Source: Terriglobia bacterium (GTDB taxonomy: Bacteria > Acidobacteriota > Terriglobia > UBA7540). From it: a stretch of 64,000 nucleotides of DNA. Position 1 is the stretch's first letter. Each line of letters opens with the position of its first letter. Of this stretch, positions 1-64,000 are shown piece after piece. The translations under genes and the position numbers were made by a program. The notes below the pieces were generated by a model, which had not been told where the DNA came from, did not search any database, and saw only the letters and a list, made by a program, of their open reading frames with translations. Where the stretch lies: assembly GCA_020073545.1 (NCBI GenBank), contig JAIQEZ010000002.1, positions 1 to 64,000 on the forward strand. Reading direction: 5' to 3'.

Positions 1-25
1 GGTTCGAGTGCCCGTGGGCCTACCA
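1..25 (+). repeat. tRNA 3'-end copy 1 (putative attachment-site remnant)
   Basis: Bases 3-9 read as a T-loop (TTCGAGT), followed by an acceptor-strand-like TGGGCCT, a discriminator A and CCA. The segment matches the copy at 4656-4683 with three differences. Here the base closing the T-stem would be G opposite G, so it does not look like a functional tRNA. The window begins inside it, so an intact tRNA just outside cannot be excluded. Duplicated tRNA 3' ends are the classic footprint of tyrosine-recombinase integration; no integrase gene is visible. Confidence 0.5.
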
Positions 26-694
26 CATTCCTAAAGAAGCTAGCAGCCGTGATCACTGCTTCGCAGCTTAGATACTTCTGCACGAACGCGATTGCCTGAT
101 CAGCGGCTTGTGGCAGGTAGCTCCGGATTTTGCTGGAGTCCAAGATCCTCGCCCGGTCTTTCCCGGCGAACCGACCAGCCTGCAACCGCGCATCAGGGAA
201 GCGATCAAATCGATTCTTAGCGAAAAGGAGAAATCCGCCGACGGTCGGAACCTCGCGTCCGTGATGTTCGGTAGTGACTCGAAGGTTGCGAAATGCAGAT
301 GGCGCCAGTTTACGGAAAGGTGCAAACAGCTCGGAAGCAGCTCGGAAGTCGAGCGCTTCCGAGTTCAAATCCGGGATGGGCTGGTCCTCAAACGATTCGA
401 ATCGGCCAAGCCGACGCATTTTGGCAATTTGCGCCATGTCGGCACGCCGATTAGTGGATCCCAATCGAACGAAGACGCCCGCTTCCGGCCCAAGACGCTC
501 AAGGTAGTGGGGGCGCGCCGCGCGTGGGTAAACTTGCACCACCAACACCTGAGTCTTTCGCCAAGGCGCGATCTCGATATCGGGAACCAGGCCGGTCGAA
601 TCGAATCCGCAATTATGCTAGCCAGACGCTCCTCGGCTTCCAGTACATCGGGAACGCCGGTCACACGCCAGGTCCTACCCTCGATACCTATTCT
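1..694 (-). pseudogene. AlbA_2/RecG-like ATP-binding regulator, frameshifted and truncated, runs off the left edge
   Basis: My minus-strand translation gives two adjoining frames. The first, from about 694 to 600, reads through LEAEERLASIIADSIRP. The second, from about 600 to 1, continues LVPDIEIAPWRKTQV, then FVRLGSTNRRAD, then VPTVGGFLLFAKNRF and AGRFAGKDRARILD. This order matches the family of AlbA_2-domain putative transcriptional regulators with a RecG-like ATP-binding region. The missing N-terminal part should hold the start of the AlbA_2 domain. It is replaced by the 3' end of the upstream primase-helicase gene, whose stop codon (695-697) is in the same frame as the first fragment. A single frameshift near 600 separates the two frames. 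Similarity fades near 70, close to the tRNA-like end. Family assignment is from memory of motifs. Confidence 0.6.
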
Positions 695-3022
695 TCACAT
701 TCTGGCGTCTTGATGTGATAAAGCCCGCAAGATGGCATCCAAAACTTGATCGAGATACTTGCCGACGTCCTCCGCGAGGAATCGGAGAACCAGATAGCCG
801 TTCTCCTGAAGTAAGGTATCTTTACGACGATCTCGCCGGTATGCGTCGGCGTCGCCCAAATGCTGGCCGCCGTCCAATTCGATGGCGATTCGGGACGGTA
901 CGCACAGCAGATCAACCTCCATGCGGCCCCAGCCATCGAACGGAATTGGCAACTCTGCATTCAAACGAAACTTCCCGGTCGTTGCGGCCAAGGTCTCAAG
1001 TCGGCGATATAGGAATGCCTCGCTGGCGCTTCGTGCTCGATTAGCGCCCGCGGCATTGGGAGAGGGCATTACGGCAACGTCGACAAACAGGTTTGCCAGA
1101 GGAGAATCAACCCCGTCGCGCACCAAGCGGCGCACGCTTGAGGCGTATTGGCTCTTCCACTCGGGATCGATGGGAAGCGGCACGTCCGCAGGCCAGCCGG
1201 AGACGGCACTGCCTGGAAGCTGCATCTTGCAGCCAATCGCTTCGTAGCCGCGACAGCGGCGATCGAACATTCGTCCTAGCATCGGCACGTTGAGATCAGC
1301 GTAGTCGTAGACGCGCACTTCGCGCTTGCCGTCGTATAGGCGATGCAACCTACCGACGTATTGAGCGATGGTCCCATGCCACGAAATGGGCAGCGTCAGA
1401 AATAGGGTGTCAAGCCGGGCGTCATCGAAACCTTCGCCCACATAACGGCCTGTGGCCAAGATCACGCGAGCCTCCCCCGCAGGAATGGCAGCCAGGCGGG
1501 CAGGGAGGGCGTCAAGTTCCTTTTTGCTCATCCCGCCTCGGAGCACCACGAGATGCCGCACCTCAGATCCCAACTGCTTGGCCAAAGAATCCAAGTGTTC
1601 ATTTCGCTCTGTCAGCACCAGCGGCGAACGTCCCTCCCGAAGAGTTTGGATCACGTCCTGGTGGATAAGCCGATTGCGCTCTTCATCGGCAATCAGCTCC
1701 TCATAGAGTTCGTGGAATTGTTGCCGCACATTGGGATTTGCCGGTCGTATCGGACGAAAGTCAGTCGGGCGAACCATGACGGCATGCTCAAAGGGGTGAG
1801 CTGCTGCCTGTTGTTTTGTATTACCCCGATAACGTACTGGACCACACTGCATAAAGATAATCGGATGGTGGCCATCCTTCCGTGTAACCGTCGCGGACAG
1901 ACCGGTGACGAACTTCGCCTTGGCCTGACGCGCAACCAATTCAAAGCTTTGGGCAGAGAGGTGATGGCATTCGTCTGCAACGAGGTGCCCATAATTGCCG
2001 ACCAGATCATCGACAACGCCGTTTCGGACCAGACTCTGGATCACCGCCACGTCGAGGAGGCCGGTGGGCTTTTTGCGGCCACCGCCGATCCGGCCAATGG
2101 CGCGAACCGGCGTTCCCAGGAAAGTAGAAAGTCGCTCGACCCATTGCTGTTGCAATTGCCGTCGATGCACCAATACGAGTGTATTGACGCCGCGTTGGGA
2201 GATCAGCCACGCGGCCACCACGGTCTTCCCGAACGCAGTCGTGGCGGCCAGCACTCCCGTGTCTTGGGCAAGCATGGCCTGGGCGGCGACGGTTTGCTCG
2301 GGACGTAGTTCACCCTGGAATGTCACCTTCAGCAATTGGCCAGGGTTGCGCTGGTCATGGACCACTGACTTGATGTTCAGAACTGACAGGGTTTGAAGCA
2401 AGTCATCCAGGCAGCCGCGCGGCAATCCAACGTGATGGGGATAATCTTCGGCGCAGGCAATAATTCGAGGCTTGTCGTAGGTCGAAAGTCTCATGGCCTG
2501 CGCTCTGTAGAATTCGGGATTTTGGAATGCCGCCAACCGGATCAAGCGGTTGCGGAGGGCCGGAGGCAGCCCCTCTTTCGCGATATAGATCTGATTGCCC
2601 AGAGTGAGTTCTAAGGTTTTCGGCAGCGGACCAGCAATCGGAGCATCTCTCCTGCGCCGCGAGGGCGGAGCCGTCCATGGCGCCGCTTCGACTTCATCGC
2701 TCTCAGGCGCTAACCGGACGGCAATAACCTGCCCCTTCGCCTCAGCGAGACGGACCCTATCTTCAACTTCACTGCTCTTGATTCTGCAGATCGAGGACAA
2801 GAACTCCCATTGGTCAGGCAACGGCGTCAATCGCGCATCCAAGAAAACGCTATTGCCCGATTCCCGAGGCCCCTTCTGCAATGGCAAGGCGATTAAGTTT
2901 CCGAAGCCACCCTGCGGAAGAGTGTCTTGATTAGGAAAGAAACGGTCGTACGAATCCAGCCCAATATCTGGACGGCGTTCCATGGTTTCCGTCAGAATGT
3001 ACGCGCCCAACTTGCGCGCCAA
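695..3022 (-). CDS. TOTE-type primase-helicase-nuclease, main part (rest of primase, SF2 helicase, PD-(D/E)XK nuclease)
   Basis: This 775-residue frame carries, in order, the end of an archaeo-eukaryotic-type primase domain (residues 1 to about 150, with LDSYDRFFPNQDTLP and GFGNLIALPLQ), an SF2 helicase and a C-terminal nuclease-like domain. Helicase motifs are Walker A AATTAFGKT, a DECHH Walker B box, GLSATVTRKDGH (motif III) and QYVGRLHR (motif VI). The last 125 residues include AIELDGGQH, typical of DUF559/Vsr-like PD-(D/E)XK nucleases. It is in the same frame as the primase start at 3053-3532 and separated from it only by TGA at 3053-3055. I therefore read the two as one gene of about 945 codons, broken by a nonsense change or read through. 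The family occurs on mobile elements and was proposed as a conflict (defence-like) module; a role in element replication is equally possible. Confidence 0.8.
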   Translation of the reverse strand: MARKLGAYILTETMERRPDIGLDSYDRFFPNQDTLPQGGFGNLIALPLQKGPRESGNSVFLDARLTPLPDQWEFLSSICRIKSSEVEDRVRLAEAKGQVIAVRLAPESDEVEAAPWTAPPSRRRRDAPIAGPLPKTLELTLGNQIYIAKEGLPPALRNRLIRLAAFQNPEFYRAQAMRLSTYDKPRIIACAEDYPHHVGLPRGCLDDLLQTLSVLNIKSVVHDQRNPGQLLKVTFQGELRPEQTVAAQAMLAQDTGVLAATTAFGKTVVAAWLISQRGVNTLVLVHRRQLQQQWVERLSTFLGTPVRAIGRIGGGRKKPTGLLDVAVIQSLVRNGVVDDLVGNYGHLVADECHHLSAQSFELVARQAKAKFVTGLSATVTRKDGHHPIIFMQCGPVRYRGNTKQQAAAHPFEHAVMVRPTDFRPIRPANPNVRQQFHELYEELIADEERNRLIHQDVIQTLREGRSPLVLTERNEHLDSLAKQLGSEVRHLVVLRGGMSKKELDALPARLAAIPAGEARVILATGRYVGEGFDDARLDTLFLTLPISWHGTIAQYVGRLHRLYDGKREVRVYDYADLNVPMLGRMFDRRCRGYEAIGCKMQLPGSAVSGWPADVPLPIDPEWKSQYASSVRRLVRDGVDSPLANLFVDVAVMPSPNAAGANRARSASEAFLYRRLETLAATTGKFRLNAELPIPFDGWGRMEVDLLCVPSRIAIELDGGQHLGDADAYRRDRRKDTLLQENGYLVLRFLAEDVGKYLDQVLDAILRALSHQDARM

Positions 3023-3052
3023 GGTTGCAGGAACGGCTTCATCAAAGAAGAA

Positions 3053-3532
3053 TCATATATGGCCACCTTTGCCCGACCGCGATCGCTCCAAAGCAACGGG
3101 CAAGCTCATTTGGCGGCAAGTTTCCAAGAACGCAGCGGCATCGTCTTGCCACGCCGCTTTGTCGAAATCGGCGGCCAGGAAGAAACAGGTTTCATCCAGC
3201 AGCATTGGATAGACGCCCATGACGAAATCGCGGCCATGGTCGTCCTGACCCCTCAGATGCCACCGAATCGCATCGTCAGTTACGGGAAGAAAACGTTGGT
3301 GGGGACATTCGGAACATTTGATTCTGGGCTTCTCGCAGACTCCCTGAACCCATTCATTACCACACACCGGCGAATAACCGGCCCTGCCCGTCTTGCGGCT
3401 TTCGAAGCGGCGCCGATAAACATCTTCGCGTCCGCGAAACAGAGATCTGTAGAGTGCGATTTTGACCTCAGTAGGGGATCGCTGATTCACGCCACCTTGT
3501 GGCAAGACAGGCAGTCGGATCGGTATGTCCAC
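3053..3532 (-). CDS. TOTE-type primase, N-terminal part, ending at an in-frame TGA
   Basis: The 159 residues form the front of the AEP-like primase. KIALYRSLFRGREDVY is the family entry motif, CGNEW, CEKPRIKCSECPHQRF is a Cys-rich segment, and FFLAADFDK holds the paired aspartates expected for metal binding. SRSGKGGHI directly precedes the stop. After TGA (3053-3055) the same frame continues with FFFDEAVPATLARKLGAY, which completes the conserved segment if the stop codon is replaced by Trp (TGG). The break therefore looks like a single G-to-A change in an otherwise well-kept gene. No upstream partner in this frame was seen, so M at 3532 is taken as the start. Confidence 0.75.
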   Translation of the reverse strand: MDIPIRLPVLPQGGVNQRSPTEVKIALYRSLFRGREDVYRRRFESRKTGRAGYSPVCGNEWVQGVCEKPRIKCSECPHQRFLPVTDDAIRWHLRGQDDHGRDFVMGVYPMLLDETCFFLAADFDKAAWQDDAAAFLETCRQMSLPVALERSRSGKGGHI

Positions 3533-3697
3533 AAACCTATTCTACATTTGCATCTCCCCGGAGCTCCAGCCACAATCAAAAACCGGCCAGGGGAGGTTTC
3601 GAATGCCCCTAGCAGAACAGAGGGAACAACTGCGAGAGGGGAAGCTGCCGGTTGGAGTGGGGTCTTACGCCCATGCTCCTGTGAGAGCCGTTCGTAT

Positions 3698-4336
3698 TTA
3701 CAATTCATAGTACGATACGCATAATGTCCTAGGTTTCGTAATATCGAGGAGATCAAAGGCGAAGCGCACTCTCGGGCTTAACCACGGTGGCGGCCCGCCG
3801 GTGGCCGAAGATTGAGACCAGTGAAGTGGCTTTACCCGAGATGCGCCTCGCGAAGGTGCGAGAAGAAGGCACCTGCCATCGTCCGAGATGTGTGCCGGGC
3901 AGTCTGGCCAAAGAGCCTTGACCTGCCGAAGCCAGAAGTTGATCTTCCGCCGGAAGAAACGGTCGCTGCTGTATTCTCTGGTCCCCAATTGGTTGGCGAG
4001 ACCCCATTCTGAGAATAACGGCACGTGAGCGCCATGGTGCCTCACCGTCCAGCATTTCCACACGAGCCAAATGTAAAAGTCCAGAACTCCGGGAGAATGA
4101 GCGAACGTAGCGACGGCATGACGCTCCACCGGTATGCGATGTTGGTTGATCTCATCGTAGAACGCTTCGCTAAGGACGATGCTGTTTCCGGAGCCATCCT
4201 CGGTTCCGGGAGCCTCGGCGTGGTCAGGCGTAAACCAAAGGTGGAGGCGATCAAGAAAATGAAAACGCGACGAATCAACAAAGGGTTTGGCATCGGGGTG
4301 ATCCTGCGTGCCGAAGAAGATCGTCGCCGCTGATTC
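3698..4336 (-). pseudogene. plasmid replication initiator RepA-like protein, N-terminally truncated
   Basis: The open frame lies between TGA at 4337-4339 and the stop at 3698, about 212 codons with no ATG near its beginning. It starts SAATIFFGTQDHP, then RFHFLDRLHLWF, FAHSPGVLDFYIWLVWK, VPLFSEWGLANQLG, TREYSSDRFFRRKINFWLRQ and ALWPDCPAHIS. These blocks match the C-terminal two thirds of RepA-type plasmid initiators from memory of the family. The first GTG (4129) would give only 143 residues and drop conserved sequence, so the gene looks 5'-truncated. It lies 165 bases upstream of the primase start on the same strand, which supports an integrated plasmid-like origin for this block. Confidence 0.6.
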
Positions 4337-4655
4337 TCAATAACTTTCGCCCTGCCTGTCAACCGTGGGACCGAGGATCTGGCTTAATGCCACGAATGCA
4401 CAGAGTCAGGGTTGTGATTACGTTTCGGTTCTTGGGGAGTCGATACTGTCAATTTACACCAGTCGAGCTGGGTGCCGAGGAGTGTTGGAGAGGCTCCCCC
4501 TGTGCGAAAATCTCGTGCAGCCGTGGTTCGGTGCCAGCCCGAAGGCCAACCCGATGCTGAATGAAGTTACAAGCACTTAGCGGAGTTAGCAGCCCCTGTG
4601 AGCGCCTGTAAGTTATTGAAAAATCAATGAACTACGGATTGACACGGTAGAGGTC

Positions 4656-4683
4656 TGGGGTTCGAGTCCCCACGGGCCTACCA
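4656..4683 (+). repeat. tRNA 3'-end copy 2 (putative attachment-site remnant)
   Basis: A perfect T-stem (TGGGG/CCCCA) closes loop TTCGAGT, followed by acceptor strand CGGGCCT, discriminator A and CCA. No matching 5' acceptor strand (AGGCCCG) is found in the preceding 90 bases, so only the 3' part of a tRNA is present. About 70 bases downstream (4754-4774) lies a short direct repeat GTAGCG-n6-GTAGCG that also follows copy 3. I read this as an att-type scar bounding the RepA/primase element. Confidence 0.55.
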
Positions 4684-5470
4684 CCCTAACTCCATCGAAG
4701 GCTTACGGTTACATCGCCCCACTTGCCGGGTCTTAAGGAGTCGCCTCGTTACATGTAGCGGAAAACGTAGCGGGTACCTATCTGGATTCAGTTTTACCTG
4801 TATCGATTCGCAATCAGAAAGGCCGACGGCGGGCGCAGCTTATCTAAAGTGCAGGTTGGGAGTTCGAATACCTCAATGCCAAGTCGGTGGGGTCGACCCG
4901 CCATTGGCAGCAGCGGCAAAGGCAAGAGGCCGATTTAGGGAGATTTTGAGGTTTTCTTTGTGTGCAGGAACGTCCGCTAAGACGGGACCTGTTGTTGATT
5001 CCACGGAAAACGGTATCCCCCGGGCTGTTACGCGTGGACAACTTCGCCCTTTGGCCAGCTCAAGGATTGGCTCAAGGCAGGCGTTAGGTAGGTTTCAGGC
5101 TGGCTGGGTACCTTGCGGGGTAGCCGAAGTTGTGGTACCCAACGAATCGGTCAGATAGGAGACCCGGGACGGAGACGTGTCTGAAAAATCGGTTGCACGA
5201 GTGGCAGATTTCGTTTCTGAGGTGATTTCCCGCCAAAGTGAGCAAGATTGAACAGATACGGTGCCGAGAATTTGCTTGCACTGCGACATCGGGGGTCCAG
5301 ACTGGAAACTCCGGGTAAACTGTCAGCCACCCTGGAAGCCACAATGGAAATCCTGGTTCAAACCGCTTCCGCCAACACGCTCAGGAATCTGGCAATGGCA
5401 GCGTGGGAAGGCAATCTGCTGCAAGCGATCTTGCTGTTGCATCGGCGGACGCTAAAGCACTGGGAATGCG
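4684..5470. other. gene-poor stretch, no supported gene
   Basis: Only short overlapping frames without recognisable motifs are present. It holds the GTAGCG direct repeat (4754-4774), a weak T-arm-like segment at about 4855-4880 and one palindromic repeat copy (5177-5220). Confidence 0.5.
5177..5220. repeat. palindromic intergenic repeat, copy A
   Basis: It starts with GTGTCTGAAAAATC, has GAGTGGC eight bases later and ends in a partly complementary TTTCTGA. It shares both blocks with 6251-6298. Two copies flank the RsbW-like gene. This resembles a REP- or MITE-like unit; no coding frame. Confidence 0.45.
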
Positions 5471-5950
5471 TCAGTGGCGAAGGCGCTTCACCATCGTAAC
5501 CCTTTTCCCTGACTGCGAGAACCGTACGCGATCCATGGTGCGCCGAATGAGGAAGAGGCCGCGCCCATGGGTCTCGAATAGACGCTCCGCCTTGGTGGGA
5601 TCTGGAACTTCCTTCGGATCGAAGCCAGAACCTTCATCTTCTATTACCAACAACATTCCTCGATCGGGCTGACAGAAGCATCGCACCTCAACCTTTTTTG
5701 CCGGGTCTTGCTGGTTTCCGTGAATAACGGCGTTGGCGAGTGCCTCACGCAGAGCCAGTTCGATCTCCTCGAGATGACCTTCTCCGCACTTCATTTCACT
5801 TGCCAGCGCCACGAGATTTTGGACAACCTCCTCAAGCGCCTCGAAGGTGCCAGGGATGGTCTCGCGGAAGCGTAGGGACAACTGGCCTTTCTCCATCTGA
5901 CATCGCGCCGAAACGGACGGCTTTGAGCTCGCATTGCGCTTGGTTTGCAC
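5471..5950 (-). CDS. RsbW-like anti-sigma factor serine kinase (GHKL ATPase)
   Basis: This is a single HATPase_c_2 domain of the RsbW/SpoIIAB type. Motifs are ELALREALANAVIHG (N box), DEGSGFDP (G1 box) and THGRGLFLIRRTMD (G2 box). Such proteins bind and inhibit a sigma factor or act in partner-switch cascades. An ATG at 5957-5959 lies only one base from the strong AAAGGAGGT site, whereas GTG at 5948-5950 is about nine bases from it, so I place the start at 5950. No STAS partner, phosphatase or sigma factor gene is adjacent, so its target is unknown. Length (about 160 residues) is normal for the family. Confidence 0.85.
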   Translation of the reverse strand: MQTKRNASSKPSVSARCQMEKGQLSLRFRETIPGTFEALEEVVQNLVALASEMKCGEGHLEEIELALREALANAVIHGNQQDPAKKVEVRCFCQPDRGMLLVIEDEGSGFDPKEVPDPTKAERLFETHGRGLFLIRRTMDRVRFSQSGKRVTMVKRLRH

Positions 5951-6250
5951 GGGGTTCATACCTCCTTTGACCTGCCCGAGTTTTTGTACCCGTCGTATTG
6001 AGAGAGTCTACATCACAGCTCGGGGCTGTCAAACTGGACTTACTCAAACCAGGGGGCTATAGGCCGCCGGTGCCGGTGGCCGATTGATCAAGCACGCCCG
6101 GTACTACTGGTGCTGCTGGCGGAGAGCCATCTGATGCGGGGGCTGTTTGGAGCGATGGTGGGGAGGATTGCGGTGTTGCCGGCGCCAGCAGGGTAGAGAG
6201 AGGCTGTACCAGCCGAGAAATCGATCCCCTGCGAGCCCCGGCACGCAGCG

Positions 6251-6298
6251 GTGTCTGAAAAATCCTGCTCCAGGAGTGGCGGCACCGGGTTTTCAGGA
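6251..6298. repeat. palindromic intergenic repeat, copy B
   Basis: GTGTCTGAAAAATC begins the unit and TTTTCAGGA ends it, giving a CTGAAAA/TTTTCAG outer stem and a TCCTG/CAGGA inner stem. It is related to 5177-5220. Confidence 0.5.
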
Positions 6299-6466
6299 CC
6301 CATGGAAGGGCTGCTCGGATCCGCTGGGACCGTCTCGGAGAAAAAACTGTGCTCGGAGGACTCGGCTAGAAACAAACGGTGCCATGCGCTCAACTGCCGG
6401 AAGGAAAAAAGAAATTCCGGTTTAAATCGACCTAGCGCCGATTCAATCCAAAAATTGAACGAGCAA

Positions 6467-6613
6467 CTATTTGCGAGTGTTAGCCTCAATTTTCTCTAAG
6501 AGCCCGATGATTTTGTTCGTTTTGCGAATGTAAATCGTAGGGACATAGACTGCCAGTAAAGCAACAAATACCACACCCCCGCCAACTATTGCCAAGGACC
6601 ATGCCAAAGACAT
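6467..6613 (-). CDS. small single-span membrane protein (48 aa)
   Basis: Starting at the ATG at 6611-6613, the product begins MSLAWSLAIVGGGVVFV, has one hydrophobic helix of about 22 residues, and ends with a basic, charged tail (RKTNKIIGLLEKIEANTRK). A GGAGG box lies five bases upstream of this ATG, which makes it preferable to the longer 80-residue frame starting at 6709. No family recognised. Isolated gene between the RsbW-like gene and a GH51 enzyme. Confidence 0.55.
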   Translation of the reverse strand: MSLAWSLAIVGGGVVFVALLAVYVPTIYIRKTNKIIGLLEKIEANTRK

Positions 6614-7227
6614 AGAAACCTCCGATAGAAAAGGATAGAGTCTTGCTCGAGATACATATATATCGACTTGAAGGCCGCAGCAACAAGTAAATTGAGGTTC
6701 AATCCGCATCGCGCGATGTTACACCGCGAAGCAAAAAATTGCAGGCAACCAACTCAAAGACATTCTTGCCAAGTCAGGCAGGCGGGTTACAGCCCTGACC
6801 CCTTCGGATTACGCTGGATTGCGGGCGTCGCTCTTTGCCCCTTGCGGCGATAACCGCTGAAATCCTTTCCGGCAGACTCGCAGGATGTCCGGCGCGCGCC
6901 GCGCCATGCCGCGCATCTACGTACGGGTCGTAGCGGAAGCCCCTCCAACGCCCGTACCCCAACTTGGTGTCCTCGAGTCCCGAGCGGCCTTTCTGCGTCA
7001 ATAAGACAAACCGCTCCTGCGACGGGTGATAACGACACACCTCACCCTCTTCTGCCTTATATCGGCAGACTGTACCGTCGTCTTGAAAACTTCGCACCAA
7101 GGGCGGCGGGTTGAGCTCCCATGGGGAGGCAGCCCTCAGACGGCCAGAAGGCAGGGAGGGTTGGCGGCCCCAAAGGCCGCCGGTGATCGCAAGTCCCTCC
7201 CGGGCATTGTGGGCAGCGCCCCGGTGG
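6614..7227. other. gene-poor stretch, no confident gene
   Basis: A minus-strand frame (6774-7241) contains DDGTVCRYKAEEGEVCRYHP and looks slightly protein-like. It has no ribosome-binding site, and its downstream half is Arg/Ala-rich as in GC shadows. I leave it as a possible decayed fragment. Confidence 0.4.
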
Positions 7228-9303
7228 CTATTTCGCGGCAAACTCGCAGAGACTGATGCTGAGGGGCGGCAGCGCCAGTGTTCCGGACAGGTCTCTCACG
7301 GGAGTTTCGACAATTTCCAGCCCAGGCTTTTTTCCAGGCTCGTTGTCGGCGTCCAGGTTCGGAGCGGCGAGCCGCCACATCCTTCCCGTGCCCTGAAGCT
7401 GTACTCCCGTGACATTGAAATCAATCTCCTGCGGATTTTCGGTCGGATTGACAATGGCCACGGTCAGCTTTCTGCGGTCGCCCGTCAAGGCCGCCGCGAC
7501 ATCACACGGATAGGTGTCGCTCCCCGAGGAAACCCGCGGCTTGTCAACTCCGATCGTACCCTGCACGGGCTTCTGAGGAGAGTTGCCGCTCACCTCAACG
7601 GGAATTGTTCCAAAGTGCTGGCGGTAGAGTTTGAAGACCAGGCCGACGCTGCTTAAGACCGCATCGTTTCCGTCAAAGTTGAGGTTGGAAATGAACGCCG
7701 TGTAAGCGCCCATCTTGATGAATTGTGAGTACCGGAACATTTCCTGGAGCCCCTCGGCGGCGCAGAGGGCCCGCATGAAGCCCTTGAATCCGCCACCCGC
7801 CCATTCGTCGATGGCTAGCTTGATGTTCTTGCCTTCAAGGTTGGGCATCCGCTTTTGATACTCTTCCCAAGCCTCCACCGTGGCGCGAACTCGGTTCGGC
7901 AGCCGCCGGATCCGGTCCTCGATGGGGTCGTTCGTCTTCACAAACTTCTGGGCGTCGACATCGAATGCGCTGTCCAGCTCGGGGTACAGGTGTTCGGAAA
8001 GGTATTCGAAATAGTCAGAGGAATGCGCCAGAAGATTTCCCGACCAGTCTTGCGGAGAACCGTACTCGTAGGGAAGTTTGCTCGGCAGTGGACGACGATG
8101 ATGCCTGGCCGTGGTGCTGGTTTCAAATGGGGTGGCTCCTGACGCCACGAGTTCGATCGTAGGGTCGACTTTCCGCATGGATACTGCAAACATGTTGTGC
8201 TTGAGGACGTAGTGATCGATGTACATGTGGCCCAATTGCCATTGCCCATACATTTCGTTGCCGATGCCCCACCACTTGACCTTGTAGGGCTCCGGGTGTC
8301 CGTTGGCCGCACGGAGTCTCCCCATGGGTGTTTCGACAGAACCGTTACAGTATTCCACCCATTCGGCGGCAGAATGGTCGTCGCCAAAACCGGAGTTTAC
8401 GCAAATGTAGGGATCGATGCCGATCAAGCGGCACAGCGTCATGTACTCATCCGTGCCCACGTCGTTGTACTCGACAGTCCGCCAAGCATAGTCATAGCGG
8501 GGGGGTCTCTTGTCCCGCTCACCAATCCCGTCTCGCCAGTCATAGCCGGAGACGAAATTTCCACCTGGCCAGCGGTAGATTCCCGAGTGGAGTTCTTTGA
8601 GAAGAGGGATCATGTCCGCTCGAAAGCCGTCAATGTTGTCGGCGGGCATGAGCGAAACAACTCCGATGTGAAACGACCCTGTCCCGAGGCCAACGATTTC
8701 CAGCCGCCCGTCTTCAGTGTCCCCTCCGGAGGTGAATTTCAGGGGGAACTTGGCATACCTAGCAGGAAGTGATGGCATCGGTATCGTCTGCCGGTCACTC
8801 GGGCCGGGTCCCCACACCAGGCTGACCTCGACTTGGGCGCCTGCATCACCCGCCAAAACGATCGACCCCGTATAGGCTCTGCCCTTGCGCAAAGGGAGTC
8901 CCGCTTGGCGAATGCCGTGGGGCGCGGCAGCAGCAAGCTTCACGAGAGGCGCGTGCTCTCCCACATACGGGTCCTTCTTATCCATCACCACGAACGCATC
9001 TGGACCCACCGGCCTCCAACGGGTGAAGTTCCGCTTTCTGTTCTCGGGATTCAACTTCTCGCTGGAATCCACCGGATAGAAAAACTTCCGGTCGCTGAGC
9101 ATTTCAGCCCACAGCCCCTTTTCAAACAGGTTGAAGAGGAGTTCGGTGAATTGGCCATACACGTAGCGGTGGATGGGCTCACGGATCTTGCTCGCATTGA
9201 CCGTCATGCTCACTTTCTTTTGCGGGGGAGCGGCGGTTTGAGCCGCCGCGGTGAGCGTTGTCCCCACGGCCAATAGAAGTGCCAGAGAACGTTTGTATTG
9301 CAT
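7228..9303 (-). CDS. secreted GH51 alpha-L-arabinofuranosidase
   Basis: This enzyme would remove terminal arabinofuranosyl groups from plant arabinan or arabinoxylan outside the cytoplasm. From ATG 9303 (AAGGAGA five bases upstream) it has a signal peptide (QYKRSLALLLAVGTTLTAAA), an N-terminal carbohydrate-binding-like region, and a TIM barrel with WWGIGNEMYGQW (acid/base Glu) and LAIDEWAGGG (nucleophile Glu). A C-terminal beta domain with VAIVNPTENPQEIDF follows. About 691 residues, normal for secreted GH51. It stands alone, with no transporter or other glycosidase nearby. Both catalytic residues are present. Confidence 0.92.
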   Translation of the reverse strand: MQYKRSLALLLAVGTTLTAAAQTAAPPQKKVSMTVNASKIREPIHRYVYGQFTELLFNLFEKGLWAEMLSDRKFFYPVDSSEKLNPENRKRNFTRWRPVGPDAFVVMDKKDPYVGEHAPLVKLAAAAPHGIRQAGLPLRKGRAYTGSIVLAGDAGAQVEVSLVWGPGPSDRQTIPMPSLPARYAKFPLKFTSGGDTEDGRLEIVGLGTGSFHIGVVSLMPADNIDGFRADMIPLLKELHSGIYRWPGGNFVSGYDWRDGIGERDKRPPRYDYAWRTVEYNDVGTDEYMTLCRLIGIDPYICVNSGFGDDHSAAEWVEYCNGSVETPMGRLRAANGHPEPYKVKWWGIGNEMYGQWQLGHMYIDHYVLKHNMFAVSMRKVDPTIELVASGATPFETSTTARHHRRPLPSKLPYEYGSPQDWSGNLLAHSSDYFEYLSEHLYPELDSAFDVDAQKFVKTNDPIEDRIRRLPNRVRATVEAWEEYQKRMPNLEGKNIKLAIDEWAGGGFKGFMRALCAAEGLQEMFRYSQFIKMGAYTAFISNLNFDGNDAVLSSVGLVFKLYRQHFGTIPVEVSGNSPQKPVQGTIGVDKPRVSSGSDTYPCDVAAALTGDRRKLTVAIVNPTENPQEIDFNVTGVQLQGTGRMWRLAAPNLDADNEPGKKPGLEIVETPVRDLSGTLALPPLSISLCEFAAK

Positions 9304-9805
9304 GTTTGTCTCCTTCCTCAAACCGGGGAAATGAATTCGTGAATGCAGCAGATTCAGCCGTTCTCGTGTCGTGCCAGAAAGCACTTCAACATCGTGAAAT
9401 CATCAATGTGAGAGTCAAATTCTGCCGGCGGCGAGAATCCCTCAGCCGATTCGTAGGCGGAATGGAATTGTCACAGCCTCGGCTGGCCACCAAGAGCGCT
9501 AGCATACCGCTTTTTGAGCCCGCCGTCGCGAGCACGTTAAGGTAAGGTACATCCGGGATTCCGGGCAATCGCAGGAGCAGATGTGTCGAGGAGGCACGGA
9601 GTTGTCATCGTTTGGGAATTTGGGAACTTTCCGGACCGATTGGTGTCTAAGTAATTCACGGAGCGCACTGTCGCTGGTCTCCAATTTCGTCGAGGATTGT
9701 GGCTTGAATTGACTGGAATGAAATGGCAGTTTGGAGGAGTCGTGATCAAGTTGAAGTCGAGCCAAAAGTGATTCTCATGCCCTGACCGACAAAAGGAGAT
9801 AACTC
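9304..9805. other. divergent intergenic region, no gene seen
   Basis: It separates the GH51 gene (minus) from the secreted protein gene at 9806 (plus), so promoters for both should lie here. I see no strong -35/-10 pair and no convincing coding frame. Confidence 0.4.
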
Positions 9806-10333
9806 ATGAACAGGAAAAACGCAATTCTTTTGGCTTTGATAGCCCTATTCGCCCTGCTTGCCCTCGGATGGACCCAAGTCGACGCCAAGGCTGCGCCTGC
9901 CGGCAAGACGCTTAAGGTGAAGCTGAATTACGCCGGAGCTGGAATCGTCGATGAACAGCACAAGATCTATGTGCTCGTGCTCGATTCCAATCCTTACATG
10001 GCGAAAACGCTTGTGGACATGACCTCCCAGACCGCCCCGGCCAAGAATGAAGCGACCGCCTCAGCGCCATCGCCGGAGGTCTGCCACATCTTGCGCCGCG
10101 AGCCTGCCACGGCTAAAGACCAGACACTTACCGTTAGCGATCTCAGCGCGTCTCCGGTCTATGTGATGGCCTTCTTTGATAAGACCGGGACTTATGTCGC
10201 CCCAGACCCGCCCTCCGGCTCGCCTCTGGGTTTGTACGGGAAAGAGCCGGGCAAACCGGAGCCGATAAAACTTGAGGAAGGGAAGACCGTGGAGGTTGTC
10301 TTGGCCTTTGATGACTCCACGAAGACCCCCTAG
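9806..10333 (+). CDS. secreted protein of unknown function
   Basis: 175 residues with a clear signal peptide (NRKNAILLALIALFALLALG) and AAGGAG eight bases before the ATG. The mature part alternates beta-type segments (KTLKVKLNYAGAGIVDEQH, IYVLVLDSN, VYVMAFFDKTGTY, KTVEVVLAFDDS). That is consistent with a small all-beta, immunoglobulin- or transthyretin-like fold. The one visible Cys is single, so no internal disulfide is expected. No family recognised. A location in the periplasm or outer surface is inferred from the signal peptide only. Confidence 0.75.
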   Translation: MNRKNAILLALIALFALLALGWTQVDAKAAPAGKTLKVKLNYAGAGIVDEQHKIYVLVLDSNPYMAKTLVDMTSQTAPAKNEATASAPSPEVCHILRREPATAKDQTLTVSDLSASPVYVMAFFDKTGTYVAPDPPSGSPLGLYGKEPGKPEPIKLEEGKTVEVVLAFDDSTKTP

Positions 10334-10828
10334 TTTGGGCGGGCCACGGTGCCACGAGTGTCCAGGCCTCGTGCTTCTGTTGATGTTGCTGTCCAGCAAA
10401 TGAGGCTTGGTGCGCCTCAGAGCTTGCTCGGACGGGCTGTGCGGGTCGCGAGGTGGGGACCATGAGGCACGTTCTGCCACGGCGGCCCGCTCTGCGGGAC
10501 CGCCCGTCCCCACCCGTTGTGAGAAATTAAGGCTCGGCCGCGTTATCGAAATTTGTGGCACAGCGGAGTGGGGTTCCTGTCATGCCCAGCGCAGCGAAGC
10601 ATCTGCAGTTGTTTGAAGGGACGAGGGGAAAGCAGATTCTTCGCGGAGTTTGTCGTGAGCCCCTTCGCTGTCACCCTGAGCGTAGCGAAGGGTCTGCAGC
10701 TACTCTGGGGCCATATGCGAACTGCAGATGTTCTTCCCGCGCGGCGGGATCAGAATGACAGATTGGCAGGGATTCCGCACAGAGTCTGCCCTATAGCAAC
10801 CATCACCTCTGCCCCCGCGCCCCAAGAA
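10334..10828. other. intergenic stretch with repeats, no gene
   Basis: It lies between two converging genes. Its middle is filled by REP-like repeats (10578-10760); the rest shows no coding signal. Confidence 0.5.
10578..10760. repeat. REP-like repeat cluster (TGTCAnnCTGAGCGnAGCGAAG type)
   Basis: Related units lie at 10578-10608 and 10669-10699, both starting TGTCA and ending TCTGCAG with AGCGAAG inside. An inverted GCAGATTCTTCGC piece lies at about 10632-10644 and a GATCAGAATGACA end at 10748-10760. The unit resembles dispersed intergenic elements I associate with acidobacterial genomes. Confidence 0.6.
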
Positions 10829-12283
10829 TTACTCCGTCGGCAGCGTCTCCATCTCGTGACGGCGAGCTTCGACCCGCATCAGGCGCGTCAACTCGGATTT
10901 TGTCTCCCCCGGCAGGCGTGAGGGCTTGCAGCGCTCGACGAGCCGCGCAACCTCCTGTCCCGCGCGTTCCCCCAAGGTTAGACGGCCATCTGCGGCCCAT
11001 CGCGCGCGGTTGGCGCGATCGATGACGGCGCCGGGAAACGTGATTTCCTCGCGCAGGTAGCGGCGGGTGTGATCAGCAATCAGCAAATGCTTCTCGCGCC
11101 GCAATTCCTCAAAGATGGGAAGCGACGGGAAGTCTTCATGCGGTTCGATTCCGCGCAAGAGGCGATGCGTCATGCCGCAAATCTCGTTGTCGACCACCAG
11201 CTTCTCCAGGCTCAGGCAGCTCTCAAAATCCAGCATCCCTGGGCCGGAAATGCTGTTGATTCCCGAGAGCGCCGCCAGCGTCGCGCCGATACCTGTCTCC
11301 AGCCCCGCCTGCGCGTCCAATTGCTTCGCGTCGCTCAAGGCGATGTAACCCTGGGTGGGCATGCCCAAGCGCCTGCCGATCTCGCTGTTCGCGCAGTCGA
11401 GCATCATGGTCTCCACCGCGCCCATGGGAGTGGTCTCAAACCGGACGTCGAAGATGGCCGGCGAGCCGCCGTAAAGGATCGGCGCGCCGGGGCTCGCAAG
11501 CTGACTGATCACCACGCCACTCAGATTTTCGGCGGTTTGCTGAAGCAGACTTCCCACCAGGGTGACGGGTGCCATGAATCCTGAAAGCGGCATGGAGATC
11601 AACTCCACCGGAATTGACCAGCGCGCACAGTCGACCAGGTTCTGGCTGGTCACATCGCTCCACTTGATGGGCGCGGTGGGGCAGCAGGAGAAGATGGTCA
11701 GGGGCTTGGCTCGCAGCGCCTGCTCGCTCCCCCGCACGGCCACTTGCAGGTCTTTCATGATCTCAAACGACTCGATCGTGAAAGCCCCCGTTACCACTGG
11801 CTTTTCACCGTACAGAAGGCTCAGATAGAGTCGGTAGCTGTCCGAGATTTTCTCGTGCACATCGGCGGGGATCATGGCGGTGCTTTGCGAAGCGAGGTGC
11901 CCGAGGCCGCTCATCAACTTCACGTAGCGAATGTAGTCTGCCGTCGTGGGCCGGCGCATTTCGCCGGTCCGGCTATCCAGAATGTTGAGCGCGGTCGAGC
12001 CGGGAGTGAAATATACGTTGTTCCCCCGGAAGTCGTGAGTTTCGTCCCCGAGAACATCATAGAGCTTGAAAGTGCGGGGGACGGTATGAAGCGCTTTGTC
12101 GATGAGGTTTTCAGCAAGGCGGGCGTTCCACGCGGTTCCGTCCACCTTGGCGCCATGATCGGCAAGCAAGCTGAGTATGGGCCGGTTATGGATCTCGACC
12201 CCCAGCGTGCACAGGAGGTCCCGCGCCTCCGCGATGATTTTGTCGATCAGTTCATCCTGCAACAATCTCAAAGTCGGTCTCAT
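10829..12283 (-). CDS. MttB/MtgB-family corrinoid-dependent methyltransferase (non-pyrrolysine)
   Basis: The family moves a methyl group from a methylated or quaternary amine to a corrinoid protein. Recognisable segments are NVYFTPGSTALNILDSRTGE, TTADYIRYVKLMSGL, GAPILYGGSPAIFDVR and GLETGIGATLAALSGINSI. Start at ATG 12283 is supported by GAGGAG four bases upstream; the longer frame to 12367 lacks a site. At 484 residues it is full length with no in-frame TAG, so it belongs to the pyrrolysine-free branch (known members use glycine betaine, proline betaine or carnitine). No corrinoid protein or reactivase gene is nearby. Substrate cannot be deduced. Confidence 0.85.
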   Translation of the reverse strand: MRPTLRLLQDELIDKIIAEARDLLCTLGVEIHNRPILSLLADHGAKVDGTAWNARLAENLIDKALHTVPRTFKLYDVLGDETHDFRGNNVYFTPGSTALNILDSRTGEMRRPTTADYIRYVKLMSGLGHLASQSTAMIPADVHEKISDSYRLYLSLLYGEKPVVTGAFTIESFEIMKDLQVAVRGSEQALRAKPLTIFSCCPTAPIKWSDVTSQNLVDCARWSIPVELISMPLSGFMAPVTLVGSLLQQTAENLSGVVISQLASPGAPILYGGSPAIFDVRFETTPMGAVETMMLDCANSEIGRRLGMPTQGYIALSDAKQLDAQAGLETGIGATLAALSGINSISGPGMLDFESCLSLEKLVVDNEICGMTHRLLRGIEPHEDFPSLPIFEELRREKHLLIADHTRRYLREEITFPGAVIDRANRARWAADGRLTLGERAGQEVARLVERCKPSRLPGETKSELTRLMRVEARRHEMETLPTE

Positions 12284-13206
12284 TCGTCTCCTCGCGAGTG
12301 GGGTCAACCGTCGATCTGCTCCCATAGTCCGGTTGCATGATTCGCTCGCCGGGGGTTGTAGGTACAACCTGAGACATCAAGTCTCCGATACCGGCGGCAA
12401 GTGTCTGTCGAGCGCACCTCGTGCCGTTTCGACTGCTTGAGCCGAAACGCCGTTTGAAAGTGGCGGCAAGCTTCTTTGTAATCTTCGTTCTGGAATTCAG
12501 TAGTTGGAACGGCATGAGCCGGGCAGTATATGCTCGGACCGGAGAGGTTTCAATGGCGTTGCCGGAGTTTCCTAAACCGTGGGTCAGGGGTTCGAGTTCG
12601 CACGGGCTTACTATCCTTTCTCGGTTCGCTGCAAGGAGATAGCTCTCTTCCCAATCCAAGCCGGAAATCCTCACGCGGCCTGTCTGTAGTGAAATTGTAG
12701 TGAACCCCGATCCCGAAGTAGGAAGCCGGGTTGGGACCTTAGATTGGGCATTTCGAGAAACATGCGAGCACGCCATAGAGAACAATTCCAATTTCGGCGG
12801 GGTTGGATTTTCACAACGTAGCCCGCTGGCGAGAAGAGGCTTATACCGGACTACTCAACCGCAACTTCGGGATCGGGGTGAAGCGACGCGGCCAATCGGC
12901 CTTACCCTCGTTGGGGGCTCGCGCCCAGAATCCCTTACCTGCGGAGGCCGCCAAGCTGACGTTGGGTGGGTTCGAAACGTCGCGTGAGTGCCCCCTTAGG
13001 ATGCCGAGGTCAGGTCCGGGGCCGCGCCTATCGCTATGACCACCGTGTCGAGATCACTCCCGAGGGCCTGTGGCGAACCACGGCGTTGGCGGGCAGGGCC
13101 GCGGACCGCGAGGTCCGGTACACGTTCCGCCCAAGCGTCGCGAATTTAAACGATTGTTTGTGTCAAGAAACTGCACGGTCAGCCGATATCTCTTGGGAGA
13201 TTGAAT
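12284..13206. other. gene-poor stretch with tRNA-end scar
   Basis: It contains the third tRNA 3'-end copy (12586-12613) and a GTAGTG-n5-GTAGTG direct repeat at 12685-12704. Small frames here have no motifs. Confidence 0.45.
12586..12613 (+). repeat. tRNA 3'-end copy 3, decayed
   Basis: AGGGG, TTCGAGT, then TCGCA, CGGGCTT, A, CTA. It aligns with the copy at 4656-4683 over 28 bases with about six changes, several of which break the T-stem. As after copy 2, a GTAG(T/C)G direct repeat lies roughly 75 bases downstream. Confidence 0.45.
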
Positions 13207-13785
13207 ATGCGGCCACGGGCGGTTCTTGCAGGCTGGGTTGTAGTGGTGGGAATCCTATCGGCGGGGAGCTTCGTATGCCAGGAAGCCCGGGGGGAGGGGG
13301 GAGAAGCTAGCTTGTCGATTGCTCAGGGCAGGGACGCAGCCCTGACACTTGACTCTGCGGGTAAGGTGTTGCCGTTCGAAAGCGGTCAATCACTGGCCGA
13401 CACGTCATGGAGCGCTGCCTCACCTTTGCCGTTCAAACGCAATGCAGCGATCTTAGACAAAAAGGATCCTCCGACACCGCGGAGGTCGCCTCTACTCATT
13501 TCGCTTTACGTTTCACACGGCTTTTTGCAGGCCCTGGACGCACACGCCACAAACCGGGTGCCTCGCACCGGCGCAGCTCAGGAAGGAAACACGCTGGTCC
13601 GTCCCATTGCCACGCAGCCGGCGGCGTTCATCGCCTTCAAGCTGGAAGTAGCCGTGGGAATTATCTACGGCATCGACCGGCTGCACAAACACCATCCCCG
13701 GCTGGCGATGATTACCTTAGGTGCAATCAACGGCGGGTATCTTTATTTCATCCAGCGCAGCTATCGAAGCTTCCCCGCCCGTTGA
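13207..13785 (+). CDS. membrane protein of unknown function (DUF5658-like)
   Basis: Begins at ATG 13207 with GGGAG seven bases upstream (the TTG at 13201 is too close). An N-terminal signal or anchor (AVLAGWVVVVGILSAGSF) is followed by a low-complexity linker. The C-terminal half is helical (SLYVSHGFLQALDAHATNRV, EGNTLVRPI, AFIAFKLEVAVGIIYGIDRL, LAMITLGAINGGYLYFIQ). The pattern of Asp near a helix end, then a Gly/Asn-Pro-like turn and paired membrane helices, recalls DUF5658 proteins, but this is a weak match. Convergent with the FecR gene. Function unknown. Confidence 0.6.
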   Translation: MRPRAVLAGWVVVVGILSAGSFVCQEARGEGGEASLSIAQGRDAALTLDSAGKVLPFESGQSLADTSWSAASPLPFKRNAAILDKKDPPTPRRSPLLISLYVSHGFLQALDAHATNRVPRTGAAQEGNTLVRPIATQPAAFIAFKLEVAVGIIYGIDRLHKHHPRLAMITLGAINGGYLYFIQRSYRSFPAR

Positions 13786-13947
13786 CCCAACACAAGCCTC
13801 GGTCGCTTGTCGATCCCGCTCATTCAATGGCTTCGGCGAGGAGCCCCCGCGGAGAGGGGTGGTTCATGACCATTGGCCACATTGAGAGCGCCGAGTGGAG
13901 CCACACAGAGATTTCCCGAAGCTGCGCAAGACCAACCCGGTGTACTA

Positions 13948-15477
13948 CTATGGCACGGTGGGGCTGACGGAGCCTCCTCCTGCGGCCAGCGGAATGGCGG
14001 CCACCGCTGCCGCTCCCCCTGCGAGCAGCGCGATAGACCCTCCCGGGGAGAGCGACCCAATGTGCCAGGGCTCCTTAACCGCGGCTCCCGGCCTTCCGGG
14101 GACGGTGGCTCGTATAGTTGAATCCCCCACATCGGTTTGGTTGATTCGGCCTTGTAACTGGGGAGGTGACACCTCGTTGGGCAGGGTGGGATGCTGCTCC
14201 GCGGTAACAATCGTGAACTGACCCGGGTGCAATCTGACCCTCTCGGTAAGGGTCCGTTTGCGGTTTCCAGCTGTGACTAGACCTCTAACGCAGTCCACTC
14301 GCGTCTCTTTAGGATCCGCCTCAACGAGAAACACGGTATTTGCCAGACCACTTACCACGCCGATTGTCGCTGTCGGGGTTTCCACGTGAAAGGCTGCGTT
14401 GGGATCGGTGAGTTCCACCACCTCAGCGCGCATGCGCCCCTCGTTTAGCTCTACCTGAGTCTGCTGAGTTTGGGGGTCGTGCCTGGTAACCTTCATGACC
14501 GAGTGAGCGCCGACGTTCAGGAAGGACCCACCTAAAAGCGCGATCCGAACTCGGCCGCCCTTCGAAGTACTGACGACATCTGCCCAGTTGATCGCATCAT
14601 TTACCTTCAGCGGAGTCCACTCACCTTTCCCTAGGTGTTGTACAGCTTCCTCCGGGATAGCGTTGCTGACGGTCCCGGCTTGCCCGGCCGGGGCTTGCTC
14701 AGCCGGGAGTTTCTCGGCCGGGGCTTGCTCGACCGGGGGTTTCTCGGTCGGGGCTTGCCCGGTCGGCGCTTGCTCGACCGGGGGTTTCTCGGTCGGGGCT
14801 TGCCCGGTCGGCGCTTGCTCGGCCGGGGCTTGCCCGGTCGGGGCTTGCTCGGCCGGGGCTTGCCCGGTCGGGGCTTGCTCGGCCGGGGCTTGCTCGGCCG
14901 GGGCCTGCTCGTCCCCCTGTTTTTCTTGCGCGGGAACCCCCACGGAAGAGGCGGGGATAGCCGCGTATTTCCCCTCGTGAAGGATATACCTACCACTCGA
15001 ATCGTGGGTATTGATGAGCAGGTTCCCCTTCACAGCGGCAGCGATGGTCTCTTGCTCCTTCGATAGTCGAACCAGGTAACGACAGTCTCCCTCTTGCGAA
15101 GGCGTGAACCGGTACTTTGGAGTGGTCACGACAATCGCGGGTTTGCCGGCGCTTTCCGAAACCACCACACCCGATAGCAACTCCGCTTGAACCTTCTCAC
15201 CATCGCGAAGAAAGCGAACGGAAGTGTTCTCGGTGATTTTCACTTTCGCCCCCGACTGCAGTTCCACCAGGGCACTTCCACCCCCTGAGGTGACCAGCAC
15301 ATCGCCGCTGAAAATCGTCTCCGACTTGGGGACCGGCACTCCCCTCAAGCTTGTACTGGAGGAATAGAGAATGCGACCTAGCTGCTGTTCTCCTGCTCCC
15401 GGGGCTCCGGGTAAAAGCAGAAGCAGGCATCCGAGGACGCTTGCGAACACAATCCGGATTCGAGATTCTGGTGCCAT
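13948..15477 (-). CDS. FecR-domain protein with a pentapeptide repeat tract
   Basis: Starts at ATG 15477 behind AAGGAGA. It has a signal peptide ([19 protein letters not shown]) and a first FecR-like beta domain ([34 protein letters not shown]). Next come 15 pentapeptides of the form (Q/K)xP(A/T/V)(E/G), then a second FecR-like domain ([56 protein letters not shown]). It ends in a hydrophobic segment ([20 protein letters not shown]). FecR domains elsewhere sense or scaffold at the envelope; no sigma factor or TonB receptor is adjacent, so this is likely a stand-alone surface protein. 309 bases separate its start from the polysaccharide locus, with no clear terminator. Confidence 0.8.
14686..14910 (-). 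repeat. in-frame 15-bp tandem repeat in the FecR gene
   Basis: About 15 copies of a unit resembling GCCGGGGCTTGCTCG encode the pentapeptides [20 protein letters not shown] and KLPAE. Units differ at few bases, which suggests recent slippage growth. Confidence 0.85.
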
Positions 15478-15786
15478 AGCTTTCTCCTTTGGAGAGGTTA
15501 CCATGTCTCCCCGAAAAACGTTTTCCCTGCCTGACCGAGGCGCGGCCTGGCGGGTCCAATGGAAATCGAGAATTCCCTTCCTGAGTTAGTCAACAGGAAT
15601 TCGTGGCGGGGAGACGTGGGAGGTCAGCAACTAACGAGTTTCCCCTGCCCACCGCAGATCTAACCAGTCGCGGGTCGCCTGTCCACGACGAGAGGTTTTC
15701 CGCCACAACCGGCTGATCGTCAACGCCACTGTGGTCGCTAGCGATCCACGGACCATCCCGGGACCAGAATCTTTGCACCCTCTCGT

Positions 15787-17334
15787 TTATTCCCTTGCTC
15801 TGGCAAAGCCTCCGTGACCCGCAAAGGACAGGCGGGCGTCTGCGGGCAGGGGCAGAATTCCCTCCGCCCGAAGTACCCGGTCCAGACCGGGCAGCAAATG
15901 GAGTTTGACCCCCAGGTCAAAGCAGCGCTGACTGAGTTCATGGACCCTATCCAGGTCTATCGACTTCACGCAGACGACAAGGTCGGTCACCTTGTGACGA
16001 GCGCACAGAGCTTCCAGGTTCTCGGAATTACCCAGAACCCGGCATCCCGCCAGCAGCCTTCGGTATTTTGTCGGGTCATCGTCCAGGAACCCCACAAGGT
16101 GCATTTGGGGGTACTGATGCATGTCAACGGCGGTGGTCAAGCCCAGCAGGCCCGCTCCCAGGATGAGCACGCGGTGCACGGCTTCGGGAAGGGGCTGGTA
16201 ATGATGCTGCAGCACGTAAAGCATCCGGCGCAAGCTGCGGAGTCCCACGCCGGCACTCAGGGCCATCAAGTATTCCAGGGTGGCGACGCTCAAGGGAACG
16301 TGCAAGAGAGCTGCCTCCCATGAAGGTGAAGGCAGCCACAAGCGCAGCGCCAGCAAGACCAGCGTGACAGGAGCGAGTGCCACCGCCAGAAGAAAAACGT
16401 CCACAAGGTTCACGTACCGCCACATCATATCGTAGACCCGCAGCCACCGGTTGGCGAGCACACGCACGGGCGGCACAATAACCAAGAACAACCACATCTG
16501 CGTGCGGTAGAAATCCGGGAAGCCAGCATCGTACCGGAAGGTGTATGCCAACCAAGCCGCGCCCACATACGTCACGAGGTCGAGGGTAATGTGGGCGCCA
16601 CGGTCGAAAGGCCACACTTCTCGCCGCAAGATACGGAGCCCCGCGGCCAGCGACCTTCCTGGACTACAGACCAGGAGCAAGGTCAGGACGATCAGTTTCA
16701 AGTCCAGCAGGAAGGTCGGGTTCTGCACATATTCGGCATCGAGCGAGAGTTTCTGCGGCAAGACCTTCGTGCGATAAACTACCTGCGGATCGGCCTGCCG
16801 GGCACAGTAATCAGCCTCCATGTGGTGGTGGATGGAGGCAAAGGAAGTCACCCCCGGCCGGGCAGTCAGAAGAATCCGTTGCTTGGGATCGTCAAGATCG
16901 ACCTCACTCGGAACCCGCGGCCGCGATCCCACGAAGCTCATCTCACCGCGCAGAACATTGATGAGTTGTGGCAATTCGTCGAGCTTGGTACGGCGAAGGA
17001 AGCCGCCAACTAGGGTAAGGCGCGGGTCGCCGTTCACCACCACAGCCGAGCCCAGCGCTTCGGCTCCCTCCTTCATCGTCCGAAACTTGATGAGCGTGAA
17101 GGGGCGCCCAAGATACCCCACGCGGGTCTGCCGGAAGAGCACCGGGCCCCGGGAGGTCAGGCGGACCAACAGCGCGCAGAAGATCAGGAGGGGGCTCAAG
17201 ACCGCCAAGCCGGCGAGAGATGCGGCAATATCGAAGAGGCGTTTCCCATGGCGCACATAGAAGGAGGTGCGCGCAGCATCGGAAACCGCCCGCGGGATAA
17301 TGGAACTGCTAAGCCCAGTTGTAATGGTGGCCAT
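15787..17334 (-). CDS. initiating sugar-phosphate transferase fused to a CapD/FlaA1-type membrane-Rossmann module
   Basis: The first 215 residues are a bacterial sugar transferase of the WcaJ/PglC type (RLFDIAASLAGLAVLSPLL, PVLFRQTRVGYLGRPF, KFRTMK, RRTKLDELPQLINVLRGEMS, VGSRPRVPSEV). It would place sugar-1-phosphate on undecaprenyl phosphate. Residues 235-350 form about four membrane helices starting with LVTYVGAAWLAYTFRYDAGF. Residues 365-505 form a Rossmann-like domain (RVLILGAGLLGLTTAVDM, LVGFLDDDP). These two parts equal the N-terminal half of CapD/FlaA1/WbpM dehydratases and of WcaJ, but here they follow the transferase instead of preceding it, and no SDR catalytic domain is present. 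It is the last gene of the locus. Confidence 0.85.
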   Translation of the reverse strand: MATITTGLSSSIIPRAVSDAARTSFYVRHGKRLFDIAASLAGLAVLSPLLIFCALLVRLTSRGPVLFRQTRVGYLGRPFTLIKFRTMKEGAEALGSAVVVNGDPRLTLVGGFLRRTKLDELPQLINVLRGEMSFVGSRPRVPSEVDLDDPKQRILLTARPGVTSFASIHHHMEADYCARQADPQVVYRTKVLPQKLSLDAEYVQNPTFLLDLKLIVLTLLLVCSPGRSLAAGLRILRREVWPFDRGAHITLDLVTYVGAAWLAYTFRYDAGFPDFYRTQMWLFLVIVPPVRVLANRWLRVYDMMWRYVNLVDVFLLAVALAPVTLVLLALRLWLPSPSWEAALLHVPLSVATLEYLMALSAGVGLRSLRRMLYVLQHHYQPLPEAVHRVLILGAGLLGLTTAVDMHQYPQMHLVGFLDDDPTKYRRLLAGCRVLGNSENLEALCARHKVTDLVVCVKSIDLDRVHELSQRCFDLGVKLHLLPGLDRVLRAEGILPLPADARLSFAGHGGFARARE

Positions 17335-17416
17335 AATTTCCCTGGAGATTCACGACGTTACAGTCTTCGGTACATTTGCAGGCGAGGCAGGAACCTCTTT
17401 TCGGATTGGCAGGCGG

Positions 17417-18601
17417 TCACGTGGCTCGCCAATCGCGACTGGGGAGCGCGTACCGGCCCGTTGCGCTGAGGTGATCGATCCCCACCTGATCCACCAGCGT
17501 CCGGACAATGCGTGCCGACGCGTGGCCGTCCCAGAGAGTGGGGACCTGACCTTTCTTTCCTTCACCCCGAAGGATCTTGCGCGCTTCCTGGACCAGACGG
17601 CCGGCATTCAGTCCCACTAACAGGTTCGTACCCTCGCTGATGGTGATAGGCCGCTCGGTGTTCTCTCGGACGGTCAGGCAGGGGACCCCCAGCGCCGTGG
17701 TCTCTTCCTGCACGCCCCCGGAGTCCGTAATCACGAGGGCAGCTTCGCTCTGAAGTTTCAGAAACTGTAGATAGCTCATCGGCGGAACCAGGCAGACGCC
17801 GTTTGAAGCGTCCTGCCACGAACCGCACAGTCCGCCTTCTTTCATCCGGTTTTGCGTACGGGGATGGAGAGGAAAGATCAGAGGAACTTCTTTGGCAATT
17901 TCCTCCAATGCTTCCCAGATCGCGCGCAGCGTCCCCAGGTTGTCTACAGCCGAGGGCCGATGGAGGGTCACCAATCCATAAGACCCAGCCAACCCTCCGT
18001 TGTGTTTGCTCCGCGCGCAGAGTTCGGGCGGGACCGCACGGCGCTTCGCGTGAGGGAGAAACCGTCGCAGGGCGTCGATCATGACATTGCCGACAAGAAA
18101 GATTCGCTCCTTGGGCCGGCCTTCTCTCAGCAAGTTATCCACGGCGCTGGGCTCCGTGACGAAGAGAAAATCCGATATGGCATCGGTGAGAACCCGGTTG
18201 ACCTCTTCCGGCATGGCTCGGTCAAAGCTTCTCAATCCCGCTTCCACGTGCGCGATGGGTCGGCCCATCTTTACCGCGGTCAGGGCAGCCGACAGGGTGG
18301 AATTGACGTCGCCGACCACAACCACGACGTCGGGTTGCGTTTCCTCCATCACCCGCTGCAGCCGCAGCATGATTTCGGCGGTTTGCGTGACCGCTGTGCC
18401 GGAACCCACCTCCAGGTTGACGTGAGGCTCGGGTATCTCCAGGTCCTCGAAGAACGCCCTCGACATTTCATAGTCGTAGTGCTGCCCGGTGTGGACCAGA
18501 ACCGTCTCGATGTCGGAATGGTGGCCCAGTTCCTCCATGAGAGGTGCAACCTTGACGAAGTTCGGCCGCGCTCCAACGATCGTAAGTATTCGCATTGGCA
18601 T
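17417..18601 (-). CDS. wecB: UDP-N-acetylglucosamine 2-epimerase (non-hydrolysing)
   Basis: Converts UDP-GlcNAc to UDP-ManNAc in the cytoplasm, supplying a polysaccharide precursor. Motifs along the 394 residues: ILTIVGARPNFVKVAPL, HTGQHYDYEMSRAFFEDL, VVVVGDVNST, HVEAGLRSFDRAMPEEVNR, LVTLHRPSAVDN and ITDSGGVQEE. All are standard for WecB/MnaA and the length is normal. ATG at 18595 (MRIL) is an alternative start; neither has a strong ribosome-binding site. No WecC-type dehydrogenase is in the window. Confidence 0.9.
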   Translation of the reverse strand: MPMRILTIVGARPNFVKVAPLMEELGHHSDIETVLVHTGQHYDYEMSRAFFEDLEIPEPHVNLEVGSGTAVTQTAEIMLRLQRVMEETQPDVVVVVGDVNSTLSAALTAVKMGRPIAHVEAGLRSFDRAMPEEVNRVLTDAISDFLFVTEPSAVDNLLREGRPKERIFLVGNVMIDALRRFLPHAKRRAVPPELCARSKHNGGLAGSYGLVTLHRPSAVDNLGTLRAIWEALEEIAKEVPLIFPLHPRTQNRMKEGGLCGSWQDASNGVCLVPPMSYLQFLKLQSEAALVITDSGGVQEETTALGVPCLTVRENTERPITISEGTNLLVGLNAGRLVQEARKILRGEGKKGQVPTLWDGHASARIVRTLVDQVGIDHLSATGRYALPSRDWRAT

Positions 18602-18778
18602 CGTCTCTAAAGTGACAACGTAGTCAGGATTCTGTCAGAGGTAGCTAGTGTCCTGAGTTGGAAGTTAGCTGACAGAGCCTCCCCCTGCGGCCGGCCGTTC
18701 CGCAGCCCCGGCACGGGCGCAAGATCGTAGCCCAGGACGCAACGGGCCGTAAATTCACGAAGTACCTGTTCTGCGCCC

Positions 18779-20938
18779 CTACGGTGCAACCACGAGGCGT
18801 GCACCCCCGCCGAACAGTGACTCGCGGATCCGGAAGGTCGCCAGCGTGGTTGCCCAAAGACTCTGGAAAGGTATCGGCATCGGCGCTTTCCCGGAGACCG
18901 CGTCGATGAAGCACCGCACTTCTTCTTCGTGCCCTTTGTCTTGTCGGAACAGGGATTTGGCACGGCCATGGTTCGAGTGATGGAAGAAGGACTTTCGGAA
19001 GTCGTCGCAAATCGCGGTCCGGCCTCGGCCGAAGACCTCCAAGCGCTCTTTGGGGACGCTGGCGTCACCGGAAGCCAGGTACAGGATCTCCCCCTTCGAG
19101 CCGTCGGCGAGGGACACCTGAATGTGCACATTGTTTTCGTCGGGGCATTTGCCGATTGGCCAGGCTTGCACTTCCACGGGGAACGAGCCACTGAGAAACC
19201 CGAATAAATCCACGAAGTGGCAGACCTCGCCGATCACACGCCCATGACCCTGTTCAGGGTCCTCTACCCAGTGTCCATCCGGCAAGCGCCCCGCGTTGAT
19301 CCGGTACAGGAAAGAAAGCGGCTCACGACCGGCGCTGAAAAACTCCTTGCACTCCTTCGCAAAGGGGGAAAAGCGGCGATTGAAACCGACGGCGAGGACC
19401 CGGTCCGAGCGTGCGTAGAGTCTGGAAATCGATTCCAGTTCTCGTTCGTTGACGCACAAGGGTTTCTCCACGAACACGTGCTTGCCGCTTTCGAGAGCCG
19501 CCAGGACCATGGGACCGTGCAAGTGGTGTCGCGTACCGATGAACACCGCGTCGATCGTGGGATCATTCAAAACCGCCGAGGCGTCGGTGGTGCAGTATTG
19601 GAATCGAAAGCTTTTGCTTACGCGACTGGCGGAAACGCCCGTGGCGTTGGCCAAGCCTGCCAGTTCGAGGTTGTGCAACTTCCGCAGAGCCGGAAGGAGT
19701 TTCGCGCGGCTGAAATTGCCCGCGCCGATCCAGCCGATTCTGATCTTGTCCGGTTTCGCGCTGGCCGCCTTCTTCCCGGAGTCGGGCGAGCGAAGTTCTA
19801 CGCGCCGGGAAGGCGCCACGGTCCGGGGATAGTCGATCAGAATAGCCACGTGTTTCCCTTCGCGCTTTCCCGTAAGCAGTTCGTAAGCTTCACCGGCTCG
19901 CTCGATATCGAAACGATGGGTGATCAGTTTGGCGAGGTCGATCTTCTTGGCAGCCACCAGATCCAAGAAGGCCTGCATGTTCCGCTTCTCGGTCCAGCGC
20001 ACGTAGCCCCGCGGGTAATCGAGCCCCTTCTCCTCGTAGGACGGGTCATAACGGCCAGGACCGTAGGAGCGCGAGTAACGTACTTGCAGTTCCTTCTTGT
20101 AGTAAGGCTCTCGCGGCACATCGACGCGCACATCGCCGACGACGACCACCACTGCTCGGTCGCGAGCCATCTGTCCGGCAAGGTCGATGGGTTGGTTTGA
20201 GCTCGTGGCCGCAGTGATAATGATCGCGTCAGCGCCGCCTGCCCCGAGAAGCGTGCCACTGGAGACGAACTCAGAATTGACGTAGGCACGTGCCACGCCC
20301 AATTCCCGTGCCAGCGCGACCCGGTCGGGATCGAGGTCGATTCCCCACACCACGCATCCCGCGGCTTGCAGGATTTGGGCGGTAATCAAGCCCACCAGCC
20401 CGAGGCCCACCACCGCGACGTGTTCACCGATCTTTGCTTCCGCCACCCGAACTCCCTGCAGCGCGACCGAACCCAGGGTGACAAAGGCGGCAGAATCATA
20501 GTCGACGTTTTCCGGAATTCGCACGCTGAGGTTTTTGGGAACCCAGATCATTTCCGCATGACTGGCATAACCCATGCCGGCACACGCCACCCGATCACCA
20601 ACCTGGAACTCCTCCGTCCCCGGCCCAACCTCCAGGATGTCTCCCGCCGCGCTGTAGCCAAGTGGCATCGCCCGGTCAAGCTTGGCGCGCACCGTGGCCA
20701 CAACCTCCGACACCCCCGCGGTCCGCAGGCGCTGGAATAGACTTTTTACCAAGTCAGGCCGTTCCAGGGCCTTGCCCACGAGACTCATGCTTCCCAGTTT
20801 CACCGTGGCGCGTTCGGTTCCCGAACTGATCAGTGAGGCCACCGTCCTTACCAGAACGCCGCCCTGCTGACACTGGGGCGCGGGAACCTCTTCCACCAAG
20901 ACTTCGTGTGTCCGTAGATCCTGTATGAGCTGTTTCAT
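18779..20938 (-). CDS. bi-domain oxidoreductase (MDR-type dehydrogenase plus Gfo/Idh/MocA)
   Basis: The N-terminal half (to about residue 370) is a medium-chain alcohol dehydrogenase-like protein (VEEVPAPQCQQGGVLVRT, GDRVACAGMGYASHAEM, VAVVGLGLVGLITAQIL). The C-terminal half is a Gfo/Idh/MocA oxidoreductase (KIRIGWIGAGNFSRAKLLPA, DAVFIGTRHHLHGPMV, HVFVEKPLCV). The EKP motif with its Lys is intact. Such fusions are common in exopolysaccharide loci, where they are thought to act on a nucleotide sugar or sugar chain; the exact reaction is unknown. Start at ATG 20938 (MKQLIQ) matches the family better than the longer frame to 20965. Confidence 0.85.
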   Translation of the reverse strand: MKQLIQDLRTHEVLVEEVPAPQCQQGGVLVRTVASLISSGTERATVKLGSMSLVGKALERPDLVKSLFQRLRTAGVSEVVATVRAKLDRAMPLGYSAAGDILEVGPGTEEFQVGDRVACAGMGYASHAEMIWVPKNLSVRIPENVDYDSAAFVTLGSVALQGVRVAEAKIGEHVAVVGLGLVGLITAQILQAAGCVVWGIDLDPDRVALARELGVARAYVNSEFVSSGTLLGAGGADAIIITAATSSNQPIDLAGQMARDRAVVVVVGDVRVDVPREPYYKKELQVRYSRSYGPGRYDPSYEEKGLDYPRGYVRWTEKRNMQAFLDLVAAKKIDLAKLITHRFDIERAGEAYELLTGKREGKHVAILIDYPRTVAPSRRVELRSPDSGKKAASAKPDKIRIGWIGAGNFSRAKLLPALRKLHNLELAGLANATGVSASRVSKSFRFQYCTTDASAVLNDPTIDAVFIGTRHHLHGPMVLAALESGKHVFVEKPLCVNERELESISRLYARSDRVLAVGFNRRFSPFAKECKEFFSAGREPLSFLYRINAGRLPDGHWVEDPEQGHGRVIGEVCHFVDLFGFLSGSFPVEVQAWPIGKCPDENNVHIQVSLADGSKGEILYLASGDASVPKERLEVFGRGRTAICDDFRKSFFHHSNHGRAKSLFRQDKGHEEEVRCFIDAVSGKAPMPIPFQSLWATTLATFRIRESLFGGGARLVVAP

Positions 20939-21033
20939 GCGTACTTTCGTTGAGGTTGAGATCACTCAGAGCGAGCCACGCGCGAGCGGGGTAGCGCACG
21001 GGGAAGCCCTAGGAAGGGCACGGAAGTCGTGAA

Positions 21034-22374
21034 TCACATTTCCGCCCTCACCTTGGCTTGTGACGCGGGCGCCAGTTCGCGGAGCACCAGAGGCTTTGCG
21101 GAGGGCAACACCTCCGGGTGAACGCACAATTCGCTCAGCAAGTTCAGATATTTGGCGGCCTGCGTGGGGCGCAGGTATTTTTCCTGCACCGCCTGTCGTC
21201 CCTTCCGGCCCAGGGCCCGGCAAAGCGAAGGTTCCTTCTGCAGCCGGAGGATTGCCGCCGCCATGGCCTCGGGGTCTTCAGGCTGTACCGCTAATCCGGC
21301 CTGACTCGCGAGAAGAATCTCCTTCGCTTCTCCTTCCACGCCCAGAATCGCCGGTTTGCCCGCGGCCATCGCCTCGAACATTTTAGAGGGAATGGCGGTC
21401 TTGAATACTTCCTTGTTCCGCAGCGGGACCAGGCAGGCATCCGCGGCGGCCAGGAAATCAGGAACTCTTTCCCGGGGCTGCTTCTCTAGAACCCGCACGT
21501 TTGAGAGCCGCATATCCCCGATGAGCTGACAGAGTTGAGCGCGCTCGGCGCCGGCCCCCATGAGGAGGAATACGATATCGTTATGGCCGCGCAGGCGTTC
21601 GGCGGCCTGGAGCAAAGTCTCCAGCCCGTGGGCCATGCCAAGTGTACCCGCGTAAAGAAGCACGAATTCATCGCGGAACCCCCATTGCTTTCGCAGTGTG
21701 TGACGTGCTTGCCGGGCGGCGTCGGAGTCGGGGTCGAAGCAGAAATCCTCCTCAACGCCGTTCCGGATCACCGAAATCCTTCTCTCCTCCAGGCCATGAT
21801 CGATCAAGTGCTGGCGCTTCCATTCGCCGTCCACGACAATATGCTTGGCGTGCCGATAGAGGAAATTAGCGACGTGCCCCACGCTTCGGTACAGCAGGGA
21901 GTCAGCGGTCGTTTGTCCCACCCCCACCAGCGACTCGGGCCACAGGTCCCTTACCTCGAACACCCAGGGCAGGAGCCGCAGGGTTCCCACCACCCAACCC
22001 GCTGCTCCAACCAGAATCTGCGGCGAGGTGGCGATGACCACGCCATTCCTCGGGGCCACGCAGGTTCCCCCTAGGCTGGCGGAAAGCGCGAAGGAAGCGA
22101 AGTTTGCGCCTCGGCGCCACAGCTTCCGATTGGCAGAAGGATAAAGCCAGGTCCGATAAACCTTGACTCCCTCGCGTTCCTCGCGGACGAACCCATGCTT
22201 CCAAAGTTCCCGGTATTCGGGATGCAAGACCCCTTCGGGATGATTGGGGAAACCGGTCAAGACCCTCACTTCCGCGCCCGCCCGAACCCACTCACGGCTA
22301 AAACTGTCAACACGCGCCGCGGGAGCGCAGGCTTCGGGTGGATAGTATTGAGAAATGTAGAGAACCTGCATCAA
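21034..22374 (-). CDS. glycosyltransferase family 4 (WbuB-like)
   Basis: GT-B fold retaining glycosyltransferase expected to act on the lipid-linked repeat unit at the cytoplasmic face. It opens with VLYISQYYPPEACAPAARV, has VFEVRDLWPESLVGVG in the N-terminal domain and FVLLYAGTLGMAHGLETLL plus VFKTAIPSKMFEAMAAGKP in the C-terminal domain, as in WbuB-type enzymes. 446 residues. It lies 95 bases upstream of the dehydrogenase gene and 15 bases after the heparinase-like gene. Sugar specificity unknown. Confidence 0.88.
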   Translation of the reverse strand: MMQVLYISQYYPPEACAPAARVDSFSREWVRAGAEVRVLTGFPNHPEGVLHPEYRELWKHGFVREEREGVKVYRTWLYPSANRKLWRRGANFASFALSASLGGTCVAPRNGVVIATSPQILVGAAGWVVGTLRLLPWVFEVRDLWPESLVGVGQTTADSLLYRSVGHVANFLYRHAKHIVVDGEWKRQHLIDHGLEERRISVIRNGVEEDFCFDPDSDAARQARHTLRKQWGFRDEFVLLYAGTLGMAHGLETLLQAAERLRGHNDIVFLLMGAGAERAQLCQLIGDMRLSNVRVLEKQPRERVPDFLAAADACLVPLRNKEVFKTAIPSKMFEAMAAGKPAILGVEGEAKEILLASQAGLAVQPEDPEAMAAAILRLQKEPSLCRALGRKGRQAVQEKYLRPTQAAKYLNLLSELCVHPEVLPSAKPLVLRELAPASQAKVRAEM

Positions 22375-22389
22375 ACGAATCCCCCTCGT

Positions 22390-24303
22390 TCAGCGGAGTG
22401 GAATTTTGTGGCCGTCGATCTCGAGCAATTTCCCCGACCCATCGGCAACAATGTGCGGGGCAGCGATACCCGTCGGGATGAAGACATGAACCCTCCCGGT
22501 CGGGATCGTTCCTTTCCAAGCCCAGCGAAGCACCGTGGAAGGTTGGCGTTTTCCGAATTGCTCTGAATACCAGCTCTCGATAAGGTCGAATTGGCCCTCG
22601 CCGTAAGTCACGAGCGACCAAGCCTGGCCGGCAAATTGCAGTACCCAGCGACGGAGTGGCATGCCATCGCTGGCGGCCGTGAGGTCGTCCAGCGCCTTGA
22701 CACGCACGAGGGGATGGAAATGGACAAAAGACTCCACGCGATGCGTGCCCTCGCCGCTCAGCAGGTCGGCCACAATCCAGGTATCGGGTGCTTGCAGGAA
22801 GATCGTGCGTGCGTGCCCCACGCCCCTGCGCCGATAGGCATCGTGTTCTCCGCTGACGAAACGGAACACCCCATCGCTGCCGCTGCTTATTTGACCCACG
22901 CGCGGACGCCGCCCCACCCGGAAACTCGCCCAGATCTCCGCCTGCTCCTCGCCGTCAATGCGGAGGGCGTTGTGCGCGGCCGTAGACCGCTCGTAGTGAC
23001 GCTCCGGTCCCGGCTCGTAGGTGCTAACGCCAGTGTCAACCACCACCCGCTGCCCGTGGAGGGAGAGTTCGTAACTCAACACGTCACAGTGGCCATGGCC
23101 TGGCTGATAATCCGGCCCCAAAGGGCCGCAGTCGAAGATCAGACTGCTCCGGGACCCAGGGCTCCGGATGACACCGTAACCCGTATCAGGAAATACCGTG
23201 ACCTGGGGCTCGCGCTCAGTGCTCTGGCTATCGGACATCCCAGCCATCGCCAGCAACACGTCAGGTGGGCGCGCTCCACCCAGCACGGAGTCGTTCAAGA
23301 GTGGAATCTCTCCATCTGGATGGATGATTCCTTTCAAGAATTGCGCCATCGACCGTATCTTCTGAGACAGCAGATCAGAGCAGGGAAGCCTCCTCCCGGT
23401 GGATGCGCACAAGAGCTGTATCTCGGCCACATCTTCCAGGACCTGCGAGTGATACATCGGTGACCGCTCGAAGTGCCCGCCGTCAGGAAGAATCTGCTCG
23501 TTCAGTTCCTGCTCCAGCAGCTCTTCCCCTTTTGCCCACCATCGGGTACTGCTGGGGGTTTCGAGCAACGCTCCGGCGAACAGCAGTGCCTTGATGTTCT
23601 TCAGAAAGTGATTTCCCAGGAGATCTTTTTCGAGCCGATGTTCGAGCGTTGCCACCTGGACGCCCAGGCTCTCCAGCAGGGTGCTGATCCTTCCCCCCTC
23701 ATCCCAGAACTCCAGCGAGCGTCCGTGCCGGGCCAGAAACTTCAGCCAATTGATGATCCGAACGGATAACGCGTAAGGCTCCCACCCGACTTCTGTTCCC
23801 TCCGTGTTGTGTTGGCGCCAGTCCAGCGCGATTTCCATGGCTCGGTCGAGCATCGGCTCATCATTAGGCAGGACGAACCCGACGTTTAAGAAATCGAAGT
23901 AGTTGAGGTGATAGAGCCACAGCTTCGCGTAGCGGCGGTCGTTCCAGGGGATCGAGCCGTTGCTCGCGACAATCTGGTTCAAGAATGTAAATTCGCGCGT
24001 CGCGAGCATTCTGCGCGAGGCTTCCGGCTGCCAGTCAAGGAATCGCCATCGACCCGGGACGTCGCGCAGGCCCACTGGCGCCTTCATCTTGGCCGGCGAG
24101 TCTGAACGCGGGAGCACACGCCTCAGCGCCAAGTAGCCAAGTTGCGACCAGCGCAGAAGACGCAGCGTTCGCCAGTACGTTGCTGCCGTGGGTGCTCTCA
24201 GACCGGCAGAGCGTGGAGGGCAGACGTACTCGCCGCCATCGCCGGGGCCGGGTTCGAGTCTAGGTATTGACGATGCCATTCTTCGAAGGAAATAAGAGCC
24301 CAT
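22390..24303 (-). CDS. heparinase II/III-family protein
   Basis: Alginate- or heparinase-type polysaccharide lyase family often found in exopolysaccharide loci. An alpha-toroid region (residues about 90-330, with WLYHLNYFDFLNVGF and FERSPMYHSQVLEDVAEI) is followed by a beta-sandwich with GHGHCDVLSYELSLHGQRV and RSTAAHNALRIDGEEQAEIW. No signal peptide is seen, so it may act in the cytoplasm or leave by another route. The reading frame overlaps the 3' end of the AsnB gene by about 100 bases. Family members normally begin near TYWRTLRLLRWSQLGYLAL, where only CTG is available, so the true start (24303, 24279 or a non-standard codon) is uncertain. Confidence 0.8.
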   Translation of the reverse strand: MGSYFLRRMASSIPRLEPGPGDGGEYVCPPRSAGLRAPTAATYWRTLRLLRWSQLGYLALRRVLPRSDSPAKMKAPVGLRDVPGRWRFLDWQPEASRRMLATREFTFLNQIVASNGSIPWNDRRYAKLWLYHLNYFDFLNVGFVLPNDEPMLDRAMEIALDWRQHNTEGTEVGWEPYALSVRIINWLKFLARHGRSLEFWDEGGRISTLLESLGVQVATLEHRLEKDLLGNHFLKNIKALLFAGALLETPSSTRWWAKGEELLEQELNEQILPDGGHFERSPMYHSQVLEDVAEIQLLCASTGRRLPCSDLLSQKIRSMAQFLKGIIHPDGEIPLLNDSVLGGARPPDVLLAMAGMSDSQSTEREPQVTVFPDTGYGVIRSPGSRSSLIFDCGPLGPDYQPGHGHCDVLSYELSLHGQRVVVDTGVSTYEPGPERHYERSTAAHNALRIDGEEQAEIWASFRVGRRPRVGQISSGSDGVFRFVSGEHDAYRRRGVGHARTIFLQAPDTWIVADLLSGEGTHRVESFVHFHPLVRVKALDDLTAASDGMPLRRWVLQFAGQAWSLVTYGEGQFDLIESWYSEQFGKRQPSTVLRWAWKGTIPTGRVHVFIPTGIAAPHIVADGSGKLLEIDGHKIPLR

Positions 24304-26123
24304 AAGTGGAGGGAATAGTCTCGCCGTCGAGCCAAGTGGTCGGAAATCAGCTTTTGGATGACTTGGGGACGAAAATAACCGCGCTTGCGGACTGTGTCCG
24401 GCGACAAGTACTCGCCGAGAAGGGGACGCAAGTGTCCCCGCAGCCAGAGCCCCATGGGGGGATTCAACCCTATTTTACTTCTCGTTAATACGCTCTTCGG
24501 AAGCAGGTCGCCCACTGCGCGCCGGAGAAGATACTTCTGCTGGCCATTGTGTAGTTTCCATTGCCAGGGAACGCGTGCCAGGAACTCGACGAGTCGGTGG
24601 TCGGTGAATGGGCAGCGGATCTCCAGACCGTGCGCCATGCTCATGCGGTCCGCGTATCGCAGCAAGTTGTAGGGCAGGAATGAATGTAAATCGACGTAGT
24701 TGATACGGTCGAGGAGCTGGCGGGCGCCGCTCCTGGCGAAAAGGCCCATCAGAAACGCGGAAGAGTCATAGTCCGCAAGCTCTCGCCGCAGCTCTGGCGA
24801 GTACAGGTCCTGCCGGAGCGAGCGATCGAAATAGCCAATCCACGCAAAGTACGCCTGTTCGGGCAACTCGACACCGGTGGAAAGAAATTCCCGGAGGCGG
24901 CGGTTGAAGTGATTGCCGTTTCCTGGCTCCGGCAGAAAACCTGAAAGCTTCGCCAGCGGCTGGCGGAGGAACGCCGGAACATGTCTGTACTTCTCGGCCA
25001 GAACCGCGCCGCGATACCGCGGGTAGCCCAGAAACATCTCGTCGCCCGCATCGCCCACCAGCGCCACCGTCACATACTGTCGCGCCTCCTGCGAGAGCTG
25101 ATAGGCGAGCAACGAGGTGGGATTCCCGAAGGGCTCATCAAAGTGGCGGGTGACAGCGGGTAACAACTCGGCCGACCGCGATTCAATTACCAATTTCTGC
25201 GTTTGCGCCCCTATCGCTCCCGCGACCTCGCGCGCGTACTGCGTCTCGTTGTGCCGGTGGGACCCTTCCCGGAACTCCAGCGTGAACGTCCGCACGGGTT
25301 CGGACGAATGCCGCGCCATCAGCGCGGCGATCGTGCTGGAATCAAGGCCTCCGCTGAGGAAAACGCCGAGTGGAACCTCGCTGATCAGGCGGCTACTGAC
25401 CGCATCATCCAGGTGCGCGCGCAGGGCTGCCATCAGGTCGTCCTCGCGCCACGGTTCCGCGTCGAAATTCACGTCCCAGTAGCGGCCGACCTCGACCCGC
25501 CCGCGTTGCCATTCCAGCCAGTGACCGGGCACCAGGGCCTGGATCCCGCGGAATATGGTCTTGGGCGCCGGCACGTAGAGGTAGGTAAGGAAATCGTCGA
25601 GGGCGGTCGAATCCAGCTCGCGCTTGACACGCGGGTGCGCCAGGAGCGCTTTGATCTCTGAGCCCAGAAGCAATTCCTCACCGAGTTGCGCATAGTACAG
25701 GGGCTTGACGCCCAGGCGATCACAGGCCGCAAATAGTTTGCGCTCCTGCTTGTCCCAGACGGCAAACGCAAACATGCCCCAAAGCTTCGTCAATGCTTCG
25801 CGACCCCAGTGAGCATATGCCTCGAGCAAGACTTCCGTGTCGGAACGGGTGCGGAAGTGCGCGCCACGGCCTTTCAGTTCCTCCCGAAGTTCGAGAAAGT
25901 CGTAGATCTCACCATTAAAGATGATCGTAAAGCGCCCGTCCGCCGTCGTCATAGGCTGCTGCCCGCTCGCCAGATCGATGATGCTCAGGCGACGATGCCC
26001 CAGGGCGAGGCCCTCGTCGAGATAGTACCCCTCGCCGTCCGGCCCGCGATGCGCCAGCACGCGCGTCATGGAACGGATCAGATCGCCGTCAGCTTCTCCG
26101 ACTATCCCCGCAATGCCACACAT
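24198..26123 (-). CDS. asnB: asparagine synthase-like glutamine amidotransferase
   Basis: Class II amidotransferase: Cys2 in MCGIAGIVGE as nucleophile, then LAHRGPDGEGYY and IIFNGEIYDFLEL. The synthetase domain carries the PP-loop VFLSGGLDSSTIAALMAR. Length 641 residues. In polysaccharide loci such proteins are thought to amidate a sugar acid or an attached amino acid rather than make free asparagine; that role is inferred from location. It is 16 bases after the methyltransferase gene and overlaps the heparinase-like gene. Confidence 0.9.
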   Translation of the reverse strand: MCGIAGIVGEADGDLIRSMTRVLAHRGPDGEGYYLDEGLALGHRRLSIIDLASGQQPMTTADGRFTIIFNGEIYDFLELREELKGRGAHFRTRSDTEVLLEAYAHWGREALTKLWGMFAFAVWDKQERKLFAACDRLGVKPLYYAQLGEELLLGSEIKALLAHPRVKRELDSTALDDFLTYLYVPAPKTIFRGIQALVPGHWLEWQRGRVEVGRYWDVNFDAEPWREDDLMAALRAHLDDAVSSRLISEVPLGVFLSGGLDSSTIAALMARHSSEPVRTFTLEFREGSHRHNETQYAREVAGAIGAQTQKLVIESRSAELLPAVTRHFDEPFGNPTSLLAYQLSQEARQYVTVALVGDAGDEMFLGYPRYRGAVLAEKYRHVPAFLRQPLAKLSGFLPEPGNGNHFNRRLREFLSTGVELPEQAYFAWIGYFDRSLRQDLYSPELRRELADYDSSAFLMGLFARSGARQLLDRINYVDLHSFLPYNLLRYADRMSMAHGLEIRCPFTDHRLVEFLARVPWQWKLHNGQQKYLLRRAVGDLLPKSVLTRSKIGLNPPMGLWLRGHLRPLLGEYLSPDTVRKRGYFRPQVIQKLISDHLARRRDYSLHLWALISFEEWHRQYLDSNPAPAMAASTSALHALPV

Positions 26124-26139
26124 ATGTCTTGGAGGACCA

Positions 26140-26910
26140 CTACTTCTTGGCGCGAATCAGGAGGAACCAGCCGAGCCGGTCAGGAATCAATCGAAGCATC
26201 CACCGGGGGGCAAACCGCCGTCTTCCGATGCGGAGGTCATACGCGGTTACCACCGGTTTGACTTCAACTGCGGAAAACCTTCTCAAAAGTGATTTCACTT
26301 CGTGTGCCGTATAAGCCTTGGTCCCAGGACTTTCGACGTGGGCCGCAATCAACTTAGAGAGTGGGGTAAACGGTCGGAGCCTACCCAATCCATAGCGAAT
26401 GTAAGATTGCAGTCCGACAAGCGACCATCGATGGTACAGCATCAATCGGCACTCACCACGCGGCCTGAGAACCCGGTGGATTTCAAGTAATGCGTGGTCG
26501 ATATCCGAAGTGTGGTGCAACACACCCCAGGAGTAGACCAGGTCAAAACTCTCGTCGGGGAAGGGTAGTGATTCACCATCGGCATTGAGCAAGGTGGGAG
26601 GGACGTCGTTAATCTCAGCGTTTTGGAGGGCCAAGCCAATGGAGCGTCGGGACAGGTCAATTCCGCATATCTTGGCCTTGGCTTTTGCGAAGCGAACAAA
26701 ATCCGCCCCCATGCCAACGCCAATCTCGAGAACTCGTTGTCCTCGCCACTTCTCGAATCCTGCCAAGGCAGCAATTTCGGGCTCGCGCGTGTAACGAAGC
26801 TCGGCATGAGCCTCAAAGAACTCCGCAGGGGCCTTCCAAGCTGTGGGCTCGAGGGATCCGCAAGGCTTGGAATCCCAGTAGGTCTGAACCGCAAAGTTAG
26901 CTTGTGTCAT
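26140..26910 (-). CDS. class I SAM-dependent methyltransferase
   Basis: Motif I is VLEIGVGMGADFVRFAK, followed by GIDLSRRSIGLAL, LPFPDESFDLVYSWGVLHH and EIHRVLRPRGECRLMLYHR. The target is probably a sugar of the repeat unit, by context. The ATG at 26910 (MTQANF) has GGAGAAG nine bases upstream; the longer frame begins with TTG at 26928. About 256 residues. One of three non-FkbM methyltransferases in the locus. Confidence 0.85.
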   Translation of the reverse strand: MTQANFAVQTYWDSKPCGSLEPTAWKAPAEFFEAHAELRYTREPEIAALAGFEKWRGQRVLEIGVGMGADFVRFAKAKAKICGIDLSRRSIGLALQNAEINDVPPTLLNADGESLPFPDESFDLVYSWGVLHHTSDIDHALLEIHRVLRPRGECRLMLYHRWSLVGLQSYIRYGLGRLRPFTPLSKLIAAHVESPGTKAYTAHEVKSLLRRFSAVEVKPVVTAYDLRIGRRRFAPRWMLRLIPDRLGWFLLIRAKK

Positions 26911-26955
26911 CGCGGTCAACTTCTCCAACTACTGCAACGATGCCACCCATGCGAT

Positions 26956-27888
26956 CTAGGCGCCCAATTTAGACTGCTCACTTTGTTCGCAAGTAAGCGA
27001 AGTTCTGGCGCTTGCCTTCAACAACGAACCCATGGCTTCGGAAGGGAACATCTTTCTTCTTTCAATGATTTTTGCGCTGACAAGAAATTGGTACCAAAAG
27101 CTCCACAGGACGTGATAGATGAAGCCGGGTCCGCCGTCCAGGAACCCGCCCTTAAGAAAGTAGTTTCGGAAGAAGAACAGAAACGGGCGGAGGAGCAATG
27201 GCAATCGATTCCACACTTTCAATTTGATCCAGCGTTTTCTCTCGGGTTGGTTCCCCCACAAGCGGACCTCGATGGAGTCCTGATATCCTCCCTGAATACT
27301 TTCCTGAAGAAACTGTTCCGTTTCAAGGTCCGCATAGTGGTTATGTTTTGAGATCCAGTCGGAGAGAGGTCGCCGATCCTGGTGGTCAAACGGTTGGCTC
27401 AGGTAGCCCGAGCTACCCTCCGGCACGACGTGCTCGTTGAGCGGGCGGTTTTCGACCCTGGCACGGTCGCGCCTGAACAATTGTAAGAGCCAGGTGGGGT
27501 AAAGACCACCGTGCTTGAGCCACCGACCAAGAAAAAAGAAGCGCCGGTTCATGTAATAGCCGGCATGGTCTCGACGGTTGTCTGCGATGGCCTGCGATAT
27601 CTCTTCCGCGAGAGCCTGAGGGATTCGCTCGTCGGCATCAAGCATCAGAACCCAGTCATGCGAGAAAGGAAGGTTTTCGAGCGCCCAGTTGCGTTGCTCG
27701 GCATAGCCTTCGAAAGGATGGGAGTAGACTCTGGCACCCATTCCCCCTGCAATTCCCTGTGTCCTGTCACTGCTCAGTGAGTCGACGAGAAACACCTCAC
27801 CCGCCCAGCGGACACTCTCGAGACAACGCGCAATATTGGCTTCCTCGTTGTAAGTCAATATCAGAACGCTTACCGGAATGTAGCCCAC
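26956..27888 (-). CDS. glycosyltransferase family 2 (WaaE/KdtX-like)
   Basis: GT-A fold enzyme. Opens with PVSVLILTYNEEANIARCLE, then LMLDADERIPQALAEEI (DxD metal site) and LPFSHDW. A basic C-terminal region follows (WIKLKVWNRLPLLLRPFLFF) that may lie on the membrane. 310 residues, GTG start. It resembles the WaaE/KdtX-type glycosyltransferases. It follows the methyltransferase gene by four bases. A decayed piece that looks like its N-terminus lies at about 28.6-28.7 kb. Confidence 0.85.
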   Translation of the reverse strand: MGYIPVSVLILTYNEEANIARCLESVRWAGEVFLVDSLSSDRTQGIAGGMGARVYSHPFEGYAEQRNWALENLPFSHDWVLMLDADERIPQALAEEISQAIADNRRDHAGYYMNRRFFFLGRWLKHGGLYPTWLLQLFRRDRARVENRPLNEHVVPEGSSGYLSQPFDHQDRRPLSDWISKHNHYADLETEQFLQESIQGGYQDSIEVRLWGNQPERKRWIKLKVWNRLPLLLRPFLFFFRNYFLKGGFLDGGPGFIYHVLWSFWYQFLVSAKIIERRKMFPSEAMGSLLKASARTSLTCEQSEQSKLGA

Positions 27889-27892
27889 GGGT

Positions 27893-28519
27893 TTACGCTT
27901 TCCGAGCGACGAGAGCCATATTCATCCACAGGGGCCAGAAGCGACCCAGGTAGATCGTTCGCTCGATTGAGAATCCCTGAAGTCTCATAAGAGAGGCGAG
28001 GGAATGGGGTGTAAAAAACCGGATGTGCGGCCCTACCGGGTCAAAGTGCCGTTCAAATGCCATTGAGGCGATCAGCATATTCTTGACCCAGCCATGGTAC
28101 GGCGCACTGACAAACAGCGTACCACCGGGCCTCAGCACGCGACGACACTCGGCGACTGCGACCTGAGGGTCCACGAGGAGCTCGATGACTTCGGTCCAGT
28201 ATACAGCGTCGATAGATTCTGACCGGAACGGGAGAGGGGCCTCGCACGAACCCTCGACATACCAGATGGCCCCCAAGGCGCCTACGGTGGCGGCCTTCCT
28301 CAGTGCCACGGAAGAGATCTCGAGGCCGACTACTCTCTTGCCTGCATCCGCAAGCAGTCTGCTTGCTCGACCGTTTCCACACCCCAGATCGAGCACGGTC
28401 CTGGCCTCCGGAGCCAGCCGCAGAAAGTGCCGAACACGCTCCTCCGTCAGGGGATCCCCCACCGGCGGGGGTGCTGCCCCTTCCCAATACTTAGCGAACC
28501 GAACTCGAGCGGCGTCCAT
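27893..28519 (-). CDS. class I SAM-dependent methyltransferase
   Basis: About 208 residues. Motif I is VLDLGCGNGRASRLLAD, then GKRVVGLEISSVALRKA, IDAVYWTEVIELLVDPQ and ECRRVLRPGGTLFVSAPYH, as in Methyltransf_11 proteins. The frame opens at TTG 28528, but ATG at 28519 is more likely. Transcribed with its neighbours; acceptor unknown. Confidence 0.85.
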   Translation of the reverse strand: MDAARVRFAKYWEGAAPPPVGDPLTEERVRHFLRLAPEARTVLDLGCGNGRASRLLADAGKRVVGLEISSVALRKAATVGALGAIWYVEGSCEAPLPFRSESIDAVYWTEVIELLVDPQVAVAECRRVLRPGGTLFVSAPYHGWVKNMLIASMAFERHFDPVGPHIRFFTPHSLASLMRLQGFSIERTIYLGRFWPLWMNMALVARKA

Positions 28520-28520
28520 G

Positions 28521-28710
28521 CTATTCAACGAGAGCAGGAATCGTTGTTTCTTCGGTCGTTTGGCCGAGCACTGAGCCTGCGGCAGGATTCCACAAAGACC
28601 TGGTGATTCCGAAGTTCTCGGGCAGTTCGACGCGGGCCGCTATATCGGCCTCCTCGGTCCGCCTGAGGATGAGGACGCTGAGGGGCACTGGCAATCGGCC
28701 TAAACGGTTC
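28521..28710 (-). pseudogene. probable decayed N-terminal fragment of a GT2 glycosyltransferase
   Basis: The minus-strand frame reads RLPVPLSVLILRRTEEADIA, which resembles PVSVLILTYNEEANIA of the GT2 gene two genes downstream, but the Tyr-Asn of the nucleotide-binding motif is lost. The following residues show no GT2 similarity and the frame stops at 28521. It fills the space between a GT4 gene and a methyltransferase gene. Length is too short to be an enzyme. Confidence 0.35.
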
Positions 28711-28713
28711 GGA

Positions 28714-29925
28714 CTACTCGACACACCGTGCTGGTTTGTATTCTTCGACAGCCTCTTGGCCAATTCGAGAGGCGATGTCCAGGATACGCTGTACATGCCT
28801 GCTCCAACGAAATTTGGTACGCACTTCTTCCTGCCCTCTTATGGTCATCTGGTGTCGGAGGGAGGCGTCCGCCGCCACCCGGCGAACCTGCCGAGCCAAA
28901 TCCTCTGGGTTTAGCGGACTAAAATAGACCGCAGCCTTACCGCAAATCTCCCGGTTGACCGGTGTGTCGGAAGCGACGATCGGCAAGCCGTAGGACATGG
29001 CTTCGGCCAGTGGAAAACCGAATGACTCCGTTAACGAAGGAAAGACGAAGATTTCAGAGTCAAGATACAAGCGCTCTGTTTGCTCTCTCGACAAGGGCCC
29101 CACGAACCGTACCCACGCGGACACGCTCGGCTCTTGGGCGAGGGCGCTATCCTCCCCATGCGTGACCGTCCGAGCGGCCCCTTCACAGGTGGGGTCTGCG
29201 GTGGTTTGCAGCAGGAATTTGCCCGCGCGATCCTTATTAAGGAGCGGCATTGCTTTCAGGAGGGTACTCAGGTTTTTGTGTTCCCCATAGAGCGAAACGT
29301 AAAGCAGTTTGCACAAATTGCCGGCGTTGCTTCGTCCTGTCTTTGGCCCCACAGAAAGGTCCCTTGGCGAGGGGTCTGGGTGTTCAACCCCATAAGGATT
29401 AACAAGAGCCTTATGGGACGGGACGTCAACGAAGTCCCGCAGTTCATCCAGCATGGCCTGCGTCGGGGTCATCACGACATCGGCGCTTCGCACGCTCCGG
29501 CAGATAAGCCAGCGGCGTAGCGTGTATGCCACGCGCCAGCTAAAGCTGTGCTTCGGCACCATAGTCCGCCGGTGGATTTTCGAAAAATAGACCAGTCCCT
29601 CAACTAGCAGTAGCTGACGGACCGGACAGTGGAGCATCCCGAGATTACCCGTTGCGTAGAAAAGGTCGGGCTTCTCTTCTGTCAACAGCTTCCTGAGACT
29701 TACTTGCTCCCACCATACCCTCGCTAGCGGGGTCATTCCCTTGGTGGGTGCAGCTACAAACCTTACGTTTTTAGGAAGCGGTGGCAGTTTGGGAATGGTT
29801 TCAGAAGGTAGGAGAACGACATATTCACAATCAGGAGCCATTGTGGCGGCATGGCGCAGGAAATCGCACATGTAAGTCAGTGCCCCGCCCATTTTTACCG
29901 ACGCTGCCTTGATGACAACTTTCAT
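28714..29925 (-). CDS. glycosyltransferase family 4
   Basis: 403-residue GT-B enzyme. The N-terminus is MKVVIKAASVKMGGALTYMC (donor loop GG), the C-terminal domain has LLYVSLYGEHKNLSTLLKAM and VFPSLTESFGFPLAEAMSYG followed by LPIVASDTPVNREICG (E-x7-E type motif). It ends with an extended Cys-Val-Glu tail. The gene lies one base after the next GT4 gene, so the pair is probably translated together. Acceptor and donor unknown. Confidence 0.87.
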   Translation of the reverse strand: MKVVIKAASVKMGGALTYMCDFLRHAATMAPDCEYVVLLPSETIPKLPPLPKNVRFVAAPTKGMTPLARVWWEQVSLRKLLTEEKPDLFYATGNLGMLHCPVRQLLLVEGLVYFSKIHRRTMVPKHSFSWRVAYTLRRWLICRSVRSADVVMTPTQAMLDELRDFVDVPSHKALVNPYGVEHPDPSPRDLSVGPKTGRSNAGNLCKLLYVSLYGEHKNLSTLLKAMPLLNKDRAGKFLLQTTADPTCEGAARTVTHGEDSALAQEPSVSAWVRFVGPLSREQTERLYLDSEIFVFPSLTESFGFPLAEAMSYGLPIVASDTPVNREICGKAAVYFSPLNPEDLARQVRRVAADASLRHQMTIRGQEEVRTKFRWSRHVQRILDIASRIGQEAVEEYKPARCVE

Positions 29926-29926
29926 G

Positions 29927-31069
29927 CTAACTTCTTGTTCCTAACAGTTCCCGCAACGAGGCTTGCACCCAATGCTGGGTGAAGTTCTCCGATGCCCATT
30001 GCCGACCGGTCCTGCCCATGCGGGCCGAAAGCTCCGGGTTCTGAAGCAGTGTCAGCAGAGCTCGGGTCAGTTCCTCGCCGGAGGAGGGGTCGATAACAAA
30101 GCCGGTCTTGCCTTGGACCACCGCTTCGGCGGCGCCTCCGCTGCGACTGCCCACTACGGGTTTTCCTGCGAGCGCCGCTTCAACGTAGACCCTGCCGAAA
30201 CCCTCCCCTCGCCAGCGGCCCTCCGAGACCGGTGCTCCGCTCGGAAGGACAAACACGTCGCAGGCATGATAGTAAGCTGCAAGCTGCTCCTGTGTGACTC
30301 CTCCAGCAAATGTCACTCGCTCACGGACCCCCAGATGGCGTGCAAGGTTCTCCAAGGTCTCTCGATTGTCCCCTTCTCCCACGATAACGTAACGGAGGCG
30401 CGGCGTAGTCCTGAGCAGAGCTGGCATTGATTTCACAACCCTGTCGAAGCCCTTGTAAGCATGTGATTTGGAAAGGCTTCCAACCGACAAGAGAACCTTC
30501 TCGCCTTGTTTCGCAGTACTGTCACAGGAGGCGTGGCCGTTTCCAGAAAGGAGCATGCTCGCAAAGTGGTCTGGGATCGCGTTATACAGCACCTTTGCTT
30601 TTGCCTCCGGAATGCCATTTACCTCGCACACCTTCCGAGCGGTGAATTGGCTCACGGGGAGAATCAAATCTGCCCTCTTTAGCGCGCCTGCCTCGGATAA
30701 ACGAACACCAGCCCAAGCCTCCGCATCGTGGCAAGCTACCCAGTAAGGCGTTCCCAACACCGCCCGGACCAAGGCCGCGACTGGGGCAAGACAGACGTGG
30801 CTGCAGACGATCAGGATGTACTTCTCATGTCCAACCTCCAAAGCCTTGGCGGCAAACCGCACCTTGTCAAACAGGCGCAAGCGGTCAGTTGTAGTCTGGA
30901 GGACGCGGTAGCCGCGCGGGGCATCCTCGGGGACTCCACTCCCAAACAGCGCCAGCACATGCACGTTGTCAGGCCCCAGCAACTGGCCCAGCATCGACGC
31001 CAGAGTGGACGTGTACCGGGCAATTCCGCCCCGTGTGTAAATATCTGTGGCTAAAATCAGGATTCTCAT
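29927..31069 (-). CDS. glycosyltransferase family 4
   Basis: 380-residue GT-B enzyme: MRILILATDIYTRGGIARYT at the N-terminus, KVLLSVGSLSKSHAYKGFDR and VFVLPSGAPVSEGRWRGEGF in the C-terminal domain, then KPVVGSRSGGAAEAV. The start codon overlaps the stop of an upstream relic that encodes a paralogous N-terminus (31066-31317). It is one base from the next gene. Specificity unknown. Confidence 0.87.
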   Translation of the reverse strand: MRILILATDIYTRGGIARYTSTLASMLGQLLGPDNVHVLALFGSGVPEDAPRGYRVLQTTTDRLRLFDKVRFAAKALEVGHEKYILIVCSHVCLAPVAALVRAVLGTPYWVACHDAEAWAGVRLSEAGALKRADLILPVSQFTARKVCEVNGIPEAKAKVLYNAIPDHFASMLLSGNGHASCDSTAKQGEKVLLSVGSLSKSHAYKGFDRVVKSMPALLRTTPRLRYVIVGEGDNRETLENLARHLGVRERVTFAGGVTQEQLAAYYHACDVFVLPSGAPVSEGRWRGEGFGRVYVEAALAGKPVVGSRSGGAAEAVVQGKTGFVIDPSSGEELTRALLTLLQNPELSARMGRTGRQWASENFTQHWVQASLRELLGTRS

Positions 31070-31317
31070 GGACGGCGTAGTAGTGGCAGGGCCTTCATTG
31101 CAGACTGAATCTTTGCGGCGGCTGTCAATCGGCCAGTCACGGGCCCAAACACACGAAAGCGCAGGTGCAAGTCAGGAGGGTCACCGTAACCCAATGGAGC
31201 GAGAACACGGACGTTTCCTGGCCCAAGCAGGTCTGCCAATCCTGACGCGGAGGTGTGGGTGTAACGGGCAATTCCGCCGCAGGTTTATATATCAGTGGCA
31301 AGAATCAGTACCTTCAT
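31066..31317 (-). pseudogene. relic of a duplicated GT4 glycosyltransferase N-terminus
   Basis: From ATG 31317 the frame reads MKVLILATDI, TAA (31285-31287), TCGGIARYTHTSASGL, then LLGPGNVRVLAPLG and GRLTAAAKIQSAMKAL, ending at a TGA that overlaps the ATG of the next gene. It aligns over about 80 residues with the N-terminus of the adjacent GT4 protein (ATDIYTRGGIARYTSTLA), with the Tyr codon turned into TAA. The C-terminal domain is gone. This looks like a decayed tandem copy. Confidence 0.65.
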
Positions 31318-31339
31318 GTACCGACCGCAATCATCGCGC

Positions 31340-31420
31340 AAAAGCACACACTGGAAAATGAAAACGGGAGAATAGAAACCGGGAATTGGAAAGTCGAAAC
31401 TGGCGAATAGAGAGTGGCAC
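31340..31420. repeat. degenerate heptanucleotide tandem repeat
   Basis: About ten 7-base steps of TGGAAAA, TGAAAAC, TAGAAAC, TGGAAAG, TCGAAAC and TGGCGAA type. It is intergenic, between the GT4 relic and a methyltransferase gene. Confidence 0.55.
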
Positions 31421-31433
31421 ACAGCTCTGCACG

Positions 31434-32285
31434 TTAAGCCTGGCAGTATAGGAGGTGCTGGTGCGCGACATCATCGTGAACGCTGGTCAAACCGGCTAGA
31501 GGAAGGAACCGGCAGTGGCTGAACCCGGCCCCTTCTGCAAGGCTGAGCATCCGTTCGGGAGATCGCGAAAAGCAATCGAGCCCGCACCTGAGTTTCACAC
31601 GACCGCGCAAGGATGTGTCGCCCAGCCAATCAGCCTCAGATTTCCAGCCCACACCATTGATCACGACATGCATGAGCAGCCGTCCGCCCGGACGCAGCAT
31701 GTGATGAACGGTCCGAAGCGCCTCGCTCAGTACGGCGTCCCGAAGGTGCTGAGCAACCGCGAACGAGTACGCCAAGTCGGCAACACCCTCGTACTCGGAC
31801 GCCCGAATAACATTGACGTACCGGATGTTGGGGGCGCCGTTCAAGACCCGCGCGCAGGCGAGAGCACCCTCGGAAACATCGCAGGCGATGACGCACTTAG
31901 CAAACAGCGCGGCCTCAACGGCCATGTAGCCCGGACCGCATCCGTAATCCACAACCACGTCGCCGGGACTAATATGCGGCCTGATTACATCGTGAACGAT
32001 TTGGCGGCGAGAGACTCTGTTTCGTTGTGCTTCTTTTTGCAACACACCTCCCGGTACCCAAACCCGCCCATCCTTGTCAAAAATGTAATGGGGGCTGAGC
32101 GAAAGCATGCGCAGAGCAATTCCCTCCCGGTATATGGCGGGTGCCCTATCGATTAGTAGGCGGGCCCACCATGCCCCAAGAAAGTTCTGAGAAGTCCCCC
32201 AACCCATCGCCGGGGTGTACCGAAGCAGGGATTTGAGTTCCTTCAACACTCGAGAAGGAGACCAAGCTTTACACTGCATTCTCAT
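31434..32285 (-). CDS. SAM-dependent methyltransferase
   Basis: Start at ATG 32285 overlaps the stop of the upstream polymerase-like gene (ATGA). A front region without a clear match (about 100 residues, with VWVPGGVLQKEAQR) is followed by the Rossmann motif VVVDYGCGPGYMAVEAALF, CDVSEGALACARVL, VADLAYSFAVAQHLRD and HHMLRPGGRLLMHVV. About 283 residues. A longer frame to 32402 lies inside the upstream gene and is rejected as start. Probably methylates a sugar of the repeat unit. Confidence 0.82.
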   Translation of the reverse strand: MRMQCKAWSPSRVLKELKSLLRYTPAMGWGTSQNFLGAWWARLLIDRAPAIYREGIALRMLSLSPHYIFDKDGRVWVPGGVLQKEAQRNRVSRRQIVHDVIRPHISPGDVVVDYGCGPGYMAVEAALFAKCVIACDVSEGALACARVLNGAPNIRYVNVIRASEYEGVADLAYSFAVAQHLRDAVLSEALRTVHHMLRPGGRLLMHVVINGVGWKSEADWLGDTSLRGRVKLRCGLDCFSRSPERMLSLAEGAGFSHCRFLPLAGLTSVHDDVAHQHLLYCQA

Positions 32286-33826
32286 GGACGGCGAGTCAGT
32301 ACTGGAAATGATGTAGCCAGCCTTTTTCGTTGGGTGCTGGAACCGTAAATCAGCCGACGCAAAACATAGAGGATGGCCAGCAGTTTGATCAGACCCGTCC
32401 ACATAGAAAATACGTCCGGTTCAAGAGGGAAGCCAAAGAGGAAAAGGGCGGCGTATACGAACAAATCCCGTGATTCCACTCCACCGCTCACGCGGTTCGT
32501 GAACCACTGGGCGACGATGCCCAAGACGAACATCCCCACCGGGATCCCCAACAAGCCGAACTGGAGGTATAAGTCACCTGGATATGTGATCGCGGTGGAG
32601 CTGCCGACATTGTCAAGGTTTTCAGAGCCTCCCCTCAGAGCAACGGTGAACCATCCACCTTCCTGGAGAATCGGTTTGGACGGCCAGAGAAACCGTGGAA
32701 CGAAGGGATAAAACGGAAGCATCCACCAGTGTATGTCGCCTTTCACCATGCTCGCCCGAGGACCCAGTGAGAGCACCTCGGCAACGCTCGTGAGCAGGTC
32801 CAAGCGCCGGAGCGTATGGTCCAGCCCTTCGCGCCAGAGATCGCCTGTGGTTGACTTACCTTCCTCCATTTTGCTGAAGGCCATTTGGCCAGCGCGCGCC
32901 CCTCCTTCAAAGCTCGTAACTTCCGCACCCCCTCCACGCACTAACGAACGGTAGGCGTCGGAAACAGGATAGAGAAGCACCAGTGCGAAGAACGGAATGA
33001 CAAGCCACCGCAGGTTTAGCCTTCGCTTAACGAACGAGGAGACAAGCGCCACCACGATAAAGTTTTGAAGCACCAAGCCCTTCATCCCGGAGATCAAGCC
33101 CCAGCAGACTTCCGATGAGAGGACTGCTACGAAAAGCAGCCTCCAGAACGGATCATAGCGTTCGCGATACCTTTCGATAGCGACGATGATGAGAGCCAGA
33201 GTTCCGAGTTGCGAAACGTAGTTCAGCACCTGCATGGAAGCGAGATTCTCGAAATACTTTTCCCCGGACGCTGTGTATGAAAACAATTGGCTTTTCAAGA
33301 GGTAGAACCTAGTGACGAAGGCGACGGCAAACAGCGCTGCAAACAGTAACACTGCGCGAGCTTTGTGCACCTCAGGCACAATGCTTTGTGTGCCCGGGCC
33401 TGGGGAAATCCGGTCGCCCTTCTTGCGCCGGGCCAGCTCACAACCAATCCAAAAAGCCATCATGCCCAAAATGACGTAGGAGAGTGCACGGCCCAATTCT
33501 TCGCCGTCTGGGGATAAGTTGCTGACGAGCTGCGCCGGATCTATGAAATTGCGCAGAGGGAGCAGCCCAAACTGGAGGAAAAACATGGCAGTCATGAAAA
33601 CCGGAAGTTCAAACAATTGCAGTTTGCCTCGTCGAATTCTTGACACTACAAATACGGCGGACGAAGCACCGTAAAAGCCAAGTAAGGCCAGATACCTTTG
33701 CAGTTGAACCCTCTCGCCGCCGAGAATGAAGGTTACTCCCCACACGATTGCGCCCAGCGCGAGGCTCAGCAAGACCAGAACGTGGAGCGGAGTAAAGGCC
33801 GTCGCCGGCGGGCGCCTCACTTGCAC
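32282..33826 (-). CDS. polytopic membrane protein, Wzy-like polymerase candidate
   Basis: 514 residues with about 11 to 12 predicted membrane helices (for example LHVLVLLSLALGAIVWGV, AVLLFAALFAVAFVTRFYLL, FIVVALVSSFV, WLVIPFFALVLLYPVSDAY). A large loop of about 100 residues (residues about 300-400) includes WWMLPFYPFVPRFLWPSKP and TAITYPGDLYLQFGLLGIP. The topology and the late PGD-LY-FG segment are like O-antigen polymerases of the OAG or Wzy type. With flippase and ligase-like genes nearby it is the best polymerase candidate, but sequence alone does not prove it. Confidence 0.65.
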   Translation of the reverse strand: MQVRRPPATAFTPLHVLVLLSLALGAIVWGVTFILGGERVQLQRYLALLGFYGASSAVFVVSRIRRGKLQLFELPVFMTAMFFLQFGLLPLRNFIDPAQLVSNLSPDGEELGRALSYVILGMMAFWIGCELARRKKGDRISPGPGTQSIVPEVHKARAVLLFAALFAVAFVTRFYLLKSQLFSYTASGEKYFENLASMQVLNYVSQLGTLALIIVAIERYRERYDPFWRLLFVAVLSSEVCWGLISGMKGLVLQNFIVVALVSSFVKRRLNLRWLVIPFFALVLLYPVSDAYRSLVRGGGAEVTSFEGGARAGQMAFSKMEEGKSTTGDLWREGLDHTLRRLDLLTSVAEVLSLGPRASMVKGDIHWWMLPFYPFVPRFLWPSKPILQEGGWFTVALRGGSENLDNVGSSTAITYPGDLYLQFGLLGIPVGMFVLGIVAQWFTNRVSGGVESRDLFVYAALFLFGFPLEPDVFSMWTGLIKLLAILYVLRRLIYGSSTQRKRLATSFPVLTRRP

Positions 33827-33961
33827 GCCACGGGCTAACGAAGTGGATGCGCTAAAGATTTTGACCCCTTGTGAAACCGCCCGCTGGTAGGAGAGGATTC
33901 GCGGAAGCAGTACGGCGGACCGAGGCGGCTTCGATCTTATGGACCCTTGGTCTAAGATACC

Positions 33962-35002
33962 TCATAGGGTCTGAGACTCCCCGACCTCGACAAGCCGCTG
34001 AGTGTGTAGTCCCAGGATTTCAAACATCCTTTGGAGCCTCATTTCGTAGGTGTGTTCGTTATGAGCGTGGGCGTAGGCGCGGTCAGCGATCTCTCGCCGT
34101 TCCTCAGGATGGGCGAGGTAATAATCGACTTTTTCCCTCAATTCCTGTTGGGTTCTAAACGTAACAATTTCTTTCTCTGGCTCAAACAGGTCGGGAAGTG
34201 CAGGCTTCCAATCAGCAATCTGGAAAGCCCCGCAGCCAGCGGCCTCGAATAATCTGCAATTGACTCCCTCGATTTCACCATAGTGCATGGTGTTGAGTAC
34301 GATCTTGGCCGCAGTGAACGCCTTCGCCTTTTCTTTTTCGGCAACGTATTCGTCCTGATAAGTCACTCGAAGGGGGGAGGAGAGCCATGCGGGATAACTC
34401 TTACCCCAGATCTTCATGTCGTAATTTGCGAAGATCTCCAACGACTTTGCCCGGTAGTAGTACATGTTGGAGGCGGTCACTAGGTCGCAGCCGTACTTGC
34501 GTCGATCCTCGATGCTCAATTCAACTCTCCGGTGCCAGAGGCTATTGCATGCTTCAGGCAAGTAGAAAGCATTGAGGGCCAGTTTGTCACGGAAGACGCG
34601 TACCATGTAAGGATCCTTGAGGAACCACGCATCCAAATCGCTGGCCAGCAGATACTGGCGGCCCAAGTTGACAAGGTGGTCCGGATACCATGCGGCAATT
34701 CTGGCCGAACATGTACTCCGGAGTTGCCGCACGACAGAGGGTGGCAGTGTTCCATAGGAAAGCAGAATCATGTCTGGAGCAAACTCCTCCGCTGCCCGGA
34801 CAAGTTTGCCTTGTCGTCTCTGTTCATATTTCGGGAAGAGCCGAGGGACAATCGTCCAGAAACCTGCCCATAGGACGTTCAAACGTCGGTGAATCGGGGT
34901 CTCCTCAACCACCATGACCTTATGCCCCATGCGGCGGGCGGTCACGGCGATATTTCGAGCGAAAGAATCCGGATAGAACTGGCCTGAGACCAATATCTTC
35001 AA
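33962..35002 (-). CDS. CgeB-like glycosyltransferase
   Basis: 346 residues: MKILVSGQFYPDSFARNIAV, a short N-terminal GT-B domain with WYPDHLVNLGRQYLLASDLD, and a C-terminal part with LNTMHYGEIEGVNCRLFEAA, CGAFQIADWKPAL and EIVTFRTQQELREKVDYYL. This is the CgeB/Glyco_trans_1_2 arrangement. Separated from the polymerase-like gene by 135 bases. Sugar unknown. Confidence 0.82.
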   Translation of the reverse strand: MKILVSGQFYPDSFARNIAVTARRMGHKVMVVEETPIHRRLNVLWAGFWTIVPRLFPKYEQRRQGKLVRAAEEFAPDMILLSYGTLPPSVVRQLRSTCSARIAAWYPDHLVNLGRQYLLASDLDAWFLKDPYMVRVFRDKLALNAFYLPEACNSLWHRRVELSIEDRRKYGCDLVTASNMYYYRAKSLEIFANYDMKIWGKSYPAWLSSPLRVTYQDEYVAEKEKAKAFTAAKIVLNTMHYGEIEGVNCRLFEAAGCGAFQIADWKPALPDLFEPEKEIVTFRTQQELREKVDYYLAHPEERREIADRAYAHAHNEHTYEMRLQRMFEILGLHTQRLVEVGESQTL

Positions 35003-35096
35003 GCTCGTGGCCCTCCGCTTCTGTCCCTACTCGGACTCCAACATCCCCTCCGTTCCATGAAATCCGGGGATAAGCCTAAGCCCAGGCTGTGCCGGT

Positions 35097-36401
35097 TCAG
35101 CGCCCTATTGTCGAACGCGGCTCTCCTATTTGGCACTCGAGAGCCTTGAGAATTCCCTCGACACACTTGTCATAACCGAAACCGCTTATGATCTCTTGCG
35201 AGCGTGCGGCCATTCGCTCGCGCAGGCCAGGTTCTGTTACCAGCCTACGGATGGCTTGGCCAAGGGCCCCCACGTCGCCGCAGGCGTAAACAAACCCATT
35301 CTCGCCATCTCGTACCAGATCCCCATCTCCCCACACGCCCGTGCGATCGCTGACAATTATGGGAAGGCTGCACGCCATTGCTTCGTTGGTCACCAAACCC
35401 CTCGGGTCCCGCGACGAAGGGAGCACGAAGATATCGGAGATTCCGTATATTTCGGGCAGCTCACTTTGATTCTTAAAGCCTAACAAATGAACATTCTTAA
35501 GAGCTAGCCGTTTGATCTCCGACTCAAGAAAGGGTCTGAGTTCGCCTTCACCTGCGAAGGCAACCGCAATATGGGGAACGCTCTCACGCAGCGAGAATGC
35601 GGCGTACAGCAGGTCCTGCGGGCGCTTCCAGGGGACGAGTTTGCCGACGAAAAGCAGGACTAGGGACTCTGGTGCAACCCCTAAGCGGGCTCGGAATTCA
35701 TCGCGCCTGCTCTTGACCGACGCTGCCCTACCTGCGAAGTAATCGTTGTCCACAGCCAACGGGACAAAGAAGCACTTTTGCGGCTGGACCCCGAAGGACT
35801 CGTAAAACTGTCGATTAAACGTTCCAGTCACCAAGAACGCCGCTACCCTACGGAACAAGCGCGCCAGGAGAGGGCGTCGGACAAGCTGGAAAAACCGTGA
35901 CTTAGAAGACTCGTAGAGCGCGTTAGTGTCGCCATATATCATCACAGGCACCCTGCCGAGCCAGGCGCCGAGGAATGCAAGCCAAGAAGTAAGCTGGCCC
36001 CACCCAAATAAGATGGCAGCGTCATAGGTACCTTTTGATAGCTCGGCTACGACTTGGGGGGAGGTGCAGCTAAAGAAGCTACGGATGTTCTCTGAGAAGT
36101 ACGCGGGCAAGACCCTATAGTGATAACCCTCAAGCAGCGGGACGTCCCACTTGACCTTCAAACCGAATCCGGGGTCGGAATACGTTTGAAAGCCCATGAG
36201 ACTGCTGTATAGGACGGTGCAGTCGATCCTAGGCTCCTCTGCAAGACGCCTAAAAAGCGGAACGAAATACTGGATAGGGTGGGTAATCACGACGGCAATC
36301 CTGTAGACACTTCTTGGGAGAGGATTCTGGCGCAGGGCGCTGTCCGGATTAGTGCTCAAGGGCGGAAGGTCAGAACGCCCGGGCAGTGTCACAGGTGCCA
36401 T
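35097..36401 (-). CDS. glycosyltransferase family 4
   Basis: 434 residues. About 30 residues precede the GT-B core, which begins RIAVVITHPIQYFVPLFRRL. The C-terminal domain has VLLFVGKLVPWKRPQDLLYA and VFVLPSSRDPRGLVTNEAMA followed by SLPIIVSD. The first 13 bases overlap the 3' end of the next gene upstream, so the two are translationally linked. The true start may be slightly inside, near RSVYRIAVV. Confidence 0.85.
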   Translation of the reverse strand: MAPVTLPGRSDLPPLSTNPDSALRQNPLPRSVYRIAVVITHPIQYFVPLFRRLAEEPRIDCTVLYSSLMGFQTYSDPGFGLKVKWDVPLLEGYHYRVLPAYFSENIRSFFSCTSPQVVAELSKGTYDAAILFGWGQLTSWLAFLGAWLGRVPVMIYGDTNALYESSKSRFFQLVRRPLLARLFRRVAAFLVTGTFNRQFYESFGVQPQKCFFVPLAVDNDYFAGRAASVKSRRDEFRARLGVAPESLVLLFVGKLVPWKRPQDLLYAAFSLRESVPHIAVAFAGEGELRPFLESEIKRLALKNVHLLGFKNQSELPEIYGISDIFVLPSSRDPRGLVTNEAMACSLPIIVSDRTGVWGDGDLVRDGENGFVYACGDVGALGQAIRRLVTEPGLRERMAARSQEIISGFGYDKCVEGILKALECQIGEPRSTIGR

Positions 36402-37411
36402 GGTGCTGCGGTGCCCATTCCCCGACTCTGGTTCGCGACGCTCCCTCGACCCAATTCGCTGGGAACCCTCAGGTTGGGTTTAGGATATCGCCAGTATCCC
36501 TCCCAGATCCCTTTCAGGACCGGGCGAACAAGCTCGAACTCTCCGCGCAACAACCGGGCTAACACTGCCCTGGGATAGAAATAGAAAATGCCCAGAACAT
36601 TAAACACCAACTGATGCGCCAGGTTGCCGTGCCGACGAATCAACCAGGCGCGATTCCGTACACCGTAAAAAGCAATGGTAGGAGGAAAACGCTTGAGCGT
36701 TGCGCTCATTAAATGCCGAACACCGGAGCCCGGAACGAAGCAAATTCTGTATCCGGCCTTGCGCGCACGGAAGCAAAGATCCGCATCCTCACACACCAAG
36801 AAAAAGCTTGCATCAAAGGCTCCAATTCGTCGAAGAGTCTCCCCTCTCAACATGATGGCGGCGCCGCAGACAAAATCGACATCCGTGGGCCCAAGCGGCG
36901 CTTCTGGGTAGGGCCAGTGCGAAGTCCTCCCCGAAAAAAGCCTAATGCGCTGACCACAATTCGGGGACGATTCATAACCAATATCGATGAGCGGACAGCC
37001 GGCAATTCCGATGCGCCGATCTCGCTGCATCGCCTCCACCAGCGGCGTGAGGCAGCCGGGGTCAGCGACGGTGTCGTTGTTCAGAACAAACAAGTAGTCA
37101 GCGCCATCTGCGAGGGCCCTTTCAATTCCACGGTTGTTGCCCCCTGCGTAGCCCTCGTTTTGGGAGTTGATTAAGAGTTCAATACGTGGATCGGTAAGGG
37201 CCTCTCGGAATCGCGCCACCGAGTCGTCGGTGGAGGCGTTATCCACCACAATCGCCTTGAAGTTCGGATACTCAATCTTGAGGACCGAATCGACACAATT
37301 CAGCGTTAATTGCGCACCGTTGTAGTTCAGAATGACGACGTAGACAAGTGGGGCGCTTGGGCTGAGAGGATCAAGTTGCTCCACAGTTGTCTGAGTCCTT
37401 TGGTCAAACAT
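36389..37411 (-). CDS. glycosyltransferase family 2 (rhamnosyltransferase-like)
   Basis: 340 residues: LVYVVILNYNGAQLTLNCVD, VDNASTDDSV, LLINSQNEGYAGGNNRGIER, LFVLNNDTVADPGCL (metal-binding acidic pair) and FLVCEDADLCFRARKAGYRI. These are the standard order for WbbL-type inverting GT2 enzymes. Overlaps the downstream GT4 gene by 13 bases. Confidence 0.88.
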   Translation of the reverse strand: MFDQRTQTTVEQLDPLSPSAPLVYVVILNYNGAQLTLNCVDSVLKIEYPNFKAIVVDNASTDDSVARFREALTDPRIELLINSQNEGYAGGNNRGIERALADGADYLFVLNNDTVADPGCLTPLVEAMQRDRRIGIAGCPLIDIGYESSPNCGQRIRLFSGRTSHWPYPEAPLGPTDVDFVCGAAIMLRGETLRRIGAFDASFFLVCEDADLCFRARKAGYRICFVPGSGVRHLMSATLKRFPPTIAFYGVRNRAWLIRRHGNLAHQLVFNVLGIFYFYPRAVLARLLRGEFELVRPVLKGIWEGYWRYPKPNLRVPSELGRGSVANQSRGMGTAAPWHL

Positions 37412-37573
37412 TTGCCGGAGTCCTTGCCAGGCGCAAGACGCGCAGCGCCTCCTCGTAAACCCCTACTGGCAACTCGGGAGATCCGTTCTGTTGCCCCCTT
37501 TGTCTCCGGTGGGAACAGAAAAGGAAGTCGTAGTCTTGGGGGCGTGCGCGGTGCTGTGCAGGCCGGTACATGT

Positions 37574-38389
37574 TCAATTATGGAGGATGCTGAGCCGATA
37601 TAAGAGCTGCACGGTCTTCTGGTGGATCGCCTTTGCGCGTGCAAACAATTCCGGGTTCCTTTCTTTGCACCTACGGGCAACGGGGACAAGCGCATCTTCC
37701 AACCGCCGGAGCCGGCTGCCCATTCGGAAGCTGTCGCTCGCACCTGCATGATTGAAGACCGTGTTGTAGTAACTAGGGAAAAAGGCAGCCCGGAACCGTG
37801 ACTGTTTCGCGAACCTGTCTTCGTAATCAAGCTCGCATTCCTCCATCCGGCACCTTTCCCGGTACTCACCCAGGTAATGAACCAGCTCATTCCTCTTGAG
37901 GTGGGGGCAGTCCGAGTAGACATGTTGAGTTAAAGGGGATGAGCTGGACTCTCTGCAGATTAGGTAGCAGTCTGGGCCTTCGAGGTCACGAATCCTGAAC
38001 TCCGCGTTCACCCCGTGAGCAACTCCGCAAAACTTAACGAGACCAATGTCGGGGTGAGCTTCCATCAGGAGGACCGTCTGCTCCAAGTACCGCGGCGGCC
38101 CCTGGCATTCCCAATCGTCCTGAATCTGCAAGATATACTTCCCGGCGCACTGCTTGAGGCCGGCGTTGGTGTTTGCCCCCAGTCCTCGATTCTTTTCGGA
38201 AGCAACTAACTTCTGAATCGGCAATGTCCGCATTTCCGCTTGCATCCACTTGGGACTGCCATCATCGGCGACTACCAGTTCAACATTGGGGTAGTCGTTG
38301 TTGCGAAGGAAAGACAGCACGGTCCTTTGGAGAAGATGAATCCGCCTGTAGGTTATGAACAGCACCGAAACCAGAGGACCTTGGTTCAT
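37574..38389 (-). CDS. glycosyltransferase family 2-like
   Basis: 271 residues: VSVLFITYRRIHLLQRTVLS, VELVVADDGSPKWMQAEM, NRGLGANTNAGLKQCAGKYI and LQIQDDWECQGPPRYLEQTV (DDW acidic motif). It starts with ATGA overlapping the flippase stop. A gap of 162 bases to the next gene shows no feature. Acceptor unknown. Confidence 0.83.
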   Translation of the reverse strand: MNQGPLVSVLFITYRRIHLLQRTVLSFLRNNDYPNVELVVADDGSPKWMQAEMRTLPIQKLVASEKNRGLGANTNAGLKQCAGKYILQIQDDWECQGPPRYLEQTVLLMEAHPDIGLVKFCGVAHGVNAEFRIRDLEGPDCYLICRESSSSPLTQHVYSDCPHLKRNELVHYLGEYRERCRMEECELDYEDRFAKQSRFRAAFFPSYYNTVFNHAGASDSFRMGSRLRRLEDALVPVARRCKERNPELFARAKAIHQKTVQLLYRLSILHN

Positions 38390-39810
38390 GGCTCAGCCAG
38401 AACGCGTGCGGCGCAAATTAGACGTGCGGTCGGTTCGGGTTCCTGCCGGGCCTTCAGGCTCCTGGTAAGAGAAACAGTTCCAGCTAGGAGAATAGAAGCC
38501 CACAGAACATAGGAGAGAAAGGTAGTGGCCCCGGCGGCGACTATGCCCCAGCGGGGAATTAAATAGATGTTTAACAAAACGTTCACTGTGGCGCCCGCCA
38601 GGTTAGCCAGGGAGAGGATACTGGTATTTTTGGCAGCAAAAAGGACTGTCACGGCGGACGAACCGATGACGAAGAAGATGTGCCCGGCGGCGATGAGTAA
38701 CATTAGCCTCCAACTGGACCAGTAGCTCTCACCTACGAGCATGAGGGCTATGCGTCTGCCGACGAAGCAGAGGAGGATTGTCCCGGCCGAAGCGGCGGCA
38801 AGTCCGGCGAAAACCCTCAACCACAAGCTGCGGCTGACCGCTTGCCAGTCGCCCTCCGCGGCGCGGGTGTAAGTCCGTGACCGGCTTACCGTGTCCAACC
38901 ATCCATTCAAAATCTGGTAGGGAAGTGACCAGAGACCGTAGTTCATCGTGTAGATCCCTACTGCACTCAGGCTCAAGTAGTGCCCGACAACGTAACGGTC
39001 TGAGGTTGTAAGTACCCAGCCGAAAAACGTAGCCAGATATACTCCCCCAGCAAATCGGCTGGCCAGACCCCGCGAAGCCTGCGCCTCTTCCAGGCCGGAA
39101 GAACGAACGCTTGGCTGCGTTGACGGATGTCGGCGGTCAGCGAAAACAAGGACAAGTGCGAGCGATGCCAGGGCTTGGGAAAGGATGATACCGTAAGCGC
39201 CAGACAGACCGGTGACAAGGAGTCCAAGTAGAAGGGGAACTTGGCCCGCCTTGAAGAGTAAGGTCGCAAATGCCAGGGGCCGGTAGCGGCGTTGAGCTTC
39301 AAGATAGTTGTTGGTGGCACTGGCGTGTGGCTGAACAAAAAGCAGCATGGCCGCGGGAAGAACGAGACCAAGATACAGGTGATTCCCTGCCCAACGGCCT
39401 ATTACTGCAATGAGCGCATAACAGATGGTGGAAAGCATTCCCACGCCCACGAGGAGCCATCTGAAACGTGCGTAGTAGGAGTCCGCACTTCCTCCGTTCG
39501 CGTGGTCAAAACCGAGCCGCAGGTGCGCAGTCAAGAGGGGATTAACCAGGAAAAGGGTTAGGAGCCCGATCACGCCGAGCACAAGACTGGCACGACCGAA
39601 CTCAGCGTTTGGGACGAAGGCAGCTATGACCTTTAGCGCGGCAAGTCCCCCCAAAACGGAGAATAGGTTGCCAGTCAGTGACCACCATGCATCTGGGAGG
39701 AGGGTGCGCGAACGAAGCTCCGGCAAATAGGCGTGGAGGACCTTCAGGGTTGCATTAAGCAGTCGGTTTCCGTGTTCGGCGCGCTGCAAAGAGATACTCA
39801 CGTTCGACAA
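38386..39810 (-). CDS. Wzx-type oligosaccharide flippase
   Basis: 474 residues, about 12 to 14 membrane helices in MOP-family arrangement. Segments: NLFSVLGGLAALKVIAAFVP, LGVIGLLTLFLVNPLLTAH, LATFFGWVLTTSDRYVVGHY and SAVGIYTMNYGLWSLPYQIL. It would move the finished lipid-linked unit across the inner membrane. ATGA overlap with the downstream GT2 gene. It resembles polysaccharide biosynthesis C-terminal proteins by topology and motif pattern. Confidence 0.83.
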   Translation of the reverse strand: MSNVSISLQRAEHGNRLLNATLKVLHAYLPELRSRTLLPDAWWSLTGNLFSVLGGLAALKVIAAFVPNAEFGRASLVLGVIGLLTLFLVNPLLTAHLRLGFDHANGGSADSYYARFRWLLVGVGMLSTICYALIAVIGRWAGNHLYLGLVLPAAMLLFVQPHASATNNYLEAQRRYRPLAFATLLFKAGQVPLLLGLLVTGLSGAYGIILSQALASLALVLVFADRRHPSTQPSVRSSGLEEAQASRGLASRFAGGVYLATFFGWVLTTSDRYVVGHYLSLSAVGIYTMNYGLWSLPYQILNGWLDTVSRSRTYTRAAEGDWQAVSRSLWLRVFAGLAAASAGTILLCFVGRRIALMLVGESYWSSWRLMLLIAAGHIFFVIGSSAVTVLFAAKNTSILSLANLAGATVNVLLNIYLIPRWGIVAAGATTFLSYVLWASILLAGTVSLTRSLKARQEPEPTARLICAARVLAEP

Positions 39811-39832
39811 CTGTGTGGCGCAGACTTATTCT

Positions 39833-39990
39833 CTAAGTTTGCGGCTTGTTTTCCGGCATGACACCAGGAGCCGCGGAGTGCAAGAACGACCCCGGGCTTG
39901 TCGCCAGTGCGGCACGCGCCGCGAACCACGCAGCATTGGCGGGGATGTAGAGGCTAAACTCCACGAGGCTGTGGGTAAGCAAGCTGCATC
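39833..39990 (-). pseudogene. relic of an O-antigen ligase C-terminus
   Basis: The frame reads CSLLTHSLVEFSLYIPANAA followed by WFAARAALATSP. The intact ligase gene ends CCGLLVHSLADFNLHIPANA followed by AWFAACAAIATSP. The match is at DNA level too (about three quarters of bases over roughly 100 bp against 40870-40985). Upstream sequence of the ligase is missing, so this is a C-terminal leftover. The FkbM gene lies between relic and intact copy. Confidence 0.65.
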
Positions 39991-40760
39991 GGCCCTGCGT
40001 CGTGGCCCTCCGACGGCCATCCACTCGGCAAAGCAATCATCTCGTCAGACCGCTCCAGGTTGTTGTCACCGATCGCTCGTAACTGATACCCGAATGATTC
40101 AAGAAGCTGGCAACACTGTTGGTGAAGGTCTTGTCCGTGTGTAGCCAGAAAAACGGTTGGCCGCGTGTTTTCAAGCAGGAACGTCGCCCCGGTGAGAACC
40201 AACAGTTCAGCGCCTTCGACGTCGATTTTCATATAGTCCGGAGGGGGCAGTTCGCCTCTCCTAACCATTTCGTCCAGGCTAACTGTTCTGACTGTAAGGC
40301 AGCCGTCAGCAGCAAGGCGCCCCATCGAAGGGTTCGGTCCTGCGTCAAAATGTGCGACGCCAACACAGTCCGCAACCGCGGCCTCGATTACAGAAACGTT
40401 CTTTATGCCGTTGATCCGCAGATGTTCTTGAAGATAGCGAAGGTTCCGTGGGACAGGCTCGAACGCGAAGACCCTCCCCTGAGGGCCAACCAAGACCGAC
40501 GCTAACAGGGTATAGAAACCGGTATTGGCCCCGATATCGAACACGACGCTACCCTTCGCCACCCTCTCTTCAAATGCCTTCCGTTTGTGGTACTCGTAGC
40601 TTCCCAGCCAGCAGCCGTGGTTGCTTGAGCCAGCTATCCACTTCAAGCCCCTCAGTTTGCCCTGAAGAATGGGGAGCACCGTATCTGGAGGAAGAAGACG
40701 CAAGGGACGACGGAGAGCCTTGCCCGCGAGCGATTTGTCAGATATTCCGGAAAAATCCAT
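39954..40760 (-). CDS. FkbM-family SAM methyltransferase
   Basis: Core motifs: SVVFDIGANTGFYTLLASVL, GRVFAFEPVPRNLRYLQEHL and PPDYMKIDVEGAELLVLTGA, the standard FkbM pattern. ATG at 40760 (MDFSGIS) has a GAGGA box close by; a longer frame to 40904 would run into the ligase 3' end and is less likely. Ending extends into the ligase relic (its last residues are GPMQLAYPQPRGV), so the C-terminus may be partly captured sequence. Likely O-methylates a sugar. Confidence 0.82.
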   Translation of the reverse strand: MDFSGISDKSLAGKALRRPLRLLPPDTVLPILQGKLRGLKWIAGSSNHGCWLGSYEYHKRKAFEERVAKGSVVFDIGANTGFYTLLASVLVGPQGRVFAFEPVPRNLRYLQEHLRINGIKNVSVIEAAVADCVGVAHFDAGPNPSMGRLAADGCLTVRTVSLDEMVRRGELPPPDYMKIDVEGAELLVLTGATFLLENTRPTVFLATHGQDLHQQCCQLLESFGYQLRAIGDNNLERSDEMIALPSGWPSEGHDAGPMQLAYPQPRGV

Positions 40761-40846
40761 TTTCCTCAACGCGGCACTGCCGGAAGCAAACAGGTTCGGC
40801 AATAGGCGAGGGTCGGATAAGTCGTCGACCGTCAAAGCTCGAAAGT

Positions 40847-42337
40847 CTAAGGCACTGCTGCCCTGGGCGGAGATGTAGCGATGGCGGCGCACGCGGCGAA
40901 CCACGCGGCGTTGGCGGGGATGTGGAGGTTGAAGTCCGCGAGGCTATGGACGAGGAGGCCGCAGCAGCCGAGTGCGGCGCCGAACTGAATCCACCCGGCG
41001 CGATGCTTGAGTCGTTCGCGTAAATTCCCGAAGGCCAGCCAAAAGAACAACCCGAGCGCGAACAAGATCAGCGCTCCGCCGGCGATGCCCGTTTCAGCGA
41101 GCGCCTCAGCATAGTCGTTGTGGGCGTGGTCCCACGTGAGGTCGCCTGGAAAACCCTGGTACCGGTGGAAGACCGTCTCAAAGCTGCCCAGGCCGGCGCC
41201 TAGCCAGGGATGATCGCGGAGAATCCGCAGAGAGTCACGACTCGCAACTAAGCGCTCGCCCAGGCCTACCTCGCGCGAATGGGTGATGTCCACCACGGTC
41301 TCGAGCCGCTCCAAGCTTTGGCGCGGCGCCATCCAAACGAAGAGTAGTGCGGCGGCGACGAGGGCAGAACTCCCCAGCACGGCCGTGGTTTTGCGCGCGC
41401 TCGCCGGCCCGCGCAGGAAGATAAGCACCGCCGCTAGCAGGACCTCCATCGCCAGGGAGATCAGGCCTCCGCGCGAACCCGAGAGCAGCACGGACACAAT
41501 CGGGATCAACACTACGCAGCCAAGAAAAACGGCCAGGGCGGTGGTCGAGGATTCCCGCCCCGCCCTGCTTGCGCCTGCCTGCTGGTAGGCAGGGCCGGCA
41601 AGCCGCGCAGGCAGGTTCTGCGGAACCTGTCCCGATGCTTCGGATGACACGGCGTGGGAAGGGGGTAGCGACGGGGGTTTGCGAAACGCTGTCAGGACGC
41701 TGGCAACCACTAGGGGGATCAACATCTCCATTAAACCCGCGTAATGGTTGTGGTTGACATAGGGCCCGAAAGTCCAACCGGGGCTCTTCACCGTCCAGTA
41801 GATCAACCCGTGGCTCGAGAAGAACTGGAAGATGGCAAAAAGCGCCAGCAGAAATGCGTACACGACGATCGTCCAGCGAAGTGTGTCACCCCGCTCCCCT
41901 ATGGGGGCGAGGGTTGAGCGCGCGGGGGCCGATGCGCCGAGAAGCTGCGCAGCCATGAAAAAGAGAACGAGGTCTGTGGCGAGCTTGAGCAACGATTCCC
42001 GTGTGGCGACAGGATCCATCGTGAGATGACCAAAGAATTGGACCATTCCCAGGAAAAAGAAGAGCCCGGCGGGCACGTAGAGCGGTGACCAGATAATTCT
42101 CAGCGCCCCTTGTTGCACGCTGCCCATTGACCACAACAGAAGCAGAAGAAACGCCAGGACCGCGAGCGCCCCCCAGGCCCATTCCTGGACGGCGCCAAAA
42201 GGCAGCGGCGCAGCGAGCAGTGTCGCTACCAGCAACGCGCGCGTGAGGGCAAACAAACACGGCGGCGTCTTGGTCTGCTGGCAGCTTGCTTCCCTGAAAA
42301 AAGGGACCTTGGTATCAAGGGCGACTGATGATGGCAT
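40847..42337 (-). CDS. O-antigen ligase/polymerase-like protein (Wzy_C)
   Basis: Polytopic protein of about 496 residues with a Wzy_C/WaaL signature. Helices include LFALTRALLVATLLAAPL and WGALAVLAFLLLLLWSMG; the conserved loop is GPYVNHNHYAGLMEMLIPL and the late core is LGAGLGSFETVFHRYQGFPG and WDHAHNDYAEALAETG. ATG at 42337 is chosen over TTG at 42355. A stretch at about 41550-41645 encodes an in-frame insert that matches an intergenic repeat family. It could join polysaccharide to an acceptor or polymerise it; a second polymerase-like gene is in the locus. Confidence 0.8.
   Translation of the reverse strand: MPSSVALDTKVPFFREASCQQTKTPPCLFALTRALLVATLLAAPLPFGAVQEWAWGALAVLAFLLLLLWSMGSVQQGALRIIWSPLYVPAGLFFFLGMVQFFGHLTMDPVATRESLLKLATDLVLFFMAAQLLGASAPARSTLAPIGERGDTLRWTIVVYAFLLALFAIFQFFSSHGLIYWTVKSPGWTFGPYVNHNHYAGLMEMLIPLVVASVLTAFRKPPSLPPSHAVSSEASGQVPQNLPARLAGPAYQQAGASRAGRESSTTALAVFLGCVVLIPIVSVLLSGSRGGLISLAMEVLLAAVLIFLRGPASARKTTAVLGSSALVAAALLFVWMAPRQSLERLETVVDITHSREVGLGERLVASRDSLRILRDHPWLGAGLGSFETVFHRYQGFPGDLTWDHAHNDYAEALAETGIAGGALILFALGLFFWLAFGNLRERLKHRAGWIQFGAALGCCGLLVHSLADFNLHIPANAAWFAACAAIATSPPRAAVP
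41550..41645. repeat. in-frame palindromic repeat insert inside the ligase-like gene
   Basis: ATTCCCGCCCCGCCCTGCTT and CTGCCTGCTGGTAGGCAGGG resemble the repeat at 43838-43894 (CATTCCCGCG, CCTGCGCTTGCCTGCG). The insert encodes about 30 residues with a low-complexity composition. Confidence 0.45.
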
Positions 42338-42424
42338 GGCTATGACGTGCTGCAAACTAGGTCGTCAAGAGTGAATCGCCAAAGGTTGAAAGTCCGTCAA
42401 CAAGGGAGCGGGGAACGATCTTGC

Positions 42425-43744
42425 TCAGCGTCCGACTTCTCGCCATGCGCCTACCGAAACACCGTCCACCCAGAAGCTCCCCGATATCTCCATGGGGAAA
42501 GTCCGGCTGGGGGGGCGCCACACGGAGAGCCGCACGGCCTGGGTCGCGGCGCCCGTAGAAAACTTCAAGGTGACCAAGTGCCACGGAGTGGTGCCCACCG
42601 TTGTGGCCGTCGAGGCAGTCCAGCAGCCTGGGCAGGCCGTATCCGTCACACGCAGGCACGGCCCGCTGTCGGAGGTGATGTCCCTGCTGCGGACGTAAGC
42701 CGCGAGCGTGTAAGCCTTGTTAGCGGCCACGGGAAGGATCTGGTAAACCGGCTCGAATTCATCGTTTTGGCTGACTGGGAAATCGACGCGCAGGCAACGC
42801 GCCCCCTGGTAGGCCGAGGAGTCGGCAAAATCAACGGAAACATAGGGCGACGGCGGTGAGCGCCAATCGAATCCCGCGTCCAAGGGCGGTTGTTCAAAAC
42901 CGCCGTTGAACACCAAATTGCCCTCCTCGCTGTCCGCAGGTCTTGCGATGACGCCCCGCTGCTCGAGGTGCAACCAAACCGCCTGAGCTTCCTGGTACCG
43001 GCCGCGACTCAATAAGCGCTCGAGGTAGGGCTGTACGGCCACAAAGGGGAACGGCGAGCCCCCACCCGCTACCTCGGTCCAAGCCTGATGCGCAGTTTCG
43101 AAATCGTCATGCCCGCTCGTGAAATCCGCAAAGGCCAGCGCCAGCTTCGGATCTTCCCCCCCGCCCACGATATTTTCGAGAATCATCTTCGGGTTGCCAT
43201 AGGCGCGCAGGGTTAGGTCGAAGGTTGGTGTCGCGTAGTCGGGGCTCAGCTCGAGCAAGCGGTGGAAGCAGGGCAAAGACGCCTCCGGCCGGTCAGTGCG
43301 CAAATAGTGGTTGCCAGCAACCCACCAAACCAGCGGCATCATGGGGGAAAGAAACAGTGCGCGCTGAAGCGCTTGGTCTGCGCAAGCGTCGTTATGGATA
43401 GATTCACACGCGGAGGCGAGGCTCAGCCAATAGTCGAATTTATTGGGATTTAACGCCGTGGCTCGCCGCGCTTGCGCAACGCCCTCGGCGAGGTTTGACA
43501 GCCCCAGCGAATCGCCATAAAGCTGGCTAAGCCGATCGTGAAGCGCCGGGTTGTCGGGATCGAAGGCGAGACCCTTGCGGACCGCAGAAACCTCGGTCGA
43601 TTTCCCCAACGCGGTGACCGCCGCAATCTTTATTGCCTCCGCGCTGCCCGCCAGCGTCACCAGCGCCACCAGGGACAGAAATAATGCTGAACGCCGGCGA
43701 GACTTCAGCGAGAAATCAATGTAATCTGCAAAGAGAAGGCGCAT
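42425..43744 (-). CDS. TPR-repeat protein with C-terminal carbohydrate-binding-like domain
   Basis: 439 residues. One membrane helix near the N-terminus (ALFLSLVALVTLAGSAEAI), several TPR-like repeats (residues about 60-270, for example AQARRATALNPNKFDYWLSL) and a C-terminal jelly-roll-like domain (NLVFNGGFEQPPLDAGFDWR, VYQILPVAANKAYTLAAYVR) of CBM4/9-type pattern. A periplasmic scaffold role in polysaccharide assembly is a guess from context. It lies between the Wzc-type and ligase-like genes. Confidence 0.75.
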   Translation of the reverse strand: MRLLFADYIDFSLKSRRRSALFLSLVALVTLAGSAEAIKIAAVTALGKSTEVSAVRKGLAFDPDNPALHDRLSQLYGDSLGLSNLAEGVAQARRATALNPNKFDYWLSLASACESIHNDACADQALQRALFLSPMMPLVWWVAGNHYLRTDRPEASLPCFHRLLELSPDYATPTFDLTLRAYGNPKMILENIVGGGEDPKLALAFADFTSGHDDFETAHQAWTEVAGGGSPFPFVAVQPYLERLLSRGRYQEAQAVWLHLEQRGVIARPADSEEGNLVFNGGFEQPPLDAGFDWRSPPSPYVSVDFADSSAYQGARCLRVDFPVSQNDEFEPVYQILPVAANKAYTLAAYVRSRDITSDSGPCLRVTDTACPGCWTASTATTVGTTPWHLVTLKFSTGAATQAVRLSVWRPPSRTFPMEISGSFWVDGVSVGAWREVGR

Positions 43745-44045
43745 GGGGAGGGAGTCAGGAGTTAGGATTCAGGACTCAAGACTGCGCCCGTTGGTAACAC
43801 ACCAGAGAAAAAGCCCGCTGGCTGTGGGCTATTCCTTCGTCATTCCCGCGATGCGTGCCTGCGCTTGCCTGCGACACGCAGGGCGGGAATCCAGAAGGTA
43901 AACACCATGTCACGTCCGCGGCTGCTCTCGTCTCGTGACCGCCTAGCGAAGTCCCGAGCCCGTTCTGCCCACACACGGCGCTTTGGTTGACTGCGAACAC
44001 TTCGGCAAAGCACCCGACCAGGCGGGCAGGGGACTAGCTGGGAGG
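43745..44045. other. intergenic gap with two repeats
   Basis: It holds a heptamer-type repeat next to the TPR gene (GTCAGGA GTTAGGA TTCAGGA, about 43753-43783) and a palindromic CATTCCCGC repeat (43838-43894). No gene is evident. Confidence 0.5.
43838..43894. repeat. palindromic repeat, CATTCCCGC type
   Basis: CGTCATTCCCGC at 43838-43849 pairs with GCGGGAAT at 43883-43890. The unit recalls the widespread CGTCATTCCCGC...GCGGGAATCCAG elements. Confidence 0.6.
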
Positions 44046-46292
44046 CTATGCCCTGACCGCGTCGGCCTTCGCCGTTCGCTCGTTATCACCCGAGTGATAG
44101 TAGTAATGATTATGATAACCGTAATATCCGTCATGGCGCACGTCCACCTTATTGAGGACGATGCCCAGAACCTTTGCCCCGACGTTTTGCAGAATCTTGC
44201 GAGCACGAGTCACGGCTCCTCGGACGGTCGCGCCACTCTCTATGACAAAAACCACCCCGTCCACGAAAGTTGAGAGGACCATCGCATCCGCAACGGGAAG
44301 CACGGGTGGGGAATCAATCACCAGGAACTTGAACTGCTTGCGCAATTCTCGGAGCATTGATTCCATGGCAGAGGAGGAAAGCAGTTGCGCCGGGTTGGGT
44401 GGCTTGGGGCCGGTGGGGAGTGCCCAAAGAGTGGGTACCGGGGGAAACTGTCTCAGCGCCTCCTCGAGGCTGTGCGCTCCGGTCAGGAAGCTCGCGAGAC
44501 CTTTGCCATTACCCAGATTGAGCGACTCAGCGATTCTGGGATGGCGAAGATCCGCATCGATAAGCAGAGTCGGCTCTCCCCTCTGAGCGAGTGCGATCGC
44601 CAGGTTGAGAGCTGTGCTTGTCTTCCCCTCATTAGCCGTAGAGCTGGTGATCAATAACGCCTGGGGCGGCTGCGGGGCCGTCGAGAGTACCACCGAGGTC
44701 AGGAGAGTTCGAAAGGATTCTGCCAGCGCCGAGGAGGGTTGACTCAAAAGCGCTAATCCCTGTGTTGCTGCCAACCCGCCGTTGTTTCCTGGAAGCGATG
44801 GACGGGGTCGCCGAAGCGTATCGCGAGAGAATGGGATAACCGCCAAGGCCGGAGCGTTAGCCAGCCTCTCCGCCTCATCGATGCTCTTGATGGAAGTGTC
44901 CACAGCTTCTTGTACGAAGGCAAGCGCCAAACCGAGGACTAGTCCGACGGTCAGGCCAATGAGGATATTGAGAAGCTTTTGAGGACGCACCGGCGACCTG
45001 GGAGGTTTTGCCGGGTCGATTACATGAATATTCGTTGCGCGCAGACCCGCTGAAACTGTCGCATCCTTGAGCCGCTGCAGGAGGTTGTCATAAAGTTGCT
45101 GATTTGTCTCAAACTCACGCTTCAGGAGATTGTGCTGGATCAGGAGCTGGTTCAGTGCCCCCACTTCGACTTTTTCTTTGGCGACGGCAGCCGTGAGGAG
45201 CCTCTCCCGACCCTGGGCTGCCATGTAATCATTCCTGATCCTCTCCACCATGCGTTTTCGCTCTCTCTGGATCAGCGACTGAATCTCATCCACCTGACTC
45301 TGCAGCCGCTCGGCTTTGGGGTGCTTCGGCCCGAACTGCTGCAAGGCATCAACGTATTGCGACTTCAGGTCAGCACACTTTTCTTCCAGCCGCTGCAAGA
45401 GGTCGTTTTGCGCAACGAAGGCGACTTGCGATTCGTTCGAGCGCACCAGTTCATAGACCGACTCTTTTTGCAGCCGATCGCTTTGGGCGTTAGTCAGGTC
45501 TCGACTCAGATCGGACAGTCTCTGCTCGACGACGTTCTCCTTGTCGCTGACATTAACAATAGCGTTCTGCCTCTCATAATCGACTAGCGCCTGCTGTGAC
45601 TTTTCGACTTTGGCTTTCAATTCATCGAGTTGGTGTTCCATCCACCCGGAAGCCTGACGAGTGGCGTCGTACTTCTCCCGAAAATTGTATTCGATGTAGT
45701 TACTCGCCAGCGCGTTTGCGACTTTGGCGGAGAGGCCAGGGTCGGCGCTCTCGAAACTAACATTCACGACGTGGCTGTCGCGTACTTTCTGGACGTGCAG
45801 AGAGCCCTTGAAGGGCCCGAGGAGTCCATCGGGCGACGTTGTGGGTTTAGCTGAAAACGGGCTGTTTGCCTGCCGGATGGCGACGCCCCAGGCCGGATCT
45901 CTCGCCAGGCTGAGTTGCTCGATCGTGCGCTCCGCCAGGCTGTCGCCTTCGAGGACTTGAATTTGCGTTCCAATGAATGCTTCGTCGGTGGGGATCTGGC
46001 GAAAGAGGTCATTCAGCGATTGAATTTGAAGCGTGTCAGCCTCGATGTCCAGACGGACCGTGGCTTCATAGATCGGCGTCATCTTGAAAGACGCGATCGC
46101 AACCAGCAGCGTCACAATAAAGGTGACGGTCACGATCGTCCAGCGACGCTTGTTGATGATGTTCCAATAGGTTTGCAGGTAGCTGAAGCTGTCGAACTCT
46201 TGTGCTTCGATATCGAGGACCGGGATAGCCGGCGAGTGTGCAGCTTCTGGCAAGTTCGGCCCTCGCGGCACGAGGGCCTGGTTATCAGGCAT
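44046..46292 (-). CDS. polysaccharide co-polymerase / BY-type tyrosine autokinase (Wzc-like)
   Basis: About 748 residues. An N-terminal Wzz domain with a first membrane helix (IVTVTFIVTLLVAIASF) and long periplasmic coiled coils is followed by a second helix (LNILIGLTVGLVLGLALAF). The BY-kinase domain comes next: Walker A ITSSTANEGKTSTALNLAIA, A' LLIDADLRHPRI and Walker B FLVIDSPPVLPVADAM. It ends in a Tyr cluster (GYYGYHNHYYYHSG) for autophosphorylation. It controls chain length and works with Wza. ATG at 46292 has AAGG close by; the frame also opens at GTG 46301. Confidence 0.92.
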   Translation of the reverse strand: MPDNQALVPRGPNLPEAAHSPAIPVLDIEAQEFDSFSYLQTYWNIINKRRWTIVTVTFIVTLLVAIASFKMTPIYEATVRLDIEADTLQIQSLNDLFRQIPTDEAFIGTQIQVLEGDSLAERTIEQLSLARDPAWGVAIRQANSPFSAKPTTSPDGLLGPFKGSLHVQKVRDSHVVNVSFESADPGLSAKVANALASNYIEYNFREKYDATRQASGWMEHQLDELKAKVEKSQQALVDYERQNAIVNVSDKENVVEQRLSDLSRDLTNAQSDRLQKESVYELVRSNESQVAFVAQNDLLQRLEEKCADLKSQYVDALQQFGPKHPKAERLQSQVDEIQSLIQRERKRMVERIRNDYMAAQGRERLLTAAVAKEKVEVGALNQLLIQHNLLKREFETNQQLYDNLLQRLKDATVSAGLRATNIHVIDPAKPPRSPVRPQKLLNILIGLTVGLVLGLALAFVQEAVDTSIKSIDEAERLANAPALAVIPFSRDTLRRPRPSLPGNNGGLAATQGLALLSQPSSALAESFRTLLTSVVLSTAPQPPQALLITSSTANEGKTSTALNLAIALAQRGEPTLLIDADLRHPRIAESLNLGNGKGLASFLTGAHSLEEALRQFPPVPTLWALPTGPKPPNPAQLLSSSAMESMLRELRKQFKFLVIDSPPVLPVADAMVLSTFVDGVVFVIESGATVRGAVTRARKILQNVGAKVLGIVLNKVDVRHDGYYGYHNHYYYHSGDNERTAKADAVRA

Positions 46293-46350
46293 GGCCTTCA
46301 CCCCAGCAGATAAGGATTGTCCAGGAAATTCGGGCGTGCGTCACGCATCC

Positions 46351-47430
46351 TCACCAGTGCCAGATCAGGAGGCTGGTCGTGGTGTAGATAGCGGCTTCGG
46401 CGCCACGGCGCAAGGCCCGCTTTCCTGTGCTGTCCGCGACGAATAGGATGTCGTTGGCCTGCAGTCGGGGATCAGCCTCTCGACCTTCCAGCACGTTCTT
46501 CAGGTTAACCGCAATCTCTTCTCGTCCATTCGGCGCCGCCGCACTTTTCCGCATGATCATGGCTTTCTTCCGGGCAGCCGTCGGTTTCAGATCCTCGGCA
46601 AGCGCCAGCGCCTGCAAGACAGTCATATCTACCTGACCGGTCTTCAACGGGAACCCTCCCGGCCGATTCACCGCGCCCACGACATAAACGATCCCGGCGC
46701 GTTGCACCGTGACTCTGTCTCCGGGATACAGGTCCACGTTGAAAGCGGGGTCCCCGGTCTCCTCCAACTGCTTGAGGTCCACCGTGAAGGTTTGAGCGCA
46801 AGGGGCCTGCCGGGCCGCGGACTCACACTCTCCGGATTGCTTCAAGGCCTGCATCGCAATTCCTCCCCGGGTTATGAGGGCCGTCCCGCCCGCGTCATTC
46901 GCCAGGCCTTGTGCCTGCGAGAGGACGTCCAACAACGTCGCCTTTCCAAACAAGGGATAGATCTGGGGCGTCTTGACTGCCCCCGCTACGGTGATGGAAT
47001 GGACGCGAGACTCCTTGACGGCCACCGTCACCCGAGGATGACTGTAGATTTCTGCCTTGCGGTATTTCTCGCTGATATGTTCGGAAAGCTGAGCAGGCGT
47101 CAGCCCCGCGGCTACGATGGCTTCGGAGAGCAAGGGCAGCTCGATCTGCCCGGCTGGGCTGACACGGTATTCACCGGAAATATCAGGGGAGTCATAGACG
47201 CTGACGATCAGGACGTCAGCCGGGCTAATAATGTAGTCAGGGAGGGCCAGGGAGGCAGACGCCGCCGGTGAGGCTGGTCCCGATACGATTTCTGAGTCAG
47301 GGACGACGGCCCGAGGGGTTTGCGCGGCCAGGAGCGGACAGCAAGCCAAGATGAGCGCACAGGCGGCCGCAAGCCTGTTTCCCATGAGCTTTCTCAGAAG
47401 GGTACGCGGAATGCCAGCCGATACTACCAT
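46351..47430 (-). CDS. polysaccharide export outer-membrane protein (Wza-like)
   Basis: 359 residues with a signal peptide and possible lipobox (LAAACALILACCPLL), a PES domain (VLIVSVYDSPDISGEYRVSP, GQIELPLLSEAIVAAGLTPA) and one to two SLBB domains (SITVAGAVKTPQIYPLFGKA, IVYVVGAVNRPGGFPLKTGQ). It forms the outer-membrane export pore. AGGAG lies seven bases before the ATG at 47430. Ends 59 bases before Wzc. Confidence 0.92.
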   Translation of the reverse strand: MVVSAGIPRTLLRKLMGNRLAAACALILACCPLLAAQTPRAVVPDSEIVSGPASPAASASLALPDYIISPADVLIVSVYDSPDISGEYRVSPAGQIELPLLSEAIVAAGLTPAQLSEHISEKYRKAEIYSHPRVTVAVKESRVHSITVAGAVKTPQIYPLFGKATLLDVLSQAQGLANDAGGTALITRGGIAMQALKQSGECESAARQAPCAQTFTVDLKQLEETGDPAFNVDLYPGDRVTVQRAGIVYVVGAVNRPGGFPLKTGQVDMTVLQALALAEDLKPTAARKKAMIMRKSAAAPNGREEIAVNLKNVLEGREADPRLQANDILFVADSTGKRALRRGAEAAIYTTTSLLIWHW

Positions 47431-47519
47431 TTCGGTTCTCCTGATTCTTTGCCCGGGGGGAGGTTTTCTGCCCGGTGGTCTCGTGCGTCATCACCTCTGA
47501 CGCCAAAACCACGCGCCCC

Positions 47520-48113
47520 TCAGGCGTAAGGGCGAGGGTGGAAAGTGCAGGAACGCTCAAACCCACTCCGTTCGGGTCGTTGCACACGCTCTACCACCCA
47601 CGCGTCCACTTCCACAGCCGCCGATTTCTGGACAAGCTCGACTGACAAAACCAGGCGGAATTGGCTCTTGTTGCGCACCAGGATCCCTTCGATGCCTTCC
47701 AGCGGGCCACACTTTACTCGAACCCAATCTCCGCACTTGAGGAAGGGATGGGGTTCAACGCGCGCGGATCTCGCAATGGATCGGCGCAGCGCTTCGATCT
47801 CCACGTCGGGTATGATCGCGGCCACGCCTGCGAAGCCCACCAAACCCTGGACGCCCGGCGTGGTCAAAATACTGAGCCGCTGCTCGAGTCCCCGGCGCAA
47901 AAACAAGTAGCAGGGAAAGAGCGGCAGGGAAAGTTCCTTGGTTCGATCACTCCACTGGCGAACGGCGGTGTACAGAGGCAGGAATACTTCAAACCCCTTG
48001 TAGGCCAGAGAACGTGCAGCCAGTTTCTCATGCTGGTGCTTGGTGTAGATCGCAAACCAGCCTAGGCCCCCCGGCCGGTAGTCCTCAAGCGGTTCGGCAT
48101 CGCGCGTTAACAT
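47520..48113 (-). CDS. NusG-paralogue transcription antiterminator (RfaH/UpxY/LoaP-type)
   Basis: ATG at 48113 has GGAG five bases upstream; the longer frame to 48218 has none. The NGN domain reads GWFAIYTKHQHEKLAARSLA, FEVFLPLYTAVRQWSDRTKE and LPLFPCYLFLRR; the KOW part reads CGDWVRVKCGPLEGIEGILV. Specialised NusG paralogues bind the elongation complex at a leader and allow read-through of long polysaccharide operons. It is the first gene of the export-to-glycosyltransferase series, which spans about 32 kb, fitting such a role. Confidence 0.9.
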   Translation of the reverse strand: MLTRDAEPLEDYRPGGLGWFAIYTKHQHEKLAARSLAYKGFEVFLPLYTAVRQWSDRTKELSLPLFPCYLFLRRGLEQRLSILTTPGVQGLVGFAGVAAIIPDVEIEALRRSIARSARVEPHPFLKCGDWVRVKCGPLEGIEGILVRNKSQFRLVLSVELVQKSAAVEVDAWVVERVQRPERSGFERSCTFHPRPYA

Positions 48114-48261
48114 ATAGCTCCGCCCTCTGACTCCCAAGAGTCCTCCACTTCCTAAGCCGCTTCTTGCGAACAATTCCACCTCTCCCGGTGGCTCTTTCCC
48201 GGCCGCAGAGCAGCCCACCTGCCCAAGACATCCCCGCCGACAACGGATCCTTGCTTTCCTT

Positions 48262-48636
48262 TCAACTCTCCCTCAACTTGCTTGATCGGCTTGCTTGATC
48301 GGCGTTGGAAGCCTCTATCCCGAACAGATCACTGAGCTGGTTGTGCTGAAATCGGCCGGTCCCTCGGAAGCCTACGGCGACCTCGAATCGGGGCTCCTCT
48401 CTGAGACGCTCAACGGTTCCTTCAAAGCGGATCGTCGTGACTTGTTTGTCCGGACTCTGGAAGTGCACGAGCAGAACAATCCTTGTCCCTGGTACCAAGG
48501 GTTGCTCCAATGCTATTCGGGCCCCGCCAACTCCAATGTCGTAAAGCACGCCCTGCATTTCTGTCTGGTGGTTTGGTCCATTGGAAAGATGGACAGTTAC
48601 AGGGCATCGGATCTCGAACCGCCTCTCTTCGCGCAT
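48262..48636 (-). CDS. PilZ-domain protein
   Basis: 124 residues from ATG 48636. The PilZ entry motif RRFEIRCPVTVHL (R-x3-R) is followed by VLYDIGVGGARIALEQPLVP, where the second c-di-GMP motif DxSxxG is altered to DIGVGG. This change may lower ligand binding. It sits just upstream of the NusG paralogue and probably in the same transcript, linking c-di-GMP to polysaccharide expression or export. The longer frame to 48684 has a poor start. Confidence 0.75.
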   Translation of the reverse strand: MREERRFEIRCPVTVHLSNGPNHQTEMQGVLYDIGVGGARIALEQPLVPGTRIVLLVHFQSPDKQVTTIRFEGTVERLREEPRFEVAVGFRGTGRFQHNQLSDLFGIEASNADQASRSSKLRES

Positions 48637-49085
48637 GGTGTAAGCCTTTCTGCTTTTGTTCAGGCCATTACGGAAGCCGACCACTTTAGGGTGGTCTCCT
48701 TTTTAAATGTTGGAGAGGGGAAAAACAATCGCCTGTCGGTATGAGTCTCCGACCTAAATGGTATGAGAGAGTCTGTCCAGCACCTACGCCAACCTGCCTA
48801 GGAATAACGTGAGCGCGCAGCCGCGCGAGCAGCCGGAAGGATTAGGAAGGTCGGGCTTCGCCACATGAGGACTTCCTAATACTTTCCTCCTAGGCAGATC
48901 GTTTCGGTCTATTGGTTTCCTTCGTTATCCGCTGACAGCCGAAGGGCTTCTAGGAACATTCCTACAGGCGAGGATCACTCAAGGAGGTGAACTGCAAAAG
49001 GTCTGTTCCTGACCAGAAAAACCCGGACTGGGGAAACACCTGCGGGGCGACACGGGCCCGAGATCCCGTCTGTCAAGCCTCGAAC
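48637..49085. other. upstream leader region of the polysaccharide locus
   Basis: About 450 bases between the PilZ start and the end of the LuxR-type gene. It contains two nested perfect inverted repeats (see the 48794-48897 entry). A promoter could not be assigned. No coding frame is supported; one plus-strand frame at 48987 has its GTG inside the purine-rich box. Confidence 0.5.
48794..48897 (-). promoter_or_regulatory. nested inverted repeats (candidate structured leader)
   Basis: CTGCCTAGGA (48794-48803) is perfectly complementary to TCCTAGGCAG (48888-48897). Inside, ATTAGGAAG (48841-48849) is complementary to CTTCCTAAT (48872-48880). The stems nest, so the minus-strand transcript could fold into a long hairpin. 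It lies about 160 bases upstream of the PilZ gene. No known riboswitch consensus matches. Function is inferred. Confidence 0.45.
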
Positions 49086-49805
49086 TCATGCGGGCATCGG
49101 CTTCTCGTCTTGATCAGAACGGACGTCGGCCTTCTTCCGCTTTCCCTGAGGCGAGGCAGGTTTGTGGGGGAATTCTCCGTTGGACTTGGCATGCTGGAAA
49201 TAGTAAAGGGTGGCCGCCAGGCGGCAGTCCACATTGATCTTCCGGTAAAGGGTGTACAGGTGGGTCTTCACCGTATTTTCTGAAACCGTAAGGCGATTAG
49301 CAATTTCTTTGTTGCGGGAACCATTGGCCAGCAGGGCGAGGATCTCCCACTCCCGGCGCGTCAGCGCATTCCAGCTTGCGTGGTCCCCGTTCTCCGATTG
49401 CGCGAGCTTGCCGATGATCCGTGTCGCCACGCGCTGGCTCACCCAGATGTCGCCCTGTCCGACGATGTCGCAAGCCTTGACCAAGGTGTCCAGGTCTGTG
49501 GCCCTTGAGACGCATCCCCACGCCCCCGCCCGGAGCGCCTGAAATTCTGTCTCCTCATCGGTCTTGTCTAGAATGAGCAGGACTTTGATCTTGGGTAAGA
49601 GCTTACGCAGGCGGGAGACGATTTCGAGATCCGAGGCACGACCGCTGGCTTGAAGGAGCAGAATCTCCGGCTGTGCCTCGCGCAGCACACCCAGGTCGTC
49701 TGGAAAGTTTGAAAGGTCTACTACTACAGCGTGGTTCCTTGAAGTCAGGAGGGCACGCATTCCCTCTCTGGTCAGGTGATACGGGCTGATGACTCCCAAT
49801 CTCAT
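49086..49805 (-). CDS. LuxR/NarL-type regulator with degenerate receiver
   Basis: 239 residues. N-terminal receiver-like domain MRLGVISPYHLTREGMRALL lacks the acidic pair, and the phospho-acceptor site reads LLLQASGRASDLEIV, with no Asp at the usual position. The C-terminal HTH is canonical (LTRREWEILALLANGSRNKE, ANRLTVSENTVKTHLYTLYR). Without the Asp it may act by ligand or protein contact, not phosphorylation. A TTGACA box lies upstream. Adjacent to the polysaccharide locus and to a diguanylate cyclase, so a role in its control is likely. Confidence 0.82.
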   Translation of the reverse strand: MRLGVISPYHLTREGMRALLTSRNHAVVVDLSNFPDDLGVLREAQPEILLLQASGRASDLEIVSRLRKLLPKIKVLLILDKTDEETEFQALRAGAWGCVSRATDLDTLVKACDIVGQGDIWVSQRVATRIIGKLAQSENGDHASWNALTRREWEILALLANGSRNKEIANRLTVSENTVKTHLYTLYRKINVDCRLAATLYYFQHAKSNGEFPHKPASPQGKRKKADVRSDQDEKPMPA

Positions 49806-50705
49806 GCTGACCTTCCACCGTCAACGCAATACTGGCTTAAAGGGTGTGCATCTATTTCTATAACAGGGCGGCTCCATTGTCAAGATTTACTCATGCTTCA
49901 GGGGCGGGTGAATGATTAAATCTCTATCTTTCTCACTAAAATCGAGCCTTAGAAGAGAGCTGTCCGCCCGTGACTTAGCCCAAAACCGCGTCGAGCCGAA
50001 CGCCGTTAGGGGAGTCTTCTGAGAAACTCAATCTTCTCTGGTTTGTGAGCATGTCGCATCGGGGATAACTCCAGTTTGCCGATCCCATCTGAGCAGTGCG
50101 GATACCCATGCGGCTGAGGACCTTGGGCAAGATGCCCTGTGCCGCTATGTTTCTCCCGACCGTTCGGCGCTCGGTTACTCGCCACTCAGGGAGCACGAGC
50201 GGAGTTTGCTCCCTCACACGAACAAAGAGACCGGTGCGCGGCAGGTTCCCTCAGGAGTTTTCTGAAGTATCGGGAAATCTGTCCCTGCGAGCAGGGCACG
50301 ATCGCTCAGGATCATTGTCCATGCCAAGAACTCAATTGCGCAAGAAGAACAACCCGCCGTTGCTCCGCATACTTCCCGTTCGGAAACCTGCCCGTTAAGT
50401 TACCGGTCATCGCTGGGATCGGTATTTCTCAAAGAGGTAACCTCTGGAATGGGCACACGGTCATGTTATCCCGCCTCGGAGTCGGATGGCACGAAAGGAA
50501 GCTCAAGATTGTTTTGGGGAGTGACACTTCAAGCGGCTCGCCGCTCGTAGCGGAGATACGGTCCTCCAACTGCAGGTATCTCTACCACGGCTCCAAGTTC
50601 CGGCCGTTGAATGGCTCGCGGTTCTGGTTGTGTTTCGCCAGAATCACATCTGCCTGGAATCCGAAGTTTGAGCAGAGTAAATGTGACGTGTCCTTCGCGT
50701 TCAAT
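49806..50705. other. intergenic region, no supported gene
   Basis: About 900 bases between the regulator and the diguanylate cyclase. Frames on both strands (for example 50139-50870 plus) lack motifs and ribosome-binding sites and look like chance frames. A promoter-like pair lies near the regulator end. Confidence 0.45.
49857..49883 (-). promoter_or_regulatory. sigma-70-like promoter for the LuxR-type regulator
   Basis: On the minus strand TTGACA (49878-49883) is followed by TATAGA (49857-49862) at 15 bases, or by TAGAAA at 17. It lies about 55 bases upstream of the ATG at 49805. No tests done. Confidence 0.45.
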
Positions 50706-51647
50706 TCAGTCGGGGGTCCCCGAGGAGGGGCTGGGAAGATTGGCAGAAAATTCCACTCGATTGCGTCCTGCCTCTTTCGCCCGGTAAAGAGCGGCGTCCG
50801 CCGATCCCAGCAATACTTCGAGGTCCCCCGGAACAGGTTGGTTGGCGACTGCCACCCCCAGGCTGATTGAGACGTCGATGGATTTATTCTGGGCTTTCGC
50901 CGGCTCGGAGCGAACCAAGTGGCAAATTCGCTCTGCTAGTTTCACACCTTCCTCAAGACTGCAACCGGGGAGAACCAAGAGGAACTCTTCCCCACCAAAT
51001 CGACCGATAGTGTCGTAGCGTCGCAGTGAGCTTTGCATTCGTCGAGCTACTTCACAAAGGACTTCATCCCCGATCAGGTGTCCGTGGGCGTCGTTAACTC
51101 TCTTGAAGTGGTCGATGTCCGCCATGACGATGCATACGGGGTTTCCAGCGCGACGTCCCCGATCCAATTCAGCCAACAAGGAGTCGAGACATGCCCTGCG
51201 ATTCAAGAGACCCGTCAGGGAATCATGCGTTGCCAATTCCCGGAGCGCCTCCTGGGCGCGGATCAGCCTGTCCTCCAATTCGATGATGCGTTCCCCCGCG
51301 TGGATCCGGGCTCTTAACTCACGCGGATCGAAAGGCTTGATGAGGTAGTCGTCAGCGCCAGCCTCGATACCTTCCACTACGTCCTGCTTTTGATCCCGGC
51401 TTGTCAATAGGAGGAGGTAAAGGTAAGGGTCTGACTTTCTTTCCCTGATCGCACGGCAGATTTCCACGCCATCCATGCTCGGCATCATCCAGTCGAGAAT
51501 GGCAAGCCGCGGTCTATCCTCCTCCTGAAGTATTTTCCACGCTTCCAGCCCATCGCTCACGACCACGACCTGGTAACCCCACTTGGTAAGGAAAGTCTTG
51601 AGCATATGGCGGAAGGTGATTTCATCTTCGGCGACCAGGATTCTCAT
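50706..51647 (-). CDS. response regulator diguanylate cyclase (REC-GGDEF)
   Basis: Receiver domain (residues 1-120) with ILVAEDEITFRHML (acidic pair) and LAILDWMMPSMDGVEICRA (phospho-Asp). A helical linker leads to a GGDEF domain (GRFGGEEFLLVLPG, active GGEEF). RRYD five residues before GGEEF is a possible I-site for product inhibition. It makes c-di-GMP when phosphorylated. Downstream of the large hybrid kinase on the same strand, a plausible donor. ATG at 51647 (MRILVAEDE). Confidence 0.9.
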   Translation of the reverse strand: MRILVAEDEITFRHMLKTFLTKWGYQVVVVSDGLEAWKILQEEDRPRLAILDWMMPSMDGVEICRAIRERKSDPYLYLLLLTSRDQKQDVVEGIEAGADDYLIKPFDPRELRARIHAGERIIELEDRLIRAQEALRELATHDSLTGLLNRRACLDSLLAELDRGRRAGNPVCIVMADIDHFKRVNDAHGHLIGDEVLCEVARRMQSSLRRYDTIGRFGGEEFLLVLPGCSLEEGVKLAERICHLVRSEPAKAQNKSIDVSISLGVAVANQPVPGDLEVLLGSADAALYRAKEAGRNRVEFSANLPSPSSGTPD

Positions 51648-51794
51648 GGTGGACATCTTCCTGAGTTACCTCGCTGGGTTCTTTGGAGAGTCTGTGCTAC
51701 GGCGCAACCCTGGGGTTTTGATGTTGCCGTCGCCGGGAGTGAACAAATCAGCCGGCGCGAGCGTTCCAACCTGTTTCCGCGGCCATCAGAACGG

Positions 51795-54700
51795 TCATTT
51801 CTCTGTCTCCGCGCGAGCGGCGAGTAAAGCGGGCTTCAAGCGTTCTAGCTGACACTCCAACTCCTGCAGCGCACTTTCGGCGTTCACCAAGTCCCCAGCG
51901 TGGGCGAGCCTTTCGAGCTTGAGCGCTGCTTCCGATGCCATCCGCGCAGCAAGGTTACCGGTGGAGCCTTTCAGACTATGCGCGCCTCTCTCCGCAGCCT
52001 TTGCATCTTTCTTGTCAAGCGCGACCCTGATTTCATCCAATAGACGAGGATACTCCTCCAGAAACAGATCCACGAGGTCCCTCAGCAATTGCGGGTCGCT
52101 CTCCACACGAGACATAAGCAGCGCTTCATCCAGAACCTCCTCCGGAGGTTTTTCAGGAGGCGCATTTGTGGAAATATTGGGCACCTCCATGACGAGTGTT
52201 TGGATTGTTTCAAACAGGTCCTGGTGCCGGATGGGCTTGGGCACATACCCGTCCATGCCTGCCGCCAAGCAACGTTCACGATCACCCTTCATGGCGTACG
52301 CGGTCATGGCGATAATCGGGACGTGTTTACCGCTGATCTTTTGCTTCTCACGAATCATCGCCGTCGCCTGAAGGCCATCCACGTCCGGCATTTGCACGTC
52401 CATCAGTATGACGTCAAAGCCCTCCGCGTCTTTCTCCCACATGTCGACTGCTTCTGCACCGGTCGTGGCTGCCAAAACCGTATGGCCTTGTTTCTGGAGC
52501 AGGCGAATCACCAGCTCTCGGTTGACCGCGTTGTCCTCCGCCAAGAGGATGCGGAGCTTGCGGAGCGCCGCCCGAATGGTGTGACGCGTGACAAGGTCAG
52601 GGCCCTCCTTCCCCTGGGTGGGCTGGCCGAGAACCAGCGAGATTGCCTGCAAGAGCTCTGACGGCCGGACCGGCTTAATGAGATAGGCAGAGATGCCAAG
52701 CTCGCGACAGCGGGTGGCGTCACCCCTTTGTCCTGCGGATGTTAACATCACGATGGCGCTTCCGGCGAGGGTTGAATCTTGCTTGATCCTCTCAACGACC
52801 GAGAAGCCGTCCATGCCCGGCATTTGGGCATCAAGCAGAACCAAAGAAAAGGTTTTGCCCGTCTCCTTGGCGCGCCGCATCGCGACCAGACCCTCCTGCC
52901 CCCTCTCCACCAACGTGGGCTGCATCGACCACCGCTTGAGCATGGCCTCCAAGATGCGCCGGTTGGTGGCATTATCGTCAATGACTAGCACCGGCGTACC
53001 TTGCAGATTGACCTTTGCCATGGAAGCGGGCTGTAGCGGCGGCCCTTTCACAAGGCCAAACTTCGCCGTGAAATGGAACTTGCTTCCTCTGTCTGGTTCG
53101 CTCTCCAACCATATTTGGCCTTCCATCAGCTTTGCCAGTCGGGCCGAGATAGCCAAGCCCAGGCCGGTCCCACCATATTTACGTGTGGTTGAGCTGTCAG
53201 CCTGCATGAAGGCCTCAAAAATCCGCTGTTGCTTATCCCGCGGGATGCCGATGCCGGTATCGGTGACGCAGAAATGCAGGGCGGTCCAATCTTTCCCTTG
53301 CGAATCGACCTCGACTCGCAAGTTCACCTCCCCGCGTTCGGTAAACTTGATGGCATTCCCCACCAAATTCACAAGGATCTGTCGCAGCCTTCCAGGATCT
53401 CCGACTAAGCGGGCCGAAACGTCGGGCAGGGTCGCCCAGGTCAACTCAAGTCTCTTCTCATCAGCCCGGGGGGCGAGTGCCCGCATGGTGTTGCTGAGCG
53501 TATCTTGCAGGTCGAATTCGCCCACGTCGAGCGAAAGCCTCCCGGCCTCAATTTTGGAGAAATCCAGAATGTCATTGATCAAGGTCAGGAGGGTGTCAGC
53601 GGACTCCTTCACCCTGTTCAGGTACTCTCGCTGCTCAAGCGAAAGGGGCGTGTCCAGGGCCAATGCCGTCATGCCAATGATTCCATTCATGGGGGTTCGG
53701 ATCTCATGGCTCATCATTGCGAGGAACTCGCTCTTGGCCCGGCTGGCAGCCTCCGCAGTCTCTTTGGCGTTGCGTAATTCTTGCTCCGCTTGCTTGCGCT
53801 CTGTAATGTCGCGGGAGACGCCGAAGGTTCCGAGGATGTTCCCGTTGGCGTGACGCAGGGGCATCTTCGTGGTCGAGACCCAGGTCACATGGCCATCCGG
53901 CCAGGTTTCCTTCTCCTCTTTGGCCAGCATCGGCTGGCCTGTTCTGATGATCTCCTGCTCGTCGGCATAGGCCTGCTGGGCATGTTCATCCGTGAAGAAA
54001 TCGAAGTCGGTTTTGCCGACTGCCTGGGCAGGGTCGCTCAACCCAAACACCTTGGCGTGCGCCTTATTGATCCGGGTGAAGCGGCTCTCGCGATCCTTGA
54101 AGTAGATCACGTCGGGGAGATTGTCCATGAGGGTGTGGAGGAAATGCCTTTCCTCAATCAGCGCCGCTTCTGCTTGCTTGCGCTCGGTGATGTCAATGAG
54201 GGTGGCCTCTTTCACTAATTGCCCGTCGACTTCCTCCTCCAACAGCGTATCGTTGGCCAGAACCCACACCGGGCTCCCGTCTTTTCGTCGCAAACGCAGT
54301 TCGTAATTGGAAAGCGTGCCCCGCTCGCGCAGCTTGGCCCAATAGGCCTCACGCTCGGCAGGGTCGAAATACACACTTAGAACAGGTTGAGCGATCATTT
54401 CTTCCCGCGATTGATACCCGAGGATGCGCGCATAGGCGTCGTTGCAAACCAGAAAGCGGCCGTCCAGAGAGGCACGGCAGACGCCCGCCAGATTGCGCTC
54501 GAAAAGCAGCCTATAGCGTTGCTCGGAGGCTCGTACCGCCTCTTCGGCCCGCTTCCGCTCGGTGATGTCGCGGGCAATAGTCGCTGCACCCACCACGTCT
54601 CCCGCGGCATTCCGGATCGGAGATATCGCGAGGGAGACATTAATCCGGCAGCCATCCTTTCGCACGCGTACGGTCTCAAAATGGGTGATTTTCTCCCCCT

Positions 54701-56720
54701 GCCCGGCCCTGTGCAGAATCGCCGCCAATTCGTCAACGTGGTCGGAGGCCGCGAGGATTGATGCGGGCTTTCCCATAATCTCGTCGGCCCGATAGCCGAA
54801 GATCACTTCAGCGCCCTTGTTCCAACTGGTAATCGTTCCTCCCAATGTCCTGCTGACGATGGCATCGTCGGACGACTCAACGATGGCAGCCAGCTTCGAG
54901 TGCACTTCCTCGGCCCGTGTGCGCGCGGTAACGTCCTGAAATCCCCAGACCCTCCCAACGTTCTTCCCTCGAACTCGCTGAGGATGGGAGTGCCTCTCGA
55001 GGATTCTTCCATCCTTGAGTTCAATCACGTCATCACCGTGCTCGCCCGGATGGGCGTAAAGCTCGGCCACTCTCAGATGGAACCTTTCTGGGTCCTTCAA
55101 TTGTGACGACACGTAGGAGACCACTTTGTTCTCATCCCCCGACGCGAGAACGGACTTCGGAATCCCCCAAAGCTCTCCGAACTTCTCATTGAAAGCGGTG
55201 ACTCTCCCTCGTTCATCAACAACCAGGATTCCATCCGCGGTGGACTCCAATGTCGCCTGAATCGTCTCGATTTGATTCTCGACGCGCCGTCTTAGCATGA
55301 CCACCCAAACCAGCGCCGAAAGAATGACCAATCCCGTGAAACCCAGCAGGGAGAGAGCGCGCTTAGGGGTCCACCACGGAGGCTGTTGAATAACCACCAC
55401 ATCTTCCGGCGCCCGAAGCAGAAGTCCGAAGCCTACGGGGGCCCTGTTCTCGTCGACTCGAATGCTGCATATCCCGGTCAGTTGCACCAGGCTCCCAACA
55501 TGCAGGTCGGCGAGAGCTTGCCCTGCTATCGCCTCCTCAAGCTCAGCCCCAAAATTCAGGTTGTCCGCGCTGATAGAAAGTGTTCGTAGGCCCGCCTGCC
55601 TTCCGATGTCCAACAATCGTCCTTGGATTCGAATCAGTCTAGAGTCAAAGCTGCCTGCGAGCGTCTGCTGTGCCGTCACGGTCACAGGTTGGGGTGGCGG
55701 GCCTGTTCCGATTCTTCTGAAGATCGCATCTTTCAAGACGGGGCTGTAGTTACCCACCGCAGGAAATCCAACCACCTCGACCCGATCCCCGGGCTTGAGC
55801 ACCGTTGTTTGGGCCGTTTGGACTTCCACGCCCTGTTGTCCATCACTGATGAAAATCGACTTCCCCGGACGCTGAAGAGTGACCACTCCCTGAACCCTCA
55901 CGCGCTGGCTAAATGCTCCTTGTGAACCGAGGTGCAGAACGATGCCAATGGGACGCAAAGGAACCGAGAAAAGGTCGGTCGGTGCGGGGTGCTCCACGAG
56001 GAGATAGTCGAAGCCAGGGACCATCAGCGCGGCGCCGATGAACTGCATCTTAGCATTGTAGATGCCGCTGGACACTCCCCTCAGTCGCACCGCTGCTCCT
56101 ATCAAGTTTTCTGGGGCAGGCTTTTGGCCCAAGACGTAGACCAGAAATTCAACCGATCTGGAGGCAACGTGCAGGAGTAAGCGTCCCTCATTCTCGCCGG
56201 TATACACGATGATGCCTTCCACTTCAACAAACTGGCTATCCTGTACTCCCGACGCAAACTCTTCTCCAGAGACCCTTCGTGGCACTGGCAACGGAGCTTC
56301 GCGCAAGATGCGCACTCGAGGGTTCGTGATTTCAGAGGCGAAAAACCCTGGTCCCGTTCTGCCCTCAACCTCCACGTACTGGCCAGCGCGCAACTTGAGC
56401 GCCAGGTGGTGAGGGTCGACGTAGATTCCGGTGGTTGCATCCTGGACAAACAAGTGTGCGTGGCTGAAGCTGAAATCGGCGTACGTGACCACCCCGTGCA
56501 GTTGGATGGGGTAGCCAAGCGTGGCCTTTTCTGAAGAGAGTTCTCTGACTTGGCGAGCTGTCTTGAGGACGGGCGGGTTCTCCGATGGGCCGCGCCCCCC
56601 CTGCTGGGCCGAGGAGACCCCAGCCAGAATGGAAAAAACGAAAACCAGCAGAACTGCATGTACAGGGGAGTGCCGCCGCACGGGTTGTGGGTTGCCGGGG
56701 ATTCCGTGTTCCACGATCAA
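51795..56720 (-). CDS. hybrid sensor histidine kinase with periplasmic OB-like sensors, four PAS domains, two receivers and HPt
   Basis: 1641 residues. A signal-like N-terminus (VHAVLLVFVFSILAGVSSA) leads into a periplasmic part of two to three OB-like beta domains (GYPIQLHGVVTYADFSFSHA, RVRVQGVVTLQRPGKSIFIS). A membrane helix follows near residue 455-480 (ALSLLGFTGLVILSALVWVV). Cytoplasmic part: about four PAS domains (one with FDFFTDEHAQQAYADEQEI), HisKA (FLAMMSHEIRTPMNGIIGM), HATPase_c (DTGIGIPRDKQQRIFEAF, YGGTGLGLAISARLAKLMEG), two receivers (LVLLDAQMPGMDG, VILMDVQMPDVDG) and a C-terminal HPt (RGAHSLKGSTGNLAARMA). The output is probably the neighbouring REC-GGDEF protein, by context. Confidence 0.9.
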   Translation of the reverse strand: MIVEHGIPGNPQPVRRHSPVHAVLLVFVFSILAGVSSAQQGGRGPSENPPVLKTARQVRELSSEKATLGYPIQLHGVVTYADFSFSHAHLFVQDATTGIYVDPHHLALKLRAGQYVEVEGRTGPGFFASEITNPRVRILREAPLPVPRRVSGEEFASGVQDSQFVEVEGIIVYTGENEGRLLLHVASRSVEFLVYVLGQKPAPENLIGAAVRLRGVSSGIYNAKMQFIGAALMVPGFDYLLVEHPAPTDLFSVPLRPIGIVLHLGSQGAFSQRVRVQGVVTLQRPGKSIFISDGQQGVEVQTAQTTVLKPGDRVEVVGFPAVGNYSPVLKDAIFRRIGTGPPPQPVTVTAQQTLAGSFDSRLIRIQGRLLDIGRQAGLRTLSISADNLNFGAELEEAIAGQALADLHVGSLVQLTGICSIRVDENRAPVGFGLLLRAPEDVVVIQQPPWWTPKRALSLLGFTGLVILSALVWVVMLRRRVENQIETIQATLESTADGILVVDERGRVTAFNEKFGELWGIPKSVLASGDENKVVSYVSSQLKDPERFHLRVAELYAHPGEHGDDVIELKDGRILERHSHPQRVRGKNVGRVWGFQDVTARTRAEEVHSKLAAIVESSDDAIVSRTLGGTITSWNKGAEVIFGYRADEIMGKPASILAASDHVDELAAILHRAGQGEKITHFETVRVRKDGCRINVSLAISPIRNAAGDVVGAATIARDITERKRAEEAVRASEQRYRLLFERNLAGVCRASLDGRFLVCNDAYARILGYQSREEMIAQPVLSVYFDPAEREAYWAKLRERGTLSNYELRLRRKDGSPVWVLANDTLLEEEVDGQLVKEATLIDITERKQAEAALIEERHFLHTLMDNLPDVIYFKDRESRFTRINKAHAKVFGLSDPAQAVGKTDFDFFTDEHAQQAYADEQEIIRTGQPMLAKEEKETWPDGHVTWVSTTKMPLRHANGNILGTFGVSRDITERKQAEQELRNAKETAEAASRAKSEFLAMMSHEIRTPMNGIIGMTALALDTPLSLEQREYLNRVKESADTLLTLINDILDFSKIEAGRLSLDVGEFDLQDTLSNTMRALAPRADEKRLELTWATLPDVSARLVGDPGRLRQILVNLVGNAIKFTERGEVNLRVEVDSQGKDWTALHFCVTDTGIGIPRDKQQRIFEAFMQADSSTTRKYGGTGLGLAISARLAKLMEGQIWLESEPDRGSKFHFTAKFGLVKGPPLQPASMAKVNLQGTPVLVIDDNATNRRILEAMLKRWSMQPTLVERGQEGLVAMRRAKETGKTFSLVLLDAQMPGMDGFSVVERIKQDSTLAGSAIVMLTSAGQRGDATRCRELGISAYLIKPVRPSELLQAISLVLGQPTQGKEGPDLVTRHTIRAALRKLRILLAEDNAVNRELVIRLLQKQGHTVLAATTGAEAVDMWEKDAEGFDVILMDVQMPDVDGLQATAMIREKQKISGKHVPIIAMTAYAMKGDRERCLAAGMDGYVPKPIRHQDLFETIQTLVMEVPNISTNAPPEKPPEEVLDEALLMSRVESDPQLLRDLVDLFLEEYPRLLDEIRVALDKKDAKAAERGAHSLKGSTGNLAARMASEAALKLERLAHAGDLVNAESALQELECQLERLKPALLAARAETEK

Positions 56721-57240
56721 TCGACCAGTAACTTCCTATCCTGAGACTCGAGAAGCAGCCGCCCTCAGCCTCACCTTTGGCCGCAATGATAGTGAAGGGA
56801 GCACGGCGAAGCAAGCGGTAGTTCATTGACAGGGCCAGTCGACTGATCCAGAACTTGCCAACTAACCTAATAGCATCTTGAGGAAGCGTCCCGCTCTTAC
56901 CCGATCAGGAGGACCTGAACACGCCGATGCCGTGGCTGCCAGCCGAACAGGACGTCGATCAAGCAAAGCGCCACTCGGGGTAACAGATGGGGACACCTGG
57001 ATGTCCCGGGAATAGGGCCTCCGCAACTGATGCAGGTTCCTGCGGCAGCTATCATGGACCGGAGCCCCCTCTTGAGCAGTGCGATTTTTTCGCCCTCTCA
57101 AGCGAATTAGTGGAAGTTTACCGTGTGCCGCCTGAATCCGCGTGCGGCTAGCCGCGAGAATCACGCAGGGCCCCGTTAGCTGCCAGTGGAATCACGAACG
57201 CCGATGGACTATGAGCTTTCAGGGTAAGCTGGGGGGAAAT
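56721..57240. other. intergenic region upstream of the hybrid kinase
   Basis: 520 bases with no supported gene; short minus frames lack a start site or motif. It must hold the promoter of the kinase gene, which I cannot locate. Confidence 0.4.
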
Positions 57241-57315
57241 TGGAGGCGCGGGTGAGAATCGAACTCACGCATAAAGGTTTTGCAGACCTCTCCCTTACCA
57301 CTTGGGTACCGCGCC
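57241..57315 (-). tRNA. tRNA-Cys (GCA)
   Basis: The minus strand reads GGCGCGG at the 5' acceptor, anticodon loop CTGCAAA with GCA, T-arm GTGAGTTCGATTCTCAC, acceptor CCGCGCC, T and encoded CCA. All stems pair. Confidence 0.95.
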
Positions 57316-57482
57316 TAGAAAGCAGTCACGAGTGACGAGTGACAAGCAAAAAGCTCTGTCTCGCCCGTTCTGGCTCGTTACTTCCCACTGGAAGAGCGAC
57401 CCGTGACAAGTGACGATTGACGAGCAAAAAGGTCAGTTCATTTCGTTCTTGCTCGTCACTCTTCACTTGTCACTGTAGTTTA
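57316..57482. repeat. heptanucleotide tandem repeat spacer between two tRNAs
   Basis: Series such as GTCACGA GTGACGA GTGACAA GCAAAAA, and GTGACAA GTGACGA TTGACGA GCAAAAA, plus an inverted CTCGTCA CTCTTCA CTTGTCA near the end. Seven-base period is clear by eye. Confidence 0.65.
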
Positions 57483-57557
57483 TGGAGCGGGAAACGGGAT
57501 TCGAACCCGCGACTTCGACCTTGGCAAGGTCGCACTCTACCACTGAGTTATTCCCGC
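57483..57557 (-). tRNA. tRNA-Gly (GCC)
   Basis: The minus strand reads GCGGGAA, D-arm ACTCAGTGGTAGAGT, anticodon loop TTGCCAA with GCC, T-arm GCGGGTTCGAATCCCGT, TTCCCGC, T and encoded CCA. Confidence 0.95.
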
Positions 57558-57730
57558 TCTCCAGAGCCGCAACACGCCCGAGCGCATGACATCTAGAATT
57601 ATAGGAACCCGCGTGCGGCACTGTCAAGCTGCTGCTCGCGCCGTAGGTGATAGGTCACAGGTTACAGGTGACAGGGAAAGAGGGGACAGGGATGGAGCAA
57701 GGAACGGTCCGGGGCGAGACAGGCCGGGAT

Positions 57731-58219
57731 TCAATCAAATTCCACGACGGGTGCCGCTTGCTCCGGGGCGACGCGGCCCGCCTGGATGTCGGCGCGGAAG
57801 TAGTTCTCGCCGCGAACCGGGCAGCCGGCCATGCGGCGCAGCATGGCGATCTGGCCCACGTGCGTGAGCGCGTCCGCCACCGGGCCCTGGAAGAGCTTCT
57901 CGGCGGTCGTCTTCAGTGGGGAGCCGGAGGTGAGGCGACGGTCAAACGCCTGGAGCGCGGCGAAGAGGCACGCGCTTTCCTCCTGCCAGGCCAGCGGCGT
58001 GGAATCGTGCCAGTCGTGGCGGCCCTCCGCGAGCCCGAGCGCCCAGTCGAGCAGATCGCCGATGTGGGCCAGAATCTGGCCGGGAGTGCGCGAGCCCGGC
58101 GAGGCCTGGAATCGTGCAAACTCCGTGGGAGCGCCGCGCACAGCCTTCCCGCCGCGATAAGCCAGCGTGGCAAGTGCGTGCCGCAGGAAGTGAACGTGCG
58201 CGTCCAGCGTCTCCGTCAT
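57731..58219 (-). CDS. DinB-like four-helix protein
   Basis: About 162 residues from ATG 58219 (MTETLDAHVHFLRHALA). Segments GQILAHIGDLLDWALGL and ADALTHVGQIAMLRRMAG give the paired His of DinB/YfiT-type metal sites; the fold would be a four-helix bundle. Function is unknown; some relatives are thiol transferases or stress-induced. Lies alone between the tRNAs and the acyl-CoA dehydrogenase. Confidence 0.8.
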   Translation of the reverse strand: MTETLDAHVHFLRHALATLAYRGGKAVRGAPTEFARFQASPGSRTPGQILAHIGDLLDWALGLAEGRHDWHDSTPLAWQEESACLFAALQAFDRRLTSGSPLKTTAEKLFQGPVADALTHVGQIAMLRRMAGCPVRGENYFRADIQAGRVAPEQAAPVVEFD

Positions 58220-58511
58220 GGTTTGGCTCCTTCCTCGCAAAATTGTGACGACCGACCTCGGACCCGCAGGTTTTCCGTGCGCCCCATTCTACTCACAACC
58301 CGCCGGCAACTTCGGACTTCGGACTCCCGACGCCGGAGCGTCCTCGTGACACACTTCCCCGGAACGGTTGTCGGCGGAGGCGAGTAGAAACCTGAGCTTG
58401 ATTGCGTGGGCGAGGGAAAGAACCCCTCACCCGCCCTCGTGCCTCGGGTACCCTCTCCCCTGTGAGAGGGCGGATACCCTTCGTACGCTCACCGGAGGGG
58501 AGCCCGTGGGG

Positions 58512-59699
58512 CTACGCCGCGCGCGCCACAGCCGGCCGGTGGGAGTGGAAGTTGCTAATGAGCGTCTTCGACATCTCGTCGCGCTGGATCTGGTTCGTGC
58601 CTTCGTAGATTTGGGTGATCTTGGCGTCGCGCATGTACTTCTCGATGGGGTAGTCGTGCATGTAGCCGTAGCCGCCGAAGATCTGCACGGCGTCGGTGGT
58701 GACTTCCATGGCGACGTCACTGGCAAAGCATTTCGACATGGCGGAGTAGAGCGTGGGCCGCTCCTTGGGCCGCGTGTCGATGTAGCGTGCCGTAGCGTAG
58801 ACGAGGGCGCGCGCGGCTTCAATCTTCATGGCCATGTCGGCGAGCATGAAGCGCAGTCCCTGAAAGGAGCCGATGGGGGCATCGAACTGGCGGCGCGTGC
58901 AGGCGTACTCGAGGGCGAGGTCGAACGCTCCTTGCGCGATGCCCAGCGCCTGCGCGCCCACGCCGGGCCGCGAAGCATCAAACGTGCGCATGGCGGCGAT
59001 GAAGCCCGTGCCTTCGCGGCCCAGGCAGTTTTCGACGGGCACGCGGCAGTCCTGGAAGATCAGCTCGCGCGTGGCGGAGGCGCGAATGCCGAGCTTGTCT
59101 TCCTTCTTGCCGAAGGTGAACCCGGGCGTACCTTTCTCGACCACAATGCAGGAAGCTCCGCGCGGGCCCTTCAAGGGATTGGTGAGCGCGATGACGGAGT
59201 AGATTTCCGCCTCGCCGCCGTTGGTGATCCACTGCTTGCTGCCGTTCAGCACATAGTGGTCGCCGTCGCGGAGGGCCGTGGTGCGCACGGCGCCGGCGTC
59301 GGAGCCGGCTTGCGGCTCGGTGAGCGCGAAGGCCGCGAGCTTCTTTCCCGCGGCGATGTCGGGGAGCCAGCGCGCTTTCTGCTCGTCGCTGCCGGCGAGG
59401 ATGATGGGCAGGGCGCCGAGCGCCGTCCCCGCGAAGCTCAGCGCGATGCCGCCGCAGGCCTTGGAGAGCTCCTCGGTGACGATCACCATGTTCATGATGG
59501 GTGTGCCTTCGGTGATGCCGCCGTGGGCTTCGTCAATATAAACGCGGAAGAGGTCGGTCTGGGCCAGGATCTTCACGATGGCCCAGGGGAATTTGGCCTC
59601 GCGGTCGTATTCCGCCGCCACCGGGCGGATTTCCTTTTCGGCGATCTCACGTGCCAAGTCGCGAATGGCCGTCTGATACTCGGTGAAGCCATAATCCAT
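58512..59699 (-). CDS. acyl-CoA dehydrogenase
   Basis: 395 residues from ATG 59699 (MDYGFTEYQ), nine bases after AAGGAG; the upstream frame to 59747 is not needed. Segments: GIALSFAGTALGALPIILAG, FALTEPQAGSDAGAVRTTA (flavin region), GRQFDAPIGSF-like CTRRQFDAPIGSFQGLRF and the catalytic Glu in ITQIYEGTNQIQRDEM. It introduces the alpha,beta double bond in acyl-CoA with an ETF acceptor. The full motif set suggests short or branched-chain substrate, not certain. Confidence 0.93.
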   Translation of the reverse strand: MDYGFTEYQTAIRDLAREIAEKEIRPVAAEYDREAKFPWAIVKILAQTDLFRVYIDEAHGGITEGTPIMNMVIVTEELSKACGGIALSFAGTALGALPIILAGSDEQKARWLPDIAAGKKLAAFALTEPQAGSDAGAVRTTALRDGDHYVLNGSKQWITNGGEAEIYSVIALTNPLKGPRGASCIVVEKGTPGFTFGKKEDKLGIRASATRELIFQDCRVPVENCLGREGTGFIAAMRTFDASRPGVGAQALGIAQGAFDLALEYACTRRQFDAPIGSFQGLRFMLADMAMKIEAARALVYATARYIDTRPKERPTLYSAMSKCFASDVAMEVTTDAVQIFGGYGYMHDYPIEKYMRDAKITQIYEGTNQIQRDEMSKTLISNFHSHRPAVARAA

Positions 59700-59742
59700 G
59701 ATGAGGAACTCCTTGGGAAGCAGTGGTCGATTACTCTTACCC

Positions 59743-59823
59743 GTCATCAGTCGTCAGTTATCAGTTGTCAGCGAAGGCCGGGGGATCTTTGTGTTTGACC
59801 GAGAACTGAGAACTGAGAACTTT
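59743..59823. repeat. heptanucleotide-type repeats
   Basis: GTCGTCAGTTATCAGTTGTC and, after about 30 bases, GAGAACTGAGAACTGAGAAC. Both have a seven-base period. They sit between the dehydrogenase and an unknown gene. Confidence 0.6.
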
Positions 59824-59828
59824 ACTTC

Positions 59829-60596
59829 TTACGCCGCGTGCTGCAAGGGCTCAAGGGGCGGCGCTGCCGTCTCCAGTGCGTCCGACCAGAGCGCGGGCCG
59901 TACAATCCAGGTTTCGCCGGCGCGGAAAACAAACCGGCAGTAATCTTCCAGGTCGCCGGCGCGGAAAGAACTGATGTCAATCTCGCCGGCGAGCGTGGCG
60001 TTCCTGGCCGAATACCGAAGCGTGTTGACCAAGGTCAGGACGTCGGCATTGACATCGCGGAGGGTGAGCTCGACGCGCTCAACCGAAGCGGCAATTTCGT
60101 AGTCACCCTGCGAGTACTGCCCGGCGGTGCTTTCCAAGACCTTGCGGAGGTTGTCGGCGGCGGCGGGGCTGCCCTCGAGACTGACCGAGCCGTTCAGCCT
60201 TTGGAAAGGGTCAAAGACCACGCTCACGGGCTGGTTGCGGAACTGTTCCCACTGCGCGTGGGTGTAATCGGGCTGAGCCCAGGTGACGGTCAGGAAGCCT
60301 CCTTTCCAGACTTTCAGGCGGATGTACTGACCCGTCGGTTCGTCCAGGTAGTAGAGGGCGCCGCCCGGGATCTGCGCACGCTCTTCATCCGAAACGGTGT
60401 GCAGGAATTCCAGGAGCTCGCCCGCGATCTCTCGCAGGGCCGGGACATCGTCCGGTTGCACGTGCCGGACGGTCAGGGAGGGAGGTTCGGGCGAGTATTC
60501 GAGCCAGTTCGCCTCAACCTGCTCCAGCCGCCTCTGGGTCTCTGCCGCGAGGAGGCCCAGATCAACGGACCCGGTACATCCCAAATGGGTGCGCAT
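59829..60596 (-). CDS. protein of unknown function (255 aa)
   Basis: GGGGAG lies seven bases before the ATG at 60596. No signal peptide or membrane segment. Residues about 40-150 (VRHVQPDDVPALREIAGELL, YYLDEPTGQYIRLKVWKGGF, FLTVTWAQPDYTHAQWEQF) look like an alpha/beta domain. The rest (YEIAASVERVELTLRDVNAD, FRAGDLEDYCRFVFRAGETW) is also regular. I do not recognise the family. Codon usage and GC fit the neighbours. Confidence 0.7.
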   Translation of the reverse strand: MRTHLGCTGSVDLGLLAAETQRRLEQVEANWLEYSPEPPSLTVRHVQPDDVPALREIAGELLEFLHTVSDEERAQIPGGALYYLDEPTGQYIRLKVWKGGFLTVTWAQPDYTHAQWEQFRNQPVSVVFDPFQRLNGSVSLEGSPAAADNLRKVLESTAGQYSQGDYEIAASVERVELTLRDVNADVLTLVNTLRYSARNATLAGEIDISSFRAGDLEDYCRFVFRAGETWIVRPALWSDALETAAPPLEPLQHAA

Positions 60597-60939
60597 TTTC
60601 TCACTCCCCTTGCCGCCGGACTGACATTATGTCCGGTCTGTCGTCCCCAACATGACAGATTTTGCATTTCTGGGGCCGAAGGCGCCCCTGCAGATGCCCG
60701 AAGATAGGGTGGTGACTTATTTTGCCGCGAACGGAGGCCGATCCTCCCCCGGCTACTACACGGTGCCCTTGCAGGGCACGAAAACCATCGGCCCGGACTG
60801 AGCCAGTTCACGCAAGACGAAAGAACTTCCCGCTCGTCATATTCGTTTATAATGCTTGGCTTCCGGTTGGAGGTTTGGGGCGACGAGCCAGCGCCCGCCG
60901 CGGGCAAGGTCCGCAGCGGGGCCAAGCAAGAGCCAGCCC

Positions 60940-60959
60940 GGCCTGCCGGCAGACAGGCC
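60940..60959. repeat. palindromic GCCTGCCGGCAGACAGGC-type element
   Basis: GGCCTG/CAGGCC arms around CCGGCAGA; resembles the CTGCC palindromes inside the ligase-like gene. It precedes the M16 operon. Confidence 0.35.
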
Positions 60960-61013
60960 GCACACCTCAGAGAGGTGAGATCCACGCTACAGTCTGCGGC
61001 GAAAGGAGCATTC

Positions 61014-62441
61014 ATGAGGTTCTGGCGCTTTACGGTGGTTTTGGCCTGCCTGCTGGGACTGGTGGGCCGGCCTGCGGACCTTGCCTGCGCAAGCAGGGCG
61101 AGCTCGGCATACGGCGCGGGGAGCTGGAAGGTACCGGCCGTGACGAAGAAGCTTTCGAACGGGATGGTGGTGGTCGTTTCAGAGGATCACTCCGCGCCGA
61201 CTTTCGGGCTGTGCATCTCCTACGGCATCGGGTTTCGACTGGAGCCTGAGGGCCGCACGGGGTTCGCGCATCTATTCGAGCACATGATGTTCGAAGGCAC
61301 ACCGGACGCTCCCAAGGGGACGTTCGACCGTGTGCTGGAAGGCGGCGGGGGTTCGATCAACGGTGACACGCGTTACGACTTCACGGAATACATCGACACG
61401 GCGCCCATCTCGGCGCTCGACCCCACGCTCTGGCTCGAGGCCGACCGCTTGAAGACGCTGGATTTCTCTCCCGCCAATCTCGAGAACCAGCGCAAGGTGG
61501 TGGAAGAGGAAGTGCGCGTCAACGTGCTGAACCAGCCTTACGGGCTTTTCTACGCCATTGACTTGCCGGGCAAGGCCTTCGACAAGTTCCCCAACGCGCA
61601 CAACTTCTATGGCGAATTCAAGGATCTGGACGCGGCGAAGATCCAGGACGTCGAAGCCTTTTTCAGCCACTATTACGCTCCGAACAACGCAGTCCTGGCG
61701 ATTGCGGGTGATGTGAAGACGGAAGAAATCTTTGCGAAAGTCGAAAAGTACTTCGGCTCGATTGCGCCGCGGCAGGTGCCGCCCAAGCCGGACGTTGCGG
61801 AGCCGCCGCAGACCGCCGAGCGGCGCTTCACGCAGGGGGACAAGCTGGCGCGCGTGCCGGCGCTGGCCATCGGCTATCGCATGCCCCCGCGCACTTCGCC
61901 TGACGCGGTGGTGGGGGCGCTCGTGGGCGAACTCCTGCACAACGGGCAAGCCTCATTGCTCTACCAGGCGCTGGTGAAAGACAAGAAGGTAGCGCTCGAG
62001 GTCAGCGGCGCGGTCAACTTTATTTTCGGGACGCCTTTCGAATATGACGGCCCCACCTTGCTGACTTCCTTGATCCTCTACCCGCCGAACCTGAAGGAGA
62101 GCGACGTCCTCAGCGCGTACGATGCGGTCTTGAGCGACCTCGCCACCCGAGGGCCGAGCCAGGCCGCGCTCAAGCGGATCAGCGCCAAGATGCGTTCCGA
62201 CTGGTATTCGAACCTGGAGATTCCCGTCAACCGCGCTTCGATCCTGGCGCATGCCACGTTGTTCGATGGCAACCCGGAGCGTGTGAACGAGATCCCGGAT
62301 GAGCTGGCGCGCGTCACTCCTGAAGAAGTCCGCGCCTTTGCCGGTAAGTATCTGGTGAAAACCCAGCGCACCCTGATTGACCGCATCCCAGCGCCGGCCT
62401 CGGGCGAGAAGAACGCAGGCGGCGAGGAAGGGGCCCAATGA
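61014..62441 (+). CDS. M16 zinc peptidase, catalytic subunit
   Basis: Start at ATG 61014 is supported by AAAGGAG six bases upstream and a signal peptide (RFWRFTVVLACLLGLVG). The inverted zinc motif HLFEHMMFEG (HxxEH) and the third ligand in ENQRKVVEEEVRVN are present, so it should be active. About 475 residues. Four-helix and M16C-type segments follow (VVGALVGELLHNGQASLLYQ). Overlaps the next gene by ATGA. Exported, so likely periplasmic. Confidence 0.9.
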   Translation: MRFWRFTVVLACLLGLVGRPADLACASRASSAYGAGSWKVPAVTKKLSNGMVVVVSEDHSAPTFGLCISYGIGFRLEPEGRTGFAHLFEHMMFEGTPDAPKGTFDRVLEGGGGSINGDTRYDFTEYIDTAPISALDPTLWLEADRLKTLDFSPANLENQRKVVEEEVRVNVLNQPYGLFYAIDLPGKAFDKFPNAHNFYGEFKDLDAAKIQDVEAFFSHYYAPNNAVLAIAGDVKTEEIFAKVEKYFGSIAPRQVPPKPDVAEPPQTAERRFTQGDKLARVPALAIGYRMPPRTSPDAVVGALVGELLHNGQASLLYQALVKDKKVALEVSGAVNFIFGTPFEYDGPTLLTSLILYPPNLKESDVLSAYDAVLSDLATRGPSQAALKRISAKMRSDWYSNLEIPVNRASILAHATLFDGNPERVNEIPDELARVTPEEVRAFAGKYLVKTQRTLIDRIPAPASGEKNAGGEEGAQ

Positions 62442-63859
62442 TGACCCAGCGAATCTTCGGAATTCTCCTGTTGCTCTTTCTGGCCGTGCCGGTCGCCGCG
62501 GCGGCGGAGAAAGAAAAGCCTCTGCCCAAGGATTTGCCACCCTACGGCGAACTCAAACCCTTCCAGGCGCCGCAAGTCACCGCCCTGAAGCTTTCGAATG
62601 GGCTCACGCTGTGGCTGGCACCGCGCCCGGGATTTCCCAAGGTGGCTTTGGCACTGGCCGTGCGCGGCGGCATGGCGGCTGATCCCCTGGACCGTCCAGG
62701 GCTTTCACAACTCCTGACGGACACACTTGATCAGGGAACGAAGACGCGCACCGCGAAGCAGATTGCCGAAGAGGTGCAGGCGGCGGGCGGTGATTTGAGC
62801 GGCAGCGCGGGGAGCGAATCGATCGTGGTGGCCACGAGCGTCCTTTCCTCCCAAGCCGAAGCGGGACTCGCGGTGGTCGCGGACGTCGTTCAGAACGCTG
62901 CGTTCCCTGACAGCGAAGTGGCGCTGGCCAAGCGCAACGCCGCCGACCGCTTGCAGCAACAGGAAGCCGACCCGTTTTTCCTGGCCAGCCGCGCACTGGC
63001 GAAGGCCATCTTCGCGCAGCATCCTTACGCCGTGACTTCCTTGACGCAGGACTCCATCGCCAAAGCGGCCGCCGAAGAGTTGAGGAGCGAGTACGCGCGT
63101 CGGTTCCGGCCAGACCAGGCGATTCTGGTCGTGGTGGGTGATTTCGACGCGGCGAAGATGACGGCCACCGTCGGATCGCTATTCGGCAACTGGGCCGCGC
63201 CCCCCACGCCACCGGTGCCGGCGGTTGAGAAGCCCTCGAGCCCGGCGCCGCACACCGTCTCCTTCGTAGATCGCCCGAACTCGGTCCAAACCACCATCGC
63301 CCTGGGCTCGCTCGGCCCTACCGAGAACAGCCCGGACTACGCCGCCACCCAGGTGGCCAATGCCCTCTACGGAGGGATGTTTGGCTCACGCTTGACGTTG
63401 AACATCCGCGAAGACAAGGGCTACACCTACTCGCCCGGATCCTACCTGTCCGCGCGGCGTGCGGCGGGGATCTTCCAGACGTGGGCGCCGGTGCAGAACG
63501 ACGTGACGGGGGCGACGCTCAACGAAATCGACTACGAACTGAACCGTATGGCGACCACCAGTCCCTCTCCGGAAGAACTGGTGCGCGCCCAGACATACCT
63601 GGTCGGCAATCAGGCCATCGACCTACAAGCGCAGGATTCCGTCGCCCGCTCGCTCGCACGCCTGTGGATTCTCGGCCTGCCGCCGGAGGAGCTGGGACTG
63701 GAGAGCGAGCGCATCAGGAAGGTGACGATTAAGGACGTGGATGAGGCCGGCGCCCAGTACTTCCCCGCCGCGCGTCAGGCCATTGTTGCGGTCGGCGTCG
63801 AAAAGGTCGTTAAGGACCAACTCGCGCCGTTCAATTTGGAAATGAAACCCGCCCCATGA
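62438..63859 (+). CDS. M16 peptidase-family protein lacking the zinc motif
   Basis: 473 residues with a signal peptide (IFGILLLLFLAVPVAAAA). The place of HxxEH reads GLSQLLTDTLDQG, so no zinc site; relatives act as the non-catalytic partner of M16 dimers. Other family segments are LALAVRGGMAADPLDRPG, YARRFRPDQAILVVVGDFDA and LNIREDKGYTYSPGSYLSAR. ATGA overlap with the active subunit gene indicates co-translation and a heterodimer. Confidence 0.9.
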   Translation: MMTQRIFGILLLLFLAVPVAAAAEKEKPLPKDLPPYGELKPFQAPQVTALKLSNGLTLWLAPRPGFPKVALALAVRGGMAADPLDRPGLSQLLTDTLDQGTKTRTAKQIAEEVQAAGGDLSGSAGSESIVVATSVLSSQAEAGLAVVADVVQNAAFPDSEVALAKRNAADRLQQQEADPFFLASRALAKAIFAQHPYAVTSLTQDSIAKAAAEELRSEYARRFRPDQAILVVVGDFDAAKMTATVGSLFGNWAAPPTPPVPAVEKPSSPAPHTVSFVDRPNSVQTTIALGSLGPTENSPDYAATQVANALYGGMFGSRLTLNIREDKGYTYSPGSYLSARRAAGIFQTWAPVQNDVTGATLNEIDYELNRMATTSPSPEELVRAQTYLVGNQAIDLQAQDSVARSLARLWILGLPPEELGLESERIRKVTIKDVDEAGAQYFPAARQAIVAVGVEKVVKDQLAPFNLEMKPAP

Positions 63860-64000
63860 GGCAGGCGCGCTTTAGCTAGCTTCGAGCACTTCTGCGCACA
63901 GCGCTGAGGGATCTGTTGTAGGGGCGGGGCTGAATAAGCTTGGCGCCATAGGTGTAGAGCTGGAATGGAGTGTCTGCTTTCCTGAGTTTCGCCCGCGCAG
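63860..64000. other. window end, no gene seen
   Basis: The last 141 bases show no coding or terminator signal. Confidence 0.4.

Follow-up and report, generated by a model that had tools for sequence, protein, structure and literature searches.

Background

For WbaP, one of the large monotopic phosphoglycosyl transferases, the consulted portion of PMC10942596 describes an isolated Rossmann-type domain that is stabilised by UMP, UDP and UTP, an inhibition of the enzyme by UMP (apparent IC50 of 4.1 uM) that its authors read as feedback control, and a dimer held together through a beta-hairpin that lies between its Rossmann-type domain and its transferase. The same portion of that paper covers the catalytic role of the Asp-Glu pair in monotopic transferases and the bifunctional transferases (Bi-PGTs), in which domains are fused at either end, and states that the N-terminal module of WbaP recurs in PglF-like dehydratases, a sharing that the authors call 'puzzling'.

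The gene described here lies in a stretch of 64,000 nucleotides (the window, that is, the whole DNA that was analysed) from a Terriglobia bacterium whose draft genome, 95.5% complete, is in 261 contigs (assembly GCA_020073545.1, contig JAIQEZ010000002.1). The Terriglobia are a class of the Acidobacteriota. We propose that the gene probably encodes a functional initiating phosphoglycosyl transferase, which would have originated from a fusion of a small transferase with a CapD/PglF-type dehydratase and the loss of the SDR domain of the latter, and whose C-terminal tail would be an anchor and most likely a nucleotide-binding tuner.

Domain order and predicted structure

The window protein is read from a single ATG-to-stop frame of 515 codons (Table 1), in which Pfam detected Bac_transf (PF02397; 188.6 bits against a cut-off of 27) at residues 31-222 and CoA_binding_3 (PF13727), the CapD/WcaJ-type Rossmann domain, at residues 362-482 (27.4 bits, cut-off 25). 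The PF13727 score was slightly below this cut-off in two of the four close members (24.8 bits in L008 and 23.8 bits in L018). No SDR family was found in the window protein by Pfam at E<=1. The C-terminal, catalytic parts of the NCBIfam WcaJ/EPS_sugtrans models matched residues 27-223, and the order of the parts is therefore reversed relative to WcaJ-type enzymes. An AlphaFold2 model of the monomer, built from a 51-row alignment (mean pLDDT 87.5, pTM 0.73; error maps not inspected), consisted of a kinked re-entrant helix at residues 25-60 followed by the transferase fold, membrane helices at residues 245-267, 274-297, 310-333 and 348-378, and a Rossmann fold at residues 387-490. When the model was compared with solved structures, residues 11-224 matched residues 264-471 of WbaP 8t53 (Z 20.4, 2.9 A over 166 residues), residues 22-225 matched PglC 8e37/8g1n (Z 18.6), and residues 385-509 matched 3nkl (Z 15.8, 3.1 A over 110). 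The preliminary description of this gene had placed the transferase first and the helices with the Rossmann domain second, with no SDR domain, and Pfam, NCBIfam and the model all bear this out. A Bac_transf match over its cut-off, the Asp-Glu pair and a re-entrant helix with a Pro break place the protein among the monotopic transferases. At residue 137 (16924-16926, minus strand) the window protein has Ser, while three close relatives have Pro in a GPRP motif; this change could matter for activity, and it may be a polymorphism, an error or a real change.

Table 1. Features of the fused gene and of the surrounding cluster in the window
Feature	Position	Strand	Basis or remark
Fused-protein gene	15787..17334	-	Small monotopic phosphoglycosyl transferase and dehydratase-derived 4-helix/Rossmann module, 515 aa
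Phosphoglycosyl transferase domain (Bac_transf), residues 31-222	16669..17244	-	Pfam and fold matches
Ser47-Pro48 in re-entrant membrane helix	17191..17196	-	No variation among the four close members or in L103
Asp119-Glu120, where monotopic transferases have their catalytic Asp-Glu pair	16975..16980	-	Invariant in alignments
Fusion junction/linker, residues 224-244	16603..16665	-	Little conservation; low-confidence stretch at 228-230
Four membrane helices, residues 245-378, probable CapD/PglF-type dehydratase origin	16201..16602	-	Module trees and model
Rossmann domain (CoA_binding_3), residues 386-490	15865..16179	-	GAGxxG, DDD..K and VLG motifs retained
Short tail and stop	15787..15864	-	Mostly disordered, low-confidence in model; dehydratase SDR would come next, absent
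wecB, non-hydrolysing UDP-GlcNAc 2-epimerase, next gene upstream	17417..18601	-	TIGR00236, 332 bits, cut-off 210
FecR-domain protein, next gene downstream	13948..15504	-	Domain match
Wzy-like polymerase	32282..33826	-	Weak family matches
Wzx-type flippase	38386..39810	-	Family matches
Wzy_C O-antigen-ligase-family protein	40847..42355	-	Domain match
Wzc-type chain-length/ATPase protein (Wzz, GNVR, ATPase)	44046..46301	-	Domain matches
Polysaccharide export (Wza/EpsE-type) protein	46351..47430	-	Below the models' own cut-offs

Conservation of the tail

Between the window protein and its homologue in genome G004, amino-acid identity was 72% in the transferase, 57% in the helices and 60% in the Rossmann part, with pN of 0.16, 0.25 and 0.22 and pS of 0.64, 0.66 and 0.72, respectively; synonymous change between the two is near saturation, so that only the direction, pN<pS, is trustworthy. 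All three parts thus appear to be under purifying selection, and the tail, being less conserved than the transferase half, is evolving faster. The GAGxxG, DDD..K and VLG positions of the Rossmann part are invariant in all four close members, and the GAGxAG motif of dehydratases has drifted to GAGLLG or GAGFSG in the close fusions.

These observations bear on the main rival explanation, namely that the tail is a bare membrane anchor or oligomerisation platform whose Rossmann domain has lost nucleotide binding. The faster evolution of the tail and the drift of GAGxAG would fit such a role, and, in the consulted portion of PMC4361858, the transferase half of WcaJ is enough for activity in vivo; however, the invariant motifs and the purifying selection on the Rossmann part speak against a domain that has lost its ligand, and we regard this explanation as unlikely. 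Our best guess is that the tail would exert control by nucleotide: in addition to holding the enzyme in the membrane, it would most likely bind a uridine nucleotide or a UDP-sugar and tune the transferase, as has been proposed for the related N-terminal module of WbaP. The preliminary description had similarly raised a coupling of nucleotide-sugar sensing to initiation, which may apply here and which agrees with the WbaP data in the consulted portion of PMC10942596. Since nothing folded follows the Rossmann domain in the window protein, an exact copy of the WbaP-style dimer control is impossible.

The exopolysaccharide cluster

The same-strand cluster in which the gene is located (Table 1) also contains a glycosyltransferase, and its contig has no other Bac_transf match than this gene. 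Judged by predicted gene content, it is the only initiating transferase of a full Wzx/Wzy-type exopolysaccharide cluster. Because it is the sole Bac_transf on the contig, stands among such genes and has kept Asp119-Glu120 and Ser47-Pro48 invariant, the window protein is likely an active initiating transferase, and from its family and these retained residues the N-terminal domain would be expected to transfer the sugar-1-phosphate of a UDP-sugar to the membrane carrier. Several other genes were noted in passing. The FecR-domain protein carries a Pro/Gln/Ala-rich repeat stretch, and the fusion in L008 is followed by a gene (2928-4328) that resembles it by eye and has no such repeats. A Trimethylamine methyltransferase (MTTB) family protein (10829-12367, minus strand, 238 bits) and a 1641-aa hybrid sensor kinase with several PAS domains, two receiver-domain stretches and Hpt (51795-56720, minus strand) are also encoded in the window.

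Elsewhere in the window genome PF13727 was matched by only two other frames, of 533 and 548 aa, both of which also had Bac_transf, and the only strong Polysacc_synt_2 match was a 388-aa frame without the helices/Rossmann module. This is relevant to the idea that the tail is a docking module, which would pair with its counterpart in a complete dehydratase and pass the product of the latter to the transferase. An ancestral neighbourhood of transferase and dehydratase genes is in keeping with docking, as are the complete 647-aa dehydratase frame about 2.5 kb from the fusion in the G998 cluster and the DegT-type aminotransferase genes that immediately precede the fusions of G740 and G998 (two distant genomes introduced below), but no complete membrane dehydratase was found as a partner in the 95.5% complete window genome. 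Docking is therefore unlikely in the window genome and possible in G998, and as a general explanation we consider it a poor candidate.

Descent of the two parts

Module trees were used to place the helices and the Rossmann domain. In a tree of 41 rows, all 20 WcaJ/WbaP-type modules were on one side (95/97) and the fusions were among the dehydratases; the four close fusions grouped with seven dehydratases (97/92), and a 14-row group (100/100) contained the close fusions, seven dehydratases and the G740 fusion. The rows of the trees were a selection of ours, and seven long ones (LG_L002, L060, L063, L070, L077, L079 and L098) had been dropped before this tree was made. A second tree of 38 rows, which also included the G998 fusion and dehydratases from further phyla and in which 8 of the 27 LG rows were kept (LG being the label of all transferases preceded by more than about 180 residues), gave the same picture, with the WcaJ/WbaP-type side at 85/92 and the fusions with seven dehydratases at 96/90. 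L117 formed a long branch in the trees. A single clade of fusions was disfavoured: forcing the close fusions and G740 together cost 10.8 log units in the 41-row tree (p-AU 0.026), and forcing the close fusions, G740 and G998 into one clade cost 24.5 in the 38-row tree (p-AU 0.0067), these p values being after the fact, as the tests were named once a quick module tree had been viewed.

In a transferase tree of 85 rows, the four close fusions formed one clade (100/100) and fell, together with G740, into a 22-row group of small transferases that contained no LG row (87/90, not starred), and 21 of the 27 LG rows were in a separate 25-row group (100/96). Five of the six LG rows outside the main LG group were scanned with Pfam (L079 was not), and none was WcaJ-like. 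L060, L063 and L070 have a glycosyltransferase domain fused ahead of the transferase and perhaps combine the first two sugar steps in a single chain; L077 and L098 have about 410-490 residues before the transferase, with no Pfam family at E<=0.001.

From the module trees and the transferase tree, the parts of the window protein are taken to be a small transferase and the front half of a dehydratase: its second half appears to nest with CapD/PglF-type dehydratases and not with the N-terminal halves of WcaJ/WbaP-type enzymes, and the fusion likely arose at least twice independently. The preliminary description had considered both a domain permutation of the WcaJ type and a fusion with a truncated CapD/FlaA1. 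The latter is well supported by both kinds of tree, the missing SDR domain and the model. A permuted large transferase would explain why the same three kinds of parts occur in reversed order, but its module should not then side with dehydratases, apart from WcaJ/WbaP-type modules, nor its transferase half with small transferases, and we give this explanation very little credence.

Occurrence of the layout

In an order-level search with the full protein, an uninterrupted frame with both halves was found in 4 of 40 genomes: G000 (the window genome, 100% identity), G004 (63%), G017 (51%) and G032 (46%). A fifth spanning match, in G013, consisted of two neighbouring genes with stops between them and is not a fusion. 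The preliminary description had called for a check of continuity at residues 215-235, and there the three close homologues and two less closely related proteins with this layout read straight through; the junction is taken as continuous because it is uninterrupted in these homologues, whose single frames rule out two separate genes. An assembly chimera or a dying gene, conceivable for a draft genome, is scarcely credible for a protein whose junction and domains are common to three other genomes and whose parts are all under purifying selection.

The layout was rare in the samples searched. At the class level (399 genomes, best three candidates per genome), the matches with E<=1e-50 included no SDR-less single frames other than these four proteins, and at the phylum level (396 genomes, best three candidates per genome) at least one more was found, a 526-aa protein in G740 with 33% identity. 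Among 299 genomes of Pseudomonadota, the phylum of L013 (best five candidates per genome), there was at least one, G998, with 476 codons from the point used. No SDR-less fusion was detected with the best six candidates per genome in 247 genomes of Bacteroidota (phylum of L010) or in 249 genomes from the phylum to which L014, a Clostridiales MAG, belongs; in this last set a spanning match of G1508 was two adjacent genes. As only the best three, five or six candidates per genome were scored, all these counts are lower bounds. The G740 and G998 proteins had Bac_transf followed by CoA_binding_3 and nothing else by Pfam at E<=0.001. In a plasmid collection, none of 1005 matching records had a single place that covered 80% of the window protein. 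The L117 protein was so covered in 92 of 1003 matching records; the 15 of these that were listed were two adjacent genes each, a sugar transferase with an epimerase/dehydratase or a polysaccharide biosynthesis protein, and are not fusions. The fusion gene of G017 is flanked on either side by a carbamoyltransferase-type gene (L105:6820-12333), of which one was identified by Pfam and the other is similar by eye.

A literature search found no paper on a transferase-first, SDR-less layout, and absence from print is not claimed; the preliminary description had allowed that the architecture might prove common and already described, which was not the case in what we searched. The key survey of the superfamily is that of O'Toole et al. 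2021 (PNAS), which PMC10942596 cites.

Origin from neighbouring genes

Seventeen loci have a short transferase frame immediately before a same-strand dehydratase frame (L019, L027, L055, L056, L069, L088, L089, L096, L099, L101, L075, L118, L119, L129, L130, L132 and L135), with SDR sequence in view in 16; the pair in L075 is cut by the contig end. These loci were chosen by likeness to the query, and 17 is not to be read as a frequency. L094 has the gene pair in reverse order. Furthermore, one 851-aa frame (L107:8011-10566, G322) combines Bac_transf, CoA_binding_3 and Polysacc_synt_2 by Pfam, and this three-part protein is likely truly bifunctional. Six-frame segments of at least 20 aa were searched with profiles at maximum sensitivity, and no SDR remnant, downstream or frameshifted, was found beside the fusions; SDR profile hits in L105 (a 367-aa frame) and L108 belong to other genes, and L108 had served as the positive control.

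All observed forms would be accounted for if a small transferase gene had fused with the gene immediately downstream, encoding a CapD/PglF-type membrane UDP-sugar dehydratase, through loss of the stop between them, and the last domain, the catalytic SDR domain, had then been lost, leaving the four-helix bundle and the Rossmann domain as a C-terminal tail. Fusion and loss together are the likely route, and the SDR domain might have gone either after the fusion or before it. An enzyme resembling the large transferases would thereby have been rebuilt more than once, with its parts reversed and from a different source. More tentatively, the four-helix and Rossmann unit could be a portable, order-independent membrane controller that senses nucleotides and has repeatedly been taken from a neighbouring dehydratase to re-create a 'large' transferase, with the dehydratase activity discarded; we hold this wider proposal to be possible, at somewhat less than even chances.

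Comparison with known systems

The interest of the window protein lies in this repeated, reversed reuse of a dehydratase module. If the wider proposal is true, these natural reversals would mean that control is independent of the WbaP layout and its hairpin. A module that is kept when the SDR domain is dropped, at the other end of a transferase, amounts to a direct experiment on its purpose, and its role must be one that needs neither the SDR domain nor the WbaP hairpin and that tolerates both orders of the parts.

Like the large monotopic phosphoglycosyl transferases (WbaP, WcaJ, EpsZ), the window protein combines four membrane helices, a Rossmann-type domain and a monotopic transferase in one chain; unlike them, it has these parts in reversed order, with a module of apparent dehydratase origin and no beta-hairpin between the parts. 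With its helices and Rossmann domain at the C-terminus (Pfam, model) and a module of different descent (module trees), it falls outside that class. The transferase half resembles the small, PglC-type enzymes by fold and by tree position, but these stop after the transferase, whereas the window protein continues with a tail of about 290 residues. This helices and Rossmann half is like that of the CapD/PglF/FlaA1-type membrane UDP-sugar dehydratases, whose catalytic SDR (Polysacc_synt_2) domain is absent, in contrast, both from the protein and from beside it. As in the Bi-PGTs, a second, pathway-related part is present at the C-terminus, but this partner lacks its catalytic domain, so that the protein can hardly be called bifunctional in the plain sense. 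On the basis of sequence and model, the transferase-first layout is thus best regarded as a variant within known enzyme classes and not as a permuted WcaJ.

Follow-up and report, generated by a model that had tools for sequence, protein, structure and literature searches.

Organisation of the locus

In this soil acidobacterium a NusG paralogue gene heads a very long sugar-polymer cluster. The window (the whole stretch of DNA analysed, 64,000 nucleotides) carries on its minus strand, in this order, a NarL/LuxR-type regulator, a PilZ gene, the nusG paralogue, wza (47430-46351) and a Wzz/BY-kinase gene, with the series continuing to position 15787. The regulator and the PilZ gene are separated by 449 nt, the PilZ gene and nusG by 148 nt, and nusG and wza by 89 nt.

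49086..49805, minus strand: NarL/LuxR-type response regulator, upstream and co-oriented (PF00196, 65.5 bits)
48262..48636, minus strand: PilZ-domain gene, immediately upstream of nusG (PF07238, 36.2 bits)
47520..48113, minus strand: nusG paralogue, UpxY family, 197 aa, ATG at 48113 (PF02357, 60.9 bits; NF033644, 114 bits; beta-type KOW in the AF2 model)
47514..47534, minus strand: weak hairpin of terminator type at the stop codon of nusG (present at 1 of 31 loci)
15787..47430, minus strand: EPS gene array, the proposed target (Pfam matches and gap sizes)

The EPS array comprises wza and genes for Wzz/BY-kinase, Wzx, Wzy, glycosyltransferases, methyltransferases, AsnB, a heparinase-like protein, a UDP-GlcNAc epimerase and an initiating sugar transferase. 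An earlier note on this DNA had placed a specialised NusG between PilZ and wza, which the gene order and the PF02357 match bear out, and had described the downstream genes to 15.8 kb as co-oriented with few gaps; from the PilZ gene to position 15787 all genes do indeed share one orientation over 32.8 kb, with a largest gap of 364 nt, and form a putative single transcript. A search of the leader region located no promoter. A terminator after nusG was considered as a shared feature and rejected, the window being alone among 31 loci in having one.

Just upstream of the EPS array lie genes for a REC-GGDEF protein (50706-51656, minus strand) and a 1641-aa PAS/HisKA/REC/Hpt hybrid kinase (51795-56720, minus strand), which together with the PilZ gene make this a cyclic-di-GMP neighbourhood. 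The second motif of PilZ domains is normally D/NxSxxG; in the translated PilZ protein of the window an RxxxR-like motif is present and the second motif is altered to DIGVGG. A small PilZ-like gene is found just 5' of NusG in 12 relatives, and Pfam confirmed the domain in seven of the ten submitted. Elsewhere in the window, a gene at 695-3022 (minus strand) joins a TOTE-type archaeo-eukaryotic primase domain to a ResIII helicase and a DUF559 nuclease and resembles genes of conflict or defence systems, and genes for tRNA-Cys (57241-57315) and tRNA-Gly (57483-57557) lie on the minus strand.

The NusG paralogue

The paralogue is one of four in its own genome, besides a housekeeping NusG. It scores above the cut-off of the UpxY model NF033644 (114 bits against 100) and below those of the RfaH equivalog TIGR01955 (76.1 bits against 144.5) and the LoaP model (43.8 against 125). 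As judged by these profiles the paralogue is a member of the UpxY family, and its gene heads a surface polysaccharide operon, as predicted from Pfam annotation and gaps. Among proteins of solved structure RfaH is the nearest in sequence (E 3e-7), followed by NusG, and fold comparison of the AF2 model returns NusG and RfaH. This model, which is of moderate confidence (mean pLDDT 74, pTM 0.52, 13 sequences), places beta-strands between positions 131 and 177, giving a beta-type KOW domain. In an alignment with RfaH, the paralogue retains K10 but has S, Y and P at the positions of H20, R23 and R73, respectively.

A conserved element upstream of nusG

Relatives of the paralogue were gathered by protein rather than by DNA, and their upstream DNA was then compared. 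The relatives retrieved in this way are Acidobacteriota, in which the paralogue commonly precedes wza/wzz-type genes, and the comparison brought out short stretches of strong similarity at a common position, with the consensus GTAAGTCAnAGGGCGGAGCTwTATG. The corresponding features of the window are:

48114..48136, minus strand: ops-like element TGGGAGTCAGAGGGCGGAGCTAT, proposed recruitment and pause site, with a predicted RNA 3' end near 48114 (PSSM 28.7 bits; recurs in relatives)
48124-48117, minus strand: element core GGCGGAGC, within TGGGAGTCAGAGGGCGGAGCTAT

The PSSM was trained on 61 Acidobacteriota sites, with the window's genome left out; the runner-up on either strand of the 64 kb scores 3.7 bits. 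The window copy is diverged and departs at two positions from the phylum pattern TGTAASTSANRGGGCGRAGCTDT, for which 0.04 matches are expected by chance in the window. Another site in the same genome with two mismatches to the pattern (C84:15875) is likely to be a chance match.

We tallied by hand the 29 non-redundant, protein-retrieved loci that offered sufficient upstream sequence, counting the window as one of them, and found the element upstream of the paralogue in 22. A variant core, NNTGGCGAAGC, occurs at four further loci, of which C63 belongs to the same genome as the window; among the remainder, L030 carries the element just downstream, L039 carries it on the divergent strand and L031 has none. 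In a PSSM scan the element was absent from the housekeeping nusG. The NNTGGCGAAGC variant is found where other NusG paralogues begin (C63 of the same genome, which is L052, and L054, L057 and L058), with a small stem preceding the core in several. These variants are possible specificity classes; no amino-acid column clearly separating G-type from A-type cores was found.

In the window the element and the nusG ribosome-binding site overlap, with the ATG following at 48113. The conserved stretch could be read as a strong translation-initiation signal for nusG alone (GGAG, spacer, ATG). An ATG directly follows GGAGCTwT in the window, L029, L032-L035 and L043, in keeping with such a signal. Elsewhere, however, the element is found at differing distances ahead of PilZ, wzz or wza and many sites lack an ATG, while conservation extends about 15 bases upstream of GGAG/GAAG. 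Although the element lies immediately 5' of nusG in many loci, in L042, L044 and L045 it is found 450-760 nt upstream, before PilZ, and is therefore not merely the nusG ribosome-binding site. We regard a translational role alone as highly improbable.

The reported rule for a consensus or elemental pause is G-10 Y-1 G+1 (PMC12288461). Judged on the sequence alone, the window element fits this register at G-11, G-10, T-3 and Y-1, with A rather than G at +1.

Distribution of the element in the Acidobacteriota

In 396 Acidobacteriota genomes the pattern TGTAASTSANRGGGCGRAGCTDT, with two mismatches or fewer allowed, gave 64 matches, against six for the reversed pattern; as these sites were collected by the pattern itself, conservation within it stems partly from selection. 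DNA was fetched around 60 of the 64 matches, and for 53 of these the sequence extends 4 kb or more downstream of the site. At 41 of the 53, EPS genes follow on the strand of the element, compared with 1/53 on the opposite strand and 1/40 at random places (Fisher P 2e-14), the control consisting of 20 regions each read in both orientations and thus not of 40 independent places. This is an ops-like placement, upstream of long operons and on their strand, with transcription of the element predicted. An UpxY-type paralogue is present in 33 of 37 genomes with the element and in 16 of 37 without it (P 3e-5), the latter being a largely family-matched set; the 16 genomes with a paralogue and no match indicate that the pattern misses variants or that some paralogues do not use the element. 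Several phylum sites directly precede wzz or wza with no adjoining nusG, which suggests action in trans there. The element is conserved, keeps its strand, and is linked both to the paralogues and to EPS operons.

Second copies of the element occur away from nusG in the same fetched contigs (L044:10891, L046:3491 on the minus strand, L047:4469 and L050:5387 on the minus strand), that of L047 about 0.5 kb before wza. These are possible internal loading sites.

A linkage of this kind might also arise if the element were a DNA operator, common to EPS operons, for an initiation regulator such as the upstream NarL/LuxR-type protein. The strand and operon linkage, taken alone, are compatible with an operator, and a NarL/LuxR-type gene lies upstream in many of the relatives' loci. 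Against this, the element is asymmetric and non-palindromic, keeps one strand with respect to the operon (41 to 1) and, in the window, sits in the PilZ-nusG interval at the ribosome-binding site of nusG; its core and pause register moreover resemble ops. An operator thus appears quite unlikely.

Pairing upstream of the core

Directly upstream of the core, the sequence of the window allows a small stem:

48129..48142, minus strand: stem GACTC-TTGG-GAGTC, an optional hairpin part (sequence)

This stem has 5 bp and is no better than chance. When all sites are considered, the arm before the core pairs upstream with a score of at least 8 in 15%, compared with 1.8% of shuffles (P 2e-8), and the pairing also exceeds that of arms swapped between sites. 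Perfect stems of 10-12 bp with joint changes on both arms are found at some sites (L045, L035, L193, L184 and L156). RNAalifold on a MAFFT alignment returned a GGC/GCT mini-hairpin alone, the left arm having been misaligned by MAFFT.

The pairing in excess of shuffles and swapped arms, with covariation in the longest stems, raises the possibility that the element acts as RNA, through a nascent hairpin (of the GGCTTAC...GTAAGTC type) and a purine-rich tail that would be bound by the paralogue in a LoaP/dfn-like manner or would stabilise a pause. Strong stems are nevertheless found in a minority of sites, the window's 5 bp are at chance level, and the most conserved part is the single-stranded core. 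The UNCG-type hairpin of LoaP (PMC12691694) is not clearly seen at the element, and none was evident on inspection of the minimum-energy fold of the leader. We therefore consider action as RNA possible though doubtful; where present, the stem may help pausing.

Nested inverted repeats in the leader

The earlier note had pointed to inverted repeats upstream of the PilZ gene, and these were found exactly where it had placed them:

48794..48897, minus strand: nested inverted repeats, found in no relative (10 bp, 48794-48803/48888-48897; 9 bp, 48841-48849/48872-48880)

Perfect 10-bp arms arose in 11 of 300 shuffles and a nested pair of at least 9 bp in none of the 300, so that the repeats are real and, as a nested pair, rarer than chance. 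The inner loop of the hairpin also carries GGCGAAGC, the same 8-base core, at 48862-48855 on the minus strand. We rejected this second core as an element since the full-element score is -23 bits and its flanks do not fit. The leader hairpin folds with mildly low energy (z -1.77), which 8 of 200 shuffles equalled or bettered. A search of the 38 other genomes of the family found no DNA similar to the leader. Rfam returned tRNAs alone for the whole window and no family for the leader even at E 5, and no U-tract follows the nested hairpin, which lies about 660 nt upstream of the nusG element. The rarity of the repeats and the core in their inner loop speak for the proposal that this hairpin is the recruitment signal or an attenuator, but its absence from every relative, the missing U-tract, the poor element score and the distance from nusG make that very unlikely. 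The earlier note was right about a specialised NusG, which very probably works on a cis signal at the operon head; its choice of the nested hairpin as that signal is probably wrong, since the hairpin is unconserved whereas the element at 48136-48114 is conserved across the phylum and tracks the paralogues and EPS operons.

A model for recruitment of the paralogue

The best reading of these data is that the element is a new ops-like site at which UpxY-type antiterminators would be loaded and RNA polymerase would pause, with read-through to follow. By analogy with ops, which loads RfaH in E. coli, the element probably loads the paralogue onto RNA polymerase. For the window, we think there is a good chance that the paralogue is an UpxY-family antiterminator loaded in cis at 48136-48114 and carried through the EPS operon, with pausing, binding and antitermination predicted from sequence. 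RNA polymerase would start at a promoter either ahead of PilZ or in the PilZ-nusG interval, reach 48136-48114 and pause near 48114. The exposed non-template strand would then display the core GGCGGAGC, possibly as a loop closed by C-G and containing G-G-A, and the NGN domain of the paralogue would read this core and remain on the polymerase, which could thus escape premature termination (probably Rho-dependent) over the roughly 30 kb of the EPS operon. As nusG immediately follows the site at which its product would be loaded, the paralogue would promote its own expression together with that of its operon, in a positive feedback. A broader proposal would be a phylum-wide antitermination code of the Acidobacteriota, in which variant ops-like triloop cores serve UpxY-type factors both in cis and in trans, every paralogue prefers a variant of its own, and the recurrent PilZ ties loading to cyclic-di-GMP; we consider it unlikely in this full form.

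How operon-encoded NusG paralogues are recruited is, according to PMC7593976, unknown. A concrete sequence that is conserved and accompanies UpxY-type paralogues throughout the phylum makes the way in which they find their operons directly testable, and allows candidate antiterminated operons to be recognised in any acidobacterial genome. The literature on RfaH, UpxY and LoaP that was covered ties no such element to Acidobacteria; most subscription papers fall outside that coverage, and an earlier report is possible.

Comparison with known systems

The system described here shares with LoaP and the dfn RNA hairpin of Bacillus a specialised NusG, a cis signal in the leader and long gene clusters as targets. 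The two differ in the signal: LoaP reads a UNCG-type RNA hairpin (PMC12691694), whereas the conserved part of the acidobacterial element is a mostly unpaired core.

The plan of RfaH and ops is similar, in that both systems combine a NusG paralogue with long polysaccharide operons and a short, strand-specific element at the operon head. RfaH reads G4, G5 and the flipped T6 of a non-template loop closed by C3:G8, with contacts from K10, H20, R23 and R73 (PMC5995543). The acidobacterial core, GGCGRAGC, retains the C, G, R, A and G of ops and its GGCG-AGC frame is able to close C3:G8; the pause-like register and K10 are also shared. It departs from the GGCGGTAGC core in lacking T6, which leaves the loop one base shorter, and the paralogue, with H20, R23 and R73 replaced, lacks most of the residues by which RfaH touches T6. 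The factor is moreover usually encoded in cis and belongs to another phylum, its NCBIfam RfaH score is below the cut-off, and its C-terminal domain is modelled, with moderate confidence, as a beta-barrel, in contrast to the alpha-hairpin of RfaH. Plain local alignment of the element with the E. coli JUMPstart, whose position between galF and rfbB was confirmed, was not significant (about 7-9% of shuffles scored at least as high), and we therefore claim a likeness of plan and not common descent. This likeness suggests that ops-like non-template loops are recognised more widely than the RfaH case would indicate, and are read in a different way.

With the UpxY proteins of Bacteroides the paralogue shares its protein family and its place at the head of the polysaccharide operon that it probably serves. 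For UpxY the site of action has been described as the 5' leader that precedes upxY (PMC7819879). The acidobacterial loci differ in that a concrete element is proposed as the site of action, and in that a PilZ gene adjoins nusG.
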